Translations under genes and position numbers: made by a program
Assembly (NCBI GenBank): GCA_024275485.1
Contig: JAJRZA010000002.1
Coordinates: 1-64,000, forward strand
Origin: Candidatus Krumholzibacteriota bacterium
GTDB lineage: Bacteria; Krumholzibacteriota; Krumholzibacteriia; LZORAL124-64-63
Reading direction: 5' to 3'
DNA: 64,000 nucleotides
Shown: positions 1-64,000 of the stretch, one piece after another
Position numbering within the stretch: the first letter of the stretch is position 1
Layout of the letters: every line of letters starts with the position of its first letter
The notes under the pieces: generated by a model
What the model was told of the DNA's origin: nothing
Seen by the model: only the letters and a program-made list of their open reading frames with translations
Database searches by the model: none

Positions 1-153
1 GACCGTAGGTTGGCGTTTGATGGTATTTTTTCGGAGCGGATCTTTCGTGATCACATTGTGTTACCGCAACGTTGGTCGGAATACTACGATGGCATGGTCA
101 ATACCCGGGCATTGGAGATGAACTGTGAACATGAGTTGAGTTACGCACGGTAG
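1..153 (+). CDS. 3' end of an unidentified protein (partial)
   Basis: Frame 1 is open from the window edge to a TAG at 151-153, giving 50 residues. The tail contains LPQRWSEYYDGMVNTRALEM and ends HELSYAR. The composition, with several Trp, Tyr and Arg, looks like real coding sequence, but I do not recognise the family. The start lies upstream of the window. No hairpin with a T-run follows; the next gene is on the other strand. Confidence 0.5.
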   Translation, partial: DRRLAFDGIFSERIFRDHIVLPQRWSEYYDGMVNTRALEMNCEHELSYAR

Positions 154-393
154 GGGGTTAATGGATGGTTGGGGAACCGGCCAACGATGGAAGGGAGGAA
201 CATTTTCGGGGGCACAACTAATTCAGTAACACCAGGTGCAACCGCATTCGAAGTGATGGCAACCGCAAGGGCGGCGTATGTGAACACCGGCGACTGTCCC
301 GGTGTGATCTTTGTCGATGCTTTGCTCGAACTTCCACCGGGAGCGTACCAATTTATTCGAAAAAACTTTTTCTTAAGGGCCAAAATACCCTGA

Positions 394-870
394 TCAGCCA
401 TTGGCCCGCCGCGCAGGCGATATCTCAGGGCCAGGATAGGGGTCGCTGATGAATTCTTCCAGGGTGTTGATGTGAACTTCCTGGTCGCTGCTGATCTGCT
501 TGACCAGATCCCCGATGCTGACGATGCCCATCAGGCGTCCTTCAGTCAAAATTGGGACATGACGAATGCGGGCTTCGGTCATGATGCCCATCACGGCATC
601 GATGGTGGCTTCGGGAGTGACATAAATCACTTTTCGGGTCATGACTTTGTGAGCCGGCGTTTCCCTGGCGCTGTGGCCTTCCTTGGCAATAAAACGCAAA
701 TAATCACGTTCGCTGATAATTCCCTTAATGGTGTTGTCTTCAACCACCAGGACACTCCCGATGTTCTTGTCGACCATGCGGGTAACCGCATCGAAAAGGG
801 TATCGTTGGGGCTAATCGTATGAACTTCGCTATTTTCACGACTTGCCAGAAGCTCTTGAATGGTCCGCAT
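394..870 (-). CDS. CBS-domain pair protein
   Basis: A 158-residue protein made almost wholly of two CBS motifs, at about residues 10-65 and 75-130. The hallmarks are IGSVLVVEDNTIKGIISERD in the first and IRHVPILTEGRLMGIVSIGD in the second. Stand-alone CBS pairs usually bind adenine nucleotides and act as energy or redox sensors; the partner here is unknown. I chose the ATG at 870 because an AGGAGG lies about 5-6 bases before it. An upstream in-frame TTG would sit inside that ribosome site. It is monocistronic, with no co-directional neighbour. Confidence 0.85.
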   Translation of the reverse strand: MRTIQELLASRENSEVHTISPNDTLFDAVTRMVDKNIGSVLVVEDNTIKGIISERDYLRFIAKEGHSARETPAHKVMTRKVIYVTPEATIDAVMGIMTEARIRHVPILTEGRLMGIVSIGDLVKQISSDQEVHINTLEEFISDPYPGPEISPARRANG

Positions 871-1243
871 GCAGGTCCTCCTCAAAATGAAATCTAGTTA
901 CCAATAGGGCGACAATTTAAACTCAAAAGCAGGAACTCGCTACCGGTAACACATGGGCAATCTCCCGCTTTGGCATGGTTGGAAGGCCATGTTCACCTCC
1001 GTGTTCAGCCCGAAACGGTTCCGCCCGACCTTGCTCCTGTCGGGGGAAGCAGTGTATCTTCTGAGTTGGGCTGCACTCGGTAGACTGTTTGATATCATGA
1101 TTTCCGATGCTCCCCGCTGAATACTTTTGTTGGGAGTCATTGGTCCTTTCGGACCGGCGACAGTCCAGGGTTTTTTGGAGCGGGGGTAAGCCCCGATCCT
1201 ATTGTCTGGTTGGCTGAAACGCCTTCCGGACCGGAAAGGCGCC
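871..1243. other. Intergenic stretch without a convincing gene
   Basis: About 370 bases between divergent genes, which must hold both promoters. A GGTCC/GGACC hairpin lies at 1142-1155 and a small CGGGG/CCCCG hairpin near 1180-1195. One 55-codon frame at 953-1120 has no ribosome site and is not called. I see no clear -35/-10 pair. Confidence 0.4.
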
Positions 1244-1708
1244 ATGTACCGCGATTTTGAAGACTTGCGCGACAATTGCCCGGTGGAGATCAAGGTCGAT
1301 ATTGCCCTGGATTTTAATCATGACGACCCCGACCAACTGGCGGCCTTCTGGCCTTCCACCCGCGATGGGGAATTCCGTCTCTACCTGACTCAACGAGTTT
1401 CTGATTTCTGGGAAAGGGCGGTGCGCTCCCGTGGAGGTGATCGTGTGCCGGAAGACTGCCTGGCCATGATTATCCTTGTGGACAGCTATCAGGACCCGGA
1501 TATGGGGCACAGCCTGTACCTGGAGTTGCACGCCTATTGCGGCACCGAAGAGGTGGGTGAGCTGACCTGGGATACCTTCGACGATGGGGCGTTGGAGGCT
1601 GAGTTCATGAAAGTATTACCCGGCCAGGTGGGCGATCTGGTGGCCCGGATGGCTCCGGTACGGGGGCTTCGCTGTGAGATTGAAATCAGTGAAGTGGCGG
1701 AGTTGTAG
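1244..1708 (+). CDS. Conserved-looking hypothetical protein
   Basis: A 154-residue acidic cytoplasmic protein with no signal peptide or membrane segment. It starts MYRDFEDLRDNC and ends EIEISEVAEL. The ATG at 1244 follows GGAAAGG with 4-5 bases of spacing; an in-frame TTG at 1202 has no such site. Alternating polar and hydrophobic segments suggest an alpha/beta fold. I do not recognise the family. It faces the YyaL-like gene convergently across a hairpin region. Confidence 0.6.
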   Translation: MYRDFEDLRDNCPVEIKVDIALDFNHDDPDQLAAFWPSTRDGEFRLYLTQRVSDFWERAVRSRGGDRVPEDCLAMIILVDSYQDPDMGHSLYLELHAYCGTEEVGELTWDTFDDGALEAEFMKVLPGQVGDLVARMAPVRGLRCEIEISEVAEL

Positions 1709-1710
1709 GC

Positions 1711-1761
1711 GCCCCGATCCATTGGTGGTTCGGGGCCCATTACCAATCAGGATGTCCTGAT
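1711..1761. terminator. Paired hairpins between convergent genes
   Basis: GCCCCGA (1711-1717) pairs with TCGGGGC (1730-1736) straight after the stop of the 154-residue protein. A second perfect inverted repeat, ATCAGGA/TCCTGAT with a 2-base gap, spans 1746-1761. Neither has a long T-run, so I call a likely bidirectional transcription end with modest confidence. The second repeat could instead be a protein-binding palindrome. Confidence 0.4.
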
Positions 1762-1780
1762 GGAATTCCCTGTAGTAATA

Positions 1781-3952
1781 TCATCTTCTTGATTCCACCG
1801 CGATTTGCTCCAGCATGACCCGGGTATCGCTGGTGGGAGCCTTGCAGGTGCCGAACTCGCAAACATAGGCGGTGGTTTTCCCGCCGGTGGCCGTCTTTCC
1901 TTCCAGGGCCGGAGCAAGTTTGGCCAGTTTTTTGTCGGGTCCGGCACCCGGCACCAGACAGCACACCGCGTTGGCGGGCAGACGAGACATCAGGGCTGTA
2001 AACATCTGGTCGGGTTCGCCCGCAATCACTACGCTGTAATATCTGTTGATCACTTTCCGGGCAGCATCACAGGACCAGGCCATTTCGAACCCGGCTCGTC
2101 TCAATAGGTCGGATTGGGATCCCAACTGCTGTTTGGCCTCGTCGAGATAGACGGTTTCGCCGGTGATGGCCGTCAAGCGCACCAAGTTGTGCAACATCAC
2201 GGCATTGCCCGACGGGATGACGCTGTCGAAATTCTCCACCCGACGTCCCAGGGGCGCTTCCGTGCCTTCGGCGGTAAGGTGAAACCCTCCACCGTCACGA
2301 CCAAACTCATCACGGGCATGATCCACCAGTTCCCGGGCGGTTTTCAGGTAGGTGGTCTTTCCCGACACCTGGTACAATTCCAGCAGGGCATCGGCCAGGA
2401 AAGCGTAGTCGTCCAGGATGGCCCGGCCGCTGGTGCGCGATCCGGAGGATGAACGCCACAGAGCGCCGTTCTCGGCTCGATGGTTTATCAGGAGGAAGTC
2501 CACGGTCTCTTCCGCCGCCTCCAAAAATTCCTTTTGTCCGGTCACGGAGTAGGCCTGGGCCAGTGACGCGATAACCAACCCGTTCCAGGACGTAACTATT
2601 TTCCGGTCGAGCCCCGGCGGAGTGCGTTGGTCGCGAACCTTGCGCAAAGCCAAACGGTGCCGATCGAACAGGATGGCCACTTCTTCTTTTGCCATTTCCC
2701 GACTTTGGGCAATAGCCTCAAGATCGGTTCGGCGCGTCAGGACGCTTTTCCCTGTGTGTTCGAAATTGCCTTGGGGAGTAATACCCAGGATGTCTGCGAG
2801 GGCGGGGCCGTCGGTATCGCCCACAGCGCCGGAAATATTTCTTTCATCCCAAATATAATAGGTGCCTTCTTCACCGCCGCTGTCGGCATCGTAGCTGGCA
2901 AAAAAACCGCCTTCATCGCCCCTCATTTCCCGCATCAGGAATTCCAGGACATCGGTTCCGGTGGCCAGAAAATCATCGCGTCCAAACACGGTGCCGGCTT
3001 CGAGAAAAAGCCCGGCCAGTTGTCCGTTGTCGTAGAGCATCTTCTCGAAGTGGGGGACGGTCCAGTCCTGGTCCACGGTGTAGCGGTGAAATCCTCCGCC
3101 TACATGGTCGTAGATGCCACCACCCTGCATGGCTTCCAGGGTGGCCTCGATCATCTCGCCAAGTTCGTCGTCCCCGGATTGGCGGTACTCATGCAGAAGA
3201 AAACGCCAGCGGGCGGGAGTGGGGAATTTCTGTTGTTGCTGGAAACCTGCGTATTGGTGATCGAAACTCTCCTTGGCACGGGCCACCACATCCTGGATGA
3301 CGGCATTGTCCACATCAAAGTCGCCGCTGACCAGGAGATTGCTCGAAGCAGCGATGCGTTCGGCTACTTTGAGGCCCTGTTGATCCAGTTCGCCCCGTCG
3401 AGTGGTGTAAACCTCGACGATTTGTTGCACCAGGCTCATGAAAGGATCGTGGGGGAAATAGGTCCCGCCGTGAAATGGTTTCAAGTCGGGCGTCAGGAAT
3501 ACGGACATGGGCCAGCCGCCGCGCCCGGTCATCATCTGGACTGCTTCCATGTAAACGGAATCCAGGTCGGGGCGCTCTTCACGATCAACCTTGATGCAGA
3601 TGAAGTGTTCGTTCATGAACAGGGCAACATCGTCTTTTTCAAAGACCTCGTGTTCCATCACATGGCACCAATGGCAGGAAGAATAGCCGATAGATAAAAA
3701 AATGGGTTTGTCCTCGGCTTTGGCCCGGTTCAACGCTTCTTCACCCCAGGGATACCAATCGAGTGGATTGTGGGCGTGTTGCTGCAGATACAGGGACGGT
3801 TCATTCAAGAGATGATTTCCGTACTGCCGAATGTTATCCGGGGTGCGAGGGCCCTCGAAGGGGATATTCCCCTGCTTGATTTCATCCATCTTACAACCTG
3901 TGGGAAAGAGTGAAAAGGTGACCAACAGGGTCAGAAAGGCTAGGCGTTTCAT
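1781..3952 (-). CDS. YyaL/DUF255 thioredoxin-fold lipoprotein
   Basis: A 723-residue protein of the YyaL/SPATA20 family. It has an N-terminal thioredoxin-like domain (about residues 45-200) joined to an (alpha/alpha)6-barrel glycan-epimerase-like half. The thioredoxin part shows [14 protein letters not shown], with the CxxC at 93-96, and [21 protein letters not shown]. The barrel shows [20 protein letters not shown] before it and [12 protein letters not shown] within it. The family's biochemical role is unsettled. Unlike many cytosolic relatives, this one has a lipobox (FPTGC, Cys20), so it is probably periplasmic and membrane-anchored. ATG 3952 is preferred over an upstream TTG at 3961, although the ribosome site is weak for both. 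Confidence 0.9.
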
Positions 3953-4295
3953 GAGGTCCAATCGGATTGAAGCAATAGAGGACTATTTGGATATGGTAGA
4001 TGGAATTAGAAGTTCCGCCACTCCTTGGGAAAACCCGGCGGCACGGTTGGAGTAGTCTGAATAGCCCTTTAAGTAGGTTATTTGTAAGTCTATTATAAAG
4101 TTCAAAAAAGTCTTCTTTTTTCATTGTCAGGCATTTGTCACGGCATTACTATTTCAATGCGAATTTCAGCTTGTGCCGAGGTGATTGAAATTTTCACCTG
4201 ATTACCCACTTCCAGTGGGAGGGGCTATAGTCTGCCAAAAAGCATTTGAATAATTTGGCTGATGCCATTTCTCGACGCTAAAGGGGGCGAGTCGC
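3953..4295. other. Divergent intergenic region before the ACIII operon
   Basis: About 340 bases separate the YyaL-like gene (minus) from actA (plus). It is AT-richer than its surroundings. It holds an AAAAAAG/CTTTTTT inverted repeat near 4105-4123 and the CCCACT/AGTGGG repeat described separately. No protein-coding frame has a ribosome site. It must carry promoters for both directions. Confidence 0.5.
4202..4231 (+). promoter_or_regulatory. Possible act promoter with a palindrome in the spacer
   Basis: TATAGT at 4226-4231 lies 18 bases after a weak TTACCC (4202-4207). The inverted repeat CCCACT-TCC-AGTGGG (4205-4219) occupies the spacer, where a bound repressor would block polymerase. The -35 match is poor, so this is tentative. 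Nothing else between here and the TTG start of actA resembles a promoter. Confidence 0.35.
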
Positions 4296-5006
4296 TTGGC
4301 TCCGGAAAACCAAGACCTCAATTCGGGTTCGAACCCTGATCCCGACAACACGACCACAGACCGATTTGTTTTTCCCAAGTGGACCAACCAGCTGCGTGAG
4401 ATTTCAGCGCTGGGTGCCTTGGGTGGGTTGGTTTATGCGGTGGTGTTGATCACGGGTGTGTTCTCCCCGGAAATGTCCGCCATCGGATATGCCCCCGTTC
4501 AGCCGGTTGAATACAGCCATGCGTTGCACGCAGGGGAACTGGGCATGGATTGTCGTTATTGCCACACCAGTGTGGAAACCACGGCCAAGGCCAACATTCC
4601 GCCCACCGCCACCTGCATGAACTGTCACGCCTATATCAAAACCGAAAGCCCCAAGCTGGAACTGGTGCGTGCCAGTGCGGAGTCGGGTCAGCCCATTGCC
4701 TGGGTTCGGGTTCACGACCTGCCTGATTTTGTCTTTTTCAACCATGCGGGACACATCCAGTCCGGAGTTGGTTGCGTCAGTTGTCATGGCCGTGTGGACA
4801 ACATGAAAGTCGTTGAACAGACAGAGCCCCTGAACATGGGTTGGTGCCTGAGTTGCCATCGGGCTCCCGAAGCCCACCTGCGGCCAAAGGAATTTGTTAC
4901 GGCCATGCAATGGAAGGCTCCCGGTGATCCGGTTGCTTTCGGCGCCGAGTTGCGCAAAGTGCATGAGATCAACCCGTCAGAAGATTGTACCACCTGTCAC
5001 CGTTAG
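4296..5006 (+). CDS. actA: Alternative complex III pentahaem cytochrome c subunit
   Basis: A 236-residue subunit of ACIII, the quinol:electron-acceptor oxidoreductase that replaces the bc1 complex in many bacteria. One membrane helix (about residues 36-56) precedes five CxxCH haem sites at 86-90 (CRYCH), 107-111 (CMNCH), 160-164 (CVSCH), 184-188 (CLSCH) and 231-235 (CTTCH). The haems face the periplasm and pass electrons from the iron-sulfur subunit outward. No ATG is in frame upstream, so the TTG at 4296 preceded by AAGGGGG is the best start. It is the first gene of the act operon, followed 12 bases later by actB. Confidence 0.93.
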   Translation: MAPENQDLNSGSNPDPDNTTTDRFVFPKWTNQLREISALGALGGLVYAVVLITGVFSPEMSAIGYAPVQPVEYSHALHAGELGMDCRYCHTSVETTAKANIPPTATCMNCHAYIKTESPKLELVRASAESGQPIAWVRVHDLPDFVFFNHAGHIQSGVGCVSCHGRVDNMKVVEQTEPLNMGWCLSCHRAPEAHLRPKEFVTAMQWKAPGDPVAFGAELRKVHEINPSEDCTTCHR

Positions 5007-5018
5007 GGAAGGTTGCGA

Positions 5019-5546
5019 ATGTCCGGAATGTCCGAGAGCCTGAAGAATGCCCAGAGCGGCAAGAACTACTGGCGAAGCCTGCAGGAGCTGGCGGACACCG
5101 ATGAGTTCCGCGAACAACTGGATAACGAATTCCCGGGTGGAATCGATGCTCCCGTCAGTGGAATCAGCCGTCGTCGTTTTCTTCAGTTCATGTCCGCATC
5201 CATCGCCATGGTCTCTTTGGCGGGTTGTCGCTGGCCCGAAGAAAAGATCATGCCTTACGCTGCCCGTCCCGAGGGAGTCGATCCCGGAACTACTCGTAAG
5301 TTTGCCACCACCATGGAGTTGGGTTCTGTGCCTTTGGCTCTGTTGGCCACCAGTTATGATGGGCGGCCCATCAAAATCGACGGCAACCCCTCTTTCAGCC
5401 TGAGCCAGGGTGCCACCAACGCCTTTGCCCAGGCAAGCGTTCTCGATCTTTACGATCCCGCCCGAAGCCGAGGTCTCATTCAACGCAGTGGTGGGCGCGA
5501 AGCCAACCCGTCCTGGGAAGATTTTCTCGCCGCGGCCAAAACCTGA
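5019..5546 (+). CDS. actB: Alternative complex III iron-sulfur subunit ActB, N-terminal part (frameshifted)
   Basis: The first 175 residues of ActB. It opens with the usual ActB head (NYWRSLQELADTDEFREQL), then a twin-arginine export motif SRRRFLQFMSASIAMVSLAGC at about residues 48-68, then the start of the molybdopterin-oxidoreductase-like domain. The frame ends at a TGA (5544-5546) directly after ...FLAAAKT. One extra A in the AAAA run at 5538-5541 would give [22 protein letters not shown] and join the next frame without a break. The gene is therefore split by one missing base, either a read/assembly error in a homopolymer or a real mutation. ATG 5019 has GGGAAGG upstream. Confidence 0.85.
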   Translation: MSGMSESLKNAQSGKNYWRSLQELADTDEFREQLDNEFPGGIDAPVSGISRRRFLQFMSASIAMVSLAGCRWPEEKIMPYAARPEGVDPGTTRKFATTMELGSVPLALLATSYDGRPIKIDGNPSFSLSQGATNAFAQASVLDLYDPARSRGLIQRSGGREANPSWEDFLAAAKT

Positions 5547-5554
5547 AGCGTGGC

Positions 5555-8116
5555 ATGAAGAAGACGGCCATACTTACGGAGGTCACCACTTCGCCGGCCG
5601 TCTGGTACACCATGGGCCGGTTGGTCGGCAAGGGTGCCAGGATTTATTCCTGGGAAGCGGTGTGCCGGGTCAATGAGATCATGGGGGCCAAGATGGCCTT
5701 CGGGACTCCCGCCAAAACCCAACTGGACCTGACCACGGCCCAGGTGATCGTCGATTTCGATGCGAACATGATGCAGGACCATCCCTCCGCTCTACGCAAT
5801 GCTAGGGAGTTCGCCAGGGGTCGTCGCCCCGAGACGGGCCATATGAACCGGTTGTATTGCTACGAAAACAATTTTTCCGTGACCGGTGGTCAGGCTGATC
5901 ATCGTTTCCCCACCCCTGCCGGACAGATCGGTGCCGCTGTTTGGGCCCTGGCCGCTGAACTGGTTCTGGGTGAAGGGCTGCCACTGCCGGCGCAGGCAGG
6001 GTCCAGTCGTGGCGATCTGGCCAGGTGGCGTCACCATGCAACCGGCGGGAAACATGTGGCTGCTCTGGCCCAGGATCTGATGGCCAATCGTGGCCAAAGC
6101 CTGCTTTTGGCTGGTATGCGCCAACCGGCCGAGGTGCACGCCATGGTCTACAACCTGAACCAGGCTTTGGGCAACGCGGGCCGTTCCATCAGTTATCTCC
6201 CCATGCAAATGCCCGAGTTCCAGGACATCAGCAAGCTGGTGGACGATCTCAACTCCGGATCCATCGAAACCCTGGTGATGCTGGGCGGCAACCCCGTTTA
6301 TAACGCTCCTGAGGATCTCAAATTCGGCCAAGCCATGATGAAGGCAGCCAACCGGATTCATCTCAGTGATCAGGACAACGCGACTTCCCGGCAATGCACC
6401 TGGCACATTCCCAGGGCCCATTATCTGGAGAGCTGGGGCGACGCCGTGGGCTGGGACGGCACCTACATGGCCGTGCAACCGCTGATTCAACCCCTGTTCG
6501 GTGGCAAAACCGCCACTGAAGTATTGTCGGCGTTCAATTCCCGCAAGCCCAAAAACAGTTTCGACAAGGCCCGCTCATCCTTCTCCGTAATGACTGGTGG
6601 CTCACCGCGCACTCCCAAAAACGACGGGGCCTTTGAGAAGCGCTGGCGCAAGTTTATTCACGACGGGCATCTGGTCCTTGGTGGCGCAGCCAGTGCCGGG
6701 GCGTTGCCTTTGGCCGGCAATAGAATTGCCGCACCGTCCGGTGGACACTCCTTGTCGGTCGACAATCTGGAAATCAGCTTCGCCCTGGATCAGTCAGTGT
6801 ATGATGGCCGTTTCGCCAACAATGCCTGGTTGCAGGAACTGCCCGATTTCATGACCAAATTGACCTGGGACAACGCGGCCCTGATCAGCCCCGCCACCGC
6901 CCTTGAACTCGGAGTGGAACACGGGGATGTTGTGACCATGCAATACCAGGGCAACAGCATGGAGGCGGCTGTTTATGTGATGCCTGGCCATGCCAAGCAC
7001 TCGGTGACCGTCAATTTGGGTTACGGTTGCGATGAACTGGGTCCCATCGCCAAGGGTGCCGGTTTCAACTTCTACCAGTTGCGAACCTGGGACAACCTGG
7101 ACATGGGCCAGGGTCTCACAATCAGCAAGACCGGTGGCAAGTACACATTGGCCACCACCCAGGATCACCATGCCATCGACAACGCCGGCGCTGAAGAAAT
7201 CCAGAAACGTGTGCCCGGTTTGGTGCGCCAGGGAACCCTGGAGGATTACAAGAACCACCCCGAATTCGTGGATCATCTCGGCCTTCACCATCCGCCCCTG
7301 GAGTCTCTTTGGAAAGAGCACGAGTATCACGGTTACAAATGGGGCATGGCCATCGATTTGAATGTCTGCAATGGTTGTAATGCCTGCATCCTCGGCTGCC
7401 AGAGTGAAAACAATGTGGCGGTGGTGGGCAAGGATGAAGTTGCCCGGGGAAGGGAAATGAGCTGGCTGCGGTTGGATCGTTATTTCCTGGGCGACATGGA
7501 CGATCCCGAATGCTCCCAGCAACCGGTTGGTTGTGTGCAATGCGAGATGGCTCCCTGCGAGCAGGTTTGTCCCGTGGCCGCCACCATGCACACCGATGAA
7601 GGCCTCAACGCCATGGTTTACAACCGCTGCGTTGGAACTCGCTACTGCTCCAACAACTGCCCCTACAAGGTTCGTCGTTTCAACTGGTTCAATAACTTTG
7701 AAGACCTCACCGATGTGGAGCGTCTTGTTCTGAACCCGGATGTGACGGTTCGGGCTCGCGGTGTGATGGAGAAATGCAGCTACTGCGTGCAGCGCATTGA
7801 AGGGGCCCGGGTCCAGGCGAGGGTGGAAGGCCGCAAGATTCAGGACGGCGACATTACCCCGGCCTGCGCCGAAACCTGTCCAGTGGATGCCATCACTTTC
7901 GGCGATCTGAATGATTCCGAAAGCAGGGTCAGCAAGTTGCGCAAGGACAGCCGGGCCTACGACCTGCTCGGGTATCTGAACATCAAACCACGCACGTTTT
8001 ACATGGCCCGAATTCGTAACCCGAATTCCGCCATAGCTCCGGTCTCCAATGTTGGTGAGCATGGCAATGGGCACGAAGGTGGTCATGAAGAGGCCCAGGG
8101 GAATGCCCACGGGTAG
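5555..8116 (+). CDS. actB: Alternative complex III iron-sulfur subunit ActB, main part
   Basis: An 853-residue continuation of ActB in another frame. The molybdopterin-oxidoreductase-like region, which lacks a cofactor in known ACIII, runs to about residue 570. A ferredoxin-like part follows with Cys clusters [35 protein letters not shown] and CSYC...CAETC, enough for three [4Fe-4S] and one [3Fe-4S] centre as in known ACIII. With the upstream piece the total is about 1,030 residues, normal for ActB. The ATG at 5555 is probably only an internal Met of the unbroken gene. The protein sits on the periplasmic face and links quinol oxidation to ActA. A 132-base gap precedes actC. Confidence 0.92.
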
Positions 8117-8248
8117 ATATTCACAGCCATTAGTGCCGGGGAAATAAGATGAAGACGCGTCCACCGGAAAGCCGATGGGGCACGAGGACTTGGAAACATT
8201 AGCCATTAGTTCCTGGAACCGGGATTTAACGGAACTGGAGCCCGAAGT

Positions 8249-9709
8249 ATGAAGCCGTCGGTCACCGACCTAAATGACAACACTGTGGACGACCCCACCC
8301 AGCCGGTGGAGTTGATTCTGGGAAACCAGGACTTCACGTCGATCACCGAGCAGGTCTCGGATATCGTCCTGGAGCACAAGACACCCAAAGCCTGGTATTT
8401 CGCCTTCGCGTTTTTTGCCGGTCTGACCGGCGTCCTGTTCCTGATGATCGCCTACCTGTTCATCACGGGTGTGGGTGTGTGGGGCTTGAACAACCCGGTC
8501 AGCTGGGGCTGGGCCATTGTGAATTTCGTGTTCTGGGTCGGAATCGGCCATGCGGGCACGTTGATCTCGGCCATCCTGTTTTTGCTGCGGCAGAAATGGC
8601 GCACCAGCATCAACCGTTTTGCAGAAGCCATGACGATTTTCGCCGTGATGTGTGCCGGTATCTTCCCGGGCATTCACGTGGGGCGTGTCTGGGTGGTCTA
8701 CTGGCTGTTTCCAATCCCCAATTACCAGTCCATGTGGCCCAACTTTCGCAGCCCCTTGTTGTGGGACGTGTTTGCGGTGGGAACCTACGCCCTCGTTTCA
8801 CTTCTGTTCTGGTACATGGGAATGGTGCCTGATCTGGCAACCTTCCGTGATCGGGCCAAAGGGCGAATTCAGCAAATTGTTTATGGAACTCTTTCATTGG
8901 GATGGCGGGGCAGTCATCGCCACTGGCACCGTTACGAAAAGGCCTACCTGCTGCTCGCCGGTTTGGCTACTCCGCTGGTGCTCTCGGTTCACTCCGTGGT
9001 GTCATTTGACTTTGCCACCGCGCAGCTGCCCGGTTGGCACACCACCATTTTCCCGCCCTACTTTGTGGCCGGAGCCGTGTTCTCCGGTTTTGCCATGGTG
9101 GGGACCATATTGATTCCCGCCCGCCAATGGTTCGGTTTGAAACACATCATCACGGTTCATCACCTTGAGAACATGAACAAGATCATTCTGGCTACCGGTA
9201 GCATGGTTGGTTTCGCCTACGCCACCGAGTTCTTCATCGCCTGGTACGGCGGCAATCCCTACGAGAGTTTTGCTTTCGTGAACCGTGCTTTTGGCCCTTA
9301 TGCCTGGGCCTACTGGATAATGGTCAGTTGCAACGTGATTACTCCCCAGCTGTTCTGGTCCAAGAAAATCCGCACCAATATCGGCATCATGTGGGTCATG
9401 TACATTTTTGTGAACATCGGTATGTGGTTCGAGCGCTTCGTAATCACCGTCACTTCGTTGAGTCGCGATTTCCTGCCCTCGTCCTGGGCCTACTACGATC
9501 CGACCATCGTCGATATCCTGACCTTCATGGGCAGCTTCGGTCTGTTCTTTACCATGATTCTGCTCTTCATCCGCTTCGCGCCCCTGATTGCCATGGCCGA
9601 AGTCAAAACAGTGATGCCAATTGCCGATGCCCATGGTGGCGAACGCCGCTCGGTGGGTGACTATCATGGCGATATACCCCGTGATGATATGAAAGGGGGA
9701 GACCACTAA
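8249..9709 (+). CDS. actC: Alternative complex III NrfD-like membrane subunit ActC
   Basis: A 486-residue NrfD/PsrC-family integral membrane protein with about ten hydrophobic helices, matching the usual ActC length. A polar head (about 50 residues) precedes the first helix at [20 protein letters not shown]. Typical family stretches include [20 protein letters not shown] and PGIHVGRVW. NrfD subunits carry the quinol site and are thought to contribute to proton movement in ACIII. GGAG lies before the ATG at 8249. The preceding 130 bases hold only a 17-codon frame and a repeated AGCCATTAGT. The stop overlaps the actD start (TAATG). Confidence 0.93.
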
Positions 9710-10281
9710 TGGCTTCAGAAATGGCTGCAAATATTAAAAAAGGGGCCCTTTACGGCCTGATGGTTGAATTCTCCGATGTACCCGATCTGGTGAAAGCCGT
9801 TGAAAAATGTCGTGATCAGGGATTCAAAAACTGGGATGTGCATACGCCGTTCCCGGTGCACGGCATGGATGCCGCCATGGGGCTCAAGGGAACCCAATTG
9901 CCATTCTTGATTCTGGCCGGCGGAGCCACTGGCCTGGGGTTGGCCACCTTGATGCAATGGTGGATGAACGCGGTGGATTATCCGTTCATCATTTCGGGTA
10001 AGCCTTTGTTCGGCATTCCGGCCAACATACCCATCATGTTCGAACTGACGGTGTTGCTTTCTGCTTTTACCGCTTTTTTCGGCATGTGGACACTCAATGG
10101 TTTGCCCCGGCTCTACCATCCCCTGTTCACCAATTTCCGTTTCCGAAGGGCAACCCAGGATCGATTCTTCATTGTTGTTGAAGCAAAGGATCCCAAGTTC
10201 CAGCTCGAGAAAACACGCGAATTCCTGGCCTCACTGGGCGGGAATGTGGTGGAAGAAGTCAACGAAAGTGCGGAGGACTGA
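9709..10281 (+). CDS. actD: Alternative complex III DUF3341 membrane subunit ActD
   Basis: A 190-residue DUF3341 protein. An N-terminal cytoplasmic domain (YGLMVEFSDVPDLVKAVEKC) is followed by two membrane helices at about residues 63-84 and 105-128 and a short C-terminal domain ending in a poorly conserved acidic tail. In ACIII structures this subunit packs against the ActC/ActF bundle and has no cofactor. The start overlaps the actC stop by one base, and actE begins three bases after the stop, so translation is coupled. Confidence 0.92.
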   Translation: MASEMAANIKKGALYGLMVEFSDVPDLVKAVEKCRDQGFKNWDVHTPFPVHGMDAAMGLKGTQLPFLILAGGATGLGLATLMQWWMNAVDYPFIISGKPLFGIPANIPIMFELTVLLSAFTAFFGMWTLNGLPRLYHPLFTNFRFRRATQDRFFIVVEAKDPKFQLEKTREFLASLGGNVVEEVNESAED

Positions 10282-10284
10282 CCG

Positions 10285-10950
10285 ATGCCGCGTCCGATTA
10301 TCTACGCCCTGCTCGTTCTGGTTGCATTGAGCCTGATTCCCATGGGAATGGTTTACAAATCGATGGCCACGCGGGGGAGAACAGATACCAGGATTCAGGT
10401 CGTTTACGACATGGATTCACAGTTCAGCTTCAAGGCCCAGCAGGAGAATCCCTTCTTTGCCGACGGTATGGCCATGCGGGGACAACCTGAAGGCACGGTG
10501 GCTCGGGGCTTTCTGCAGGAAAATCCCGTGCTCTTCACCGGCACCACCGATGGCGATACCATGTGGGTTGCCAATTCACCGCTGCCGCTCACCAATGAGG
10601 TGATGGACAGAGGGCAGGAACGGTTCAACATCTTCTGCGCCCCCTGTCATGGGGTAAGCGGCAACGGCAATGGTCCGGTGGATGTGCGGGCTGCCGCTTT
10701 GGGTGAGGGCACATGGGCTACACCCACGGATTTGGCGAGCCAGCCGGTGGCGGATCAACCCGCGGGCAAAATCTACAATACGATCAAGAACGGAATCCGG
10801 AACATGCCGGCCTACGCTGCGCAGATCAGTGCGGAAGACCGTTGGGCCATCGTGTCCTATGTGCGAGCCATTCAGGCCTCGCGCAATTTGAACATCGACG
10901 ACCTCCCTGAGGGCGTCCAGCAGGATGTTCGGCAAAAAGTCGGGCAATAA
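10285..10950 (+). CDS. actE: Alternative complex III monohaem cytochrome c subunit ActE
   Basis: A 221-residue protein with an N-terminal anchor (YALLVLVALSLIPMGMVY), a linker and one class I cytochrome c fold. The haem site is CAPCH at 118-122 and the likely axial Met lies in NMPAYAAQ. It is the haem c exit point for electrons leaving ACIII. A GGACTGACCG stretch precedes the ATG. The next gene, actF, starts 56 bases on. Confidence 0.92.
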   Translation: MPRPIIYALLVLVALSLIPMGMVYKSMATRGRTDTRIQVVYDMDSQFSFKAQQENPFFADGMAMRGQPEGTVARGFLQENPVLFTGTTDGDTMWVANSPLPLTNEVMDRGQERFNIFCAPCHGVSGNGNGPVDVRAAALGEGTWATPTDLASQPVADQPAGKIYNTIKNGIRNMPAYAAQISAEDRWAIVSYVRAIQASRNLNIDDLPEGVQQDVRQKVGQ

Positions 10951-11006
10951 CTGCAATAACTATCCTGCGCCGATATCTGATTGTCGGCCAGCATGGGGAG
11001 AATGAC

Positions 11007-12212
11007 TTGGCTCATCACGTTCCCAGCCTTGACGATACCAATACCACTTTGGATGGTCTTGGCTCGAAGATGTTCACCATCAGTGCAATCATCGGTGTGG
11101 TCGGTCTGGCCGCCACCGTCGGCCTGGGTGCTGCCGAAGGCGACGGCTTCCGTCATTTCGGTTTCAGTTATCTGGTGAATTTCGCCTTTTTCCTGGCTAT
11201 CAGTCTCGGGGCCTTGATTTTCCTGCCCATCAATTATCTGACCAAGGCCAGCTGGAGCATTGTGGTGCGCCGCATGGTCGAAGTCGTTGCCGCGGCCATG
11301 CCCATCCTGGCTGTACTGGCCATTCCCGTCATCTTCCTGGCGGGACAGGTTTATGGCTGGGCAACACCCGAAGCACGGGTCAGTCCTGCTTTGGCCCACA
11401 AGGCGGCCTTCCTCAGCAAAAACGCCTTCATCATGCGATGGATTTTCTACTTCGTCATCTGGACGGGGATGAGTTGGTTCTTCTGGCGCAACAGCGTCAA
11501 ACAGGATGCCGACGGCGATCTGAAGTTGACCCGCCGCCTGGAGAACTACAGCGGATTCTTCCTGATGGTCAGCGCCTTGAGCATTGCCCTGGCAGCTTTT
11601 GATTTGCTGATGAGTTTGGACTACGTCTGGTTCAGCACCATGTTCGGCGTGTATTATTGGGCGGGGGGATTTGTCACTTTCTTTGCCGTGCTGACCTTGA
11701 TGACCTTGGGCCTGCAGAACACTGGCCGTCTGACAAAAATCATCAGCCCCGAACACTTGCACGACTATGGCAAGTTGATGTTTGCATTCACGTTCTTCTG
11801 GGGCTACATCGCCTTCAGCCAGTACATGCTTTACTGGTATGCCAATGTACCTGAAGAAACCGTATGGTATTTGATCCGCTCGACCAACGGTTGGGGAATC
11901 GTGGGTTTTGTGACCCTGTTCGCAACATTCTGCCTGCCTTTCCTTGGATTGATTTCCCGGTATGCCAAGCGCAGTCGCAAAATCCTCGCCTTCTGGGCGG
12001 TTTGGATCATCATTGCCCAGTGGATCAACCTGTACTGGGTTGTGATGCCGGAATTCAGCGAAACCTTTACCATCGGCATCATGGACCTGACGGGGTTCCT
12101 GGGCGTCGGTGGGATCTGGATGGCTGGTATAGTCAAACTTGCCATGGGAGCCTCCCTGGTGCCGGTCAAAGACCCGCGCCTGGAAGATAGCCTGCGCTTC
12201 GAGAACGCTTAG
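11007..12212 (+). CDS. actF: Alternative complex III second NrfD-like membrane subunit ActF
   Basis: A 401-residue polytopic membrane protein related to ActC and NrfD. Ten hydrophobic helices are visible, from MFTISAIIGVVGLAATVGLG near residue 22 to the last near 370. ActF usually lacks the quinol-binding features of ActC and is proposed to take part in proton translocation. The start is a TTG at 11007 with GGGGAG six bases upstream. An overlapping ATG at 11002 is in another frame. It completes the canonical actABCDEF order and is followed within 35 bases by a small membrane protein. Confidence 0.92.
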   Translation: MAHHVPSLDDTNTTLDGLGSKMFTISAIIGVVGLAATVGLGAAEGDGFRHFGFSYLVNFAFFLAISLGALIFLPINYLTKASWSIVVRRMVEVVAAAMPILAVLAIPVIFLAGQVYGWATPEARVSPALAHKAAFLSKNAFIMRWIFYFVIWTGMSWFFWRNSVKQDADGDLKLTRRLENYSGFFLMVSALSIALAAFDLLMSLDYVWFSTMFGVYYWAGGFVTFFAVLTLMTLGLQNTGRLTKIISPEHLHDYGKLMFAFTFFWGYIAFSQYMLYWYANVPEETVWYLIRSTNGWGIVGFVTLFATFCLPFLGLISRYAKRSRKILAFWAVWIIIAQWINLYWVVMPEFSETFTIGIMDLTGFLGVGGIWMAGIVKLAMGASLVPVKDPRLEDSLRFENA

Positions 12213-12247
12213 ATCATTTGAAAATGCGACCTGATCAGGAGATGACC

Positions 12248-12550
12248 ATGGCTGAAGCCGCAAAGAAGAACAATTCAGGGTTCAACACACCGGCAGTGGT
12301 GATGAGCACTCTCGCGGTCCTGCTCTTCGTCTACGCCCTCTCACTGTTTTTGCAGGGCGGATTCAACAAAGCCTATGACCTGGAATACCAGGCCAAGGTG
12401 TTGAACACCGAAGGGAGAGCGACCGCCGAAGCATTGGCTAAGCAGCAGGCGATTCTGGATGCAGGATATCGCTGGGTGGATAAAGCAGGTGGCAGGGTTG
12501 GTTTGCCCATAGAGGACGCCAAAGCCCTGGTGGTGAACCGGGTCCGGTAA
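12248..12550 (+). CDS. Small single-helix membrane protein linking act and cox-like genes
   Basis: A 100-residue protein with a short polar N-terminus, one helix (VVMSTLAVLLFVYALSLFLQ, about residues 17-37) and an outer-face tail containing YRWVDKAGGRVGLPIEDAKAL. From family memory, a similar tail (Tyr-x-Trp-Val-Asp then Ile/Leu-Pro-Ile) occurs in small proteins encoded near SCO-type or cytochrome oxidase genes in ACIII clusters; I cannot name it. Its place between actF and subunit II suggests an assembly or accessory subunit. CAGGAG precedes the ATG at 12248 by eight bases. Confidence 0.7.
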   Translation: MAEAAKKNNSGFNTPAVVMSTLAVLLFVYALSLFLQGGFNKAYDLEYQAKVLNTEGRATAEALAKQQAILDAGYRWVDKAGGRVGLPIEDAKALVVNRVR

Positions 12551-12694
12551 ACGACTCGGGTTTGAACCCAAACGACCAGTTGATGAATTGATGACCAGTT
12601 TCCAGGCTGATGACCAGACCGGTTGCCGGAATACGGCGGCCCGAAAGGAATCATGATTTTGAGTGGAGCAATACCTTTCGTGGGAGCGGGCAAG

Positions 12695-13648
12695 ATGTCC
12701 GCATGGTTCCCCCCGGATGCCTCCTTTCTCGCCAGTGAGATGGACAGGGCCTTTTTCGGCATCTACGTGGCTGCGGCTTTTGCCGTGGTGCTTGTTGTCG
12801 GTTTGGCATTTGTCTACATCATGCAGTATCGGCGCAAGGATGAGGGCGATAAGGCGTTTCCAACCGGGAAGGCCAATATCCTCTTCCAGACCATTTGGGT
12901 GCTGGCGGCGGTGGGATTGGCGGTTTATGCCTTCGGCCTGGATTTCTGTGGTTACATGGACCGGCAGGTGGCACCGGGTAATGCCCTGCAAATCCAGGTT
13001 ACCGCGCGTCAGTGGGACTTCGATTTTGCCTATCCCAACGGCTATGTCGCAGATACCCTGCATGTGGTGGTGGGGCAGCCCGTTCAGTTGAACATTCATT
13101 CCGAAGACGTGATTCATTCCCTGACCATCCCCGCCCTGCGTCTGAATCAGGCTGCATTGCCGGGACAGCAGACCACCGCCTGGTTTCAAGCCGATCGTCC
13201 CGATACCTATGATGTACGAAGTAATATTTACAGTGGTGATGGTTTCCCCGAGATGCAAACAGCCTTGGTAACCCACACCGCCGCTGATTACAAGGCATGG
13301 ATGGCTACGGTCACGGATATCTTTGCCGGCAAAACCATGGAAGAAGTGGGCGAGTTGCTCTACAACAAGCAAGGTTGCAAGGCTTGTCACAGCCTCGATG
13401 GGAGCAAACTGGTTGGGCCTTCATTCAAGGATCTCTACGGAAATACTTTCGATACCAAGGAAGGTGTCCGGATTGTGGCCGACGACGCCTACATCAAGGA
13501 ATCGATTCTCACTCCCAACGTTTCGGTCATCGCCGGGTTCGAGCCCGTCATGACGCCTTACGCCGGGAAGCTGGACGACAAGGAAATCGAGGCCATCACC
13601 GCCTGGTTGAAGAGCATGTCCCAATTTGGCCAGCAGGAGGGCAATTAA
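12695..13648 (+). CDS. coxB: Cytochrome oxidase subunit II homologue with haem c, CuA ligands lost
   Basis: A 317-residue caa3-type subunit II: two membrane helices (about 20-42 and 63-83), a cupredoxin domain (about 95-200) and a C-terminal cytochrome c with CKACH at 228-232 and axial Met286. The cupredoxin keeps His141 (DVIHS) and Met187. The canonical Cys-x-Glu-x-Cys-x3-His segment reads SNIYSGDGFPEM (176-187), so both Cys, the Glu and the His are Ser, Ile, Ser and Phe. A CuA centre cannot form. The alignment is gapless and the rest of the fold is intact, so this is not a frameshift. ATG 12695 with GGGAGCGGG upstream matches the normal subunit II start; 12653 is an alternative. Confidence 0.88.
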   Translation: MSAWFPPDASFLASEMDRAFFGIYVAAAFAVVLVVGLAFVYIMQYRRKDEGDKAFPTGKANILFQTIWVLAAVGLAVYAFGLDFCGYMDRQVAPGNALQIQVTARQWDFDFAYPNGYVADTLHVVVGQPVQLNIHSEDVIHSLTIPALRLNQAALPGQQTTAWFQADRPDTYDVRSNIYSGDGFPEMQTALVTHTAADYKAWMATVTDIFAGKTMEEVGELLYNKQGCKACHSLDGSKLVGPSFKDLYGNTFDTKEGVRIVADDAYIKESILTPNVSVIAGFEPVMTPYAGKLDDKEIEAITAWLKSMSQFGQQEGN

Positions 13649-15208
13649 ATGAGTAGCAGCACCACTTATCTCGCTGACGGCGAGGGCCTGGGCGGCTGGT
13701 TCTCCACCTTCGATCACAAGAAGATCGCCTGGATGTTTCTGGGCTGGACCATGGGTTTGTTCCTCTGCGGAGGAATACTGGCCGGATATTTCAAGCTGAT
13801 GTCCTTTTTGGGCATGGATGTGGATCAGGCGACCTTGGACCGGATGCTCACCTACCACGGTGTCATCATGGTTTTTATGTTCCTGGTACCGTTGATCCCT
13901 TCGGTGTTGGGTTTCTTCCTGTTGCCATTGCAATTGGGAGCCAGGGAGATGGCTCTACCCGGCCTTTCCCGCTTCAGTCTGCGGTTTTATGTTGCGGGTG
14001 TCATCCTGATGTTGGCTTCCCTGGTCGTCTGCCCGGTGGGCACGGGTTGGACCTTCGCCACCCCCTATTCCCTGATAGACGGTGGTGCCTTTTTGCTGCT
14101 GGCCCTGGGAATGATGTCCATGGCTTTGAGTTGGGTCTCCACGGGAGTCAACTTCCTGATCACCGTGCACCAGAAACGGACTGAAGGCATGGGCTTTTTC
14201 GATATGCCTATTCTGGCCTGGTCGCTTTACCTGACAGCTTATGTACTGCTGGCCTCGGGAATTTTGCTGGCCATTGTCATCATGTACCTTGCTGCGGCCG
14301 AAGCCACGGGGCGTGGGCTGTTCAGTGGCCTGAACAATCCTCTGGATTGGCAGAACTATTTCTGGTTCATCACCACACCGGCGGCCTTCTTCGCCATCAT
14401 TCCAGCCATGGGCGTGATCACCGAAGTCATCGCCGGGATCAGTCGCAAGGCCGTGACCGGATACCGCACGGTGGTGGGGTCGCTGATCGCCTTGCTGGCC
14501 ATCAGCTTTGTCTCCTGGGGTGTGCATCTCACCGGCCAGGGACAGGACGCGGCCCTCAGCTTTACCTTTGCGGTACTCTCGCTGCTGGCGGTGGTGCCGG
14601 TGGCCCTGATAGTCTACAGTTGGCTGGCCACCTTGAATCGTGGGGCCATTCTTTGCGGAGCTCCCACCACCTACGTGATAGCCTTTTTGTTGAACGGCGG
14701 CATTGGCGCCATGCTGGGGCTTTTCCTGGTGAATATGTCCGTGGGTGACTATCTGGCTGCCACACTGTTCACCACCGCTCATCTGCATTATCTGATGATG
14801 GGTGGTGTGATGGGAGCCATGCTGGCCGGGCTTTACTACTGGTGGCCGAAATTCACCGGTCGCCTCTACAACCAAAACCTGGGCCGCCTGGGTGCCGCCT
14901 TGTATATGATTGGTCTGAACCTGGCCTTCTTCCCCCAGATTATCATGGGAGCAAAGGGTTTGGCCCAGGGCTCTCACCTGGTTCCGGCTGATTTGGTCGG
15001 CCTTCAAAGTCTCTCCCTGACGGGGATGGCCATCCTGGTGTCAGGTCTGTGCATCGCCCTGATCAACCTGTTGACTTCGCTGACCAGCGGACCGGTTGCC
15101 CCGGCCAACCCATGGGGCGCCTCCACCTTGGAATGGCAAACGGATTCCCCTCCGCCCGAAGGAAATTTTAAAACTCTCCCGGAAGGGAAGAACCCGTATT
15201 TGTGCTAA
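13649..15208 (+). CDS. coxA: Haem-copper oxidase subunit I homologue lacking the CuB site
   Basis: A 519-residue, 12-helix member of the haem-copper oxidase superfamily that starts FSTFDHKKI, as subunit I does. The haem ligands are kept: His70 (TYHGV), His378 and His380 (AHLHY). The catalytic metal site is not. GHPEVY reads TTPAAF (242-247), losing a CuB His and the cross-linking Tyr. WAHH reads WGVH (290-293), losing a second CuB His. The K-channel Lys is Ile321 and the Mg-site His-Asp is Ala370-Ala371. O2 reduction by the usual chemistry is therefore improbable. AGGAGG precedes the ATG. No subunit III, IV, Sco, CtaG or haem A synthase gene lies here. Confidence 0.9.
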   Translation: MSSSTTYLADGEGLGGWFSTFDHKKIAWMFLGWTMGLFLCGGILAGYFKLMSFLGMDVDQATLDRMLTYHGVIMVFMFLVPLIPSVLGFFLLPLQLGAREMALPGLSRFSLRFYVAGVILMLASLVVCPVGTGWTFATPYSLIDGGAFLLLALGMMSMALSWVSTGVNFLITVHQKRTEGMGFFDMPILAWSLYLTAYVLLASGILLAIVIMYLAAAEATGRGLFSGLNNPLDWQNYFWFITTPAAFFAIIPAMGVITEVIAGISRKAVTGYRTVVGSLIALLAISFVSWGVHLTGQGQDAALSFTFAVLSLLAVVPVALIVYSWLATLNRGAILCGAPTTYVIAFLLNGGIGAMLGLFLVNMSVGDYLAATLFTTAHLHYLMMGGVMGAMLAGLYYWWPKFTGRLYNQNLGRLGAALYMIGLNLAFFPQIIMGAKGLAQGSHLVPADLVGLQSLSLTGMAILVSGLCIALINLLTSLTSGPVAPANPWGASTLEWQTDSPPPEGNFKTLPEGKNPYLC

Positions 15209-15234
15209 TTTGAATCCTGGTATCATTTGAAACA

Positions 15235-15272
15235 GGCCTGCTGCGGGATTTCCTGCAGCGGGCTTTTGTTTT
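15235..15272 (+). terminator. Rho-independent terminator of the act/cox-like operon
   Basis: GCCTGCTGC (15235-15243) pairs with GCAGCGGGC (15254-15262) through one G-T wobble and a short GG/CC extension. TTTTGTTTT follows. It separates the ACIII/pseudo-oxidase transcript from the nos transcript. Confidence 0.85.
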
Positions 15273-15297
15273 GAAGCCAACAACCGCTTATTTCCAT

Positions 15298-15321
15298 AAA
15301 ATAGACAAGCTTGTCTATTTT
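15298..15321. promoter_or_regulatory. 24-bp perfect palindrome upstream of nosZ
   Basis: Positions 15298-15321 read identically on both strands, centred on AAGCTT with arms AAAATAGACAAG and CTTGTCTATTTT. No T-run follows beyond the arm itself and the symmetry has no loop, which favours a dimeric DNA-binding protein over a terminator. It is not an FNR/CRP box (TTGAT-N4-ATCAA). It lies about 80 bases upstream of the candidate -35 of nosZ, so an activator site or the operator of another promoter is possible. Confidence 0.6.
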
Positions 15322-15400
15322 TGACGCTAGGCCCCACCATAAGGCTGGGAAGATGAATCTGGTTCCCCATGAATCAGGGCAGGTTTGACCTTGTTTTCAG

Positions 15401-15430
15401 TTGAAAATCGCCAGTTTTCTGCGATAGTAT
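15401..15430 (+). promoter_or_regulatory. Candidate nosZ promoter
   Basis: TTGAAA (15401-15406) and TAGTAT (15425-15430) are separated by 18 bases, a fair sigma-70-type pair. Transcription would start near 15437, giving a leader of about 55 bases. Confidence 0.5.
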
Positions 15431-15437
15431 CCCACTG

Positions 15438-15458
15438 GACTGTTCTGTTTCAACAGTC
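15438..15458 (+). promoter_or_regulatory. Inverted repeat in the nosZ leader
   Basis: GACTGTT (15438-15444) and AACAGTC (15452-15458) form a 7-bp perfect stem with a 7-base loop at the predicted transcript start. It could be a 5' stabilising hairpin or an operator half-site pair. Confidence 0.45.
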
Positions 15459-15491
15459 ACTTGTCTTTTCACTTGGATTCAGGAGGATGCG

Positions 15492-17786
15492 ATGAAGTTC
15501 TATTCCAGGCTAGGGGGTGCCTTGCTGCTGGTAGCTTTGGTTAGCATGATGATCAGCAGCTTCGCTTTTGCAGAGTCAAAACTTCAGAAAGTCATGAAGG
15601 AACGCGGCTTGACCGAAAAAGACGTTTTGGCCGCCGCCAAGACCTACGTTCCCACAGGTGGCCGCGACGAGTACATCGTCTGCAGTTCCGGTGGCCAGAG
15701 TGGTCATGTTATTTTCTACGGAATTCCTTCCATGCGCATTTTGAAGTACGTTGCCGTTTTTACTCCCGAGCCCTGGCAGGGTTACGGTTTTGATGATGAG
15801 TCCAAGGCTGTCTTGGCACAGGGTCGCATTCAAGGCAAAGACATCGTTTTTGGTGATACTCACCACCCCGCCTTCTCGGAAACGGACGGCGACTACAACG
15901 GCCGGTACGTCTTCATCAATGACAAGGCCAATCCCCGTCTGGCGGTAATTGACCTGCACGACTTCGAGACCAAGCAGATCGTGGCCAACCCCTTCTTCCG
16001 GTCCGCTCACGGCGGCTGCTTCGTCACACCGAACACCGAGTACGTCATGGAAGCCAGTCAGTACGCGGCCCCCTACAAGGACGAATTCGTGCCCCTGAAT
16101 GATTTCAACGACGAATATCGTGGTGGACTGACCTATTGGAAATTCAACATGGATTCCGGGCGTCTCGAACCTGAAAACTCCTTCACCTTCGAAATGCCCC
16201 CCTACAGCCAGGATCTTTGTGATGCCGGCAAGGGCCCGAGTTACGGTTGGGGTTTCACCAACTCCTTCTGCACCGAGCGTTATGTTGGTGGGATCGAAAA
16301 GGGTCGTCCCCCCTACGAAGCCGGTTGCTCCTCCAAGGACACCGACTTCATGCACGTGACCAACTGGAAAAAGGCCGAGGAACTGGTCAAGGCCGGCAAG
16401 GTCACGAAGGTCAACGGGGCTTACCTGATCACCATGGAGCAGGCCATCAAGGAAGAGCTGATGTTCCTGATTCCCGAGCCCAAAAGCCCTCACGGTGTCG
16501 ATGTCACTCCCGACGGCCTTCATATCCTGGTCGCCGGCAAGTTGGACAGCCACGCCTGGGTCTACAGCTTCGAAAAGATCATGAAAGCCATCAAGGACAA
16601 GAACTTTGAGGGCACGGATCCCTACGGTCTGCCAATCATCTCCCTGGATACCGCCCTGGAGCGCTCGGTCAACGTTGGCCTGGGCCCCCTGCACAACCAG
16701 TTTGATTCCGTGGATGGCGTGGTCTACACCTCCATTTACGTGGATTCGCAGATCACCAAGTGGAATTACAAGACCGGTAAGATCCTCGACACCCTTCCCA
16801 TCCATTACAACGTTGGTCACCTCATGACCATGGAAGGTGATACCAAGCACCCCGACGGGAAGTATCTTGTTGCCCTGAACAAGCTGTCCATCGACCGCTT
16901 CAACCCGGTTGGACCTCTGCATCCCCAGAACCATCAGCTGATCGATATCAGCGGTGCCCAGATGGAACTGCTGTACGACATGCCGTTGCCTTTGGGCGAG
17001 CCCCACTATGCCGTAGCCATCAAGGCCGATAAGCTGCAACCTACTGTTCGCTACAAGACCGGTTGGAACAGTCGTAAGGATGAGAAGAGTCCGTTCCGAT
17101 GCCGCGCCGGCCGCGAAAAGGTTGTTCGTGAGGGAAACAAGGTCGATATCTACGGAACGCTTATTCGTTCCCACATCACACCCGAGACCATCGAAGTCTA
17201 CGAGGGTGACACGGTTTCTATTCACCTGACCAACCTCGAGCGGGCCCAGGACGAAGTCCACGGATTTGCCATGTACGGCCACAACGTGCAGCTGTCCATT
17301 GAACCCGGCAAGACCGCTTCGGCCACCTTCACGGTGGATAAAGCCGGTGTGTATCCCTACTATTGCACCGAATTCTGCTCGGCGTTGCACCTTGAGATGC
17401 AGGGTTACATGCTGGTCATGCCCAAGGGCTACAAGCCTCAGGATGCGGCCATTATCGATGGTGAGAAATATACCAAGGCCGACTACGAAGCCCAGGTTGC
17501 CACCAACATTGCCACCCAGGATGTCATCAACCAGGTGGTGGGCTTCATCACCAGCCACAATTACAAGGATTTCCCCATCGTGGTTTCTCTCGTGGAAGAT
17601 GCCACCGATCAGCTTGGTTTTGCCGAAGAAGCCAAAACCAAATCCGAAGTGGCCGCCGCCGAGGGTGATTTCCAGAACGCCATGCTCTGGGCCAACCAAT
17701 GGTGGCAGTATCAGGTCAAGACCGCCGACCTTGGTTTGCGGGCCAAGACCCACCTCGAGCAAAATGGTGCCAAAAAGGTTAAGTAA
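15492..17786 (+). CDS. nosZ: Clade II nitrous oxide reductase
   Basis: A 764-residue periplasmic enzyme reducing N2O to N2. A Sec signal (about residues 1-27, no twin Arg) marks it as clade II. The seven CuZ histidines are visible in DTHHP (124/125), SAHGG (173), MHVTNW (288), SPHG (334), LHNQF (401), NVGHL (443) and EPHY (505). The cupredoxin domain keeps the complete CuA set: His590, Cys625, Cys629, His633 and Met636 (CTEFCSALHLEM). After the CuA domain comes an extra helical tail of about 115 residues (650-764), without a haem motif, that most NosZ lack. AGGAGG precedes the ATG. Two cytochrome genes follow, the likely direct electron donors. Confidence 0.97.
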   Translation: MKFYSRLGGALLLVALVSMMISSFAFAESKLQKVMKERGLTEKDVLAAAKTYVPTGGRDEYIVCSSGGQSGHVIFYGIPSMRILKYVAVFTPEPWQGYGFDDESKAVLAQGRIQGKDIVFGDTHHPAFSETDGDYNGRYVFINDKANPRLAVIDLHDFETKQIVANPFFRSAHGGCFVTPNTEYVMEASQYAAPYKDEFVPLNDFNDEYRGGLTYWKFNMDSGRLEPENSFTFEMPPYSQDLCDAGKGPSYGWGFTNSFCTERYVGGIEKGRPPYEAGCSSKDTDFMHVTNWKKAEELVKAGKVTKVNGAYLITMEQAIKEELMFLIPEPKSPHGVDVTPDGLHILVAGKLDSHAWVYSFEKIMKAIKDKNFEGTDPYGLPIISLDTALERSVNVGLGPLHNQFDSVDGVVYTSIYVDSQITKWNYKTGKILDTLPIHYNVGHLMTMEGDTKHPDGKYLVALNKLSIDRFNPVGPLHPQNHQLIDISGAQMELLYDMPLPLGEPHYAVAIKADKLQPTVRYKTGWNSRKDEKSPFRCRAGREKVVREGNKVDIYGTLIRSHITPETIEVYEGDTVSIHLTNLERAQDEVHGFAMYGHNVQLSIEPGKTASATFTVDKAGVYPYYCTEFCSALHLEMQGYMLVMPKGYKPQDAAIIDGEKYTKADYEAQVATNIATQDVINQVVGFITSHNYKDFPIVVSLVEDATDQLGFAEEAKTKSEVAAAEGDFQNAMLWANQWWQYQVKTADLGLRAKTHLEQNGAKKVK

Positions 17787-17837
17787 TGATGTGATCATTG
17801 CTTGATTGTATTATCATGTCAGAGAGTGAGCAAACCA

Positions 17838-17872
17838 CATCAGGTTCCGGGCCCAGCGCCTGGAACCTGATG
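17838..17872 (+). other. Strong intercistronic hairpin after nosZ
   Basis: An 11-bp perfect stem, CATCAGGTTCC (17838-17848) with GGAACCTGATG (17862-17872), has a 13-base loop. No T-run follows. It may protect the nosZ mRNA 3' end or reduce readthrough into the downstream genes. Confidence 0.6.
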
Positions 17873-17928
17873 CCTTGATCTAAAGAATGTTCAGAGAATC
17901 TACAGAATGAATCGGAGGTTGTTCAAAC

Positions 17929-18627
17929 ATGAAATTTTTCCTGAAAACGACCAACCTTTCCCTGCTTTTGCTGGCCTTGACTACCTTGGCTTCCTGCACT
18001 TGCGGTGACCGGGAGGAACGCCAGGCTGCGGCTCGCGAACGTCAGGGCATGATCCTGGCCAATACGGTCGAAGTTGTTCAGGAATCCGAAGGTGCTCGTC
18101 TCTATCGTGAGAAAACCTGCAACACCTGCCATGGCCAGAACGGCATCAAGCCTCTTCTGCCCAGTTATCCTGTGATCGCCCAGCAGGGTGAGCAGTACGC
18201 CCTTCAGCAAATGTTGGACATCAAGAGCGGTGCTCGGTCCGCGGGGCAGTCAGCTGCCATGAAACCCATCGTCCAGGATGTGACAGACGAAGAATTCGCC
18301 ATCCTGGCAACATTTATCGCCACGGAACTGGGTCAGGGCAAGGCCATCGGTGGCGGCAATCCCGATGAGAATTCCCCGGGGGGGAAACTTTTCAAATCCA
18401 AAACCTGTGTGGCATGCCATGGCAAAGACGGCAAAACACCTATCCTAAAGGCATACCCCAAGATCGCAGGACATGGCGCCGAATATGCCAAGCTGCAAAT
18501 GCTGGACATCAAACACGGCAAGCGGGACAACAGCAAGGCTGTGCTGGGTATGAAGGGTATCATGCACCTGGTTTCCGAAGAGGAAATCGCTCTGCTGGCT
18601 GATTACATTGCTTCGTTGCCCCGGTAA
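17929..18627 (+). CDS. Dihaem cytochrome c lipoprotein of the nos cluster
   Basis: A 232-residue protein with two tandem cytochrome c domains resembling cytochrome c4: CNTCH at 64-68 and CVACH at 160-164. Each is followed by a similar pattern (YALQQMLDIKSGAR and YAKLQMLDIKHGKR) and an axial Met. A lipobox (LASC, Cys23) tethers it to the membrane facing the periplasm. It occupies the place of NosC1 in the Wolinella-type nos cluster, where the cytochromes are monohaem. It is a likely relay from the quinol-oxidising Fe-S proteins or ACIII/pseudo-oxidase to NosZ. CGGAGG precedes the ATG. Confidence 0.88.
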   Translation: MKFFLKTTNLSLLLLALTTLASCTCGDREERQAAARERQGMILANTVEVVQESEGARLYREKTCNTCHGQNGIKPLLPSYPVIAQQGEQYALQQMLDIKSGARSAGQSAAMKPIVQDVTDEEFAILATFIATELGQGKAIGGGNPDENSPGGKLFKSKTCVACHGKDGKTPILKAYPKIAGHGAEYAKLQMLDIKHGKRDNSKAVLGMKGIMHLVSEEEIALLADYIASLPR

Positions 18628-18672
18628 TTGCAGTCCAGCCAACGAAATGTTTTTGTTCGTTAGACAGAAATG

Positions 18673-18690
18673 GGCTTCGTGCGCGAAGCC
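18673..18690 (+). other. Short hairpin between the two cytochrome genes
   Basis: GGCTTCG (18673-18679) pairs with CGAAGCC (18684-18690) around TGCG. It lies just upstream of the GAGGAG ribosome site of the second cytochrome and may tune its translation. Confidence 0.4.
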
Positions 18691-18712
18691 TGACCAACCC
18701 CGAGGAGATGTC

Positions 18713-19432
18713 ATGAAGAAGATCTGGATGATCAACGCCCTATTGGTCATGATTCTGGCCGCTTCGGTCGGCCTGGCCGAAGATCCCGTCTGGAACGCCG
18801 AAGGTGGTGAAAAAGAAGAAGCCATGCACCTGGAACCCAATCTGGAAAATGGTCGCGACGTTTATGAAGTATGCGCCGCTTGTCACCTGACCGAAGGTTG
18901 GGGCACCAAGGAAGGCACCTTTCCGCAATTGGCCGGGCAGCATGTCCGGGTGGCCATCAAGCAGTTGGCTGATATCCGCGCCTTGAATAGGGATAACCCC
19001 ACCATGTATCCTTTCGCACTACCAGAAGCCATTGGTGGGCCACAGTCTCTGGCTGATGTCTCAGCTTACATTGCCCAGTTGCCCATGAATCCGGACAACG
19101 GCAAAGGTGTGGGAGAAGTTGGCAGCCCTGAGTTCGAAAAAGGCAAAAAGCTTTATGCTGACAACTGCACCGAGTGCCACGGCCTAACTGGTTATGGAAT
19201 TGAAGAGAAATTCTTCCCCCGCATCCAGGGCCAGCACTACAACTACATGCTGCGTCAGTTCGAGTGGATCCGCGACGGCAAGCGCCGCAACGCCAACCCC
19301 GACATGGTCAAGCAGATCGTCGGTTTCAGCGATGAAGACATGCGCAACGTGATCAACTACGTTTCCCGCATTGAGGTGCCCAAAGAAGACCTGGCTCCTT
19401 CGGTTGATTGGCTGAACCCGGACTTCGACTAG
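18713..19432 (+). CDS. Second dihaem cytochrome c of the nos cluster
   Basis: A 239-residue exported protein with a clear Sec signal (LLVMILAASVGLA, cut near residue 22) and two haem motifs, CAACH at 54-58 and CTECH at 152-156, again cytochrome c4-like (FPQLAGQH and FFPRIQGQHYNYMLRQFEWI). It is soluble in the periplasm, unlike the lipoprotein upstream. It corresponds by position to NosC2. ATG 18713 follows GAGGAG; a longer frame starting upstream would hide the signal peptide. Confidence 0.88.
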   Translation: MKKIWMINALLVMILAASVGLAEDPVWNAEGGEKEEAMHLEPNLENGRDVYEVCAACHLTEGWGTKEGTFPQLAGQHVRVAIKQLADIRALNRDNPTMYPFALPEAIGGPQSLADVSAYIAQLPMNPDNGKGVGEVGSPEFEKGKKLYADNCTECHGLTGYGIEEKFFPRIQGQHYNYMLRQFEWIRDGKRRNANPDMVKQIVGFSDEDMRNVINYVSRIEVPKEDLAPSVDWLNPDFD

Positions 19433-19536
19433 ACATCCCCTGGGCCGGGTTGCCAATGCGCCGACCCGGCCTCTTGGCTTTTTCCATGGAATCAGGCTTT
19501 TTCGTCCTTGGTGGAAGAAGGAAGAAGGGTATAGGA

Positions 19537-20832
19537 ATGAACGCGAAAAGCGGCAAAATGATTCTCAGCAGCATACTGATCGTGATGGCGATCGGTTTGC
19601 TTTTTCCCATATACAACGCACCTGTTTGGTGGGTCTCCCTTGAGGCGCCACAGTATCCGAAAGAAGCTTTTCCTGACGGTGTCCGCATTCTCTTTCACCT
19701 GAATGGAGTTTTCAGCGGCTGCGAAAAAGTGGAGAAAACTGAAATTACCGAAGACGAAGCCCTCGACTGTGTGCACGAAATGGATACCATCAATCATTAT
19801 GTGGGGATGTATCCCATCGCCTCGGGCGGTCCGGTGGAATTGTTCTTCTCCATCTTTTTGCTGGCCCTGGTCGGGGTCATGTTGTTGGCTTACATGTGCG
19901 TGAGGCCCCTCATAAGAACCGGCATCATGGTGGTGGGTTTTGGCGCCCTGGCGGTATTCATGGGCATGTCCTGGTTGGGCAACGACGGCTTGAATCTGCT
20001 CAGCAACAATTACCTCAATGGCCGCATCACCGTCATCGGTGAAGAAGCCTCCGATGTGAATGACAAGGCAGCCTCTGCCACCGATGAGCAGCTGGCTTCT
20101 CTGAAAGCTGCTTTGGGTGAAGGCGGAGTTGATTTGCCTGAGGGCGTGGATGCCCTGGCGGCTCTGAAGGCTTCCCAGGCCGGTGAAGACGTTGAAGTGG
20201 CTGAAATTGACGAATCCGCATCCGCCGATGAATCCGCCCCAACTCAAGACGAAGCACAGTCGGGAAATTCCACCTCCAATATGTCAGGCAAGGATCTTAG
20301 CATTGCCTACTTTGAGGAAGCGTTCACCGAGTATCAAAAACGGTTTCCCGATGGGGGCGAAGAATGGAACGGCAGTGGGATTCAATTTCTTCCTTGGCAC
20401 TATGAAAAGAGCCTTGGCAAGTACTTCCGTGACCAGGCTGTGCTGGCACCAATGGTGGCCAAAATCAAGACTGCCGGGAACATTGTTTTCTGGGGTTTGC
20501 TGGTGATCATGGTTTTCCTTGTGGTGATGGCTCGCAAGCCCCAAGGCATCTTCAACTGGACGTTGATTCTGGTTCCCATGGGTCTTCCGGTGTACTTCAT
20601 CATAGAATACGTGTCCTGGTTGTGGTGGTACGGCCATAACATGAGCACAATGGGGGCTTTCAGCCTCAAGCCTTTCACACCCACCGCCTTTGGTCAGGGT
20701 AAAGTCGCCCAGTTCACCACCAACTCGTATCCCGACACCGGGTTCTGGTTGATCGTGTTGTTCGCGGTGCTCCTGGGTGTGGCGGCTTATTTGCGCAAAC
20801 AGGAACAAGATAGTGCTGAAACCAACCAATAG
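19537..20832 (+). CDS. NosB-like polytopic membrane protein of the nos cluster
   Basis: A 431-residue protein. One helix near residue 10-28 is followed by an outer loop with APQYPKEAF and NHYVGMYPI, a pattern I associate with membrane proteins of clade II nos clusters. Two more helices (about 100-122 and 128-147) follow. An acidic, Ala/Ser-rich insert (about 168-250) precedes a conserved WNGSGIQFLPWHYEKSLGKYF segment and about three C-terminal helices. Its position just before nosD matches nosB of Wolinella. The assignment is by position and topology, not a firm family match. GGAAGAAGGG precedes the ATG. Confidence 0.6.
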   Translation: MNAKSGKMILSSILIVMAIGLLFPIYNAPVWWVSLEAPQYPKEAFPDGVRILFHLNGVFSGCEKVEKTEITEDEALDCVHEMDTINHYVGMYPIASGGPVELFFSIFLLALVGVMLLAYMCVRPLIRTGIMVVGFGALAVFMGMSWLGNDGLNLLSNNYLNGRITVIGEEASDVNDKAASATDEQLASLKAALGEGGVDLPEGVDALAALKASQAGEDVEVAEIDESASADESAPTQDEAQSGNSTSNMSGKDLSIAYFEEAFTEYQKRFPDGGEEWNGSGIQFLPWHYEKSLGKYFRDQAVLAPMVAKIKTAGNIVFWGLLVIMVFLVVMARKPQGIFNWTLILVPMGLPVYFIIEYVSWLWWYGHNMSTMGAFSLKPFTPTAFGQGKVAQFTTNSYPDTGFWLIVLFAVLLGVAAYLRKQEQDSAETNQ

Positions 20833-22126
20833 CCTTCTGCCTGGAATACTTATTCTGGGTTTGTTGATAAGTCTGCCATCGATGGCATCGGCAGGCTTAC
20901 CGTCTTTTCAGGCACTCGTGGATGCAACCGAAGAAAACGGCACCCTAACACCGGAGGCGGGAACTTACGCCGGCCCGGTTTATATCGATTTTCCCATCAC
21001 CATCGACGGCTCAGCCGGTGTGACCATCGATGCCCAGGGCAAGGGCTCGGTCGTCTACCTGGAGAGCGATGGCGTCACCCTCAAGAATTTGCGCCTGATC
21101 AACTCGGGTAATTCCCACAATGATTTGGATTCCGGCGTCCAGGTGCGCGGCAATTTCAACATCATCAGGGATTGTGAAATCCTCAACTGCCTCTTCGGTA
21201 TTGATTTGCAGCAGTGCGAATTCTGCATCGTCAAGCGCAACAAGATCAACAGCAAGGACAAGGATCTGGGGCAGCGGGGCGACTCGGTGCGGCTTTGGTA
21301 CAGCTTCCACAACAAGGTCCAGGACAACGAGTGTTTTGATACCCGTGATATGGTGGTATGGTACAGCTCGAACAATGAAATCACCGGTAACACCGGCAGG
21401 AACAGTCGTTACTCCCTGCACTTCATGTATTCCAAATTCAACCTGGTGGAGAACAACAGCTACTTCAACAATACGGTGGGCATTTTTCTGATGTACAGCG
21501 ACGGTCTTGTGATTCGCAACAACATCATTGCCCACGCGGCGGGGCCCACGGGTATCGGCATCGGCTTCAAGGAAACCAGCGAGTTGATCATCGACGGCAA
21601 TACGGTGATGTACTGCGCCAGCGGTTTTTATATCGATGTCTCACCCTACCAGCCGGACACCATCAATCATTTCGAAAACAATATTTTGGCCTACAACGGT
21701 ATCGGTATTCGCTTCCTGAACGATTGGACGGGCAGCTGGTTCATGGACAACCAGTTTATCGACAACCTGACGCAGATTTTTGTGGGAGGCGGCAAGACCG
21801 CCAATCGAAACGTCTGGGAAGGCAACTACTGGAGCGACTACACCGGATTCGATCTGGACAAGGACGGGGTGGGCGATACACCCCACGAAATTTATTCCTA
21901 CGCAGATCGGATTTGGCGCGACAGTCCCTATTGCCAGTTTTTCAAGGGCTCCCCTTTGCTGGAAACCCTGGATTTTCTGGAGCGGCTGGTGCCCTTATCC
22001 GAACCGGATCTTCTGATCCGGGACAAGGCGCCGCTAATGCGGAAGGAGGAGGCGAGGACAATCCTGAAATTGGAGTCGGAAAATATTCTGGATCTTTTGT
22101 CCTCGGTTGATGATGGGAAACACTGA
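20813..22126 (+). CDS. nosD: NosD copper-site maturation protein
   Basis: A 437-residue periplasmic right-handed beta-helix protein (CASH/parallel beta-helix repeats from about residue 45 to 350, many NN- and GN-turns) needed with NosF and NosY to assemble CuZ in NosZ. Family features are DSVRLWYSF, DMVVWYSS, SLHFMYS and the C-terminal WEGNYWSDYTGFDLDKDGVGD. The signal peptide is LLPGILILGLLISLPSMASA. The best start is a GTG at 20813 with AGGAA upstream, overlapping the preceding gene by 20 bases. A closely related second NosD lies downstream on the other strand. Confidence 0.92.
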   Translation: MLKPTNSLLPGILILGLLISLPSMASAGLPSFQALVDATEENGTLTPEAGTYAGPVYIDFPITIDGSAGVTIDAQGKGSVVYLESDGVTLKNLRLINSGNSHNDLDSGVQVRGNFNIIRDCEILNCLFGIDLQQCEFCIVKRNKINSKDKDLGQRGDSVRLWYSFHNKVQDNECFDTRDMVVWYSSNNEITGNTGRNSRYSLHFMYSKFNLVENNSYFNNTVGIFLMYSDGLVIRNNIIAHAAGPTGIGIGFKETSELIIDGNTVMYCASGFYIDVSPYQPDTINHFENNILAYNGIGIRFLNDWTGSWFMDNQFIDNLTQIFVGGGKTANRNVWEGNYWSDYTGFDLDKDGVGDTPHEIYSYADRIWRDSPYCQFFKGSPLLETLDFLERLVPLSEPDLLIRDKAPLMRKEEARTILKLESENILDLLSSVDDGKH

Positions 22127-22961
22127 TAAAAAAGCGGCTAAAAAAGCGAACCCCAGAGGACGCCGGGAATTCCTGCGCACCATTGCCATGACAGCCGGTT
22201 TGGCCGGCGCGGCCATGCTGGGTCTTGTGCCCGTGGTTCGAGGGTGGGTCAACCGACAACGCCCCCCGGGAGCACTGGCGGAAAAAGAGTTTCTTGCTTC
22301 CTGTATCAAGTGTGGCCAGTGCGTTCAGGTGTGTCCTGTGGAAGCCATCCACCTGGCCGATATTGACGATGGTTTTGGTGTGGGCACCCCCTTTATCGAC
22401 TCGCGTAAACAGGCCTGTGATTTTTCCTGTGACGGTTTGCAGTGTGTTCTGGCCTGTCCCACCGGAGCCCTGACCCACCAAATCAATTATTCTCACCAAT
22501 CGGATATGGCCACGGCGGTTGTTGTTCGGCCGGACAAGTGTTTGGCCGTGCGTGGCAAAGGTTTCAAAGGATTGGCTCGTGGAGCCGATTTCAAGGGTAA
22601 GCTGCGCTTCGACCATATCGATCGCTGGAATCCACAGAATTTGAACGATCACCGATTCGACCTGGAACTGTGCGATCTGTGTGTGCGGCAGTGTCCCATC
22701 GAAATCCGCATCTCCCAGTGCGAAGCAGGGAATCCCCCTTCGGGCGATGAAAACCAGTGTCCCCCCCTGCCCGCGATCCGGTTGGTGGAAACAGGTGAAT
22801 TCGAAGGACGCAAAACCTTTGCGCCCGAAATCCTGGCTGGTTGTGTTGGCTGTGGTGTCTGCGAAATGATCTGTCCGGTGGAACCGGCGGTTATCGTGAT
22901 GGACAGCAGCGTGCGGGGCGAACCCATCAAGGTTCGTGTCGGAAATGGGGTGACCTCATGA
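22110..22961 (+). CDS. nosG: NosG/NapG-type ferredoxin
   Basis: A 283-residue exported ferredoxin with a twin-arginine motif RRREFLRTIAM near residues 17-27 and four [4Fe-4S] sites: CIKCGQCVQVCP, the CDFSC...CVLACP pair, CDLCVRQCP and CVGCGVCEMICP. In Wolinella-type clusters NosG works with the membrane protein NosH as a menaquinol dehydrogenase feeding cytochromes and NosZ. It overlaps the nosD end by 17 bases. The ribosome site is weak, so translation is probably coupled. Two adjacent ATGs (22110 and 22113) are both possible. Confidence 0.9.
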   Translation: MMGNTDKKAAKKANPRGRREFLRTIAMTAGLAGAAMLGLVPVVRGWVNRQRPPGALAEKEFLASCIKCGQCVQVCPVEAIHLADIDDGFGVGTPFIDSRKQACDFSCDGLQCVLACPTGALTHQINYSHQSDMATAVVVRPDKCLAVRGKGFKGLARGADFKGKLRFDHIDRWNPQNLNDHRFDLELCDLCVRQCPIEIRISQCEAGNPPSGDENQCPPLPAIRLVETGEFEGRKTFAPEILAGCVGCGVCEMICPVEPAVIVMDSSVRGEPIKVRVGNGVTS

Positions 22962-23935
22962 GACTGCTGATTGATTCACTGGCGGTACTTTTTGGTGCTG
23001 TACCCCGTCGGGCCGAACCGGAAGAATATTCCGAAGCGGCCAAGGCCCATCATGAGCTTCGCAACCAGAAGCGTACGCCTGAAGAACGGGAACACATCAA
23101 GGCCGACCGCCGCCACAAGGCCGCCCAGCCAAAAACCTGGCGTATCCGCCGCTGGATCGTATTAGTAGTGGTCAACCTGATTTTTGTCCTGTCCTACAGG
23201 TTTGATGTCCAGTTGGTGGAAGGAGCCTGGACCGGGTCGCGGTTTGTGGGTTTTCACCTGGCCGATTTGAATGCCGCCCTGCAGGTCATGCTGGCTTACA
23301 AGCAGGTGCTGATCAATCTGATGATCGGCATCGTCACCATATTTGTGGGTTGGTGGCTGCTAGGTGGCCGCACCTTCTGCTCCTGGGTGTGCCCTTACCA
23401 TTTGCTGGGGGAGTGGGCGGAAATACTTCACCTGAAATTGGCCAAGAAGGGCTGGGTCAAGCATCATGACTTTGATCGGCGCGGCCGTTTGTGGCTGTGG
23501 TTGATCTTTGCCGGGCTCGCTTTTCTAACCGGCTTCACCGTATATGAAACCATCTCCCCCACCGGTATTCTCAGTCGGGCGTTGATTTACGGGCCGGGAG
23601 TGGCAATGCTCTGGGTTGTGGCACTCTTGCTGTTCGAGGTTTTCTACTCTCGACGTTTCTGGTGCCGTTATGCCTGTCCCATTGGCCTGACTTACGGTCT
23701 GGTCGGCTCCATTTCACCTTTGAAGGTGGTTCACGATGCCAGCAAATGCTTCCACGACGGTGCTTGCCGCGCAGTTTGCATGGTTCCACATGTGCTGGAA
23801 CCCACACGAAAAGGCCATGCGTTCGAGATGAAAACCGCTCTCGGTGCCGATTGCACCCGCTGCGCCCGCTGTATCGACGCCTGTCCAACCAATGCCCTCG
23901 GCTTTCAGTTCAAAGCGATAGGAAAACCCAAGTGA
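22958..23935 (+). CDS. nosH: NosH/NapH-type membrane iron-sulfur quinol oxidase
   Basis: A 325-residue protein with four membrane helices. It has two CxxxCP motifs on the cytoplasmic side (CSWVCPYHLLGEW near 147 and CRYACPIG near 235) and a C-terminal ferredoxin part with CFHDGACRAVC and CTRCARCIDACP. NapH-type proteins oxidise menaquinol and pass electrons to the NapG-type partner. It starts in an ATGA overlap with nosG and ends in a GTGA overlap with nosF. Its presence gives this cluster a second quinol route to NosZ besides ACIII. Confidence 0.9.
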   Translation: MRLLIDSLAVLFGAVPRRAEPEEYSEAAKAHHELRNQKRTPEEREHIKADRRHKAAQPKTWRIRRWIVLVVVNLIFVLSYRFDVQLVEGAWTGSRFVGFHLADLNAALQVMLAYKQVLINLMIGIVTIFVGWWLLGGRTFCSWVCPYHLLGEWAEILHLKLAKKGWVKHHDFDRRGRLWLWLIFAGLAFLTGFTVYETISPTGILSRALIYGPGVAMLWVVALLLFEVFYSRRFWCRYACPIGLTYGLVGSISPLKVVHDASKCFHDGACRAVCMVPHVLEPTRKGHAFEMKTALGADCTRCARCIDACPTNALGFQFKAIGKPK

Positions 23936-24786
23936 TTCGTTTGGAGAACCTGAAAAAATCATTCCGCGGCACCGAGGTGCTCAAGGGATTGGACCTGGAG
24001 ATCATTCAGGGGGACCGCATTGCCCTGGTGGGCTCCAACGGTGCCGGCAAGACCACCATGATCCGTTGTCTGCTGGGTGAATACACCTATGAAGGCACGA
24101 TCCTGGTGAACGGCCTGATACCCCGCCAAAACCGGCGCGAAGTGCTCAAACGCATCGGTTTTGTGCCGCAGTTGCCTCCACCGTTGAAGATGACCGTCAG
24201 CCAGTTGCTGGATTTTTCATCGCAAATCTGCGACAGCGATCCTCGACGAATGACCGACCTCATCGACCAACTGGGCTTGTCCATGGATGACATGAAGAAC
24301 CGGCCTTTCAACAAACTCTCCGGTGGTGAAAAACAGAAAATCCTGATCAGCATTGCCCTGGGCCGCGATACCGATCTTTTGGTCCTGGACGAACCTGCGG
24401 CCAACCTGGATCCGGCGGCCCGTCAGGTCTTCTTTGCCATGCTGGCCGAGCGTCTTGAAAAAACTTCCATGATCATTTCCAGTCACCGTTTGGATGAAGT
24501 GTCGGCGTTGGTCAACCGGGTGGTTGAGATGGACCGTGGGCGCATCGTCCTGAACGACCATGTGGCCGATCGCACCGAAATGGCCAGTGTCCTGGACTGC
24601 GAAATCGAGTTGCACGAAGCGGACGCGGCTTTTGCCAAAACCGTGCAGACCTGGGATTTTCAGGCGGCGGAAGATGGTGTGACTTGGCGCGGCAAGGTGG
24701 CCGGTCCCGACCGTTTGCGCTTCCTGGGTATGCTGTCGCGCTATACCGGGTTGCTCAAGGGAATCGAAATGAAAGAGAAAAACTGA
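23932..24786 (+). CDS. nosF: NosF ABC transporter ATPase
   Basis: A 284-residue ATP-binding subunit of the NosFY transporter that supports CuZ assembly. Walker A is GSNGAGKTT near residue 35, the signature is LSGGEKQK, Walker B is LLVLDEP, and the switch His is in SSHRLDE. A poorly conserved C-terminal domain (about 220-284) follows. The start is a GTG overlapping the nosH stop (GTGA). A longer upstream frame is ruled out because it would overlap nosH by 270 bases. Confidence 0.93.
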   Translation: MIRLENLKKSFRGTEVLKGLDLEIIQGDRIALVGSNGAGKTTMIRCLLGEYTYEGTILVNGLIPRQNRREVLKRIGFVPQLPPPLKMTVSQLLDFSSQICDSDPRRMTDLIDQLGLSMDDMKNRPFNKLSGGEKQKILISIALGRDTDLLVLDEPAANLDPAARQVFFAMLAERLEKTSMIISSHRLDEVSALVNRVVEMDRGRIVLNDHVADRTEMASVLDCEIELHEADAAFAKTVQTWDFQAAEDGVTWRGKVAGPDRLRFLGMLSRYTGLLKGIEMKEKN

Positions 24787-25250
24787 TGCGGTTCTTCAGG
24801 ATGCAGGGGCTGTTCTTGGTATTGGGGTTTGTTCTGGTGGGGTTTGCCCTGACCGGTTGCTCCCAAAAGCCCAAAACAGGACCGGAAAAAGTTCGCTGGG
24901 ACCGGGTCATGTGTGAGCGCTGCATCATGGTTGTCAGCGACCACAATTATTCTGCCCAGGTCCGGGGTGGACCCGTCGGGAAAAAGACCAAGGTCTATTT
25001 CTTTGACGACCTGGGCTGTGCCGTGTTGTGGCTCGACGTGCAACCGTGGCTCGATGATCCGCGTACGGAAATCTGGGTCACTGATCATTCGGACGGCACC
25101 TGGCTCGATGCGGAAAAATGTTATTTCAGCAAGGGCCACATCACACCCATGGACTTCGAGTTGGGTGCCCAAACCAATGCCGATTCCGGGACACTCAATT
25201 ACCAACAGGCGCAGCAGCACATTCGCACTCGCGAACAGCAGGCTCACTAA
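24786..25250 (+). CDS. nosL: NosL copper chaperone lipoprotein
   Basis: A 154-residue outer-leaflet lipoprotein (lipobox ALTGC, Cys25) that delivers Cu(I) to the NosDFY complex. The copper site shows as MCERCIMVVSDHNYSAQV, with Cys43, Cys46 and Met48. Downstream YFFDDLGCAVLWL and KCYFSKGHITPM are typical NosL segments. It starts inside the nosF stop (TGATG), so the two are translationally coupled. Confidence 0.92.
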   Translation: MRFFRMQGLFLVLGFVLVGFALTGCSQKPKTGPEKVRWDRVMCERCIMVVSDHNYSAQVRGGPVGKKTKVYFFDDLGCAVLWLDVQPWLDDPRTEIWVTDHSDGTWLDAEKCYFSKGHITPMDFELGAQTNADSGTLNYQQAQQHIRTREQQAH

Positions 25251-25269
25251 CGAAGGGTTGGATAGGCCG

Positions 25270-26097
25270 ATGAAACAACTGATGCAACTGGCCCGGGCCG
25301 ATATTGGTGAATCCCTGCGAGCCCGCTGGTTTCTGGTCTACACCCTGGTTTTTGGCGGGGTGATGGTGGGTCTGTTTATTTCCGGCCTCACCGAATCGCG
25401 GGTGATGGGTTTCACGGGCTTGTCCAGATTGCTGGTAACCTACCTGCAGATCACCATGGCCATCCTGCCGATATTCATGCTGATCACCACGGTGCGCTCC
25501 GTCGTCGGCGACCGTGAGGCCGGGGTTTTCGAGTACATCCTGTCGCTGCCGGTGAGCATCGGCGCCTGGTATTGGGGCAAGTTGGCGGGACGTTTTCTGG
25601 TAGTCTTCTTGCCGGTGTTTGGGGCCATGATATTGGCTGTTGTATTCGGCGTGGTCAAAGGGGTGGCCATTCCCTGGTTCCAGGTTCTGTTTTACACGGG
25701 GTTGTTGGCGTCTTTGGCCTGGTGTTTCCTGGGTATCGGCATGTTGATTTCCACCTTGTCGCGCTCCACTGATGTGGCCCAGGGAGGGGCTTTTATTACC
25801 TGGCTGGTCCTGTTACTGTTTTTGGATCTTATTTTGTTGGCTGTCTTGATCAAGGAAGGCTTGCCGCCTGAGGGAGCTATTGCCATTTCGCTGGCCAACC
25901 CGCTGCAGTCTTTTCGCACCGCTTCGATGCTTTTGTTTGATCCTCAATTGGTTCTTTTGGGACCTTCAGCCTATGTGATTCTGGATAATTTCGGCCGTAG
26001 CTGGTATTTGGTTTGGGCCATGGTTTATCCGATTTTTGTCGGGTTGGGGTGTGCCGGGCTGGGGTTCTGGATTTTTAAAAGGGGGGATTATTCCTAG
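25270..26097 (+). CDS. nosY: NosY ABC transporter permease
   Basis: A 275-residue ABC-2-type permease with six helices. The N-terminal MKQLMQLARADIGESLRARW is the cytoplasmic coupling region and VVGDREAGVFEYILSLPVS is the conserved family stretch. It partners NosF, and the complex docks NosD on the periplasmic side. It is the last gene of the nos operon. The transcript probably ends in an AAATCAG/CTGATTT repeat (26108-26149) before the convergent second nosD. Confidence 0.92.
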   Translation: MKQLMQLARADIGESLRARWFLVYTLVFGGVMVGLFISGLTESRVMGFTGLSRLLVTYLQITMAILPIFMLITTVRSVVGDREAGVFEYILSLPVSIGAWYWGKLAGRFLVVFLPVFGAMILAVVFGVVKGVAIPWFQVLFYTGLLASLAWCFLGIGMLISTLSRSTDVAQGGAFITWLVLLLFLDLILLAVLIKEGLPPEGAIAISLANPLQSFRTASMLLFDPQLVLLGPSAYVILDNFGRSWYLVWAMVYPIFVGLGCAGLGFWIFKRGDYS

Positions 26098-26149
26098 CAG
26101 GCGGTTGAAATCAGTTGATGGGCACCGTTGGTGGTTCAAATCCTGATTT

Positions 26150-27376
26150 TTACTTTCGAACCCTCGGCAATGGGTCTTCAAAAATCATCACCGGTTCGGA
26201 AAACGGCACTAGCCTTTCCACAAAATCAATAACCTCCAAGGCAGGCGAACCCCTGAAAAACTTGGTCATGGAGCGATCCATCCAGATCCTGTCCGAGAAC
26301 AAGAACACCTTGTAGGGCTTGTCGCCAAAACCATCCCCATCCAGGTCGAATCCCACATAATCCTGCCAATAGTTACCGGACCAGTCGTTGCTCAAGGCAC
26401 TGGTCGGCCCGGTCACCGAAATCTGCTGAAAATTACCGTCGAAGTCGTTGTCGTGAATGATGTGGCCGCCCTTGTCGCCGTAGAAGAACATGGCCACATC
26501 GTTGTAGGCGAATTTGTTGCCGCGAATGTAGAGAATGTTCTCGGGAAAAGTGGGTGAGTTGGCCGTCAAACCCACCGCGCAATCCAGAATTTCATTGTAC
26601 TCGATGCGGGTCTGACTGCTGCCTTTGACGGCTATGGCCGATCCGCTGAGTTTGTCCTGATGCTCGATCCGGTTGTGGTGGATGTACAAGCTATCCGAAT
26701 AGACACCAACTATGCCGTGCTCGTTGTGGCGCAGAATATTGCCGGAGATTTCCACAGCCGTCGAAAAAATCAATTCCATGCCCATGCGACCGTAGGTGAT
26801 GCGGTTGCCGACGATGCGGTTGAAGGGCGAGTTGGTCAAAACCATGTCCCGCACCATGTAAATGTTGTTGTCCTCGATGAGGTTTTCGGTGCTGTACCAG
26901 AGGCGCACGCTTTCACCGCGCAGAGTCGGTTCGCGGTCGATAAGGGACGATATGGTGTTGTGACGAATGATGTTGCCGTTCCCCTGGGAGATGTGCACGC
27001 CAAAAAGAACATTGTCCAGCGTGTTGTTCTCGAAAAGCACATCGTCGGCCTGGATCAGCACTCCGCAGTCGACCTGGTCATGGGATCGTCCCGAGCCGGT
27101 GAGACGCAGATTGCGCACTACGACCCCATCGGCGGCGATGGTCAGCACGGAGCCTTCGCCTTGCCCGTTGATGGTTACTTTACCTCCACCATCAAAGACA
27201 ATTGGTTTGTTGATGACGATGGGGCCGGTATATTCACCAGGCGCCGGGCGAAGAGTATGGCCGTTTGGCGTCAGGTCCACCAGCAGTTGCAGGGCGGTGC
27301 CGGCTGTGGTGTTGGTCACCATCAACATAGTGGCAATCAAAACGACCAGAACCAGGTGCACTCGCCTGAATTTCAA
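26150..27376 (-). CDS. Second NosD-like beta-helix protein
   Basis: A 408-residue paralogue of NosD on the opposite strand, with signal peptide, parallel beta-helix repeats and the same landmarks: ESVRLWYSTENLIEDN, WSGNYWQDYVGFDLDGDGFGD and a C-terminus SDRIWMD...FVERLVPFSEP almost matching the operon NosD. It starts at a TTG one base after the stop of the upstream gene. The ribosome site GAGGTAG lies inside that gene, so the pair is coupled. Known nos clusters normally have one nosD. This copy may serve another metalloprotein, or assemble a second metal site such as one in the neighbouring pseudo-oxidase, but that is speculation. Confidence 0.85.
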   Translation of the reverse strand: MKFRRVHLVLVVLIATMLMVTNTTAGTALQLLVDLTPNGHTLRPAPGEYTGPIVINKPIVFDGGGKVTINGQGEGSVLTIAADGVVVRNLRLTGSGRSHDQVDCGVLIQADDVLFENNTLDNVLFGVHISQGNGNIIRHNTISSLIDREPTLRGESVRLWYSTENLIEDNNIYMVRDMVLTNSPFNRIVGNRITYGRMGMELIFSTAVEISGNILRHNEHGIVGVYSDSLYIHHNRIEHQDKLSGSAIAVKGSSQTRIEYNEILDCAVGLTANSPTFPENILYIRGNKFAYNDVAMFFYGDKGGHIIHDNDFDGNFQQISVTGPTSALSNDWSGNYWQDYVGFDLDGDGFGDKPYKVFLFSDRIWMDRSMTKFFRGSPALEVIDFVERLVPFSEPVMIFEDPLPRVRK

Positions 27377-27377
27377 T

Positions 27378-29057
27378 CTATTCTACCTCGATTAGGGCCT
27401 GGATCATTTCCCGGATGCCGGATTTTTCCATTTCCAGGTGGATCAGGTAATCAGCCCCGTTTATTTCCATCCATTGTTGAAAAGGCAGGGGATGGTCAAT
27501 AGGCCAGGAAAACTCATCTTCCGAATTTTCTTCTTCCGAAAATTCTTCCCCGATTTCCAGCAATACCTGCCCAATAGCATTCAAATCCCCCACAGTAACC
27601 ATTTGCATACCTGAGCCGCCCTTTTTCAGGGCTTTCTTCACCCTGGGGTCCACTTGGCCTTTTCCCTTGGCCACATTGCGGACCAATTGTTTCATCAAAT
27701 CAGGGCTGGATCCACCGCAAGTAAGAATGTAATCGTCCACCTGGGACATATAAATATTTCCGGGAACGAAACGGAACAATCCCATCAGTTCAGAAGCCAG
27801 CAGAGGGTCGTCCTGGGGAATGTTCAGACCGGAATCGAACATGTTCTGGATTTCCCCCTCCTGCCAAGTGACAGCCCAGCCCAAAATTTCGTGACCATCT
27901 ATTTCATCGCCATCAATCCGGGACAAATCGACACCGATGCCAAGATCGTGCAAACCATCGATGATATGGATCAGTCGCTGCCAGTCTTCTTGAACTTCGC
28001 CACTGAGAATAAGGTTCTGAAACGAGGAGTTGTCCTTCTCAAAGCGTATGGTCAGGGCCGTGGGCAGGAAGCCCACTTCCATGGCGTTGAGATAATCGGT
28101 ATACCACAGGGCGTACCGCTCCGCTGTTTCCGAATCCATGGTGGCCATTTCAGAGTGTATCGTGGCCAGGTAATAACCGCTGAGAATATCCATTTGGGCC
28201 GATTGGTCCAGGGCAGCTACTACGAGAAGTTCTTCCCCTCCAGGCATGAAACGGGTCAGGTTCAGGGACTCTTCAAACGAAGGCTGGGGTCCGGGCGCAA
28301 AGGGGCTGCCCGGTTTGGTGCTGAAAATAAAATCCTTGCCGATGGATTGGTCGTCATGATTCAGGATGATTTCCATGCCCGCAACCGATTCCACCAAGGC
28401 CCGGAGCATTCTGACCATGGCCAGGGACTCTTCAACCGAAGTGCTAACATCCAGTCCCGTACCGCCTTGGGCCTGGCTTTCCATGGCGCCGAGTCCCATC
28501 TCGATCATACAACCATACGTCTCGACAATGCTCTCCAAATCCAGGGAAGCGGTCAGGAGCCCATCTTTCAACTCTTTGGCCCAGGTTGGTTTTTCGCCTG
28601 CCGGTTGCCAATCCGGGTCCGTGCTGACGCCGATGTAGTCACCTTCCCTGACGATGAGGAATTTCTCGAAACCCTCCACGTGGGCCAAGTCCTGGTCCTC
28701 ATCCTTCATGGGTAGAATCAAGGTGAACAACACCCCTTGATTATCCATGGACGATAGAATTCTCGTGGTGAGCAGAAGTGGCTTGCCGGGATCGATCATG
28801 TCTTCAAAACCCAACAGGAGATCCTTTAGAACCGGCAAAAGTGAAACATCTTCCTCACCCATCTCAAGGGGCATGACCTCCAGCCAAAGGCCATCCAGTT
28901 CTTCCAGTGAGGAAATACCCAACACCCCATCGGCTTGAACTGGTAAAAGCCGGGTCATATCTTTGGGCATAGGGAAAGTCTGGTCACCGGCCAGTCCGGT
29001 GGTTGCGAAAATTACCAGGGCCAAAAGCAGAATCGTGGTTTGAAAAATGCATTTCAT
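27378..29057 (-). CDS. Exported protein of unknown function paired with the second nosD
   Basis: A 559-residue protein with a Sec signal (MKCIFQTTILLLALVIFATTGLAG) and no other helix. The mature part begins QTFPMPKDMTRLLPVQADGVLGISSLEELD, resembling large exported DUF3352-type proteins of uncertain role, with many acidic residues and a C-terminal EEFSEEENSEDEF stretch. I cannot assign a function. It overlaps functionally with nosD2: one base separates them. ATG 29057 has GGGGGATT upstream; a longer frame starting at 29093 would bury the signal peptide. Confidence 0.75.
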   Translation of the reverse strand: MKCIFQTTILLLALVIFATTGLAGDQTFPMPKDMTRLLPVQADGVLGISSLEELDGLWLEVMPLEMGEEDVSLLPVLKDLLLGFEDMIDPGKPLLLTTRILSSMDNQGVLFTLILPMKDEDQDLAHVEGFEKFLIVREGDYIGVSTDPDWQPAGEKPTWAKELKDGLLTASLDLESIVETYGCMIEMGLGAMESQAQGGTGLDVSTSVEESLAMVRMLRALVESVAGMEIILNHDDQSIGKDFIFSTKPGSPFAPGPQPSFEESLNLTRFMPGGEELLVVAALDQSAQMDILSGYYLATIHSEMATMDSETAERYALWYTDYLNAMEVGFLPTALTIRFEKDNSSFQNLILSGEVQEDWQRLIHIIDGLHDLGIGVDLSRIDGDEIDGHEILGWAVTWQEGEIQNMFDSGLNIPQDDPLLASELMGLFRFVPGNIYMSQVDDYILTCGGSSPDLMKQLVRNVAKGKGQVDPRVKKALKKGGSGMQMVTVGDLNAIGQVLLEIGEEFSEEENSEDEFSWPIDHPLPFQQWMEINGADYLIHLEMEKSGIREMIQALIEVE

Positions 29058-29096
29058 GGTGAATCCCCCAAGTTTGATTTCAATGTCCCTCATGGA

Positions 29097-30722
29097 TTAA
29101 TAATCCGCAGGTTCCGTGAGTTTGTTTTCATCCGGCAAAAGAAACTGTTCGGGCCGCTCTTTCAGCACCGACCGCAACCAGGATTCGGGATATCCCTGTT
29201 CCGTAACCCGTCCGTCGGCATCCTTCACATAACCATCGTTGTAGGTGGTCAGGAGGTATTCGCCGAGGTCGCGCCACTTGCGCACCACGTCTTCGGCGTG
29301 TTGCACCGAGTAGTCGGTCAAGTAGGCTCGCATCAATTCCGGATCCTTTTTTGCCAACTCCACGGCCGTTTTTTCGATGGCTGGTTGCAGAGCCAGGAAT
29401 TGCCCTTCCAATTGATCCTGGACGGTTTTGATGTCCGGGCTCATGTACGAGAATTTCAGGGCCGCGAAATTGGAGACGAAGTTGAAAGTCCACCAGGCCG
29501 AATCCCAGCTGAACTGGCCCAGGTTGCCGCGGGCGTAGGATTCAGGCACCGCGTCGATGCCGCAATACAAAGGCACATAACAGGTGAACCATGTGTCGTC
29601 GAGACCGTACCAGGTCAACCCGCCCACGGCGTCAGGCAGCCATGATCGTGACTGGGTGACCATGGAAAAACCCGTCTGCTGGGTGGAGATGGGACGCTCC
29701 CAGGTGTACTGTTTGCCGTCTACATCAAAACCCATGGGGCGCCACCGTGTGGGATTGCCGTAGGGTCCGGCATCTACACCCTTGGACATGTCGTAGTCGG
29801 TGCTTTCATAGTGATCGCGCATCAGGTCGAAAATGGCCGGGATGTCGAGCTGGTGGTCGGGCTTGATCCACAGGGGGTAGGGTTCGGCATCGGGAACGCC
29901 GCGATGGAAATCCTCCGGGAAATCCTGGGACGGAGCGCAACGCCGGAACAAACTCCACACCCGGGTGGCGGTGTAACGCAATTTTTGCGCGGTGGCGGGA
30001 TGGAAGGCCTCGCGCCAGTTGAAGTCGTCCATGTCGCCATCGTACCAGGATTTTTTGCGGGCTAAGTCAACCATGTCGGTGCCGCTGTGCAGGCAGTTGT
30101 CCTTGTCGTCCCAGTCAAAATTACCGATGCGGCCAAGGTTGGCGTATGCGCTGACGTACCCATCGGGCACGCGCAAGGCCACCCAGTGGGCGCCATCACC
30201 GCCGGGGCCGGGGCCCACCATTTCCATGATCCAGGCTTCTTTGGGATCGCCGATGGCGAACGACTCGGCGGTGCTGTTGTAGCCATATTCAGCCACCAGC
30301 TCGCCCATCACTTCGATGGCGTGGCGGGCGGATTTTGCCCTCTGAAGCGTTAGTTGCATGAGGTGCCAGTAGCCCAGCAATCCGTCGGGATTGGTCAGCT
30401 CCTCGCGACCGCCGGTGGTGGTCTCACCAATGGCGACCTGGTTTTCGTTCATGAGATTGACCACTGCAAAGGTATGGGCCGGCTGTTTGACCTTGCCACG
30501 CACTTCGCCGCCCCAGGTTTTGATTTCAAAATAATCATCGGGACCATGATCGGCTGCGGGCGTATGGCGCAGGTGGGGGTGAAATTCCCCGTCGCAGGTG
30601 TAGGTGACGATGACCGAGCCGTCGGTCGTGGCCTGGGACGAGGCGATGAAATTGGTGCAGGCCATGGCGGGAGTGGCGAAGAGCAGGGCTGCAACAAGGA
30701 GGCGGGTCAGGTGATGGGGCAT
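29097..30722 (-). CDS. Peptidase family C69 (dipeptidase) exported
   Basis: A 541-residue Ntn-hydrolase of the C69/PepD-type dipeptidase family. After a signal peptide ending ATPAMA comes Cys22 in ACTNFIASSQATTDG; self-exposure of this Cys as the N-terminal nucleophile is typical. Other family segments are YTCDGEFHPHLRHTP, NQVAIGETTTGGREEL and ESFAIGDPKEAWIMEMVGPG. It probably degrades small peptides in the periplasm. AAAGGACC precedes the ATG. Its stop lies 40 bases before the start of the unknown exported gene, so the three minus-strand genes could be one operon. Confidence 0.88.
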   Translation of the reverse strand: MPHHLTRLLVAALLFATPAMACTNFIASSQATTDGSVIVTYTCDGEFHPHLRHTPAADHGPDDYFEIKTWGGEVRGKVKQPAHTFAVVNLMNENQVAIGETTTGGREELTNPDGLLGYWHLMQLTLQRAKSARHAIEVMGELVAEYGYNSTAESFAIGDPKEAWIMEMVGPGPGGDGAHWVALRVPDGYVSAYANLGRIGNFDWDDKDNCLHSGTDMVDLARKKSWYDGDMDDFNWREAFHPATAQKLRYTATRVWSLFRRCAPSQDFPEDFHRGVPDAEPYPLWIKPDHQLDIPAIFDLMRDHYESTDYDMSKGVDAGPYGNPTRWRPMGFDVDGKQYTWERPISTQQTGFSMVTQSRSWLPDAVGGLTWYGLDDTWFTCYVPLYCGIDAVPESYARGNLGQFSWDSAWWTFNFVSNFAALKFSYMSPDIKTVQDQLEGQFLALQPAIEKTAVELAKKDPELMRAYLTDYSVQHAEDVVRKWRDLGEYLLTTYNDGYVKDADGRVTEQGYPESWLRSVLKERPEQFLLPDENKLTEPADY

Positions 30723-30746
30723 TTCTGGTCCTTTTCCCGGTTAAAA

Positions 30747-30776
30747 TTGAATTTCGTGCCGACCCCACCATATCAT
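30747..30776 (+). promoter_or_regulatory. Candidate promoter of the small lipoprotein gene
   Basis: TTGAAT (30747-30752) and TATCAT (30771-30776) are 18 bases apart, about 50 bases before the ATG at 30828. Confidence 0.45.
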
Positions 30777-30827
30777 GTTATTATTCCTGCGTAAAATTCA
30801 GACACTGTTTTTTTTCGGAGGAAAACC

Positions 30828-31247
30828 ATGATCAAGAGTTTGACCACCAAGACTGTTTTTGCAGCCCTCGTCCTTTTGGCGTTGTTACAACTGTCAGGTT
30901 GCGCCAGCGAACCCAACCCTGCCCTGAACCTGGGTGGTATCGATCTGGAAGAAGCCTTCAAGGGTCAGATCAGCAGGGTCCGCCAAATCCTCGGTGGTAT
31001 CAACAGCATGGATGCGGCGGAAAAAGCCAAACCGGAATTGGAACAGGTCAGCATGAGCATCGACGACCTGATATTCAACTCCCAGAAATTGACCCCCGAC
31101 GGGCAAACCGCTTTGTCGATACTTGCGCTGAAAGAAGCCTCGGATATGGAGGACCTGATCAGGCAGGTCAACAGTTCGCCGGTCATCTACAGGGCCATTG
31201 GCGAGACGATGGAGGAAATCCTGACTAAAATAAAGCAACTGATCTGA
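30828..31247 (+). CDS. Small lipoprotein, unknown function
   Basis: A 139-residue lipoprotein (lipobox LSGC, Cys25). The mature part is almost wholly helical with heptad-like spacing (ISRVRQILGGINSMDAAEK and MEDLIRQVNSSPVIYRAIGETM), suggesting a coiled helical bundle. There are no catalytic motifs. GGAGG lies before the ATG. It stands alone, divergent from the C69 peptidase. About 280 bases follow before the next gene, with no feature I can name. Confidence 0.65.
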   Translation: MIKSLTTKTVFAALVLLALLQLSGCASEPNPALNLGGIDLEEAFKGQISRVRQILGGINSMDAAEKAKPELEQVSMSIDDLIFNSQKLTPDGQTALSILALKEASDMEDLIRQVNSSPVIYRAIGETMEEILTKIKQLI

Positions 31248-31525
31248 TCAGCTTCCATGAGCCGGATTTCAAGATGCCAGGCAATGGTGTTGGGGGGACA
31301 AAACCCTCCCTTTTCCTGTTTTCACCTTACCAAACCGTAATCTCCACGCAATCTTGCCGCAACCCTCCATGCCTTACCTTTTCCAACATGAGGTGAAGCC
31401 GGACACGCCCGTCGGTCACCACTTCTACGGAAGACCGGCCACCCGGATAACCAAATTCATTAGGTGATCCTATTTCCGGGTGGCTCGTCTCCCGTCAGCT
31501 CGAAAAAAATATGAGGAGGATTGAG

Positions 31526-31960
31526 ATGTCATTCACGAGCGTAATGTTGATTGTTGCCGGATTGCTGGTTGTGTCTTCGGCGGTCGTCCTTCTCTCAACT
31601 TATACCCTGCGGAGGCTGCGCACAGTGCCCACCCCTCCGGATTTGGATTTGGAGACTCTGAAGCTGTTCCCGGCCGAGACCCGGGCGGGAATCAAGCTGC
31701 ACAAGGCCTGTTTCAACAACGATCCCGAGGCGGCGAACAATGCCTTGACCATGTGGGCCTGGGCCAGTGGTGAAACATCAGTGGTCAACCAGATGGATCG
31801 AAAAATGGAGGGTCTGCGCAGGCCGGAACTGCGTTTGGCCATTGAGGATTTGTGGAAACATCTGGAAACCAAACAGGAGAGACCCTGGTTCGGGGACATT
31901 CTGTGGAGCGCTTTTGTAAGCATCTATCCCGAGTTTCAGGAAGTGAAACTCAGCGGTTGA
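31526..31960 (+). CDS. Membrane-anchored protein resembling the BatD C-terminus
   Basis: A 144-residue protein with one N-terminal helix (VMLIVAGLLVVSSAVVLLSTY) and a cytoplasmic helical domain. The pattern LHKACFNNDPEAANNALTMWAWA...LRLAIEDLWKHL recalls the small helical domain at the end of BatD-type proteins (aerotolerance operon), but no other bat gene is nearby. The match is from memory and weak. ATG 31526 is preferred because AGGAGG lies six bases upstream. The alternative ATG 31511 contains that site. Confidence 0.55.
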   Translation: MSFTSVMLIVAGLLVVSSAVVLLSTYTLRRLRTVPTPPDLDLETLKLFPAETRAGIKLHKACFNNDPEAANNALTMWAWASGETSVVNQMDRKMEGLRRPELRLAIEDLWKHLETKQERPWFGDILWSAFVSIYPEFQEVKLSG

Positions 31961-32041
31961 ACGTTTGATGTGACCTTGGGAGGGAGCCAGTCTCCCCGTT
32001 ACGGGGCCCGCGCCGGTTCCCGTGACAACGACTCCTTCCCC

Positions 32042-32074
32042 AGGTCCGTTTCAGGACCTCGGTCAGGGTTTTTT
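32042..32074 (+). terminator. Hairpin terminator after the BatD-like gene
   Basis: AGGTCC (32042-32047) pairs with GGACCT (32054-32059). A T6 run at 32069-32074 follows after nine bases. A CCCC/GGGG hairpin lies just upstream near 31995. The spacing to the T-run is long, so strength is uncertain. Confidence 0.5.
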
Positions 32075-32165
32075 CCCCCTTCTATCCCTGGCCTTGGTCC
32101 TGTGCTAGTCTTTGGCTGACAAATTTGGAAAAAATCAAAACGGCAACAAGAATACTGGAGACGGG

Positions 32166-32840
32166 ATGCACGTCCTGATCATCGAAGACGACAAGCAGGC
32201 CGCCGGCTATGTGGCCAAGGGGTTGCGTGAAAGCGGCCACACCGTAACGGTGGCCAACAACGGTGACGACGGATTGATGATGGCTCGAAGCGGCAATTTC
32301 GACGTTCTGGTGGTGGATCGCATGTTGCCCGACATGGACGGGCTGGACATCATCAAAAACATTCGCAAGGAGGGCCACCATACTCCGGTCCTCATCCTCA
32401 GCGCCCTGTCTGATGTTGGCCACCGCGTGGAAGGTCTGCAGGTCGGCGGCGATGACTACCTCACCAAACCTTTTGCATTTTCCGAACTGCAGGCTCGTCT
32501 GGAGGCCCTTGTCCGGCGCGCCAATCCCGAGACCGCGGCCAAGAAATTCAGGGTAGGCGATTTGGAGCTGGACCTTTTGACCAGGGTAGTTCGCCGCGGG
32601 GAAACAGCCATTGAACTTCAACCCCGCGAGTTCACCCTCCTGGCCTACCTGATGCAACATGCCGACCAGGTCGTCACCCGCACTATGCTGCTGGAAAATG
32701 TCTGGGAGTACAATTTTGATCCGCAAACCAACGTGGTGGATGTCCACATCAGCCGTTTGCGCGGGAAAATCGACAGGGGTTTTGAGACCCAGTTGCTGGA
32801 AACGGTGCGCGGTGCCGGTTACCGCCTGGTCAATTCATGA
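32166..32840 (+). CDS. OmpR/PhoB-family response regulator
   Basis: A 224-residue regulator. The receiver (1-115) has the acidic pair EDD near residues 7-9, phospho-acceptor Asp51 (VVDRMLPDMDG) and the KPF Lys. The winged helix (about 128-222) has EFTLLAYLMQHADQVVTRTMLLENVW and VVDVHISRLRGKID...ETVRGAGYRL. It resembles the CusR/QseB group, often copper- or envelope-responsive, but the signal is not shown here. GGAG precedes the ATG. The next gene, its kinase, overlaps by four bases. Confidence 0.92.
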   Translation: MHVLIIEDDKQAAGYVAKGLRESGHTVTVANNGDDGLMMARSGNFDVLVVDRMLPDMDGLDIIKNIRKEGHHTPVLILSALSDVGHRVEGLQVGGDDYLTKPFAFSELQARLEALVRRANPETAAKKFRVGDLELDLLTRVVRRGETAIELQPREFTLLAYLMQHADQVVTRTMLLENVWEYNFDPQTNVVDVHISRLRGKIDRGFETQLLETVRGAGYRLVNS

Positions 32841-34228
32841 GGCACTTGCCGCGCAGTCGGATTTTTCGATATGGCGTTGCCTACACCGTATTGTTTTTCA
32901 TTTCGATGCTTCTGGTTCTGGTTTTTCTGTATTCCTTCACCTTCCGTATTTCCGCCGACAAGGTGGAAGAGCGACTGGTCCTTGAATCCCAATGGCTGGG
33001 TGAAATATTGGGTGATGGCAGCGAATTCGACATGGTCAGCCGGTTGAATCTCCACATGGCGGATCATCCTGGAAATCAGGGCATTTATTTGCTGCTCAAT
33101 GGCCAAAACCAGCGACTGGCCGGAAATCTTGATCTCCTACCGGACGCCAAAATCATCCCCGGAGAATTCACTTACTTCATGCACCAGGATCAACCTGATT
33201 CAGACGAACCGCCGTTGCATATCGTAGCCACTGCGGTGGAATTATCCAGAGGATGCCATCTCCTGGTGGGGCACAATTATCTGGCTATAGACCAGATCAA
33301 AAAAGAATTGGTGCCAGCTGCTGCCTGGGCCCTGGGAATCAGTTTTGTCCTGGGTGTACTGGTGGCCTTCTTCCTGGCCAGGCGTCTGGCCATGCGTTTG
33401 GACAAGATAAACCGGACCAGCCGCGCCATCCTCGAAGGCAGCCTCGACTCGCGCATGCAACACACCGGCAGTGGGGACGAATTCGATCACCTGAGCACGA
33501 ACCTCAATCTAATGCTGGACAGGATTTTTGCCCTGATGGCCAGTGTGCGGGGAGTGACGGACAACATCGCCCACGATTTACGAAGTCCGTTGTCGCGCAT
33601 GCGCAGCCGAATGGAAGTGGCTCTGCTGGCCGACCGACCCTGCGAAGAATACAAGGATGTCCTGATGGAGACGGTTGAAGATACCGGTCGTCTGCTGGCG
33701 ACGTTCAATTCCCTGCTGACCATTGCCCGGGTGGAATCGGGTGCGGCCAGGGATGGTTTTTCTGACATTGATATGGGAGCGGTGGTCGCTGATACCGTTG
33801 AGTTTTATTTGCCCGTGGTGGAAGAGAATGACCAGACATTGAAGTGGTCCATTGATGAGGATTTGAAGATGAACGGCAACCCGGATTTGCTTGCCCAGGC
33901 TCTTGTCAACCTGCTGGACAATGCCGTGAAATATGCTCCCCGAGGAGCCGAGTTGTCGGTAACAGCCAACCGGAATGGCGATTTTATTCGGTTGGAAGTT
34001 TCGGACAACGGTTCAGGCATCCCACCCTATTTTCGTGAAAAAGCCCTGCAAAGATTTTCCCGTTTGGATGCAAGTCGTAGCAAACCTGGCCAGGGTTTGG
34101 GATTGAGTCTGGTTCAGGTGGTGGCGGAAATCCATGGTGGAATTGTCCGGTTGGAAGATGCTCAACCCGGCCTGCGGGTGGTGATGGAATTGGCACCCGG
34201 CTCGAGATCGGACACGGAGCATGCCTGA
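32837..34228 (+). CDS. Membrane sensor histidine kinase
   Basis: A 463-residue kinase. Two helices (about 14-36 and 163-182) flank a periplasmic sensor of about 125 residues, then come HAMP, HisKA with His246 (NIAHDLRSPLSRM) and an ATPase domain with NLLDNAVKYAP, DNGSGIP and GQGLGLSLV. It starts in an ATGA overlap with the regulator, so they are a cognate pair. Architecture and the DLRSPL box match CusS/PhoQ-like kinases; the ligand is unknown. Confidence 0.92.
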   Translation: MRHLPRSRIFRYGVAYTVLFFISMLLVLVFLYSFTFRISADKVEERLVLESQWLGEILGDGSEFDMVSRLNLHMADHPGNQGIYLLLNGQNQRLAGNLDLLPDAKIIPGEFTYFMHQDQPDSDEPPLHIVATAVELSRGCHLLVGHNYLAIDQIKKELVPAAAWALGISFVLGVLVAFFLARRLAMRLDKINRTSRAILEGSLDSRMQHTGSGDEFDHLSTNLNLMLDRIFALMASVRGVTDNIAHDLRSPLSRMRSRMEVALLADRPCEEYKDVLMETVEDTGRLLATFNSLLTIARVESGAARDGFSDIDMGAVVADTVEFYLPVVEENDQTLKWSIDEDLKMNGNPDLLAQALVNLLDNAVKYAPRGAELSVTANRNGDFIRLEVSDNGSGIPPYFREKALQRFSRLDASRSKPGQGLGLSLVQVVAEIHGGIVRLEDAQPGLRVVMELAPGSRSDTEHA

Positions 34229-34361
34229 AATTGGACACCATAATAGAATTCAGATAATCAAGAGGGTTGGGTGCTGATCTGCTGGGGGCCGGCCCACCAA
34301 AACCACCTGGGGCAGTTTGCCACCGGGCCGAAAATCAAAGGTGAAAGAGACATGAGAGATC

Positions 34362-35135
34362 ATGATTGATACGCATTGCCATTTGAATATGTCGCCCTTG
34401 GCAGCCGGCCTGGAGGGTGTTTTGACCCGAGCGCGAAGCCGGGGAGTATCGAGAATGATAATCCCAGCCTACGATCAGGGATCCTGGTTGGAGATTCTTG
34501 AAATTGCCAGCCGACCCGGTCTCCATGCGGCCCTCGGGATTCATCCCTGGGTGGCCGATTCAATTTCCCCCGGGCAAATAAAGGAATCGCTGGCCAAAAC
34601 CATTGCCGATGCTTCAGTTAAGGTGGTGGCCATCGGGGAAATTGGTCTCGATACAAAAGTCGAATCCTCCAGCCTGTCAATCCAGCTCCCGGTTCTTGTT
34701 TCCCAGCTTGAACTGGCGGTTGAACTTGACCTGCCCGTTATTATGCACTGTCGTGGTGCCTTCCATGAACTCCTGGATGCCATCAACCACCATCAGGGTC
34801 GGCTGCTAGGAGTGATCCATGCCTTCACCCGCGGCCCCGAGCTGGTGCAACGATTTCATCAGGCGGGTCTTCATTTCGGACTCGGCGGGGGAGTTACGAG
34901 GGAAAATTCCAGGCGGGTTCATCGGGGAGCCAGGGTCATTCCGCAAAACCGCCTTCTCCTGGAAACGGATGCACCGTCCATCGGCCTGCAGGGTGTCCGT
35001 CCCAAGGAAGCAGAGCCTCAGCATGTGGCTGAGGTAGCTGCAGCCCTGGCAAAGCTGCGGGAGGTGGAACCTGAAACCATCGCCCGGGCCACCACCGAAA
35101 ACGCCTGTCTATTGTTTGGGTTACCAACAAAATAG
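34362..35135 (+). CDS. tatD: TatD family metal-dependent DNase
   Basis: A 257-residue TIM-barrel metal hydrolase with all TatD landmarks: DTHCHL (His5, His7), GIHPW, the metal Glu in GEIGLD, MHCRGAF, HAFTRG and LETDAP. TatD enzymes are 3'-5' exonucleases with roles in DNA or tRNA-scrap turnover. The length is normal. It is monocistronic in appearance, between the two-component system and hflKC. Confidence 0.9.
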   Translation: MIDTHCHLNMSPLAAGLEGVLTRARSRGVSRMIIPAYDQGSWLEILEIASRPGLHAALGIHPWVADSISPGQIKESLAKTIADASVKVVAIGEIGLDTKVESSSLSIQLPVLVSQLELAVELDLPVIMHCRGAFHELLDAINHHQGRLLGVIHAFTRGPELVQRFHQAGLHFGLGGGVTRENSRRVHRGARVIPQNRLLLETDAPSIGLQGVRPKEAEPQHVAEVAAALAKLREVEPETIARATTENACLLFGLPTK

Positions 35136-35279
35136 ATGTCCCGGACAGAAAACCGGAAATATTTGCCAACAAAGGTTCTCTTATCCCTGAAAAAGAAGTA
35201 GATTCTAAAAGAATATGTTGATCCCCCCATGGGTAGATGCGTGTCAATTGCTCGTCCCCCTCACAGGAGTGTAAAAAAA

Positions 35280-36278
35280 ATGTCCAATCAATTTGATGGC
35301 AATGATCAGGGACCACAGATTCCCGAATTCAAATTGCCCAACGTGAATCTAGGAAAGCTCCGGGTGATCGTTCCTATTGGGATTCTCCTGATTCTGGCTT
35401 TGACAAGTTGGTATACCGTGAATGCCGAAGAGACGGGCCTGGTCCTGCGTTTCGGACAATTCGTGCGTGAAACCCCACCAGGTCTGCATTTCAAGATTCC
35501 TTTCGGGGTGGAACGGGTTTACAAGGTGGCCATCCAGCGTCAGCACAAGGCCGAATTCGGTTTCCGCACCTTGAGTGCCGGCGTGAAAAGCCAATACTCT
35601 ACCAAGCCCTATCGCGAAGAAGCGAACATGCTCACCGGCGATCTGAACGCCGCCATGGTGGAATGGGTGGTCCAGTACCGCATCACCGATCCCTTCAAGC
35701 ATGAATTCCGGGTGCGCAATGTGGATGAAACCTTCCGGGACATGAGCGAGGCTGTCATGCGGCGGGTAGTTGGCGATCGCACCGTCAATGAAGTGCTAAC
35801 CGTGGGGCGTGCCGAAGTGGCCCACGAAGTTGAGCTGGGGTTGCAGGAACTGTGCGAATCCTATGAAACGGGTATCACCGTTGAACAGGTTGTTTTGCAG
35901 GACGTGAACCCGCCCGATGCGGTGAAGCCTTCATTCAACGCAGTGAACGAGGCCCAGCAGGCCAAGGAAACACTCATCAACCAGGCACAATCCGAATACA
36001 ACCGGGAAATACCCAAGGCCAAGGGGGGGGCCTTGCAAACGATACAGGAAGCCGAAGGTTATGCCCTCGATCGTGTGAACCGAGCCCAGGGTGATGCCTC
36101 TCTCTTCAACTCCATTTATTTGGCCTATCGTCTGGCTCCTGAAGTGACCCGCACTCGCATGTATCTGGAGACCATGAATGAGGTCCTGCCCAAGGTGGAA
36201 AACAAAATCATCGTCGACAGCGACATCAAGGGAATTTTGCCTTTGCTGAACCTGAACAATGCCAAGGGAGGTAAGTAA
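35280..36278 (+). CDS. hflK: HflK-like prohibitin/SPFH protein
   Basis: A 332-residue membrane-anchored SPFH-domain protein: short cytoplasmic head, one helix (VIVPIGILLILALTSWYTV), the band-7 domain (EETGLVLRFGQFVRETPPGLHFKIPFGVERV) and a long coiled coil (AQQAKETLINQAQSEYNREIP). With HflC it forms a cage around FtsH that limits membrane proteolysis. ATG 35280 ends a run of eight As, with AGGAG about 11 bases upstream. The hflC start is one base after its stop. Confidence 0.9.
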   Translation: MSNQFDGNDQGPQIPEFKLPNVNLGKLRVIVPIGILLILALTSWYTVNAEETGLVLRFGQFVRETPPGLHFKIPFGVERVYKVAIQRQHKAEFGFRTLSAGVKSQYSTKPYREEANMLTGDLNAAMVEWVVQYRITDPFKHEFRVRNVDETFRDMSEAVMRRVVGDRTVNEVLTVGRAEVAHEVELGLQELCESYETGITVEQVVLQDVNPPDAVKPSFNAVNEAQQAKETLINQAQSEYNREIPKAKGGALQTIQEAEGYALDRVNRAQGDASLFNSIYLAYRLAPEVTRTRMYLETMNEVLPKVENKIIVDSDIKGILPLLNLNNAKGGK

Positions 36279-36279
36279 T

Positions 36280-37218
36280 ATGAAACGCATTTCCATTCCT
36301 TTGGTTATTCTGCTGGGACTGTTGCTTCTGAACTCCGTATATGTAGTCAAGGAGACAGACCAGGTCATCATCACCCAGTTCGGTGAACCGGTGGGCGATC
36401 CCGTCACAAATCCGGGACTGAACGTCAAGCTGCCCTTCATTCAGAAAGTGCACCGTTTCGACAAGCGATTCCTGGAATGGGATGGTGACCCCAACCAGCT
36501 TCCCACCCGGGACAAGCGTTTCATTTGGGTGAACAATTACGCTCGCTGGCGTATCACCGATCCGTTGAAATTCTTCCAGCGCTTGCACAATGAACGTGGT
36601 GCACAAACCCGCTTGGACGACATCATCGACGGCGAAACGCGCAACGCCATCGCCAAGTATGATCTGGTGGAATTGGTGCGCGTCACCAACCGTCAGCCCG
36701 AGGAAAATGAAGACAAGACCCGTGAAAAACCCGTTGTTCTGGACTCCGTCAAGTGGGGACGCACGTTCATCCAAAAGGAGATCCTGGCCAAATCCCAATC
36801 CCGTACCAGTGATCTGGGCATAGAAATCCTGGATGTGGAGTTTAAGCGTATCAACTACGTGAGCGAGGTGCAGCGCAAGGTTTACGAACGCATGATCGCC
36901 GAACGCCAACGCATCGCCGACCGTTTCCGAAGCGAGGGAGAGGGCCAGGCTTTCCGCATTCGTGGTGAGAAGGATCGCGAATTGCTACGCATTCGTTCGG
37001 AAGCCTATCGCAAGGCCCAGGAGATCAAAGGTAGTGCCGATGCCGAGGCTATCGCGATCTATGCCAAGGCCTACGACAAGTCGGTCGATACCCGATCTTT
37101 TTATGAATTCCTCAAAACCATGGAGTCGTACAAGACCGGCCTGGATAGCAAAAGCACGTTGGTGCTTTCTTCGGATTCTGATTTCTATCGGTATCTGAAA
37201 GGCAGCGACGGGAATTAG
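36280..37218 (+). CDS. hflC: HflC-like prohibitin/SPFH protein
   Basis: A 312-residue partner of HflK: N-terminal helix (IPLVILLGLLLLNSVYVV), SPFH domain (ETDQVIITQFGEP...PGLNVKLPFIQKV) and a basic coiled coil ending SDSDFYRYLKG, the usual HflC C-terminus. GGGAGG precedes the ATG. It is the last gene of the pair, followed by a strong terminator. Confidence 0.92.
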   Translation: MKRISIPLVILLGLLLLNSVYVVKETDQVIITQFGEPVGDPVTNPGLNVKLPFIQKVHRFDKRFLEWDGDPNQLPTRDKRFIWVNNYARWRITDPLKFFQRLHNERGAQTRLDDIIDGETRNAIAKYDLVELVRVTNRQPEENEDKTREKPVVLDSVKWGRTFIQKEILAKSQSRTSDLGIEILDVEFKRINYVSEVQRKVYERMIAERQRIADRFRSEGEGQAFRIRGEKDRELLRIRSEAYRKAQEIKGSADAEAIAIYAKAYDKSVDTRSFYEFLKTMESYKTGLDSKSTLVLSSDSDFYRYLKGSDGN

Positions 37219-37233
37219 TCAGAAAATTTCTTG

Positions 37234-37261
37234 CCGGGCCGTCCTTGGGGCGGCCCGGTTT
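37234..37261 (+). terminator. Terminator of hflKC
   Basis: CCGGGCCG (37234-37241) pairs perfectly with CGGCCCGG (37251-37258) around a 9-base loop, followed by TTT. Confidence 0.8.
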
Positions 37262-37309
37262 CATTGGGGTATTGAATGAAGAGTGTGGAGAGTTCTGCTA
37301 AATGTAGCC

Positions 37310-37337
37310 ATGCCCCTCAAGGGGCATTGTTGTTTTT
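37310..37337 (+). terminator. Second hairpin with T-run before the amidohydrolase
   Basis: ATGCCCCT (37310-37317) and AGGGGCAT (37320-37327) form an 8-bp stem, followed by TGTTGTTTTT. It argues that translation of the amidohydrolase starts downstream at 37345 rather than at 37276, which would place this terminator inside the gene. Confidence 0.6.
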
Positions 37338-37344
37338 CCAAGGG

Positions 37345-38628
37345 ATGATGTGGGTGCTGGTTGTGTTTATTGTTGCGGGGGCAACCCTTGTTGCGGGGGC
37401 AACCATTTCTGGAACCAGACCCGACTTTGCGGCTCTTGCCGAAAAACATGAGCAACAAACCGTCAACGATCGTCGCTGGCTGCATGAAAACCCTGAGTTG
37501 TCCAACCGGGAGACCCAAACCCAGGCCTATTTGCGGCGGACCCTGGAAAAAATTCCGGGCATCACCTTCATCGAAGGCGATTGGGGCACCGGCTTGGTGG
37601 CTGAGCTGCAAGGTGGTCTGCCCGGCCCGCGCATTGCCTGGCGAGCCGATATCGACGGCTTGCCCATCACCGAAGACCCGGATCTGCCATTTCGCTCTAC
37701 CAAAAAGGATACCTTGAACGGTGGGCGTGAAGTTGGTGTGATGCACGCCTGTGGACACGATTTGCACATGAGCATCACTCTTGGTGCCATCCGCTGCCTG
37801 GCTGCGGTGCGCGGTCAAATGCCCGGAACCCTGATGATCATTTTCCAGCCCGCCGAAGAAACCGGTGACGGGGCCCACGATATGCTGGCTGCGGGGCTTT
37901 TTGATGGCAACCGCAAGCCCAGGTGTGTTTTGGCTTTTCACGATCACCCGACCATTGCCTACGGGCAGGTGGGCAGCTGTACCGGTTGGTCCACCGCCAA
38001 TGTGGATGGCTTCAGGCTCACGGTCAAAGGGCGTGGGGGGCATGGCGCCTACCCGCATAGAAGCATTGATCCGGTGACCCTGGCTGCCAAGATGGTTCTG
38101 GCCTTCAACGATATCGTGGCGAGGGAAATAGATGTGAATCATCATGCGGTGATTTCAGTTGGATTTATTGAAGGTGGCGCCAAGAACAATGTCATCCCGT
38201 CGGAGGTGAAGTTGTCAGCTACCGTGCGCACTCATGACGAAGAAACACGCCAAGTCGTTAAAGCCAAGATTGAGCGCACCGTGCGCAGTTTGGCCGAATC
38301 CGTTGGGGCACCGGAACCGGAATTGGAATACCATTTCGGCACACCTGCAGGTTACAACAATCCGGAATTGGTTGACCAGGTGCGGGAGGTCTTCAGCAGG
38401 GTGCTTGGGCCTGAGAATGATATTACTTATCTGCCGGGAATGGGTGGGGAGGATTTTGCCCGCTACGGTCAGGTTGTGCCGGGATTCCAGTTCCGATTGG
38501 GAGTGGCGCCGCCTGGGCAGCAGAACACCATGTCCCTGCACAGTTCAACCTTCAATGCCGATGAACGGGCGGTGGGGTTGGGCATGAGGTTGGTGGCGGA
38601 GGTTTTGTGGGATCAGCTGAATCGATAA
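37345..38628 (+). CDS. M20-family amidohydrolase, exported
   Basis: A 427-residue metal-dependent amidohydrolase/carboxypeptidase (M20D type, like hippurate and N-acyl-amino-acid hydrolases). Metal and catalytic motifs are ACGHDLHM, PAEETGDGAHDM, the lid-domain KGRGGHGAYPH and GMGGEDFARY. A signal peptide (MMWVLVVFIVAGATLVAGA) is seen from ATG 37345. Its sequence includes an 18-base tandem repeat (GTTGCGGGGGCAACC twice) coding for VAGAT twice. The longer frame from 37276 crosses a terminator-like hairpin, so I reject it. The substrate is not predictable. Confidence 0.85.
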   Translation: MMWVLVVFIVAGATLVAGATISGTRPDFAALAEKHEQQTVNDRRWLHENPELSNRETQTQAYLRRTLEKIPGITFIEGDWGTGLVAELQGGLPGPRIAWRADIDGLPITEDPDLPFRSTKKDTLNGGREVGVMHACGHDLHMSITLGAIRCLAAVRGQMPGTLMIIFQPAEETGDGAHDMLAAGLFDGNRKPRCVLAFHDHPTIAYGQVGSCTGWSTANVDGFRLTVKGRGGHGAYPHRSIDPVTLAAKMVLAFNDIVAREIDVNHHAVISVGFIEGGAKNNVIPSEVKLSATVRTHDEETRQVVKAKIERTVRSLAESVGAPEPELEYHFGTPAGYNNPELVDQVREVFSRVLGPENDITYLPGMGGEDFARYGQVVPGFQFRLGVAPPGQQNTMSLHSSTFNADERAVGLGMRLVAEVLWDQLNR

Positions 38629-38630
38629 TC

Positions 38631-38654
38631 AAAAAATGCCCCATGGGGGGCATT
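38631..38654 (-). terminator. Terminator of the NarL-type regulator gene (minus strand)
   Basis: AATGCCCC (38635-38642) pairs with GGGGCATT (38647-38654). Read on the minus strand it ends in TTTTTT (38636-38631). It sits between convergent genes and may work both ways. Confidence 0.7.
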
Positions 38655-38692
38655 CCCTGAAAAACCTTCCAACCAACAAATCCAATGCCAAA

Positions 38693-39373
38693 TCAGGGCT
38701 GAATCCCATTCTGCCTCAACCAGTCATAAGCCATCTGGAAAATATCCGTACTGGTTCGCAGCCCCAACTTCTTTTTGATGTGGGAGCGGTGAACCTCCAC
38801 CGTGCGCGGGCTGATGTTCATGATTCGGGCAATTTCAGAAATTTCCTTACCCTGGCCGGTCAACTGAAAGAGTTCCAGTTCACGGTTGCTCAGCACATCC
38901 ACTGGATTGGAACCCGTGGCGGCCCGACCGGCGCCGAGTTGATCGACGGTGGCCTGGGTCATGGTATCGCTGAGGTAGGTTTTGCCGGTCAAAACGCAAC
39001 GGATGGCTTCAAGAATTTTTTCGGTGCCTTCCTGCTTCATGATGTAGCCCTTGGCGCCGGCTTTCAAACAACGAACCGCGTAGGTGTATTCGTCATGCAT
39101 GGATACGGCCAAAGTCAGGACCTTGGGATGGTTTTGGCTGATTTCCTTCAGAAGGTTCAGTCCATTGCTGTTCTTCAGGCTGATATCCACCAGGACCAGG
39201 TCCGGACTTTCTTGGGCCACCAGATTCATTGCTGAAGCTTGATCTTCGGCTTCTCCGCAAACTTCAAGATCAGGTTCCATTTGAATGATGGAGCTGATTC
39301 CTGAACGGACCAGTGGATGGTCGTCTACAATAAGCAAACGAATGGTACGACTCGCACTTTCCACAACTATCAC
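38693..39373 (-). CDS. NarL/FixJ-type response regulator
   Basis: A 226-residue regulator: receiver with DDH near residues 17-19 and phospho-acceptor Asp63 (LVDISLKNSNG), then a LuxR helix-turn-helix (LSNRELELFQLTGQGKEISEIARIMNISPRTVEVHRSHIKKKLG). No kinase gene is adjacent, so it is an orphan. I chose the GTG at 39373 with GGGAG upstream; the frame continues upstream without a ribosome site. Confidence 0.85.
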   Translation of the reverse strand: MIVVESASRTIRLLIVDDHPLVRSGISSIIQMEPDLEVCGEAEDQASAMNLVAQESPDLVLVDISLKNSNGLNLLKEISQNHPKVLTLAVSMHDEYTYAVRCLKAGAKGYIMKQEGTEKILEAIRCVLTGKTYLSDTMTQATVDQLGAGRAATGSNPVDVLSNRELELFQLTGQGKEISEIARIMNISPRTVEVHRSHIKKKLGLRTSTDIFQMAYDWLRQNGIQP

Positions 39374-39436
39374 CTGTTTCTCCCGTTTCGATGGTGTTAT
39401 TCCAGTTGCAGGGTAAATAATCAGCAAGCGGAATCT

Positions 39437-39466
39437 GGGCTTTCCTCTCCAAAAGCCCTTCCAATC
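39437..39466 (-). repeat. Dispersed hairpin repeat, copy A
   Basis: GGGCTTT (39437-39443) and AAAGCCC (39452-39458) followed by TTCCAATC. The stem base and the CCCTTCCAATC tail recur at 46745 and 47780. It lies between the lipoate-ligase-like gene and the NarL-type regulator, both minus strand, and may terminate the former. Confidence 0.55.
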
Positions 39467-39505
39467 AAAACCAGTTTAACCTAATGGGCCGTTTTATGTC
39501 AATAA

Positions 39506-40174
39506 TCAAGTGCAATTGGTTGATTTGGCGAGATCTGGTAATCCAGACTGCAACTCGTTGTCCAAGAGTGAGTTCCATTGGTTTGAATGAGAAACAAGCC
39601 CCAATTCCTTTAGAGAAACCATGAATTTTTTATGTTCCCGGCCACGGCGGTAGTACGGTTCTCTTGGTGGATGCTTGAGGTAACGGTCCACCAGGTCCTG
39701 TCGGTGGTCCACCAGCAATGTGGAGCTGTAATACAACAACCCCTTGGTTCGATACACACAGGATCCACCGATTTTTCGGTCGTCGATAACAAGATCCGAT
39801 ACTCCCCGTTGTTGGACATTGGTCACCCCACAACGGGAAAGGCAGGAGATCAACCAGCAACTAACGGCAGAGAATGCACTCTTGATCCCGCCCAGGCCGG
39901 CTATGGGCAGCGCGGCCGCAACAATCAGGTTTCCCGGGTCCAGGACCACGCTGCACCCGCCGCCATGACGTTTGTACAGGGTGATGCCGTCATCGGCAAT
40001 ACTGTCGGTCATCAACTCCAGATCCTGCTTGCCGCCGCGACCAATGACCACCGCTACATCGGGCCACCCATAGACACGCACCCGACTGACAAGGTCACTT
40101 CGGGTGCGGGAAATCAACTCATCGTCAAAATCGTAGGGAACCGTAACCAGTTGCCCGTCCATTGATTGGCTCAC
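39506..40174 (-). CDS. Lipoate-protein ligase family protein
   Basis: A 222-residue LplA/LipM-type protein. KRHGGGCSVVLDPGNLIVA is the GGG substrate loop and SDLVIDDRKIGGSCVYRTKG contains the catalytic Lys. It lacks the LplA C-terminal accessory domain. It is the last gene of the dehydrogenase operon, overlapping lpdA by four bases (GTGA), and probably lipoylates the E2 encoded two genes upstream. An internal ATG at 40162 is an alternative start. Confidence 0.8.
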   Translation of the reverse strand: MSQSMDGQLVTVPYDFDDELISRTRSDLVSRVRVYGWPDVAVVIGRGGKQDLELMTDSIADDGITLYKRHGGGCSVVLDPGNLIVAAALPIAGLGGIKSAFSAVSCWLISCLSRCGVTNVQQRGVSDLVIDDRKIGGSCVYRTKGLLYYSSTLLVDHRQDLVDRYLKHPPREPYYRRGREHKKFMVSLKELGLVSHSNQWNSLLDNELQSGLPDLAKSTNCT

Positions 40175-41595
40175 CGGATCTTGCGCGGCGGATTGATATG
40201 CACCGCTGAGCCGGCCGCCACCTCGGCAGCTTCCAGGAGCGCTTCGGACAAGGTGGGATGGGGGTGTATGGTGACCATGATGTCTTCCAGTGTGGCTCCC
40301 ATTTCAATGGCCAGGGTTCCTTCGGCGATGAGCTCACTGGCCATGGGCCCGACGATGCCCACGCCCAGAATCAGGTCGCTTTGCGGATCGGCGATGATTT
40401 TCACCAGGCCGTCGGTGCGCCCGAGGGTGCGGGCCCGGCCCAGGGCGGAGAGGGGGAATTTGCCCACGTTCACCTCAATGCCCTGCTCCTCGGCTTCCCG
40501 TTCGGTCAGGCCGCTCCAGGCGATTTCCGGATCGGTGAAGACCACCGCGGGGATGGCGCGGTTGTCCATGGCGGCATCACCATTGGCAATGACCTCGGCG
40601 GCAACTTTACCTTCGCGACTGGCCTTGTGCGCCAGCATGGGGCCCTGGGCGGCATCGCCGATGGCAAAGATGTTGCTCTCGGCGGTCCGGCAGGTTTCGT
40701 CCGTGATGATGAAGCCTTTGTCGTCGGTTTGAATGTTGGTTTTGTCGAGGCCGATGTCATCGGTGTTGGGACGACGGCCGATGGCGACCAGCACCTGATC
40801 GTAGTGCTTGTTGATGGTTTTTCCCTGGTGATCGATGTCCACATCAAAACCGCCGCCATCAACTTCCCTGATCTGTAACACCTTCGACTCGGTCATGATT
40901 TCTTCGAGGCGTCCGCTGACCTGTTTGACCATGACTTCGACCAGATCATGATCGGCACCCATCAGCAGGCGGGGAAAGAATTCGACCACGGAGACAGCGG
41001 AACCCAGTCCCTGATAAACAAGGCCCATTTCCAGGCCGATATAACCGCCACCGACCACCAGCAGGGTCTCGGGGATGCGTGTCAGGCGCAAGGCATCGGC
41101 GCTGCTCCAAACCGAGTTCACAATTCCTTCAGGCAGGCGGTTCAGGCTGCTGCCCGTGGCGATGATCGCCTCTTCAAAATCCACTCCGCTGACCTCGCCG
41201 CCTTCAATGTCCAGGCTGGTGGACGATGTGAAACGGGCGTGGCCTTTGATCACCGTCACGTCGCGACGTTTGAGCAGACTCTTGATGCCGTCGGACAAAC
41301 CCTGCACCACATCGTCGGTCCAGGCCCGCAGGCGAACCGGGTCCACTTCCATGCCGGTGAACTTCATGCCGAACTGCTCGGCATCGAGGGCCGCTTCCTT
41401 GATTTCCACGGCGTTGATCAAGGCCTTCGAAGGGATGCAACCTTCGAGCAGGCAGGTGCCGCCGGGACGGTCGCGTTTTTCAATCAAGAGCACGTCTTTG
41501 CCCAGGTCGGCCAGACGCAGGGCGGCAATGTAGCCACCGGGGCCACTGCCGATGACAACAACCTGGGTTTCTTCTCGCAGGCTTCCCATCACCAT
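40171..41595 (-). CDS. lpdA: Dihydrolipoyl dehydrogenase (E3)
   Basis: A 474-residue flavoprotein disulfide reductase that reoxidises dihydrolipoamide on E2 with NAD+. FAD site GSGPGGYIAALRLADLG, redox disulfide GGTCLLEGCIPSKAL (Cys48, Cys53), NAD site VVGGGYIGLEMG, and the dimer-interface active-site His in IHPHPTLSEALLEA. AAGGAG lies nine bases before ATG 41595. It sits between E2 and the lipoate ligase. Confidence 0.95.
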   Translation of the reverse strand: MVMGSLREETQVVVIGSGPGGYIAALRLADLGKDVLLIEKRDRPGGTCLLEGCIPSKALINAVEIKEAALDAEQFGMKFTGMEVDPVRLRAWTDDVVQGLSDGIKSLLKRRDVTVIKGHARFTSSTSLDIEGGEVSGVDFEEAIIATGSSLNRLPEGIVNSVWSSADALRLTRIPETLLVVGGGYIGLEMGLVYQGLGSAVSVVEFFPRLLMGADHDLVEVMVKQVSGRLEEIMTESKVLQIREVDGGGFDVDIDHQGKTINKHYDQVLVAIGRRPNTDDIGLDKTNIQTDDKGFIITDETCRTAESNIFAIGDAAQGPMLAHKASREGKVAAEVIANGDAAMDNRAIPAVVFTDPEIAWSGLTEREAEEQGIEVNVGKFPLSALGRARTLGRTDGLVKIIADPQSDLILGVGIVGPMASELIAEGTLAIEMGATLEDIMVTIHPHPTLSEALLEAAEVAAGSAVHINPPRKIR

Positions 41596-41626
41596 GATGT
41601 CAGTCTCCTTCTGAATCAGTGCCGGA

Positions 41627-43012
41627 TCAGGTTTCCAGCAGTAGCAAATTCGGGTCCGAAAGCTGGCGCACGAGTTCGCCCACAAAGCGGGCGGCGTCGG
41701 CGCCATCGGCAATGCGGTGGTCGAAGGCCAGGGTCAACGGCAGGATTTTGCGAATGACGATTTCGCCGTCGCGCACCACCGGCTTTTCCTGCACCTTGCC
41801 CATGCCCAGGATGGCCACTTCGGGATAGTTGATGGTGGGCAGCATGGCAGTTCCGCCGAGGGGGCCCACATTGGTGATGGTGAAGGTGCCGCCACGCATA
41901 TCCTCCGGCGGCAATTTGCCTTCACGGGCCAGGGTGGCTTTTTCAAAAATGTCATCCGAGATCTGCACGATGCTTTTGCTGTTGGTGTTCTTGACCACCG
42001 GTACGATCAGCCCGCGTCCGGTATCGGCGGCAAAGCCGATGTTGTAGAACTTCTTGTAGATGACCTCTTCCTTGAAGGGATCCAGGCTGGCGTTGAACGC
42101 GGGGGCGGCGCGCAGGCCGGCGGTGACGGCTTTGACCACGAAGGCCATCAGTGTCAAGCGCCCTCCGCTGCCACCGGTGCGGCGTTCGCGTTCCTTCACC
42201 CTGAAGGCCTCAAGATCGGTTACGTCCGCTTCGTCCATGTGGGCCACGTGGGGAATCAGGGTCATGCTGGTGACCATCTTGCGCGCAACCTTGCGGCGGA
42301 TGGAACGCAGTTGTTCGATTTCAACCGGGCCGTCGAAGCTGAAATCAGGCAGGGGTTCCAGCTCCAGGAAAGGGATGGTGGCCGAGGCATGAGCCGCAAA
42401 TTCGGCGAAGGCCGTGTCGTCCTTCACCTGTTTGGCGGGAATGTGCTCCTGATGGTCGGAAGTACGGTCGGAAGTACCGGCGGGAGCACTTGCGGCGGTA
42501 CTGGTTGCGGCAGTCGGGGCAGTCATTCCGTGGTCGGCAAAGCGATGCACATCGTCGGGTGTGATGCGCCCGCCGGGGCCTGTGGGAGTGACCAGGTTGA
42601 TATCCACCTTGAGTTTGCGGGCCAACCGGCGGGTGGCCGGAGCAGCCGGCACAGGGCGGCGGACACCAGGAATGGCCGCCGGGACATGGGTTTCCGGCAA
42701 AGGTGCGGCAATGGCTTTGTCGGGCTCGGCAAAGGTCTTGGCGGCGGCTTTCTCCTCGGTGGCTGTTACTTCACCGCTGCCGTCGTCGATCACCACCACC
42801 ACATCGCCCACGTTGACGATGTCGCCCACCTTGCCCTTGAGGGCGGAGATTTTTCCACCCCGAGGTGATGGAATCGTCACCGCCGCCTTGTCGGTTTCAA
42901 CATCCATCAAAGGCTCGTCTTCGACGATGTCACCGCCTTCTTCCACGTACCACTTGAGGATTTCACCTTCGACGATGCCTTCGCCCAGATCCGGCAGAAT
43001 GAATTCGAACAC
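41627..43012 (-). CDS. 2-oxoacid dehydrogenase E2 (dihydrolipoamide acyltransferase)
   Basis: A 461-residue acyltransferase. One lipoyl domain (Lys42 in ETDKAAV), an Ala/Pro linker, a peripheral-subunit-binding domain (TRRLARKLKVDINLVTPTGPGGRI), a second linker, and the catalytic domain with His432 (FDHRIADGADAARF). The start is a GTG with AAGGAG upstream. The single lipoyl domain and FEFILPDLGEGIVEGEI are closest to branched-chain or Gram-positive-type pyruvate complexes; I cannot decide the substrate. Confidence 0.93.
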   Translation of the reverse strand: MFEFILPDLGEGIVEGEILKWYVEEGGDIVEDEPLMDVETDKAAVTIPSPRGGKISALKGKVGDIVNVGDVVVVIDDGSGEVTATEEKAAAKTFAEPDKAIAAPLPETHVPAAIPGVRRPVPAAPATRRLARKLKVDINLVTPTGPGGRITPDDVHRFADHGMTAPTAATSTAASAPAGTSDRTSDHQEHIPAKQVKDDTAFAEFAAHASATIPFLELEPLPDFSFDGPVEIEQLRSIRRKVARKMVTSMTLIPHVAHMDEADVTDLEAFRVKERERRTGGSGGRLTLMAFVVKAVTAGLRAAPAFNASLDPFKEEVIYKKFYNIGFAADTGRGLIVPVVKNTNSKSIVQISDDIFEKATLAREGKLPPEDMRGGTFTITNVGPLGGTAMLPTINYPEVAILGMGKVQEKPVVRDGEIVIRKILPLTLAFDHRIADGADAARFVGELVRQLSDPNLLLLET

Positions 43013-43036
43013 GATCAGATCTCCTTGGACTGCTCT

Positions 43037-44017
43037 TTAAAAATCGAGCGTTTCTTCAATGCCCCGCGCAACCTGGCCAGCAGTGGGAAGGTAACTTTTC
43101 TCGCGCCCGAAGTAGGGTGTCACCACGTCGTAGCCGGTCAGCCGTTTGACGGGAGCTTCGAGATAAAGCAGGGCCTTGTCGTTGATGCGCGCGACGATTT
43201 CCGAAGAGACGCCGTAGCTGCGCGGCGCTTCCTGGACAACCACGCAACGGCCGGTTTTGGTGACCGATTCGACGATGGTGTTGCCATCCAGCGGCGAGAT
43301 CGTCAACAGGTCGATGATTTCGATGCTCGTGCCCCGGGCTTTTTCCACCGAAGCTGCCGCCTTCAGGGTCTGGCGCATCATCGCTCCCCAGCTGACCAGG
43401 GTCAGATCGGTGCCTTCCTGCACGACCTGGGCCTTACCCAGGGGCAGGACCTCTTCGGCCTCGGGCACTTCTTCGCGGAAGGCTCGATAAGAGTGCTTGG
43501 GCTCCATGAAAACCACAGGGTCCGGATCGCGAATAGCCGCCACCAACAACGCCCGGGCGTTGCGCGGACCGCTGGGCGTGACAACTTTCGAACCCGGCAG
43601 GTGGGCGTAAGTGGCTTCCCGGCTTTCGCTGTGATGTTCCAACGCCCGCACGCCGCCGCCAAAGGGCATACGGATGACCATGGGCAAATTAACCTGTCCG
43701 TGGGTGCGGGCCCTCATGCGGGTCGCATGGGCTTCGAACTGGCCCATCATCAGGTAACTGAAGCCGGAGAATTGCATTTCGCAAACGGGTTTCAGCCCGG
43801 CCATGGCCATGCCGATGCTGGTGCCGATGATGCCGGATTCAGCCAACGGGGTATCGATCACACGCTCCTTGCCGAACTCTTCCAGCAGGCCGTCGGTCAG
43901 TCGGAAGACACCGCCGTCCCGGGCCACATCCTGACCCAGCACCAGCACGTTCTTGTCACTGGTCATCTCCTGCTTGAGAGCCAGATTGATGGCTTGCACC
44001 ATGTTGAGTTTAGCCAT
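43037..44017 (-). CDS. 2-oxoacid dehydrogenase E1 component, beta subunit
   Basis: A 326-residue transketolase-like subunit (MVQAINLALKQEM, VLGQDVARDGGVFRLTDGL, IDTPLAESGIIG, MPFGGGVRALEHHSES, MEPKHSYR). It forms an alpha2beta2 E1 with the upstream gene product, which binds thiamine diphosphate. The start overlaps the alpha-subunit gene by eight bases. The C-terminal half carries the E2-docking domain. Confidence 0.93.
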   Translation of the reverse strand: MAKLNMVQAINLALKQEMTSDKNVLVLGQDVARDGGVFRLTDGLLEEFGKERVIDTPLAESGIIGTSIGMAMAGLKPVCEMQFSGFSYLMMGQFEAHATRMRARTHGQVNLPMVIRMPFGGGVRALEHHSESREATYAHLPGSKVVTPSGPRNARALLVAAIRDPDPVVFMEPKHSYRAFREEVPEAEEVLPLGKAQVVQEGTDLTLVSWGAMMRQTLKAAASVEKARGTSIEIIDLLTISPLDGNTIVESVTKTGRCVVVQEAPRSYGVSSEIVARINDKALLYLEAPVKRLTGYDVVTPYFGREKSYLPTAGQVARGIEETLDF

Positions 44018-45101
44018 GGCCGCCCTCCCGCTTCACGTTTTCCAGGAATTCCTGGCGCTGCTGGTTGATTTCGTCGTGCTCGGTGCCGTAAACGTGCTGG
44101 AAAGGCGCGTCCAACTGATAGTCGTTGGGCGCTTCAAACTCCTTCACCGCGGCTTCCACTTCGGCTTTGACCTCGGCGGCCAGTTTTTCTTCCTTGGCAT
44201 CGTCCCAAATCCCTTTGTCGCGCAGGTACTTGTGGAAACGAATCAGCGGCTCTTTGGTCCAGGCTTCTTCTTCTTCGGCCTTGCTGCGGTACTTGGTGGG
44301 ATCGTCGGCGGTGGTGTGCATCATCAATCGATAGGTGATCGCTTCGATGAGAGTGGGGCCATCACCTTTGCGGGCCCGCTCAAGGGCTTCGCTGATGGCC
44401 ACATGCACGGCCAATGGATCGTTGCCGTCGACCTGGACGCCGGGGATGCCGTAAGCTATGGCTTTCTGGGCGAGGGTCGCACTGGCGGTTTGTTGCGCCC
44501 GTGGTATGGAAATGGCCCACTGGTTGTTCTGCACGACAAACACGGCTGGTGCTTTCCAGGTGGCGGCAAAATTGAGGCCTTCGTGGAAGTCGCCTTCACT
44601 GGTTCCACCGTCGCCGATGAAAGCCACTGCGGCGGCGTCTTCGCCTTTGTACCTGCTGGCATAGGCCAAACCCGCAACGTGGGGAATCTGGCAACCTATG
44701 ACCACACTTTGTGGCAGCAGACGCAGATCATCCCTGGGAAGAATATTTCCCTCTTCCCAGCCATTGTAATAGTAGAGTGTGCCTGTCAGGGGTTCACCCC
44801 GCACCAGACGTCCGCCCAGTTCACGAAACGCACCGGCAAACCAGTCGTTTTTCTGCATGGCCATGGCGACCGGAACGCTGATGGCTTCCTGTCCGGTGTT
44901 GGGAGGAAAAGTACCCAGACGACCCTGACGTTGGAGTTTGAGCATGCGCCCGTCCAGTTCCCGGGCCAGACGCATCCACCGAAGCATTTCCAGCAGATGA
45001 TCATCACTCAGCTTGGGGTCCAGCTTGGCATCTACCTGGCCGTCCTCATCGAGAATCTGCAGGTAAGATACGGTGAACTTGGCAACCTGTTTGTTCGGCA
45101 T
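44010..45101 (-). CDS. 2-oxoacid dehydrogenase E1 component, alpha subunit
   Basis: A 363-residue thiamine diphosphate-binding subunit (PDH/BCKDH alpha type). The cofactor motif runs from GDGGTSEGDFHEG to QNNQWAISIP. FPPNTGQEAISVPVAMAM and HTTADDPTKYR are the other family marks. AAGGAT lies seven bases before ATG 45101. It is the first gene of a five-gene operon with E1 beta, E2, E3 and the lipoate ligase, led by the promoter at 45264-45291. Confidence 0.93.
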   Translation of the reverse strand: MPNKQVAKFTVSYLQILDEDGQVDAKLDPKLSDDHLLEMLRWMRLARELDGRMLKLQRQGRLGTFPPNTGQEAISVPVAMAMQKNDWFAGAFRELGGRLVRGEPLTGTLYYYNGWEEGNILPRDDLRLLPQSVVIGCQIPHVAGLAYASRYKGEDAAAVAFIGDGGTSEGDFHEGLNFAATWKAPAVFVVQNNQWAISIPRAQQTASATLAQKAIAYGIPGVQVDGNDPLAVHVAISEALERARKGDGPTLIEAITYRLMMHTTADDPTKYRSKAEEEEAWTKEPLIRFHKYLRDKGIWDDAKEEKLAAEVKAEVEAAVKEFEAPNDYQLDAPFQHVYGTEHDEINQQRQEFLENVKREGGHG

Positions 45102-45263
45102 TGCCGAGATCCTTTTCTGATTGGGTGGTTTTGTAAACAGCGCAAACCCCGACCGGGCGGCTTTGAAAGCCGCCTGGACAGGAAAAGGCCAAAAAAACGG
45201 GCATGATGATAGAGATAAAGCCCAATAAAAGACAAATTTCATCGCCCGGAAAAGACTGTCCAT

Positions 45264-45291
45264 ATTATAGCCGAAAAGCCCGAATTTGCAA
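45264..45291 (-). promoter_or_regulatory. Promoter of the 2-oxoacid dehydrogenase operon
   Basis: On the minus strand TTGCAA (45291-45286) and a perfect TATAAT (45269-45264) are 16 bases apart. The leader to the E1 alpha ATG would be about 155 bases. Confidence 0.6.
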
Positions 45292-45381
45292 CCTGCACAA
45301 ATGAAACTGGCCCCGGGGCGGTTTGACAGCTAATTTGTTTGAATGAAGTCCGATCACCAAGTATTCAGCGGGAGGAACGCC

Positions 45382-45903
45382 ATGATGAACGCCAAGATGG
45401 TTAAGGCTCTGAACAAACAGATCAACGAGGAGTACTACTCCAGTTATATATATCTGGCCATGGCTGCTTATCTCGATGATCAGGATCTAGACGGCATGGG
45501 CCACTGGATGCGCATGCAGGCCCAGGAAGAACACCTGCACGCCATGAAGATTTTTGATTACATGCTGGAGCGGGGTGCCCGTATCGAGCTTTATTCGGTG
45601 GCTGCTCCGCCCCGCGAATGGGACTCACCACTTGATGCCTTCCAGGGTGCCCTTGAGCATGAGCAATACATGACGGCCAACATCAACACCCTGGTCGACC
45701 TGGCCATCAGCGAGCGAGACCACGCCACCAACAACATCATGCAGTGGTATGTCTCGGAGCAGGTTGAAGAAGAGGCCAACGTGGAGAATATTGTCAAGAA
45801 ATTGAAGATGATGGGTGATACCGGGCATGGCCTGTTTATGATGGATCGGGAACTGGCCAACAGGCCTGCCCCGAGCATTGTGGCGGAAGCCGATGGGGCC
45901 TGA
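45382..45903 (+). CDS. ftnA: Non-haem bacterial ferritin
   Basis: A 173-residue FtnA-type ferritin. The ferroxidase ligands are in place: Glu17, Glu50, His53, Glu94, Gln127 and Glu130. It forms a 24-mer iron store and may supply iron for the many haem and Fe-S proteins here. GGGAGGA precedes the ATG pair at 45382. It is divergent from the dehydrogenase operon. Confidence 0.93.
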   Translation: MMNAKMVKALNKQINEEYYSSYIYLAMAAYLDDQDLDGMGHWMRMQAQEEHLHAMKIFDYMLERGARIELYSVAAPPREWDSPLDAFQGALEHEQYMTANINTLVDLAISERDHATNNIMQWYVSEQVEEEANVENIVKKLKMMGDTGHGLFMMDRELANRPAPSIVAEADGA

Positions 45904-45970
45904 TTGATTTGAATTGGATCAGGTATGTTGGAGATGGGCCTCGAAAAATTCAAAGTCTTACCGCAAAAAA

Positions 45971-46717
45971 TCATCGCGCCTCATTTCTACCTCGCAGGGC
46001 CTTCTCCATTCTCTTTTTCTTGTTGGTACGATGCGCAATGGTTTTGGCCATATAGGATCCAACATCGGGAGTCTTGCAACCGGTTGAGCCATGGTCCACT
46101 GAAACCTTGCCGATAACTCCGGCCGCCTTCAGAGCAGCCGTGTGGGCTTTTTTATTGCGGACACCAAGCGAAATCAGAGCCTGATTCATGCTGTGACGAA
46201 CCCGGTTGGGCTGGGAATGGATCTCCGCAGCAATGATTTCAATTTGTTCAAGGCAAAATTCATCCCCGAGAGCCAACGACCCAGTTTCCAAACCATCGTT
46301 GTACTCCCGGGCACACAACTCGGACAAAACATCCCAGGCCCCGGCAGCGATCCACTCACTCTTGCGGTTCTTCCAAACATCGAATTTTCGCTGCCCCAGT
46401 TTGCTGCGGGCCACCAGCCCGGCCAGGGCTCTGGTCAGAACGTAATTATCCAAATCGCGGGCCCAACCATCCAATCCCTTGGCTGTTAGCTTTTTTGGAT
46501 CGGCGACGAATGTGGCCAGGACCCGCGCGTCGTGCACCCCGCTGTCCCACAAACCCAGAGCCAGATCATGATCCATGCCGATGGACTTGGAAAGTTTTCC
46601 CAACTCCGCATAGCTCACTCCATATAGATTCTGGCCCACACCATGGTTGATGTAGACTTTCCTGTTTTGTGCGGTACCGGCTTTTTTCAAGGCCGCCATT
46701 GTCTGTTTCAGGGTCAT
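45971..46717 (-). CDS. AlkD-like DNA alkylation repair family protein
   Basis: A 248-residue all-helical HEAT-like repeat protein. Family features are GVSYAELGKLSKSIGMDHDLALGLWDSGVHDARVLATFV and WARDLDNYVLTRALAGLVARS. AlkD removes N3- and N7-alkylated bases by trapping flipped-out DNA; many relatives lack activity, so function is not assured. The basic tail (HRTNKKKRMEKALRGRNEAR) may bind nucleic acid. ATG 46717 has AAGGAACC upstream. Confidence 0.82.
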   Translation of the reverse strand: MTLKQTMAALKKAGTAQNRKVYINHGVGQNLYGVSYAELGKLSKSIGMDHDLALGLWDSGVHDARVLATFVADPKKLTAKGLDGWARDLDNYVLTRALAGLVARSKLGQRKFDVWKNRKSEWIAAGAWDVLSELCAREYNDGLETGSLALGDEFCLEQIEIIAAEIHSQPNRVRHSMNQALISLGVRNKKAHTAALKAAGVIGKVSVDHGSTGCKTPDVGSYMAKTIAHRTNKKKRMEKALRGRNEAR

Positions 46718-46744
46718 TATGGGGTTCCTTTCCAAACAAAAGAT

Positions 46745-46820
46745 GGGCTGCCCATCACTGGGTAGCCCTTCCAATCTACCAAAAACAGTCGAAAACCGAA
46801 AGTCAGTCGCTGCAAATAGC
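46745..46820 (-). repeat. Dispersed hairpin repeat, copy B
   Basis: GGGCTGCCCA (46745-46754) pairs with TGGGTAGCCC (46759-46768), followed by TTCCAATCTACC and a further 40 bases ending CAAATAGC. Copy C (47780-47854) matches over the whole length with scattered differences. It lies about 1 kb from copy C, on either side of the SDR gene. Confidence 0.65.
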
Positions 46821-46926
46821 TCCCCGATGGTAAATCTCGACCTGGATCATCCCCAACTTCCCACTGAACCTGGGTTGGACCTGATGCAGCCACCAACACT
46901 TCCAGACTGGCCACTGGTCGTCCTTT
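46791..46926 (-). pseudogene. Possible remnant of a FlgD-like C-terminal Ig domain
   Basis: The minus strand from 46926 encodes KGRPVASLEVLV, then QVQWEVGDDPGRDLPSGS and YLQRL. This follows the pattern G-R-x-V-x-x-L ... W-x-G-x-D-D-x-G-R-x-x-x-S-G-x-Y-x-x-R-L of FlgD-like domains found at the ends of secreted proteins in several FCB-group phyla. The expected upstream strand is missing and no ribosome site serves it, so a truncated relic is likely. Confidence 0.35.
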
Positions 46927-47072
46927 GATGGCGCGAGGTAGGACTTTCTGGTGGCAGATTGGATTTGCCTTTGGTGAAAAGATAGCGACATTTTCCAGGG
47001 CACAACCCCAATGCGTTCTATTCTGAAGGCGTAAAACGCTTCCTTCGACACCCATTTCGAAAGGTCTTCATC

Positions 47073-47774
47073 ATGGTTCTCAAAGAAGCCCGAGCCCTTA
47101 TCACCGGTGGCAGTGAAGGCATTGGCTATGGTATTGCAAAAGCCCTCAAAGCCAAAGGCGCCCAGGTGGCGATCATGGGTCGCGATGAAAGCAAGCTCAA
47201 TCAAGCTGGAGATAAACTGGGCGTTCTGGCCATCCAGGGTGATGTCAGTATTGAAGACGACGCCCAGCGGGTGATGCAAACCTTCGTCGAAGCCTTCGGC
47301 GGCATCGATATCCTCATCAACAACGCCGGTTACGGATATTTTGCGCCCCTTACCGAGTTGGACAAGGAGCTATTCGAAGGTGTTTTCGCCACCAATGTCA
47401 CCGGGGCCATGCTCATGGCCCGCGAAGCCGCTCGTCATTTCAAAATCCAAAACCGCGGACACCTCATGAATATTTCGTCCACCAGTGGCCTCAGCGGCGG
47501 AAAAACCAGCACAGCCTACAGCGGCTCCAAGTTTGCCCTGCGCGGCATGACGGAATGCTGGCGCGCCGAGCTTCGCCCTCACAATGTGCGGGTCACCCTG
47601 GTAAATCCCAGCGAGGTGCAGACGCCGTTCTTTGCGAAGTTGGGCAGAGAGCAGGAATTGTCGGACAGGAAGCTGCGGCCAGAAGAGATCGCCGATGCTA
47701 TTGTCGGGGCATTGGAAATTGATGATCGTGGGTTTATTCCGGAATTTTCGGTGTTTGCTACGAATCCGTTTTAG
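47073..47774 (+). CDS. Short-chain dehydrogenase/reductase
   Basis: A 233-residue classical SDR. The cofactor motif TGGSEGIG is near residue 11, NNAGYG near 86, the catalytic Ser is in MNISSTSGLSG, and Tyr and Lys are in YSGSK. It resembles 3-oxoacyl-ACP reductase-like oxidoreductases of unknown substrate. GAAAGG lies about eight bases before the ATG. It is flanked by repeat copies B and C. Confidence 0.88.
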   Translation: MVLKEARALITGGSEGIGYGIAKALKAKGAQVAIMGRDESKLNQAGDKLGVLAIQGDVSIEDDAQRVMQTFVEAFGGIDILINNAGYGYFAPLTELDKELFEGVFATNVTGAMLMAREAARHFKIQNRGHLMNISSTSGLSGGKTSTAYSGSKFALRGMTECWRAELRPHNVRVTLVNPSEVQTPFFAKLGREQELSDRKLRPEEIADAIVGALEIDDRGFIPEFSVFATNPF

Positions 47775-47779
47775 GTTTT

Positions 47780-47854
47780 GGGCTGTCCACCAAGGGACAG
47801 CCCTTCCAATCGACCAGAACCCGCCAAAACCCGAAATATCCAGCGGCAAATAGC
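47780..47854. repeat. Dispersed hairpin repeat, copy C
   Basis: GGGCTGTCC (47780-47788) pairs with GGGACAGCCC (47794-47803), followed by TTCCAATCGACCA and a segment ending CAAATAGC that matches copy B. It fills the gap between convergent genes and probably works as a bidirectional terminator. Confidence 0.65.
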
Positions 47855-47857
47855 CGG

Positions 47858-48601
47858 TTATTTAACAGCTTTGATTTTCAAGCCCTTGCCGCTGAAGACG
47901 ATGTGCGGTTCCATGTCGGTACCGCCGCTCATCATGTTGCTGGAATTGATGCTCCAGATGCTCTTGCGGCCTTCCACGGTGGGGGCGTTGCTTTCGATGA
48001 TGTCCCCGGGTACGGTCATGGTCATACTGATGTCCAGTTCGCCCATGGCGCCCATGAGTTTGCCCATCAGGGCCATCTGTTTTTGCATTTTTTCCGGATC
48101 CATATCTTCCATGCTCTCGGCTTCAATCACTTCCTCTTCCTCATCAGGCAGTGGAGGCCAGTTGTAATCGTGGGTGCTCACCACGAAGTTGCCGTCACCA
48201 TTGTCGAGGATGGCCAGTCCCTGATCTTCTCCGCCCATGAATTCACGCAGGGCGAGGCTGAGGTTTTCCAGATCCTTGAATTTGAAGGCGAGTTGAACGG
48301 TTTCGCGACCGTCCACAATGCTCTGCTTGAATTTGACAAGGTCCACGTCCAGATCCTTGATGGATTCTTTCAGATCCTTCTCTTCCATTTTCATGAGGTT
48401 GCCGATTTCTTCCATGTCGTCATCCATGCCGTCGGCGCCCATCTCGTTGATGGCCTCGGTCACGACCGCGCTCAGGGACATGGTCATTTCCATGGTTCCT
48501 GAGCCGTCTTTCTCTATGTTGGTATCCATGTGCATCTGAATACAACCGGACATCAGGGCGGCCAGGGCCACCATCAGCATCATCGTAAGAATTCTTTTCA
48601 A
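47858..48601 (-). CDS. Lipoprotein of unknown function
   Basis: A 247-residue Met- and Asp/Glu-rich lipoprotein (lipobox LMSGC, Cys20). It begins with a beta-type segment (HMDTNIEKDGSGTMEMTMSLS), followed by an acidic helical middle and ends DMEPHIVFSGKGLKIKAVK. The best start is a TTG at 48601 with AGGAGG exactly six bases upstream. The first ATG downstream would cut the signal peptide. I do not recognise a named family. The high Met content (over 10 percent) is notable. Confidence 0.7.
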   Translation of the reverse strand: MKRILTMMLMVALAALMSGCIQMHMDTNIEKDGSGTMEMTMSLSAVVTEAINEMGADGMDDDMEEIGNLMKMEEKDLKESIKDLDVDLVKFKQSIVDGRETVQLAFKFKDLENLSLALREFMGGEDQGLAILDNGDGNFVVSTHDYNWPPLPDEEEEVIEAESMEDMDPEKMQKQMALMGKLMGAMGELDISMTMTVPGDIIESNAPTVEGRKSIWSINSSNMMSGGTDMEPHIVFSGKGLKIKAVK

Positions 48602-48830
48602 GGCAATCCTCCTGATTGTCGACCACCAAATTGGCCAAATGGTGAACCGGCCGGAGCCGGGCACGGGTTCTTTTCCAGGTTAAAACATGGCGCTGAAGCA
48701 TTCAGCACGCCAGAATTTATGGTCAGGGAAGAAAACCAGGGTCTCTCCCCCTTGCCCCCAGCATCATTTCATGCTAATTCAAGAGTGCACAACAGACAAC
48801 CGAAGATCCGCAGGGAAAGGTATTTCGACC

Positions 48831-50192
48831 ATGGATTCATTTCCGACCAAACCCGCCTGTTTCAAGGCTTACGACATCAGGGGCAAAGTACCCGGGGAGT
48901 TGGATTTGGACCTGGCCTACCGCATCGGCCTGTCCATGACACGCTATCTGGGTGGGAAAAAATTCTTGGTGGGCAGGGATTGTCGCCTTTCGAGTCAGGG
49001 ACTTTGCGAGGCACTGGCCAAGGGGTTGACCGACGCCGGGGCCGATGTTGTCGACATCGGAGTTTGTGGAACCGAGATGGTTTATTATGCCACTTTCGCC
49101 AAAAAAATGGATGGTGGAGTTATGGTTACCGCCAGCCATAACCCGATTGATCACAACGGGATGAAGCTGGTCAGAGAAGATGCAAAGCCCATCAGCGGGG
49201 ACAGCGGGCTAGATGAAATCGGCGTCGGCGCCATTGTTTGCGACATGGAATTAACCGGTGAGCGGGGAACGATTTCCAGCATGGATATTTTGCCGGAATT
49301 TATCGATTATTTGCTGACCCAAGTGGATGTTTCGAGTTTCAAGCCGCTGAAAATCGTTGCCAATGGCGGCAATGGTTGCGCGGGTCCGGTGGTGGCAGCC
49401 GTGGCCAAACATCTGCCCTGCGATATCATCCCTGTTTTTGAAGAACCGGATGGGAATTTTCCCAACGGGATTCCCAACCCCCTGCTGCCGGACAACCGTA
49501 GCGCCACCGCCGAAGCGGTGCTCAGGCACGGGGCGGACCTGGGTTTGGCCTGGGATGGCGACTTTGACCGCTGTTTCTTCTTCGATGAGAATGGCGGGTT
49601 CATTGAAGGGTATTACCTGGTGGCCCTGCTCGCGTCGGCCAGCCTGAAAAAATACCCGGGCAGCAAGATCGTGCATGACCCCAGGTTGATCTGGAACACC
49701 ATCGATGTGGTGGAAAAGGCCGGTGCAATACCCATCATGAACAAAACCGGCCACGCTTTCATGAAGGAGCGCATGCGCCGGGAAGACGCTGTTTATGGCG
49801 GCGAGATGAGCGCTCACCACTACTTCCGGGACTTTTCCTATTGTGATAGCGGGATGCTGCCATGGTTGCATATACTGGCCGAACTTTCGAGTTCCGGCAA
49901 ACCCATGTCGGCGTTGGTAAGTCAAATGCAGGAGGCTTTTCCGGCCAGCGGAGAAATCAATCGTCGTTTGCAGGATCCTGCCAAAGCCCTGGTTCGGGTG
50001 GAAAAAAAATTCGGCCCCGAGGCAGTGGCCATCGATCGTACCGACGGACTTTCCCTGGACATGGGTGCCTGGCGATTCAATCTGCGCATGAGCAACACCG
50101 AACCGGTGATTCGTTTGAACGTGGAGTCACGAGCAGATGAGTCGCTGATGAATGAAAAGACCAAAGAGATCCTGGCCCTGCTCGACCGCTAA
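48831..50192 (+). CDS. manB: Phosphomannomutase/phosphoglucomutase
   Basis: A 453-residue alpha-D-phosphohexomutase converting hexose 6-phosphate to 1-phosphate for envelope sugar nucleotides. Phosphoserine loop VTASHNP, Mg loop DGDFDRC, sugar-binding GGEMSAHHYF and phosphate-binding MSNTEPVIRLN are all present in order. The FKAYDIRG start is typical of the ManB/AlgC group. ATG 48831 follows AAAGG at a long spacing; an upstream frame has no ribosome site. Confidence 0.93.
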   Translation: MDSFPTKPACFKAYDIRGKVPGELDLDLAYRIGLSMTRYLGGKKFLVGRDCRLSSQGLCEALAKGLTDAGADVVDIGVCGTEMVYYATFAKKMDGGVMVTASHNPIDHNGMKLVREDAKPISGDSGLDEIGVGAIVCDMELTGERGTISSMDILPEFIDYLLTQVDVSSFKPLKIVANGGNGCAGPVVAAVAKHLPCDIIPVFEEPDGNFPNGIPNPLLPDNRSATAEAVLRHGADLGLAWDGDFDRCFFFDENGGFIEGYYLVALLASASLKKYPGSKIVHDPRLIWNTIDVVEKAGAIPIMNKTGHAFMKERMRREDAVYGGEMSAHHYFRDFSYCDSGMLPWLHILAELSSSGKPMSALVSQMQEAFPASGEINRRLQDPAKALVRVEKKFGPEAVAIDRTDGLSLDMGAWRFNLRMSNTEPVIRLNVESRADESLMNEKTKEILALLDR

Positions 50193-50261
50193 GGACGGAC
50201 CTTACCGACTTCTCAGGGCATTTGGCATTGGATTTCAACGGGGAGAATTGCGGGAGTTGTT

Positions 50262-52178
50262 TCAAAGCTCCATGGATTTCGGATCAGGCTGCAAGCTTTC
50301 CGGCGGCACCACGGGCAATTCTACCAAAAACCGCGACCATTTCCCAGGCACGCTGGCAACCTTGATGTTACCACCCAGCCGCATCAGGATTTCATGCACG
50401 ATGGACAATCCCAAACCGGTGCCCCTGCCAGCCGGTTTGGTGGTGTGGAAGAGATCAAAAATCTTGTCCTGATATTCAGGTTCAATGCCGATGCCATTGT
50501 CTTCCACGCTGATAATGATGCGCTGGCCATCCCGCTGAGTTACGATGTTCACCTGGTTGTCCCGCTCTGGAACTTCTTCCGTGGCGTCGAGAGCATTTTT
50601 CAACAAATTGACAAAAACCTGCTGTAGCAGCATGGGGTCCGAGCGAAATATCGGTACACTCGGATCCAGGTGAATGTTGATTTTGGCATTGCATCGATTG
50701 ATTTCCACCAAGAGCAATGCCAAACAGTCGTTGAGCAGATCGTCCAGGTTGATGGCAGCCATGCCGGTTTGGGTGTTGCGCACGAACCCCAACAGGCTGT
50801 GAGTGATCTTGGTGCAGCGGGCTACCTGATAATGCAAGCGTTGCATGGCCTTGGAAAGGATGTCCTGGGTGTCCGGAGGAAGCAGGTGGCCTTCATCCAT
50901 CAGGGAGTCTTCCACCAGTCCGGCGATGGTGTCGATGACCGCCAGGGGGTTGTTGATCTCATGGGCTACGCCAGAGGCCATTTGTCCCACGGCGGCCAGC
51001 CGTTCACTGCGGATCAGGTCGTTTTTCAACTGCAATCGTCTGGTGATATCCCGACAGAGGCAAACCATTTCCAGAGGGTTGCCGTCCGGATCGGTGATCA
51101 AGGTCAGGCTGACATTGGCAATGACGGTGTGGCCATCCTTGGCGGATAGATGGGCTTCATAGCGCGCCGCGTGTCCTCCCAGAAGGGCTTCATCGAAAAG
51201 CTTGTTGAACAGGTCCGGGTTCCCCCAAAGATAAGTGGCACTTTTGCCGATGACTTCAATTGGGCCGTAACCCAGGGCCATTTGGGCACCGTTGTTGAAG
51301 GACTGAATGCGACCGTCGGGGTCAGTCAGGAAAATCATGTCCCGGCTGTTTTTGAGAACTTCCTGAAGGTACTTTTGCGTCTCGTCCAACTGCTCATCCA
51401 CCTGGTGCAGCTTCTGCTCGCTCTCAAACAATTCGGTGGTGTCTTCCACCAGGCCATAGACCCCGACCGTGCGGCGGTTTTCCGTGATGGGGAAGATGGT
51501 CACCTGGGCATGCATTTCCTGACCAGGGGCTTGGAGAATGCCTGTTGCGCAAAGAGTGGCACCGGTCTTCATGGCTTCGGTCTCCAGATCCTTCAACCAA
51601 TCGGCGGCCCCGGTGGGATACAGTGTTTCATCGGTTGAACCTACTACCTTTTCCTCTTTGAAACCCAGGACATGCAGGGCATGCTTGTTCATGAGAAGGT
51701 ACTTGAAGTCGGTATCCTTGACGTAGATAGCCAAAGGCGCGGTGACCACAAACAGGTTCAGCTGGCGACGGGTTTCCTTCAGACGACGGCTGTCCACCGC
51801 CAAGGCCCGGTTTTCTTCCACCAACTGGATTATTCCCTTCACCAGGTCGCCCTGCCTGGGACCGAGAATCGGCACATCAGCGGGCAGGTGTTTTTTAAGT
51901 GTTTCCAGATCCCGGGAATAATTTGAGGTTACCACAACCAATCCGGGTGCTGGGTCGTTGGCGAGGGTTTCGATTTCGTTGGCATAGTGGGGGATGGCCA
52001 ATTCGTGGACCAACTCGGCAATATCGGCGGATGAAGAGGTATCGATGACGGATTGGATTTTGATTCGTAGTCTGTTGGTCCGGGCGTGCAGACTGGCCAC
52101 CAAATCACCCAGGGCCGGACCTTCGCCCACCAGAGTCAAGGAAAGTCGGGATTTGACAAGGGCCCGGTCATTGGTCAT
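50262..52178 (-). CDS. PAS-domain sensor histidine kinase (cytoplasmic)
   Basis: A 638-residue kinase without membrane helices. An N-terminal receiver-like or unknown segment (1-125) is followed by two PAS domains (about 140-255 and 285-400), HisKA with GVAHEINNPLAVI and an NtrB-type ATPase domain (NLLKNALDATEE, DNGIGIEPEY, GTGLGLSIVHEI). The NINNPL-like box marks the NtrB/AtoS group. It overlaps the receiver gene upstream by four bases. Confidence 0.9.
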   Translation of the reverse strand: MTNDRALVKSRLSLTLVGEGPALGDLVASLHARTNRLRIKIQSVIDTSSSADIAELVHELAIPHYANEIETLANDPAPGLVVVTSNYSRDLETLKKHLPADVPILGPRQGDLVKGIIQLVEENRALAVDSRRLKETRRQLNLFVVTAPLAIYVKDTDFKYLLMNKHALHVLGFKEEKVVGSTDETLYPTGAADWLKDLETEAMKTGATLCATGILQAPGQEMHAQVTIFPITENRRTVGVYGLVEDTTELFESEQKLHQVDEQLDETQKYLQEVLKNSRDMIFLTDPDGRIQSFNNGAQMALGYGPIEVIGKSATYLWGNPDLFNKLFDEALLGGHAARYEAHLSAKDGHTVIANVSLTLITDPDGNPLEMVCLCRDITRRLQLKNDLIRSERLAAVGQMASGVAHEINNPLAVIDTIAGLVEDSLMDEGHLLPPDTQDILSKAMQRLHYQVARCTKITHSLLGFVRNTQTGMAAINLDDLLNDCLALLLVEINRCNAKINIHLDPSVPIFRSDPMLLQQVFVNLLKNALDATEEVPERDNQVNIVTQRDGQRIIISVEDNGIGIEPEYQDKIFDLFHTTKPAGRGTGLGLSIVHEILMRLGGNIKVASVPGKWSRFLVELPVVPPESLQPDPKSMEL

Positions 52179-52672
52179 TCCTGTTCGTACTCCAGTCGCA
52201 GCTCGTCACTTTGCTGGATCAGGTCGCGGGGGCTGGTGGTGCTCAGCATAAGAGTTTCCAACTTGGCCTCAAACTCCGACTTCATGCGGTTGAGACGGTT
52301 TTCCCAGGCGGCCAAAATGTTCCGGTGCAGGTCTTCAAAGTCGAGGGGTTTCATAAGATACCGGAAGGCTTGCAGGCGACCCGCTTCCCAGGCCGACTCG
52401 TGGCTGCCGTGGCCGGTGAGCATCAAAATTTCAATGAAAGGTTGGCAGTCCCGGAGTTTTTCGATGACTTCGATGCCACTGATGTCGGGCATCTTCAGGT
52501 CCACCACAGCGACGTCGAATTTCAATTCCAGGGCGGCGTTGACGGCTTCGTGTCCACTGAGGGCCATGGTCACATCCATCCCGCGCTTGCGCAAACGGTG
52601 ACCCAGGAAGGTGACGAGGTCCTCTTCATCATCCACAAGCAGGAGGCGCAATTGTTTTTGATCGTCAGTCAT
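52175..52672 (-). CDS. Single-domain response regulator with helical tail
   Basis: A 165-residue receiver (VDDEED near residue 13, phospho-acceptor Asp in VVDLKMPDISG, Lys in MKPLD) followed by an amphipathic helix (HRNILAAWENRLNRMKSEFEAKLETL) and no output domain. It is translated with the PAS kinase (ATGA overlap) and may modulate it or act in a relay. Confidence 0.88.
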   Translation of the reverse strand: MTDDQKQLRLLLVDDEEDLVTFLGHRLRKRGMDVTMALSGHEAVNAALELKFDVAVVDLKMPDISGIEVIEKLRDCQPFIEILMLTGHGSHESAWEAGRLQAFRYLMKPLDFEDLHRNILAAWENRLNRMKSEFEAKLETLMLSTTSPRDLIQQSDELRLEYEQE

Positions 52673-52771
52673 GTTCGATTTCTTTCACTGGCGCTTGGAG
52701 TCTCCGGTTGCAGGGATGATCCACCTCGGGCCCGGTGGTGTCAAGCTCCGGGAGGTTTTTTGAGCCCGGTT

Positions 52772-53662
52772 TTACAATCCCCTCAGGTATTCCGGCTTCA
52801 AATCATCTTCATCGCGGTGTTCGAGCACCCGGTCAAGTTGACCCAGGGCCTTGTTGCGATCCGTGGGCAAATTCAAGCTCAACGGCAAGTGGTTGCTGGC
52901 ATGGTTGGAGTGGAAACGACAGCGTGTGAAACGGCTTTCGCCAATGATGATGCGCAACTCTTCCAGCATCCCCCAGGGATCGGGCAATTGAAACTCACCT
53001 TTTTCAGCCTGGGCAAACAATGGTGTGCCGGGCACCAGGGTGGTGGTCAGGGCGCCCACAAAAGGTGGATCCATGGCCGTGAGAATCCTGGCGGTGGCTT
53101 CGGCGTGTTTCAGGGAATTGAGGTGACCGGCAAGGCCCAACATCACCATCACCGAATGGCGCAAGCCCGCCTCCCTCAACCGCAGGGCCGACTCCACCGC
53201 CTCGGCTGCCGTGGAGCCTTTGTTCACCTGACGCAAAACATCATCGTCTCCGCTTTCAACACCATGGTAAACAATACCCAGGCCAAGTTCCTGCAACCGT
53301 CCCAGCTGCTCCGGTGTTTTACGCAGGATGCTGCGGGCGTCACCATATATTCCCACCCGGCGAACGGTTGGAATTTTTTCCTTCAGCCGGGTAAGGACTT
53401 TTTCCAGGAAATCCTGGGGAAGGATGAGGGCATCGCCATCGCAGAGGAAAACCCGGTGGATGGGACGATGCTGCCGGCTCCAGCGGGCGGCTTCGTCCAT
53501 ATCAGCAACAATGGTTTCCCACTTTTTGATACGGAAGCCCTGATCCGGATTGTCGTACATGGCGCAATAGGTGCATTTGTTGTGACTACAGCCGAGGGAA
53601 ATTTGCAGGAGCAGGCTCTCAGCCTCTGATGGAGGGCGGAAAATCTGGCCGATGTAATCCAT
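52772..53662 (-). CDS. Radical SAM protein with CX4CX2C motif
   Basis: A 296-residue radical SAM enzyme. The cluster motif is GCSHNKCTYCAMY, Cys25-x4-Cys30-x2-Cys33, one residue longer than the classical CX3CX2C; relatives with this spacing form an uncharacterised COG1032-like group. Partial TIM-barrel features are FLCDGDALILP, GIYGDARSI and YHGVESGDD. The substrate is unknown. AGGAGG-like bases (CCAGGAGG) precede the ATG. Confidence 0.85.
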   Translation of the reverse strand: MDYIGQIFRPPSEAESLLLQISLGCSHNKCTYCAMYDNPDQGFRIKKWETIVADMDEAARWSRQHRPIHRVFLCDGDALILPQDFLEKVLTRLKEKIPTVRRVGIYGDARSILRKTPEQLGRLQELGLGIVYHGVESGDDDVLRQVNKGSTAAEAVESALRLREAGLRHSVMVMLGLAGHLNSLKHAEATARILTAMDPPFVGALTTTLVPGTPLFAQAEKGEFQLPDPWGMLEELRIIIGESRFTRCRFHSNHASNHLPLSLNLPTDRNKALGQLDRVLEHRDEDDLKPEYLRGL

Positions 53663-54084
53663 TTCTACGCCTCCTGGGAGTGGCTTCGGTCGGATATGGT
53701 GTTGGGAATTCCCCTGCCGCAGAGTAAAAATATGTCAATTCGGTGGTAAAAGACGATTTTTTCTTAAATTTATTCCAGAAAAGTAGCGAAATTTGTGATG
53801 ACTCACCGTCTCTACGTAAGTCCTTGAAAACTATATAAGTAAATCCTTATAGGCCTCTCGGCGTCCCTTAAGTTGCTGGATTTTCTGAAGATTACACGCA
53901 GTTGTGATTAAAAAAAACGCTTAAAAAATACCAAAGTGAAACCGAAAAGGGAACTTTACGTTATCTAGTGTAAGAACATTAGGCTAACACGGCCGGAATC
54001 AACACGTCAGAATAACTTAGGGCGAGAGTTATTCATCGACAGATTCCGGCCCCCCTTTTTTTAGGGGTATTTTTTTGCCCATTA
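53663..54084. other. 420-base AT-rich region without a protein gene
   Basis: Two minus-strand genes flank this stretch, yet it ends in a plus-strand hairpin with a T-run (next entry). The longest ATG frames are under 12 codons. The minus strand carries TTGACA near 53740, a possible -35 of the radical SAM gene. Confidence 0.5.
53991..54062 (+). ncRNA. Candidate small RNA 3' end or structured terminator
   Basis: GGCCGGAATC (53991-54000) pairs with GATTCCGGCC (54042-54051), enclosing a second stem AATAACT/AGTTATT (54011-54033) with symmetric internal loops. Seven Ts (54056-54062) follow. This is the shape of a rho-independent terminator on the plus strand, but no plus-strand coding gene ends here, so a noncoding transcript starting after 53663 is likely. 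It matches no known RNA family I can recall. Confidence 0.4.
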
Positions 54085-55248
54085 TCATGCCAAATCCAGA
54101 AATATTCCGTCGCGAATAATTACCTGGTCCAGATCGCGCCCACTGAGTTTCACTTCATGCACATTGACCTTGGGTTGCGTTTCGGGGATATAAACCCGGT
54201 CCAAATGGATGACTGCGTCGGGACTTGAAAAATCATCCGGCCCCACCGATCCACCGAAATGATCACTGCGTCCAAAGGCAATGTGCAACCCAAGCTTTTC
54301 GTCCAGAAGGATGCTGCCGGTGGGTTTGAGGTCGAAATCACCCAAAACGCCAAGTCCCAGTTCGGCCAGGTTGGCGTAAGCGGGCTCATTGGTGATGTGG
54401 AGGGTTTCTTCTTTGCTGCCCGGCCCGTTGGTGAGCACCTCCACGGCCTTGTTGGCCTCGATCCTGTACAAAACAACTTCGTTGTCGATTTGAACCGGCA
54501 AGGTACCGCTGGAAAGGCTGATGTCCCCTTCGATATTGCCTTCGTAGGGTACGATGTAGGCTTCGCCCGAAGGCAAATTGCCAGCCAGGCCATTTTCAGG
54601 GAAAAGCCCTCCGGATGCATGGCCACTGTTGTGACGCAGATCCAGAACCAATTGGTAGGAGTCATCACCGACTTCGAATTGAAAATCAGCCCGATCTGCG
54701 CGGTCGAGCAGTTCCTTCAAATGCCAGACGCGGCGGTTGATCAGCTCGTAATCCAATCTCAAGGCCGGGATCATCGAGGGCAGAAACCCGGGCATGGTGG
54801 CTGCACGAAAACCGTTGCCGGATTTTTCGGCCTCACGGGTGGCGACTTTCAATGGGGCGGTGGCGGATAGTTCGGTGGGTGCCATCACCATGGAGTGGGT
54901 GGCGAAGAGATCGGCAAAGGTTTCTTCCCTACTGGTGGGTTCATCGGCATGGTTGAAGACGGTTTCGCCATTCCCGGATTGCCAGGTCGCGGGCAGGTCG
55001 GCGTTGTTGCCGCCGGCGTTGCGGTACCAGGCCAAGGTTATACGTTGCAAACCCAATTCCTGTTTCTGAGTTTGCAAGGCCTTGAACCAACCGGCAGCCA
55101 TGGCCCGGCGTTCGGCCCAGTGGTCGTTATCGGTCAGTCGGGAATCGGGAAGGTCGACAATGATGGCCAGGCCCTGATCCTTGTCCGTGGGTTGGAAAAC
55201 ACGCTGGACGAGCAGGCGGAGGTCTACCGGTGTAAGGGTCTGATTCAT
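54085..55248 (-). CDS. M29-like aminopeptidase family protein
   Basis: A 387-residue protein resembling thermophilic metallo-aminopeptidases (M29, AmpS type). Landmarks are LPSGEAYIVPYEG, ANLAELGLGVLGDFD, LLDEKLGLHIAFGRSDHFGG and VIHLDRVYIPE. The usual metal residues (Glu in SGE, Glu in AELG, His in LHIAFG) are visible. No signal peptide. GGAGCACGG precedes the ATG. It stands alone after the structured intergenic region. Confidence 0.78.
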   Translation of the reverse strand: MNQTLTPVDLRLLVQRVFQPTDKDQGLAIIVDLPDSRLTDNDHWAERRAMAAGWFKALQTQKQELGLQRITLAWYRNAGGNNADLPATWQSGNGETVFNHADEPTSREETFADLFATHSMVMAPTELSATAPLKVATREAEKSGNGFRAATMPGFLPSMIPALRLDYELINRRVWHLKELLDRADRADFQFEVGDDSYQLVLDLRHNSGHASGGLFPENGLAGNLPSGEAYIVPYEGNIEGDISLSSGTLPVQIDNEVVLYRIEANKAVEVLTNGPGSKEETLHITNEPAYANLAELGLGVLGDFDLKPTGSILLDEKLGLHIAFGRSDHFGGSVGPDDFSSPDAVIHLDRVYIPETQPKVNVHEVKLSGRDLDQVIIRDGIFLDLA

Positions 55249-55416
55249 GGCCGTGCTCCGGTTTCAAGAAGGTAAAAGATCGCTGGTGTACGTTTCCCAT
55301 TTTATGTTTTAATCTATTCAAAAGCCCGGATTTTTTTCCGGTTACGTCTTTCGGCCACATCTTCTGGTCAGCAAATGCAAGGGCAGATTCCTGTCCTGAA
55401 CGGCAAGGAGGCTTTC

Positions 55417-56739
55417 ATGAGCATGGATCACGATACCAAAATTGCCCTGTTTATCGATTTCGACAATGTGGCCCTCGGGGCCCGCGACGCTCGCCAGCGC
55501 TTTGACATCAAATTTCTAATGCAGCGCATCCTTGAAAAGGGAAAGATCCTTGTCAAGAAGGCCTACGCCGATTGGCATTATTACAAGGAACACATGGTGC
55601 CGCTGCACGAAAACGCCATCGAGTTGATTGAAATCCCCACTCCCCGCATCAGCGGCAAAAACAGTGCGGATATCAAGCTCGTGGTCGACGCCATGGAGTT
55701 GTGCTATTCCAAGGATCACATTGATACTTTTGTCATTGTTTCAGGTGATTCCGATTTTTCTCCCCTGGTCTCCAAGCTGCGCGAAAACAACAAGCGCGTC
55801 ATCGGTGTGGGGGTGAAGAATTCCAGCAGTCATCTGCTGATCAACAACTGCGACGAATTCATCTTCTACGACAACATTTATCTCGACGCCATCGGACAAC
55901 CCAAGCGGTCGGTGGGCAATGTGCCGGCCGACAAAAGGGAGATGTTCGAATTTCTGGTCAATACGGTGCAGGCCCTGTTGCAGGAAAGTCGCGGGGTTCT
56001 CTACTCCTCCTTGATCAAGGATACGATGACCCGCAAGATGCCCGCCTTCAACGAACGCAATTTCGGGTACAGTACTTTTGGTGATTTGCTGGAAGATTCC
56101 CGCCTGCTCGGCTTGCTGGTGGTGGAGCGCGATGCCCAGGCTGGGGGCACCTGGGTCGTGCAGGCATTGGGCGACGGCAAGCCTTTGGAGAATGAAGAAA
56201 CCAAACCCAGTAGGCCGTCCTCGCGTCGCCGCCGTCGGTCAGGGAGTCGGGGGCGTTCTGTTGTTGGAGATCGGGCGACTGGTGGAGATGGGGGGACGAG
56301 TGACGTTGGGCAGGAGGGGGGGGCTCAAGCGCAGGAGAAAACAACTGAGCAAACTGCAGCGAAGCGACCCTCGCCCCAACCCGAAGGGAAGGCAGGTGGA
56401 CCCGTGCCCGAAAAAACTCCAACCCGGGGCAAACCGCGGAAGAAGGTCTCCCGTTCAGCTCCAGTTTCAGCAGGGACCAAGGATGCAGACAAGCCGGTGA
56501 AGAAACCAACCAGGCAAACGGTGAAAAAGAAAGTTGCCAAGAAGATTGGCACCGGCAAGAAAGTTGTAACCAAAAAAGAATCCGGGAAAAAAGTTCCTGC
56601 AAAAAAAGTCGGAAAGAAACGATCAACGACCAAGAAGGTGGCTGCTCGGAAGGTGGAAACCAAGAAGGCCATTGCAAAGAAGACCACGGTGAAAAAAGCC
56701 GTGGCTAAAAAGGCGGGCACCAGGAAGAAGGGGAGGTAG
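55417..56739 (+). CDS. NYN-domain nuclease with LOTUS domain and histone-H1-like tail
   Basis: A 440-residue, three-part protein. Residues 1-155 are a NYN (PIN-like) RNase domain with FIDFDN (Asp14, Asp16) and VSGDSDFSPLV. Residues 174-250 look like an OST-HTH/LOTUS RNA-binding domain (FLVNTVQALLQESRGVLYSSLIKDTM). Residues 255-440 are disordered and very rich in Lys, Arg, Ala, Pro and Thr, with repeated KK-x-x-(A/V)KK units like bacterial histone-H1-like tails. Probably an RNA-binding nuclease. CAAGGAGG precedes ATG 55417. Confidence 0.85.
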   Translation: MSMDHDTKIALFIDFDNVALGARDARQRFDIKFLMQRILEKGKILVKKAYADWHYYKEHMVPLHENAIELIEIPTPRISGKNSADIKLVVDAMELCYSKDHIDTFVIVSGDSDFSPLVSKLRENNKRVIGVGVKNSSSHLLINNCDEFIFYDNIYLDAIGQPKRSVGNVPADKREMFEFLVNTVQALLQESRGVLYSSLIKDTMTRKMPAFNERNFGYSTFGDLLEDSRLLGLLVVERDAQAGGTWVVQALGDGKPLENEETKPSRPSSRRRRRSGSRGRSVVGDRATGGDGGTSDVGQEGGAQAQEKTTEQTAAKRPSPQPEGKAGGPVPEKTPTRGKPRKKVSRSAPVSAGTKDADKPVKKPTRQTVKKKVAKKIGTGKKVVTKKESGKKVPAKKVGKKRSTTKKVAARKVETKKAIAKKTTVKKAVAKKAGTRKKGR

Positions 56740-56790
56740 GTTGTAAGAATCGCCCTCACTGAATGATTGCCGCCAAGAAAGAGTGTACAG

Positions 56791-57285
56791 ATGCAAAAGG
56801 TAGTGATTTTCGGGAACTCCGGATCCGGCAAGTCGACCCTGGCCAGGGAAAAGGCGAAAGCCCTTTCCTGTCCTCATTTGGATCTGGATACGGTTGCCTG
56901 GGAGGACAATATTTCAAGCGCACCCACCAGAAAACCATTGTCTACCAGCATGGAAGCAGTGGAGTCATTTCTGGACGACAATCAAAACTGGGTCATCGAA
57001 GGTTGTTATGCCGATTTGCTGGAGCTGGTCATACCATACGCCACCGAAATCATTTTTCTGAATCCTGGCGTTGAAACCTGCATCGAGAATTGCGGAAAAC
57101 GTCCCTGGGAATCACACAAATACGAATCGCCTGAAGAACAGGATGCCAACCTCGAAATACTGATTGGCTGGATTGAACAATATCCCCAACGGGTGGATGA
57201 GTTTTCATTGCAGGCGCATCAAGATCTTTTCGCCGCTTACGAAGGCAGAAAACGGGAATATTCTTCAAACGACCGGAGCAGTTAG
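56791..57285 (+). CDS. P-loop NTPase, adenylate-kinase/topology-modulation-like
   Basis: A 164-residue ATPase with Walker A GNSGSGKST at residues 7-15, then HLDLDTVAWE and NWVIEGCYADLL, the order seen in small AAA-type kinases related to FlaR/topology-modulation proteins. No target is suggested by context. ATG 56791 is chosen over an upstream TTG. Confidence 0.75.
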   Translation: MQKVVIFGNSGSGKSTLAREKAKALSCPHLDLDTVAWEDNISSAPTRKPLSTSMEAVESFLDDNQNWVIEGCYADLLELVIPYATEIIFLNPGVETCIENCGKRPWESHKYESPEEQDANLEILIGWIEQYPQRVDEFSLQAHQDLFAAYEGRKREYSSNDRSS

Positions 57286-57415
57286 CAGTCTACTCAGAAA
57301 CTATCAGTAAAGATTTCCCAACCAGGGTCGATGGAAATTTTGGGAGAGAACTTATTTTCCGGCGATGGTCCAAACCCAGCGTCGGAAAGAGCAATTCATA
57401 CCAGGAGTAAAGCCG

Positions 57416-57802
57416 ATGTCCACGGAAACCACCAGTATCGAAAGCATTCTGAACCTGTCTGAAGCCATGACCAATCTGGATGGCGATGCCGAACTGTTGC
57501 AGGAAATCCTGGATATCTTCCTGGAAACTGGAGATGAGCAGTTGCAGTGTATTCAAAACGGTATTGGGGCCAAGGAAATAAAGCAGGTTGCTGTTCAGGC
57601 TCATGGAATGAAGGGCGGAGCTTTAAATTTCTGCGCCGGGAAATTCTCAAGTTCGGCGTTGAAGCTGGAGAATCTAGCCAAGGGTGGTTCTCTTGACGGG
57701 GCCCAGGAAATGCTTGATGGCATGAAGGCTGCCTTCGAGGAATTGAAGGAAGTGGCTGAAGTCATCAATTGGGAAGAAGTTGAGCGGGGTTGGGAAGGCT
57801 AG
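57416..57802 (+). CDS. Histidine phosphotransfer (HPt) protein
   Basis: A 128-residue HPt domain: a four-helix bundle with the phospho-accepting His63 in AHGMKGGALNFCAGKF. No kinase or regulator is adjacent. It might serve the single-domain receiver at 52175 or the hybrid-less PAS kinase, by inference only. AGGAG precedes ATG 57416. A strong terminator follows. Confidence 0.85.
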   Translation: MSTETTSIESILNLSEAMTNLDGDAELLQEILDIFLETGDEQLQCIQNGIGAKEIKQVAVQAHGMKGGALNFCAGKFSSSALKLENLAKGGSLDGAQEMLDGMKAAFEELKEVAEVINWEEVERGWEG

Positions 57803-57830
57803 GCCTGACCATCCTTTTATTCAAGATGAA

Positions 57831-57866
57831 ACCGCCGGCCACTGAATGTGGCCGACGGTTTTTTTT
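57831..57866 (+). terminator. Terminator of the HPt gene
   Basis: CCGCCGGCCAC (57832-57842) pairs with GTGGCCGACGG (57848-57858), one mismatch, followed by TTTTTTTT (57859-57866). Confidence 0.88.
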
Positions 57867-57904
57867 AAGGGGACCGGATGGTCCCCTCGCCCTCCACCGG
57901 GGGC

Positions 57905-59107
57905 TCAGCGGTGCCGATGACCGTCAGCTTCAGGCTCAACGTTCTCGGTGGTGGAAGACTCTTCGATGGCTTTGATTTCATCAACATTAGCAGAATCCAA
58001 ATCCAGGATCATTGGACCGATGGCGGCGACTTCCATGTCTTCCGCCTCGGTTTCGGCAGTTGCCAGGTCGGCTACTGCATCGTCGGTGGTATCGATCTCG
58101 TCTTCAACCAGGATTGCTTCGACCCGGAAGCCCTCGGCAACGGCCACTAAGTCCAGGGGCACGATGTCTTCTGCTTCGGTCAGATTGTCCAGTCGGGCCA
58201 GGCTGATCCCGGCTTTTTCGTAGTCGGCATCGGCACTGAGGGCGCTGGCGAAGGCTTCTCCGGCCAAGATGTATTGTCCGGTGCGTTCAAGAGCCACACC
58301 GAGATTGTTCTGGATGCAGGCCACGTCGCTTTTGAGGGAGGCGGCTTTGGCCAGGGGGGCAACCGCGTCGGTGAAACGTTCCTGCTGGATGCGGATCAGG
58401 CCGAGGTTGTTGAGAGCCCAGGCATCGTCCTGCTTGGTGCGCAAGACCACGCGATAGGTCTCGGCGGCTTCTTCAAGTTGACCCTGGTTGTGTTGAATGC
58501 GTCCCAGTACGCGGCGGGCGGCGTTGTTCTCGGGGTTGACCGTTAAGGCGATCTCAATTTGAACCCGGGCTTCCTCGGCCCGGTCCAGATCGATCAGTAC
58601 GCGACCGTAGTTGACCAGGCTCTTTTGGTGATCGGGATTCAAATCGAGGGCGGCCAGGAAACTCTCTTCGGCCACATCGGTGTCGCCGGTTTTCCACTGG
58701 GACAGACCCAGCATGTAGAAACCCCAGGCGTTGTCGCTGTGCTCATCGGTGTACTGATCAAAGAGATCAGAGGCACGTTCGAAATCACCATCGAAGTAGG
58801 CTTGTTCGGCCATGCTGTAGGTGACGATTTGAGGTTCAGGGGCGATGATTTTCTCTGCAACATCTTCCATCGCGGGTGATACCACTGCAACTTCCGGTTC
58901 GGTGATGACTTCGATTTCAGGTTCGACGGCGGCCATCTCATTGATCGCTTCAGTGGACGTTGAGGTATCAGCGGCAACAGGTGTGGATTCATCCTGACCC
59001 GAAAAATGCACGCCGAGGAAAATGGTCAAACCAAGAACCAGGGCGAACAGGATTCCAGCTTCGGCGACTTTCATTTTCTTTTCCTGGGGTGCGCTTTGCT
59101 TCTTCAT
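57905..59107 (-). CDS. Membrane-anchored TPR protein
   Basis: A 400-residue protein. One helix (AGILFALVLGLTIFLGVHF, about 16-34), an acidic Ala/Thr/Glu linker (about 40-90), then some six TPR units (ALDLNPDHQKSLVNYGRVLIDL, ALTVNPENNAARRVLGRIQ and so on), and a second acidic tail ending in His/Arg. TPR scaffolds assemble complexes; no partner is evident. AAGGAG lies seven bases before ATG 59107. Confidence 0.82.
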   Translation of the reverse strand: MKKQSAPQEKKMKVAEAGILFALVLGLTIFLGVHFSGQDESTPVAADTSTSTEAINEMAAVEPEIEVITEPEVAVVSPAMEDVAEKIIAPEPQIVTYSMAEQAYFDGDFERASDLFDQYTDEHSDNAWGFYMLGLSQWKTGDTDVAEESFLAALDLNPDHQKSLVNYGRVLIDLDRAEEARVQIEIALTVNPENNAARRVLGRIQHNQGQLEEAAETYRVVLRTKQDDAWALNNLGLIRIQQERFTDAVAPLAKAASLKSDVACIQNNLGVALERTGQYILAGEAFASALSADADYEKAGISLARLDNLTEAEDIVPLDLVAVAEGFRVEAILVEDEIDTTDDAVADLATAETEAEDMEVAAIGPMILDLDSANVDEIKAIEESSTTENVEPEADGHRHR

Positions 59108-59317
59108 GATTTGCTCCTTCAGTGTGGTGAGTGCCGGTTGTTCCAGCGGTTTGCTCCAGGCATGTCTCACTGCATTGTTTGCAAGGGGAATTCCCAGGGG
59201 CCATCCATAATTAGATTTTTTAAGATGTTAATTTTGAATAGTTTAAAGATTAATTGTAGGGCTGGGATAGTTGGTTGTGTATTTTTGGACACACAGCAAG
59301 AGTGTTTTCTGCGACAC

Positions 59318-59353
59318 AAAAAAGCCCCCGGTTCCACCTGGGATCCGGGGGCT
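59318..59353 (-). terminator. Terminator of the beta-barrel/SppA gene
   Basis: AGCCCCCGG (59323-59331) pairs with CCGGGGGCT (59345-59353). On the minus strand TTTTT follows (59322-59318). Confidence 0.85.
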
Positions 59354-59371
59354 GTCTTCAGGATCGGATAA

Positions 59372-61963
59372 TCAGTCCATTTCCCGCCAACCATTGGGCA
59401 ACAGGTCCGGTGAGATCATCATCACCGGCTGGCCTGCGGCTTCGTTTATTTGGCGCAGGAACAGGATGTCCACAGGGTCGATGCCCACCGGAAGAGCGGT
59501 CAATCCGGCTGTCGGTGAACTGTCGGCCAAGGTGTCGGGGATGGGCACCAGATGCTCTACCGTCATGGCGTTGAGACGGTCCCCAAAGCCAAAGAGCGAA
59601 GGAAGCTGCGGCATGAAACTGGGCATCTGGAACAAGGGCCGCGGGGGATATTCCACCACATCGACTTGGCGCCAGTCGCTCACGCCGGATTTTTCGCGGG
59701 CCAGGGCGATGGCGTCGCTCAGGCTGCCAAATTTGTCGCACAGGCCTTGTTCGATGGCGTCACCACCCATCCACACCCGACCCTGAGCCACTTCGGCCAC
59801 ATCGGTCACCGACAGGTTTCGGCCCTTGGCCACCGCCGCAACGAATTGGTCATACATTTCGAGGATGACTTTTTTGGTGCGCTCCAGCTCAGCCTCGTTT
59901 TTGGGTCGTGTCGGGATGCCACCGAGGAATGGGAAACTGACGGTGCTGTACAGGTCGGCGTGGGCGCCGCGCTGCACCGAGTCACTGGTGATGCCGGCTT
60001 TTTCGGCTACGCCGTCGTCATACAACCAGCCGCTGATGACGCCGATGGATCCGGTGACGGTCAGGGGAGTGGTCAGGATTTCGGTGCCATCCATGCTGAT
60101 CCAGTAGCCACCGCTGGCGGCCACGTCGCCTTGGCTGATGATGACCGGCTTGCCGGCCTTCTTTAGCTGTTTGATGGCATCGGTAATCAGATCGCTGGGT
60201 AAAGGATCGCCGCCAGGAGAATCGGCGCGAATAACAACGGCAACAACATCGGGGTCATTGACCAGGCCGCGCAGGTAGGCGCTGGTTGAACGGCCTTTGA
60301 TACCGGAATCCATGGCGCATGGACCCACGGCATAGACTACGGGAATTTTCAGATGCGATCCCCACTGCTCGTCGTACTGCTGTCGGTCGGGTCGAACCAG
60401 TTCGGGCGTGGCCAAGCCTGCCCGGCGTTCTTCCTGCAACCATTTCCCCAACTGATCCCAGCGGGCGATACCGTCGATCAAACCATTGTCCAAGGCATCG
60501 GTGGCCACCAGTTGGACCAGGTTATTAACAATCTCATCATACTGTTCTTCGCTCAGGTTGCGGCCCTGGGTCACACCTTCGCGAATGATTTCATAGATGA
60601 CGTCGGCGATGCGCTGACGCTGCTCGCGGTCGCCATCGCTCATGTGATCGCGGGAAAGGATTTCCACGGCACTCTTGTACTTCAGGTACCGATGCTCCTG
60701 GAATCCGATACCCAGTTTTTCCAGGGTGCCCTTGAGGTAACTGCGCGACAGGGTCATGCCGGGCAAGTCCACGCCACCGTAGGGATCCATGGTGATGTGG
60801 TCGGCAGCCGAGGCCAGGTAATACAACCGCGAGCCGGCCCGGTCAAGATGGACGACAACCTCCTTGCCGCTGGCCTTGATCTCGTCGATTTTCTGACGGA
60901 ACTCCCACAAAAGGGAAGTTCGGCAACTCATACCGGCCATGTTGATGGCCACGCCCTTGATTCTCTCGTCGTCCCTCAGGCGATCCAGCAAATCCTGCAG
61001 GTCGAGCCAGGCTACGTGGGTTTGGTCGAAGTAACGGTACTTCTGATAGGTGACAGTTTTGTTCTCCAGATTGATCGGGTAGTAGTAGTTCGCCTTGCTG
61101 AAGAGCGGGCCTTTATTGCCGATGGGCAGGCCGCTGAATGGTGGGTTGGTGCGAATAAGGTAGCTGTTGTTGACCAGGTCGTCGTTATTGTCGTAGCGGG
61201 ACATGCCGGTGACGTTGAGATTCTTGATGGTCAGGCCGACCATGGCAGAGTATTCCACCTCGTCGGTGCCCACCTGTTGGCGGGCCTTGAGGCCCAGGTG
61301 CAGGCCGCTGATGGGGCGGACTTCCAGGCCCGCGCCCCAGTAACCGCCGGTGAAAAAGGACTGGTCGTCGTTGGCCGTGTAGTCGCCGAAAATGGTTAGC
61401 CAGGACCGGTTGAAGGGACGAATTCCCAGGTCGAAAACATATTGGGCCGCGTTGGACTCCAGGCTGATCACACCGGATGCACCAAAGGTATACCAGCTGC
61501 GCTTACGAGAGATGAAACCCAGGGAGAGAGCTTGTTCCCGGGGTGTGAGTTGGGTTTCGCCGTTGGCCCAGCGATAGCCCATGCCAAAGGTTCCGGCCCG
61601 TGTGCCGTGGGAAAGGCCCAACTGGTAATCGTAGATTTTGTAGCTGTCGCCGGGAGTTCCGAAGGTGGTGGTGTTGACACCAAATCCAAGATCCTTGCCG
61701 AAGGAAAAACCGTAATTGTCCAGGCCGGATCGAATATCCTCGTCGTTGAACCAGAAGTCGGCGGCACCGTTGTCGGTCATGGCCCAGGCCGCAGGGTTGA
61801 AGAATGAAGCGGCGGGGCCCGACGTGATGGACGGGCTCTGGGGTAAAAACCAACTTTCGCTGCGATAGTCCATGAAGGGCATGACCGGCCGTTCAGCCAA
61901 GGCGACTCCAACACTCATGGTCAGGGTTATCAAAAGAATCAGCATTAACAGGCGGCGGTTCAT
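59372..61963 (-). CDS. Outer-membrane beta-barrel fused to SppA-type S49 peptidase
   Basis: An 863-residue protein. Signal peptide 1-23, then about 250 residues of alternating aromatic strands typical of an outer-membrane barrel (FWFNDEDIRSGLDNYGFSFGK, GYWGAGLEVRP, GLHLGLKARQQ), then two S49 modules. Catalytic residues are Lys430 (KYKSAVEIL) and Ser617 (VAASGGYW), arranged as in 67K-type SppA. SppA normally sits in the inner membrane and cleaves signal peptides; a barrel fusion would place it in the outer membrane. GGAGG precedes the ATG. Confidence 0.85.
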   Translation of the reverse strand: MNRRLLMLILLITLTMSVGVALAERPVMPFMDYRSESWFLPQSPSITSGPAASFFNPAAWAMTDNGAADFWFNDEDIRSGLDNYGFSFGKDLGFGVNTTTFGTPGDSYKIYDYQLGLSHGTRAGTFGMGYRWANGETQLTPREQALSLGFISRKRSWYTFGASGVISLESNAAQYVFDLGIRPFNRSWLTIFGDYTANDDQSFFTGGYWGAGLEVRPISGLHLGLKARQQVGTDEVEYSAMVGLTIKNLNVTGMSRYDNNDDLVNNSYLIRTNPPFSGLPIGNKGPLFSKANYYYPINLENKTVTYQKYRYFDQTHVAWLDLQDLLDRLRDDERIKGVAINMAGMSCRTSLLWEFRQKIDEIKASGKEVVVHLDRAGSRLYYLASAADHITMDPYGGVDLPGMTLSRSYLKGTLEKLGIGFQEHRYLKYKSAVEILSRDHMSDGDREQRQRIADVIYEIIREGVTQGRNLSEEQYDEIVNNLVQLVATDALDNGLIDGIARWDQLGKWLQEERRAGLATPELVRPDRQQYDEQWGSHLKIPVVYAVGPCAMDSGIKGRSTSAYLRGLVNDPDVVAVVIRADSPGGDPLPSDLITDAIKQLKKAGKPVIISQGDVAASGGYWISMDGTEILTTPLTVTGSIGVISGWLYDDGVAEKAGITSDSVQRGAHADLYSTVSFPFLGGIPTRPKNEAELERTKKVILEMYDQFVAAVAKGRNLSVTDVAEVAQGRVWMGGDAIEQGLCDKFGSLSDAIALAREKSGVSDWRQVDVVEYPPRPLFQMPSFMPQLPSLFGFGDRLNAMTVEHLVPIPDTLADSSPTAGLTALPVGIDPVDILFLRQINEAAGQPVMMISPDLLPNGWREMD

Positions 61964-61976
61964 GGTTTCCTCCGGT

Positions 61977-63356
61977 TCACTTTTTCAGGTCGTGACGTTT
62001 CATGATTTTCAGGAGACTGCTGTGGTCTGAAAGACCCAGCTGTCGGGCGGTATTTGTAATGTGCCAGTCGTTGCGTTCGAGGGCGGTCAGAATAATCTTC
62101 CTTTCGGCGATTGTCTTCTGTTCTTTAAGGGTGCCGCCAAGAGCGACGTAGACGGACTGTTTGACTGCGGTGGCTGATGGGCCGGTGATTTCGGCGGGCA
62201 CCAGGTCCACCGTTATCAAATCTTCGCCCGTGGCAATAACCAAACGTTCGATCACGTTACGCAACTCTCGTATATTGTTGCGGGACCAGTCGTATCCTTT
62301 GAGTCGATCGAGAGTTTCGGGTGCCAGAATCCTTGGCCGACAGGCAAACTTTTCACAGGTCAGGGCCAGGAAATGTTCTGCCAGCAAAGGTACATCACTC
62401 AGGCGTTCGCGCAAGGGCGGGACCTGCACCAGGTGGGTATTCAGTCGAAAGAGCAAATCCTGACGGAAACGCCCGGCAGCCACTTCATCATCCAGGTTAC
62501 GGTTGGTGGCAGCCACCACGCGGGTGTTGACCTGGCGGCCTTCATGAGAGCCCAACCGGGTGACGATGCCGTCTTCCAGCACCCGCAGCAGCTTGGCCTG
62601 GGCGGACAGGGGCAATTCGCCGATCTCGTCCAGAAAGAGGGTCCCTTGGTCGGCGGTTTCAAAGGCCCCTTTGCGCACTTTGTCGGCACCGGTGAAAGCT
62701 CCGCGTTCGTGGCCGAAAAGCTCGCTCTCGATCATTCCCTCGGGCAGGGCTGCGCAATTGACCGGCACGAAGGTCCGGCTCTTCCGGTTGCTCGCATCGT
62801 GCAAACGCCGCGCAACCAGCTCCTTGCCGGAGCCGCTTTCGCCCATGATCAAAACCGGGCTCGGAATGGGTGCCAGGCGGTCGACCAGCTCCACCATCGC
62901 CGTAGCTGCCCGGCTTTCACCCACCAGGGGCGAGCCTTCCCCACTTTGCCTTTTGAGACGGTTGATTTCATGACGCAGGCCGCCCCAGGCCAGGGCGTTT
63001 TCCACCTCGCGCACCACCCGTTCCAGAGGCTCATCCTTGGCGATGAAACTGTAGGCACCCAGCTTGACGGCGCGCACACATCGGTCGTAACTGCCGGTGC
63101 CCGTATAGACGATGATGGGGACTTTCCGTCCCTGCTTCTTCAGGGTTGCCAGCACTTCAAAGCCGTCCACACCAGGCATTTCAAGATCGAGAATGACGCA
63201 ATCGACGGGTTCATCCTTGAGCCGGGTCAAGCCTTCGGCTCCACCCGCTGCGGTGATGGTTTCGAAACCACCAAGACGTTTCAGGTCGTAGGCGTACTGG
63301 TTGCGCATGGCGGCGATGTCGTCAATGATCAGAATCAAACTCATGTTGTTGCTCAC
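61977..63356 (-). CDS. NtrC-family sigma-54 response regulator
   Basis: A 459-residue activator. Receiver with Asp57 (ILDLEMPGVDG), AAA+ domain with Walker A GESGSGKE, sigma-54 loop ERGAFTGA, Walker B GTLFLDEIGELPL, and a Fis-type HTH (DWHITNTARQLGLSDHSSLLKIMKRH). It should activate sigma-54 promoters. It overlaps the kinase gene upstream by four bases (GTGA), so GTG 63356 is preferred over ATG 63344. Confidence 0.92.
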   Translation of the reverse strand: MSNNMSLILIIDDIAAMRNQYAYDLKRLGGFETITAAGGAEGLTRLKDEPVDCVILDLEMPGVDGFEVLATLKKQGRKVPIIVYTGTGSYDRCVRAVKLGAYSFIAKDEPLERVVREVENALAWGGLRHEINRLKRQSGEGSPLVGESRAATAMVELVDRLAPIPSPVLIMGESGSGKELVARRLHDASNRKSRTFVPVNCAALPEGMIESELFGHERGAFTGADKVRKGAFETADQGTLFLDEIGELPLSAQAKLLRVLEDGIVTRLGSHEGRQVNTRVVAATNRNLDDEVAAGRFRQDLLFRLNTHLVQVPPLRERLSDVPLLAEHFLALTCEKFACRPRILAPETLDRLKGYDWSRNNIRELRNVIERLVIATGEDLITVDLVPAEITGPSATAVKQSVYVALGGTLKEQKTIAERKIILTALERNDWHITNTARQLGLSDHSSLLKIMKRHDLKK

Positions 63357-64000
63357 AAATTCGGGATGGGAAACGACAGGATGAAAGTCGAGCCGACATC
63401 GGGCTCACTTTTGACGCTGACACGGGCACCGCAGTCGGCCGCCAGGCGCCTCACATTGCTCAGTCCCAGGCCGGTGCCACCAGCCCTGGTAGTGAAGAAG
63501 TCATTGAAAATCTTGTCCAGGTTTTCAGGCGGAATACCCACCCCGGTGTCGGCCACTTCCACCTGGATGCGCATTTCCTCCAGAACGGGATCTTCTTCAA
63601 CAAAGGCACTGACCGCCACGGTGCCGCGACCATCGGGCAAACTATCCACCGCATTGCGCAGCAGGTTGTCAAAGATGCGGCGCAAACTCACCGGATCGGC
63701 TTCCACCGGCGGCAAATTCATCGGCAGACGATTTTCCAGCTTAACCTCATCACCTAAAGACGGTCCATTGAGGATTTTTGTTACCAGGACGTCCAATTTT
63801 ACCAGCCGTGCCTGACGGTCGGGGCTCAATCGGGCGTAATGGGCGGCGAGGTCTTCAAGATAGGTGAGGCCGTCTTCAAGAGTTCCGCGCCGCTCCTGGA
63901 ATACCGTGCTCAAATTCTGCGGATCCTCGTCGGCAACCTGTGTCATGTGGCGCATGACGTTGCGCAGGGGGGTGATGCCGTTGCGGATGTCGTGGTTCAC
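63353..64000 (-). CDS. Sensor histidine kinase, C-terminal part (runs off the window)
   Basis: At least 215 residues of the kinase cognate to the NtrC-type regulator. The His box MNHDIRNGITPL is at the window edge, so the sensor half lies outside. ATPase boxes are NLLRNAVDSLPDG, ADTGVGIPPENL and GTGLGLSNVRRL. It is coupled to the regulator. Confidence 0.88.
   Translation of the reverse strand: MNHDIRNGITPLRNVMRHMTQVADEDPQNLSTVFQERRGTLEDGLTYLEDLAAHYARLSPDRQARLVKLDVLVTKILNGPSLGDEVKLENRLPMNLPPVEADPVSLRRIFDNLLRNAVDSLPDGRGTVAVSAFVEEDPVLEEMRIQVEVADTGVGIPPENLDKIFNDFFTTRAGGTGLGLSNVRRLAADCGARVSVKSEPDVGSTFILSFPIPNL

Follow-up and report, generated by a model that had tools for sequence, protein, structure and literature searches.

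A haem-copper oxidase subunit I without its CuB site as a candidate membrane anchor for a cytochrome c of the alternative complex III operon in Krumholzibacteriia

A 64,000-nucleotide stretch of DNA from a Candidatus Krumholzibacteriota bacterium (the window) carries an operon for alternative complex III (ACIII) that ends in two oxidase genes, pseudo-cox2 and pseudo-cox1, whose products have lost their CuA and CuB sites, respectively. We propose, with a probability of about 0.6, that this de-metallated caa3 module now serves to anchor in the membrane a cytochrome c carrying electrons from ACIII. The genes in this part of the window are arranged as follows.

4296..5006, + strand: ActA, pentahaem cytochrome with five CxxCH motifs (profile match and motif count)
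5013..8116, + strand: ActB, interrupted near 5546 by a frame change in this assembly
8249..9709, + strand: ActC, NrfD family (profile match)
9709..10281, + strand: ActD, PF11821 (profile match)
10285..10950, + strand: ActE, monohaem cytochrome c (profile match and motif)
11007..12212, + strand: ActF (operon position and homology between operons)
12218..12550, + strand: small one-helix ORF between actF and cox2 (operon comparison)
12623..13648, + strand: pseudo-Cox2, CuA lost, C-terminal fused cytochrome c (CxxCH) kept
13649..15208, + strand: pseudo-Cox1, 519 aa (sequence comparison and AlphaFold model)
15492..17786, + strand: NosZ, nitrous oxide reductase of the Sec-dependent type (clade II; TIGR04246 score 855 bits, cut-off 625)
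17929..18627, + strand: dihaem cytochrome c, NosC1-like
18608..19432, + strand: dihaem cytochrome c, NosC2-like
19408..26097, + strand: rest of the nos cluster
from 19408, + strand: NosB-like (position only)
from 20777, + strand: NosD (TIGR04247)
from 22107 and from 22841, + strand: NosG-like and NosH-like Fe-S proteins
about 23900-26097, + strand: NosF/NosL/NosY-like (position and sequence only)

The complex encoded upstream is recognisable as ACIII, with ActA to ActF all present and ActB frame-broken in the assembly. The frame change in actB may be real or an assembly error; in a relative (L043), ActB is a single unbroken ORF of 1034 aa. The small ORF at 12218..12550 has conserved counterparts in the pseudo operons and also in the family's canonical operons. 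Where the nos cluster ends, the opposite strand encodes another NosD-like protein with a beta-helix, recognised from its sequence (26150-27376, -).

Pseudo-Cox1 matches the COX1 family PF00115 at 271 bits (cut-off 34.8), and its closest solved structures are subunits I of caa3/aa3 oxidases (2yev, E=4e-69; 1occ, 2e-49). The AlphaFold model has a pTM of 0.83 and a TM score of about 0.9 against solved COX1 structures. The score against TIGR02891 is 378 bits, below the cut-off of 671, while a canonical relative (L053) reaches 685. Residues were called from an alignment to 37 canonical relatives, with bovine subunit I numbering given for the equivalents. All three haem-ligand histidines are kept in the window protein (His70, His378 and His380 for bovine H61, H376 and H378), and H291 of the CuB site is retained as His293. 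The other two CuB ligands are replaced (H240 by Thr243, H290 by Val292), as are the cross-linked tyrosine (Y244 by Phe247), the K-channel lysine (K319 by Ile321) and the Mg site (H368/D369 by Ala370/Ala371). The canonical relatives keep the catalytic and haem residues in all 37 cases, with threonine at the Mg-site histidine in one of them. The first-pass annotation, made from the sequence of the window, had described a haem-copper oxidase subunit I that lacks the CuB site; the family match and the alignment agree with this and with each of these substitutions, and the subunit is full-length. It had also counted the glutamate of the GHPEVY motif as lost. This residue is already absent from the canonical relatives, which are of the A2 type with the motif YSHPAVY, so that its absence is ancestral and lies outside the loss; the E242/GHPEVY comparison was therefore rejected. 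Its statement that the rest of the protein is well conserved needs qualification, as 39 residues that are invariant among canonical relatives are gone across the pseudo-Cox1 clade, including the D-channel aspartate (position 100) and the haem-propionate arginine pair (440/441). Together with Lys321, the loss of Asp100 removes the D and K proton channel positions clade-wide. Judged from its sequence, pseudo-Cox1 is catalytically dead, the whole active site being gone, in line with the earlier suggestion that it is neither an oxidase nor an NO reductase.

That pseudo-Cox1 is instead a working reductase of NO or N2O whose metal site is unusual, with, for example, a single metal bound by His293 and other residues, appears scarcely credible. 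The window protein does keep both His293 and His378, and nosZ adjoins the gene. Yet the alignment yields no set of second-metal ligands at the CuB position, where His293 is the single possible ligand, and His293 and His378 are not kept together across the clade. Moreover, no NorB family is found among the NCBIfam profile matches, and a dedicated NosZ is already present. A sequencing or assembly error as the cause of the CuB loss was rejected as well, since 26 further genomes carry homologues without CuB, the closest being 92% identical with a dN/dS of 0.067.

The losses extend to subunit II. Of the CuA ligand set (two Cys, two His, one Met and one Glu), the window pseudo-Cox2 has lost both cysteines, the glutamate and one histidine, with Cys, Glu, Cys and His replaced by Ser, Ile, Ser and Phe. 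Both CuA cysteines are absent from all 21 pseudo-Cox2 proteins examined, and the CxxCH motif of the fused cytochrome c is retained in every one of them. The nearest solved structure to the cytochrome domain is 1w2l, which is annotated as a cytochrome oxidase subunit II. In oxidase structures, CuA lies about 20 A from haem a, and the cytochrome c haem is located on the far side of CuA. With CuA absent, the cytochrome c domain is thus left without a known path into subunit I.

This bears directly on the reading offered by the first-pass annotation, in which subunit I passes electrons between two low-spin haems a without performing chemistry. The retention of His70, His378 and His380 in the window genus, of His70 and His380 in all covered members outside one haem-less sub-clade, and the strong constraint on the gene would all fit such a relay. 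Nevertheless, the loss of CuA, the entry point for electrons into subunit I, in 21/21 proteins makes it unlikely, and so do the lack of a haem A synthase, the missing propionate arginine pair and the variation of the haem ligands among the relatives.

CuB is absent from all members of the clade, and the haem sites differ between them. Among the 16 members outside the haem-less sub-clade, every sequence that covers the positions has His70 and His380, and this conservation suggests that haem matters in these proteins. Five of the 16 have another residue in place of the haem a3 ligand His378. The haem-less sub-clade comprises 11 members (support 100/99); His378 and His380 are missing from all of them and His70 from most. 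These eleven retain no haem ligand bar the occasional His70, and their genes are still constrained, which speaks against a function in haem-to-haem transfer common to the clade. Four residues are fixed or nearly so in the sub-clade (R71 in 10/10, D/N380 in 11/11, W384 in 11/11 and D441 in 10/11), at or adjoining the sites that bind the haem ligands or propionates. From their positions in the sequence, Arg71, Asp380 and Trp384 may replace haem as the tie between helices II and X. Structure prediction for one haem-less member from six sequences reached a pLDDT of 49, too low for a usable model. A correlation between haem ligands and nosZ was sought among the clade genomes and none was found: haem-less members occur in genomes with a linked nosZ (G011, G013 and G030), and members with haem ligands occur in genomes without this nosZ (G024 and G031).

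The cofactor genes were compared between genomes with canonical and with pseudo operons. Of 15 genomes whose canonical cox1 belongs to the ACIII-linked lineage, 14 encode haem A synthase (PF02628), and the fifteenth is 75% complete; the synthase was not found in any of the 25 pseudo-oxidase genomes scanned. Any haem in pseudo-Cox1 would consequently be haem b. Since the absence of CtaA tracks a single clade origin, it may reflect one event rather than 25 independent ones. Haem O synthase (TIGR01473, above cut-off) shows nearly the same split, and in many pseudo genomes weaker matches adjoin the genes of a second A-type oxidase. Where this second oxidase exists, a haem A synthase of divergent sequence may be present. 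Nine pseudo genomes have neither a second A-type oxidase nor a good match to haem O synthase, and in these no other protein is known that such a divergent synthase would supply. Two loci (L120 and L121) encode a canonical A-type oxidase (SCO1-cox1-cox3-cox2-ctaB-like), and no haem A synthase is recognisable in their genomes; these oxidases may work with haem o or depend on a synthase that escapes recognition.

In the genome of the window, the only other complete haem-copper oxidase subunit I is of the cbb3 type. A second A-type locus is found there (L160, G000:C99, 9934-11751) with SCO1, a ctaB-like gene and most of cox2. Its cox1 covers only about the first 87 residues and is joined directly to cox2, and cox3 is missing; the truncation may be a deletion or an assembly error, and G001 and G003 have this type of oxidase locus whole. 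Cytochrome b of the bc1 complex was looked for in the window genus and not found, leaving ACIII as the sole recognised quinol:cytochrome c enzyme.

Homologues were scanned for in one genome per species (GTDB 220) and in all 80 genomes covered for the phylum. CuB-less homologues were found only in Krumholzibacteriia and in MAGs matching Krumholzibacteriia, although the GTDB scan used two short peptide patterns, so that distant CuB-less members elsewhere could be missed. The one exception is a record under the title Verrucomicrobia, with a copy similar to the Krumholzibacteriia ones. In the phylogenetic tree, the CuB-less Cox1 proteins of 27 genomes form one clade (27 rows, support 100/100), as the first-pass annotation had asked to be checked. 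The ACIII proteins of 15 pseudo operons likewise form one clade (SH-aLRT 100), nested within the canonical ACIII of Krumholzibacteriia, and the same nested placement is not rejected by the Cox1 data (AU p=0.23). The pseudo-cox module therefore most likely arose once and in place, inside Krumholzibacteriia, from the oxidase of a working ACIII operon.

The stem branch of the pseudo-Cox1 clade is long (0.9), and three residues absent from canonical relatives (W162, G204 and F248) are fixed in 27/27 members, the haem-less ones included; Y368 is also new to the clade and fixed in nearly all members. Such features could be expected of a neofunctionalised enzyme or transporter, for example one with ion or proton conductance, quinone binding or a sensory role, that is unrelated to the tethered cytochrome. 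This explanation is nonetheless improbable, because the D-channel aspartate and K-channel lysine positions are lost, no new conserved cluster of catalytic appearance is seen, and the neighbouring genes hint at no substrate.

Selection on the gene, as had been proposed from the sequence of the window, is supported by dN/dS values of 0.064-0.067 for pseudo-Cox1 pairs within the window genus. Values are 0.087-0.295 for other pairs with haem ligands and 0.090-0.245 for haem-less pairs, so that all ten pseudo pairs fall within 0.064-0.295, compared with 0.117-0.213 for canonical ACIII-linked pairs; estimates for pairs with dS above 1.2 are approximate. These low ratios and the open reading frames speak against chance or decay. 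A decaying remnant, in which an oxidase is being lost and its gene persists as a passenger of the operon, would account for the successive disappearance of metal sites, SCO1, COX3 and the genes for haem synthesis, and for the faster change of pseudo-Cox1 relative to its ACIII. It is very unlikely, given that the homologous frames are long and open, with single stops just at the edges of some matches, that dN/dS stays well below 1 even in haem-less members, and that CxxCH is never lost. Of the earlier interpretation, the view of a selected protein that belongs to one clade and is not an oxidase or NO reductase thus stands, whereas the relay through haems a is not supported.

The operon context separates the two kinds of locus further. 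SCO1 lies between actF and cox2 in 17/17 canonical ACIII loci, and COX3 follows cox1 in 14/17, the remaining three stretches stopping at or near cox1; in the 18 pseudo loci checked, neither gene was found. ACIII is encoded immediately upstream of pseudo-cox in 19 of the 22 genomes in which the upstream genes are covered. In two of the exceptions (G016 and G025) the homologues sit with nosZ, away from ACIII, and in the third (G077) the pseudo-cox pair (L158, 7394-10029, -) is apart from both. G077 also has a canonical ACIII-oxidase operon elsewhere. Sec-type nosZ (76% identity or more) adjoins or is linked to pseudo-cox in all 13 genomes that carry it, lying directly downstream in eleven, upstream of actA in G041, and at a second pseudo-cox1 fragment in G013. 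This fragment (G013:C143, 4-468) is separate from the other pseudo-cox operon of G013, which accompanies ACIII. The predicted location beside act and nos genes was hence borne out, with act upstream in 19/22 and nos often present. Twelve pseudo genomes contain no nosZ of this type, which implies that NosZ is not the sole partner; in G009 (L112, 356-10580), the genes after the pseudo-cox operon encode a dihaem cytochrome c and narGHJI-like products. An additional NosC2-like cytochrome (29% identity) is encoded between pseudo-cox1 and nosZ in haem-less members (L113, 8113-8754; L046, 11718-12326).

The cytochrome domain and the fold are never lost, and the link to ACIII nearly always persists, so an anchor or docking scaffold is the simplest account. 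The pair encoded at 12623-15208 would be a de-metallated caa3 module, unable to reduce O2 or NO or to pump protons, in which the fold of subunit I holds the fused cytochrome c domain of subunit II at the membrane and in position. ACIII would oxidise quinol and pass the electrons via its haems to the tethered cytochrome c, from which they could reach periplasmic cytochromes c and then NosZ. In one relative they could go on to nitrate reductase, and a probable further acceptor is the cbb3 oxidase, whose genes lie elsewhere in the genome. In the window clade, His70 and His380 of subunit I probably still bind a single low-spin haem, of type b rather than a, and in the haem-less sub-clade, where this haem is gone, the Arg71/Asp380/Trp384 set may stand in for it. 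The weakest step is the putative physical complex with ACIII. In the ACIII supercomplex of Flavobacterium, contact with the oxidase runs through subunit III (PMC8361435), and with subunit III lost here, the old contact would be unusable and a new one needed. A fuller version of the proposal, tentative and somewhat short of even odds, is that a haem-copper oxidase pseudoenzyme is now a permanent part of a respiratory quinol:cytochrome c complex serving N2O and other N-oxides, with the haem exchanged in the sub-clade for an Arg-Asp pair and a Trp filler.

A lineage whose oxidase lacks its active site and both copper centres, and in places every haem ligand, yet remains selected would set the structural role of an oxidase in a supercomplex apart from its chemistry, and would reveal a route for rewiring an O2 chain to N2O respiration. 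For genome annotation, reading a Pfam COX1 match as an aerobic aa3 oxidase is wrong for these genomes. A literature search, in which subscription journals were mostly uncovered, found no description of such a dead oxidase.

A close known counterpart is the A2-type caa3/aa3 oxidase associated with ACIII, encoded in the same order (actABCDEF-cox2-cox1) in Krumholzibacteriia (G007), Acidobacteria and Balneolota; further examples of ACIII are known from Flavobacterium and Rhodothermus. Both systems share the fold of subunit I and the cytochrome c fused to subunit II, but the pseudo module lacks CuA, CuB, the tyrosine, the K- and D-channel residues and the Mg site, as well as SCO1, COX3 and haem A synthase. 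The cNOR and qNOR enzymes and the NO reductases with altered sites are likewise members of the haem-copper superfamily without the CuB site; they keep a metal at this site, whereas pseudo-Cox1 has no ligands for a second metal. The nos genes correspond to a clade II cluster with the NosC/NosG/NosH electron-transfer module, sharing the Sec-type NosZ, two dihaem cytochromes, NosD and Fe-S proteins in the same order. They differ in following immediately on an ACIII operon whose last genes encode a dead oxidase, and in that no bc1 cytochrome b was found in the genome. The proposed function would most resemble that of cytochrome cy-type carriers, in which a membrane-anchored cytochrome c connects a quinol-oxidising complex to an acceptor. 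Cytochrome cy has a one-helix anchor, whereas here the anchor would consist of oxidase subunit I together with subunit II.
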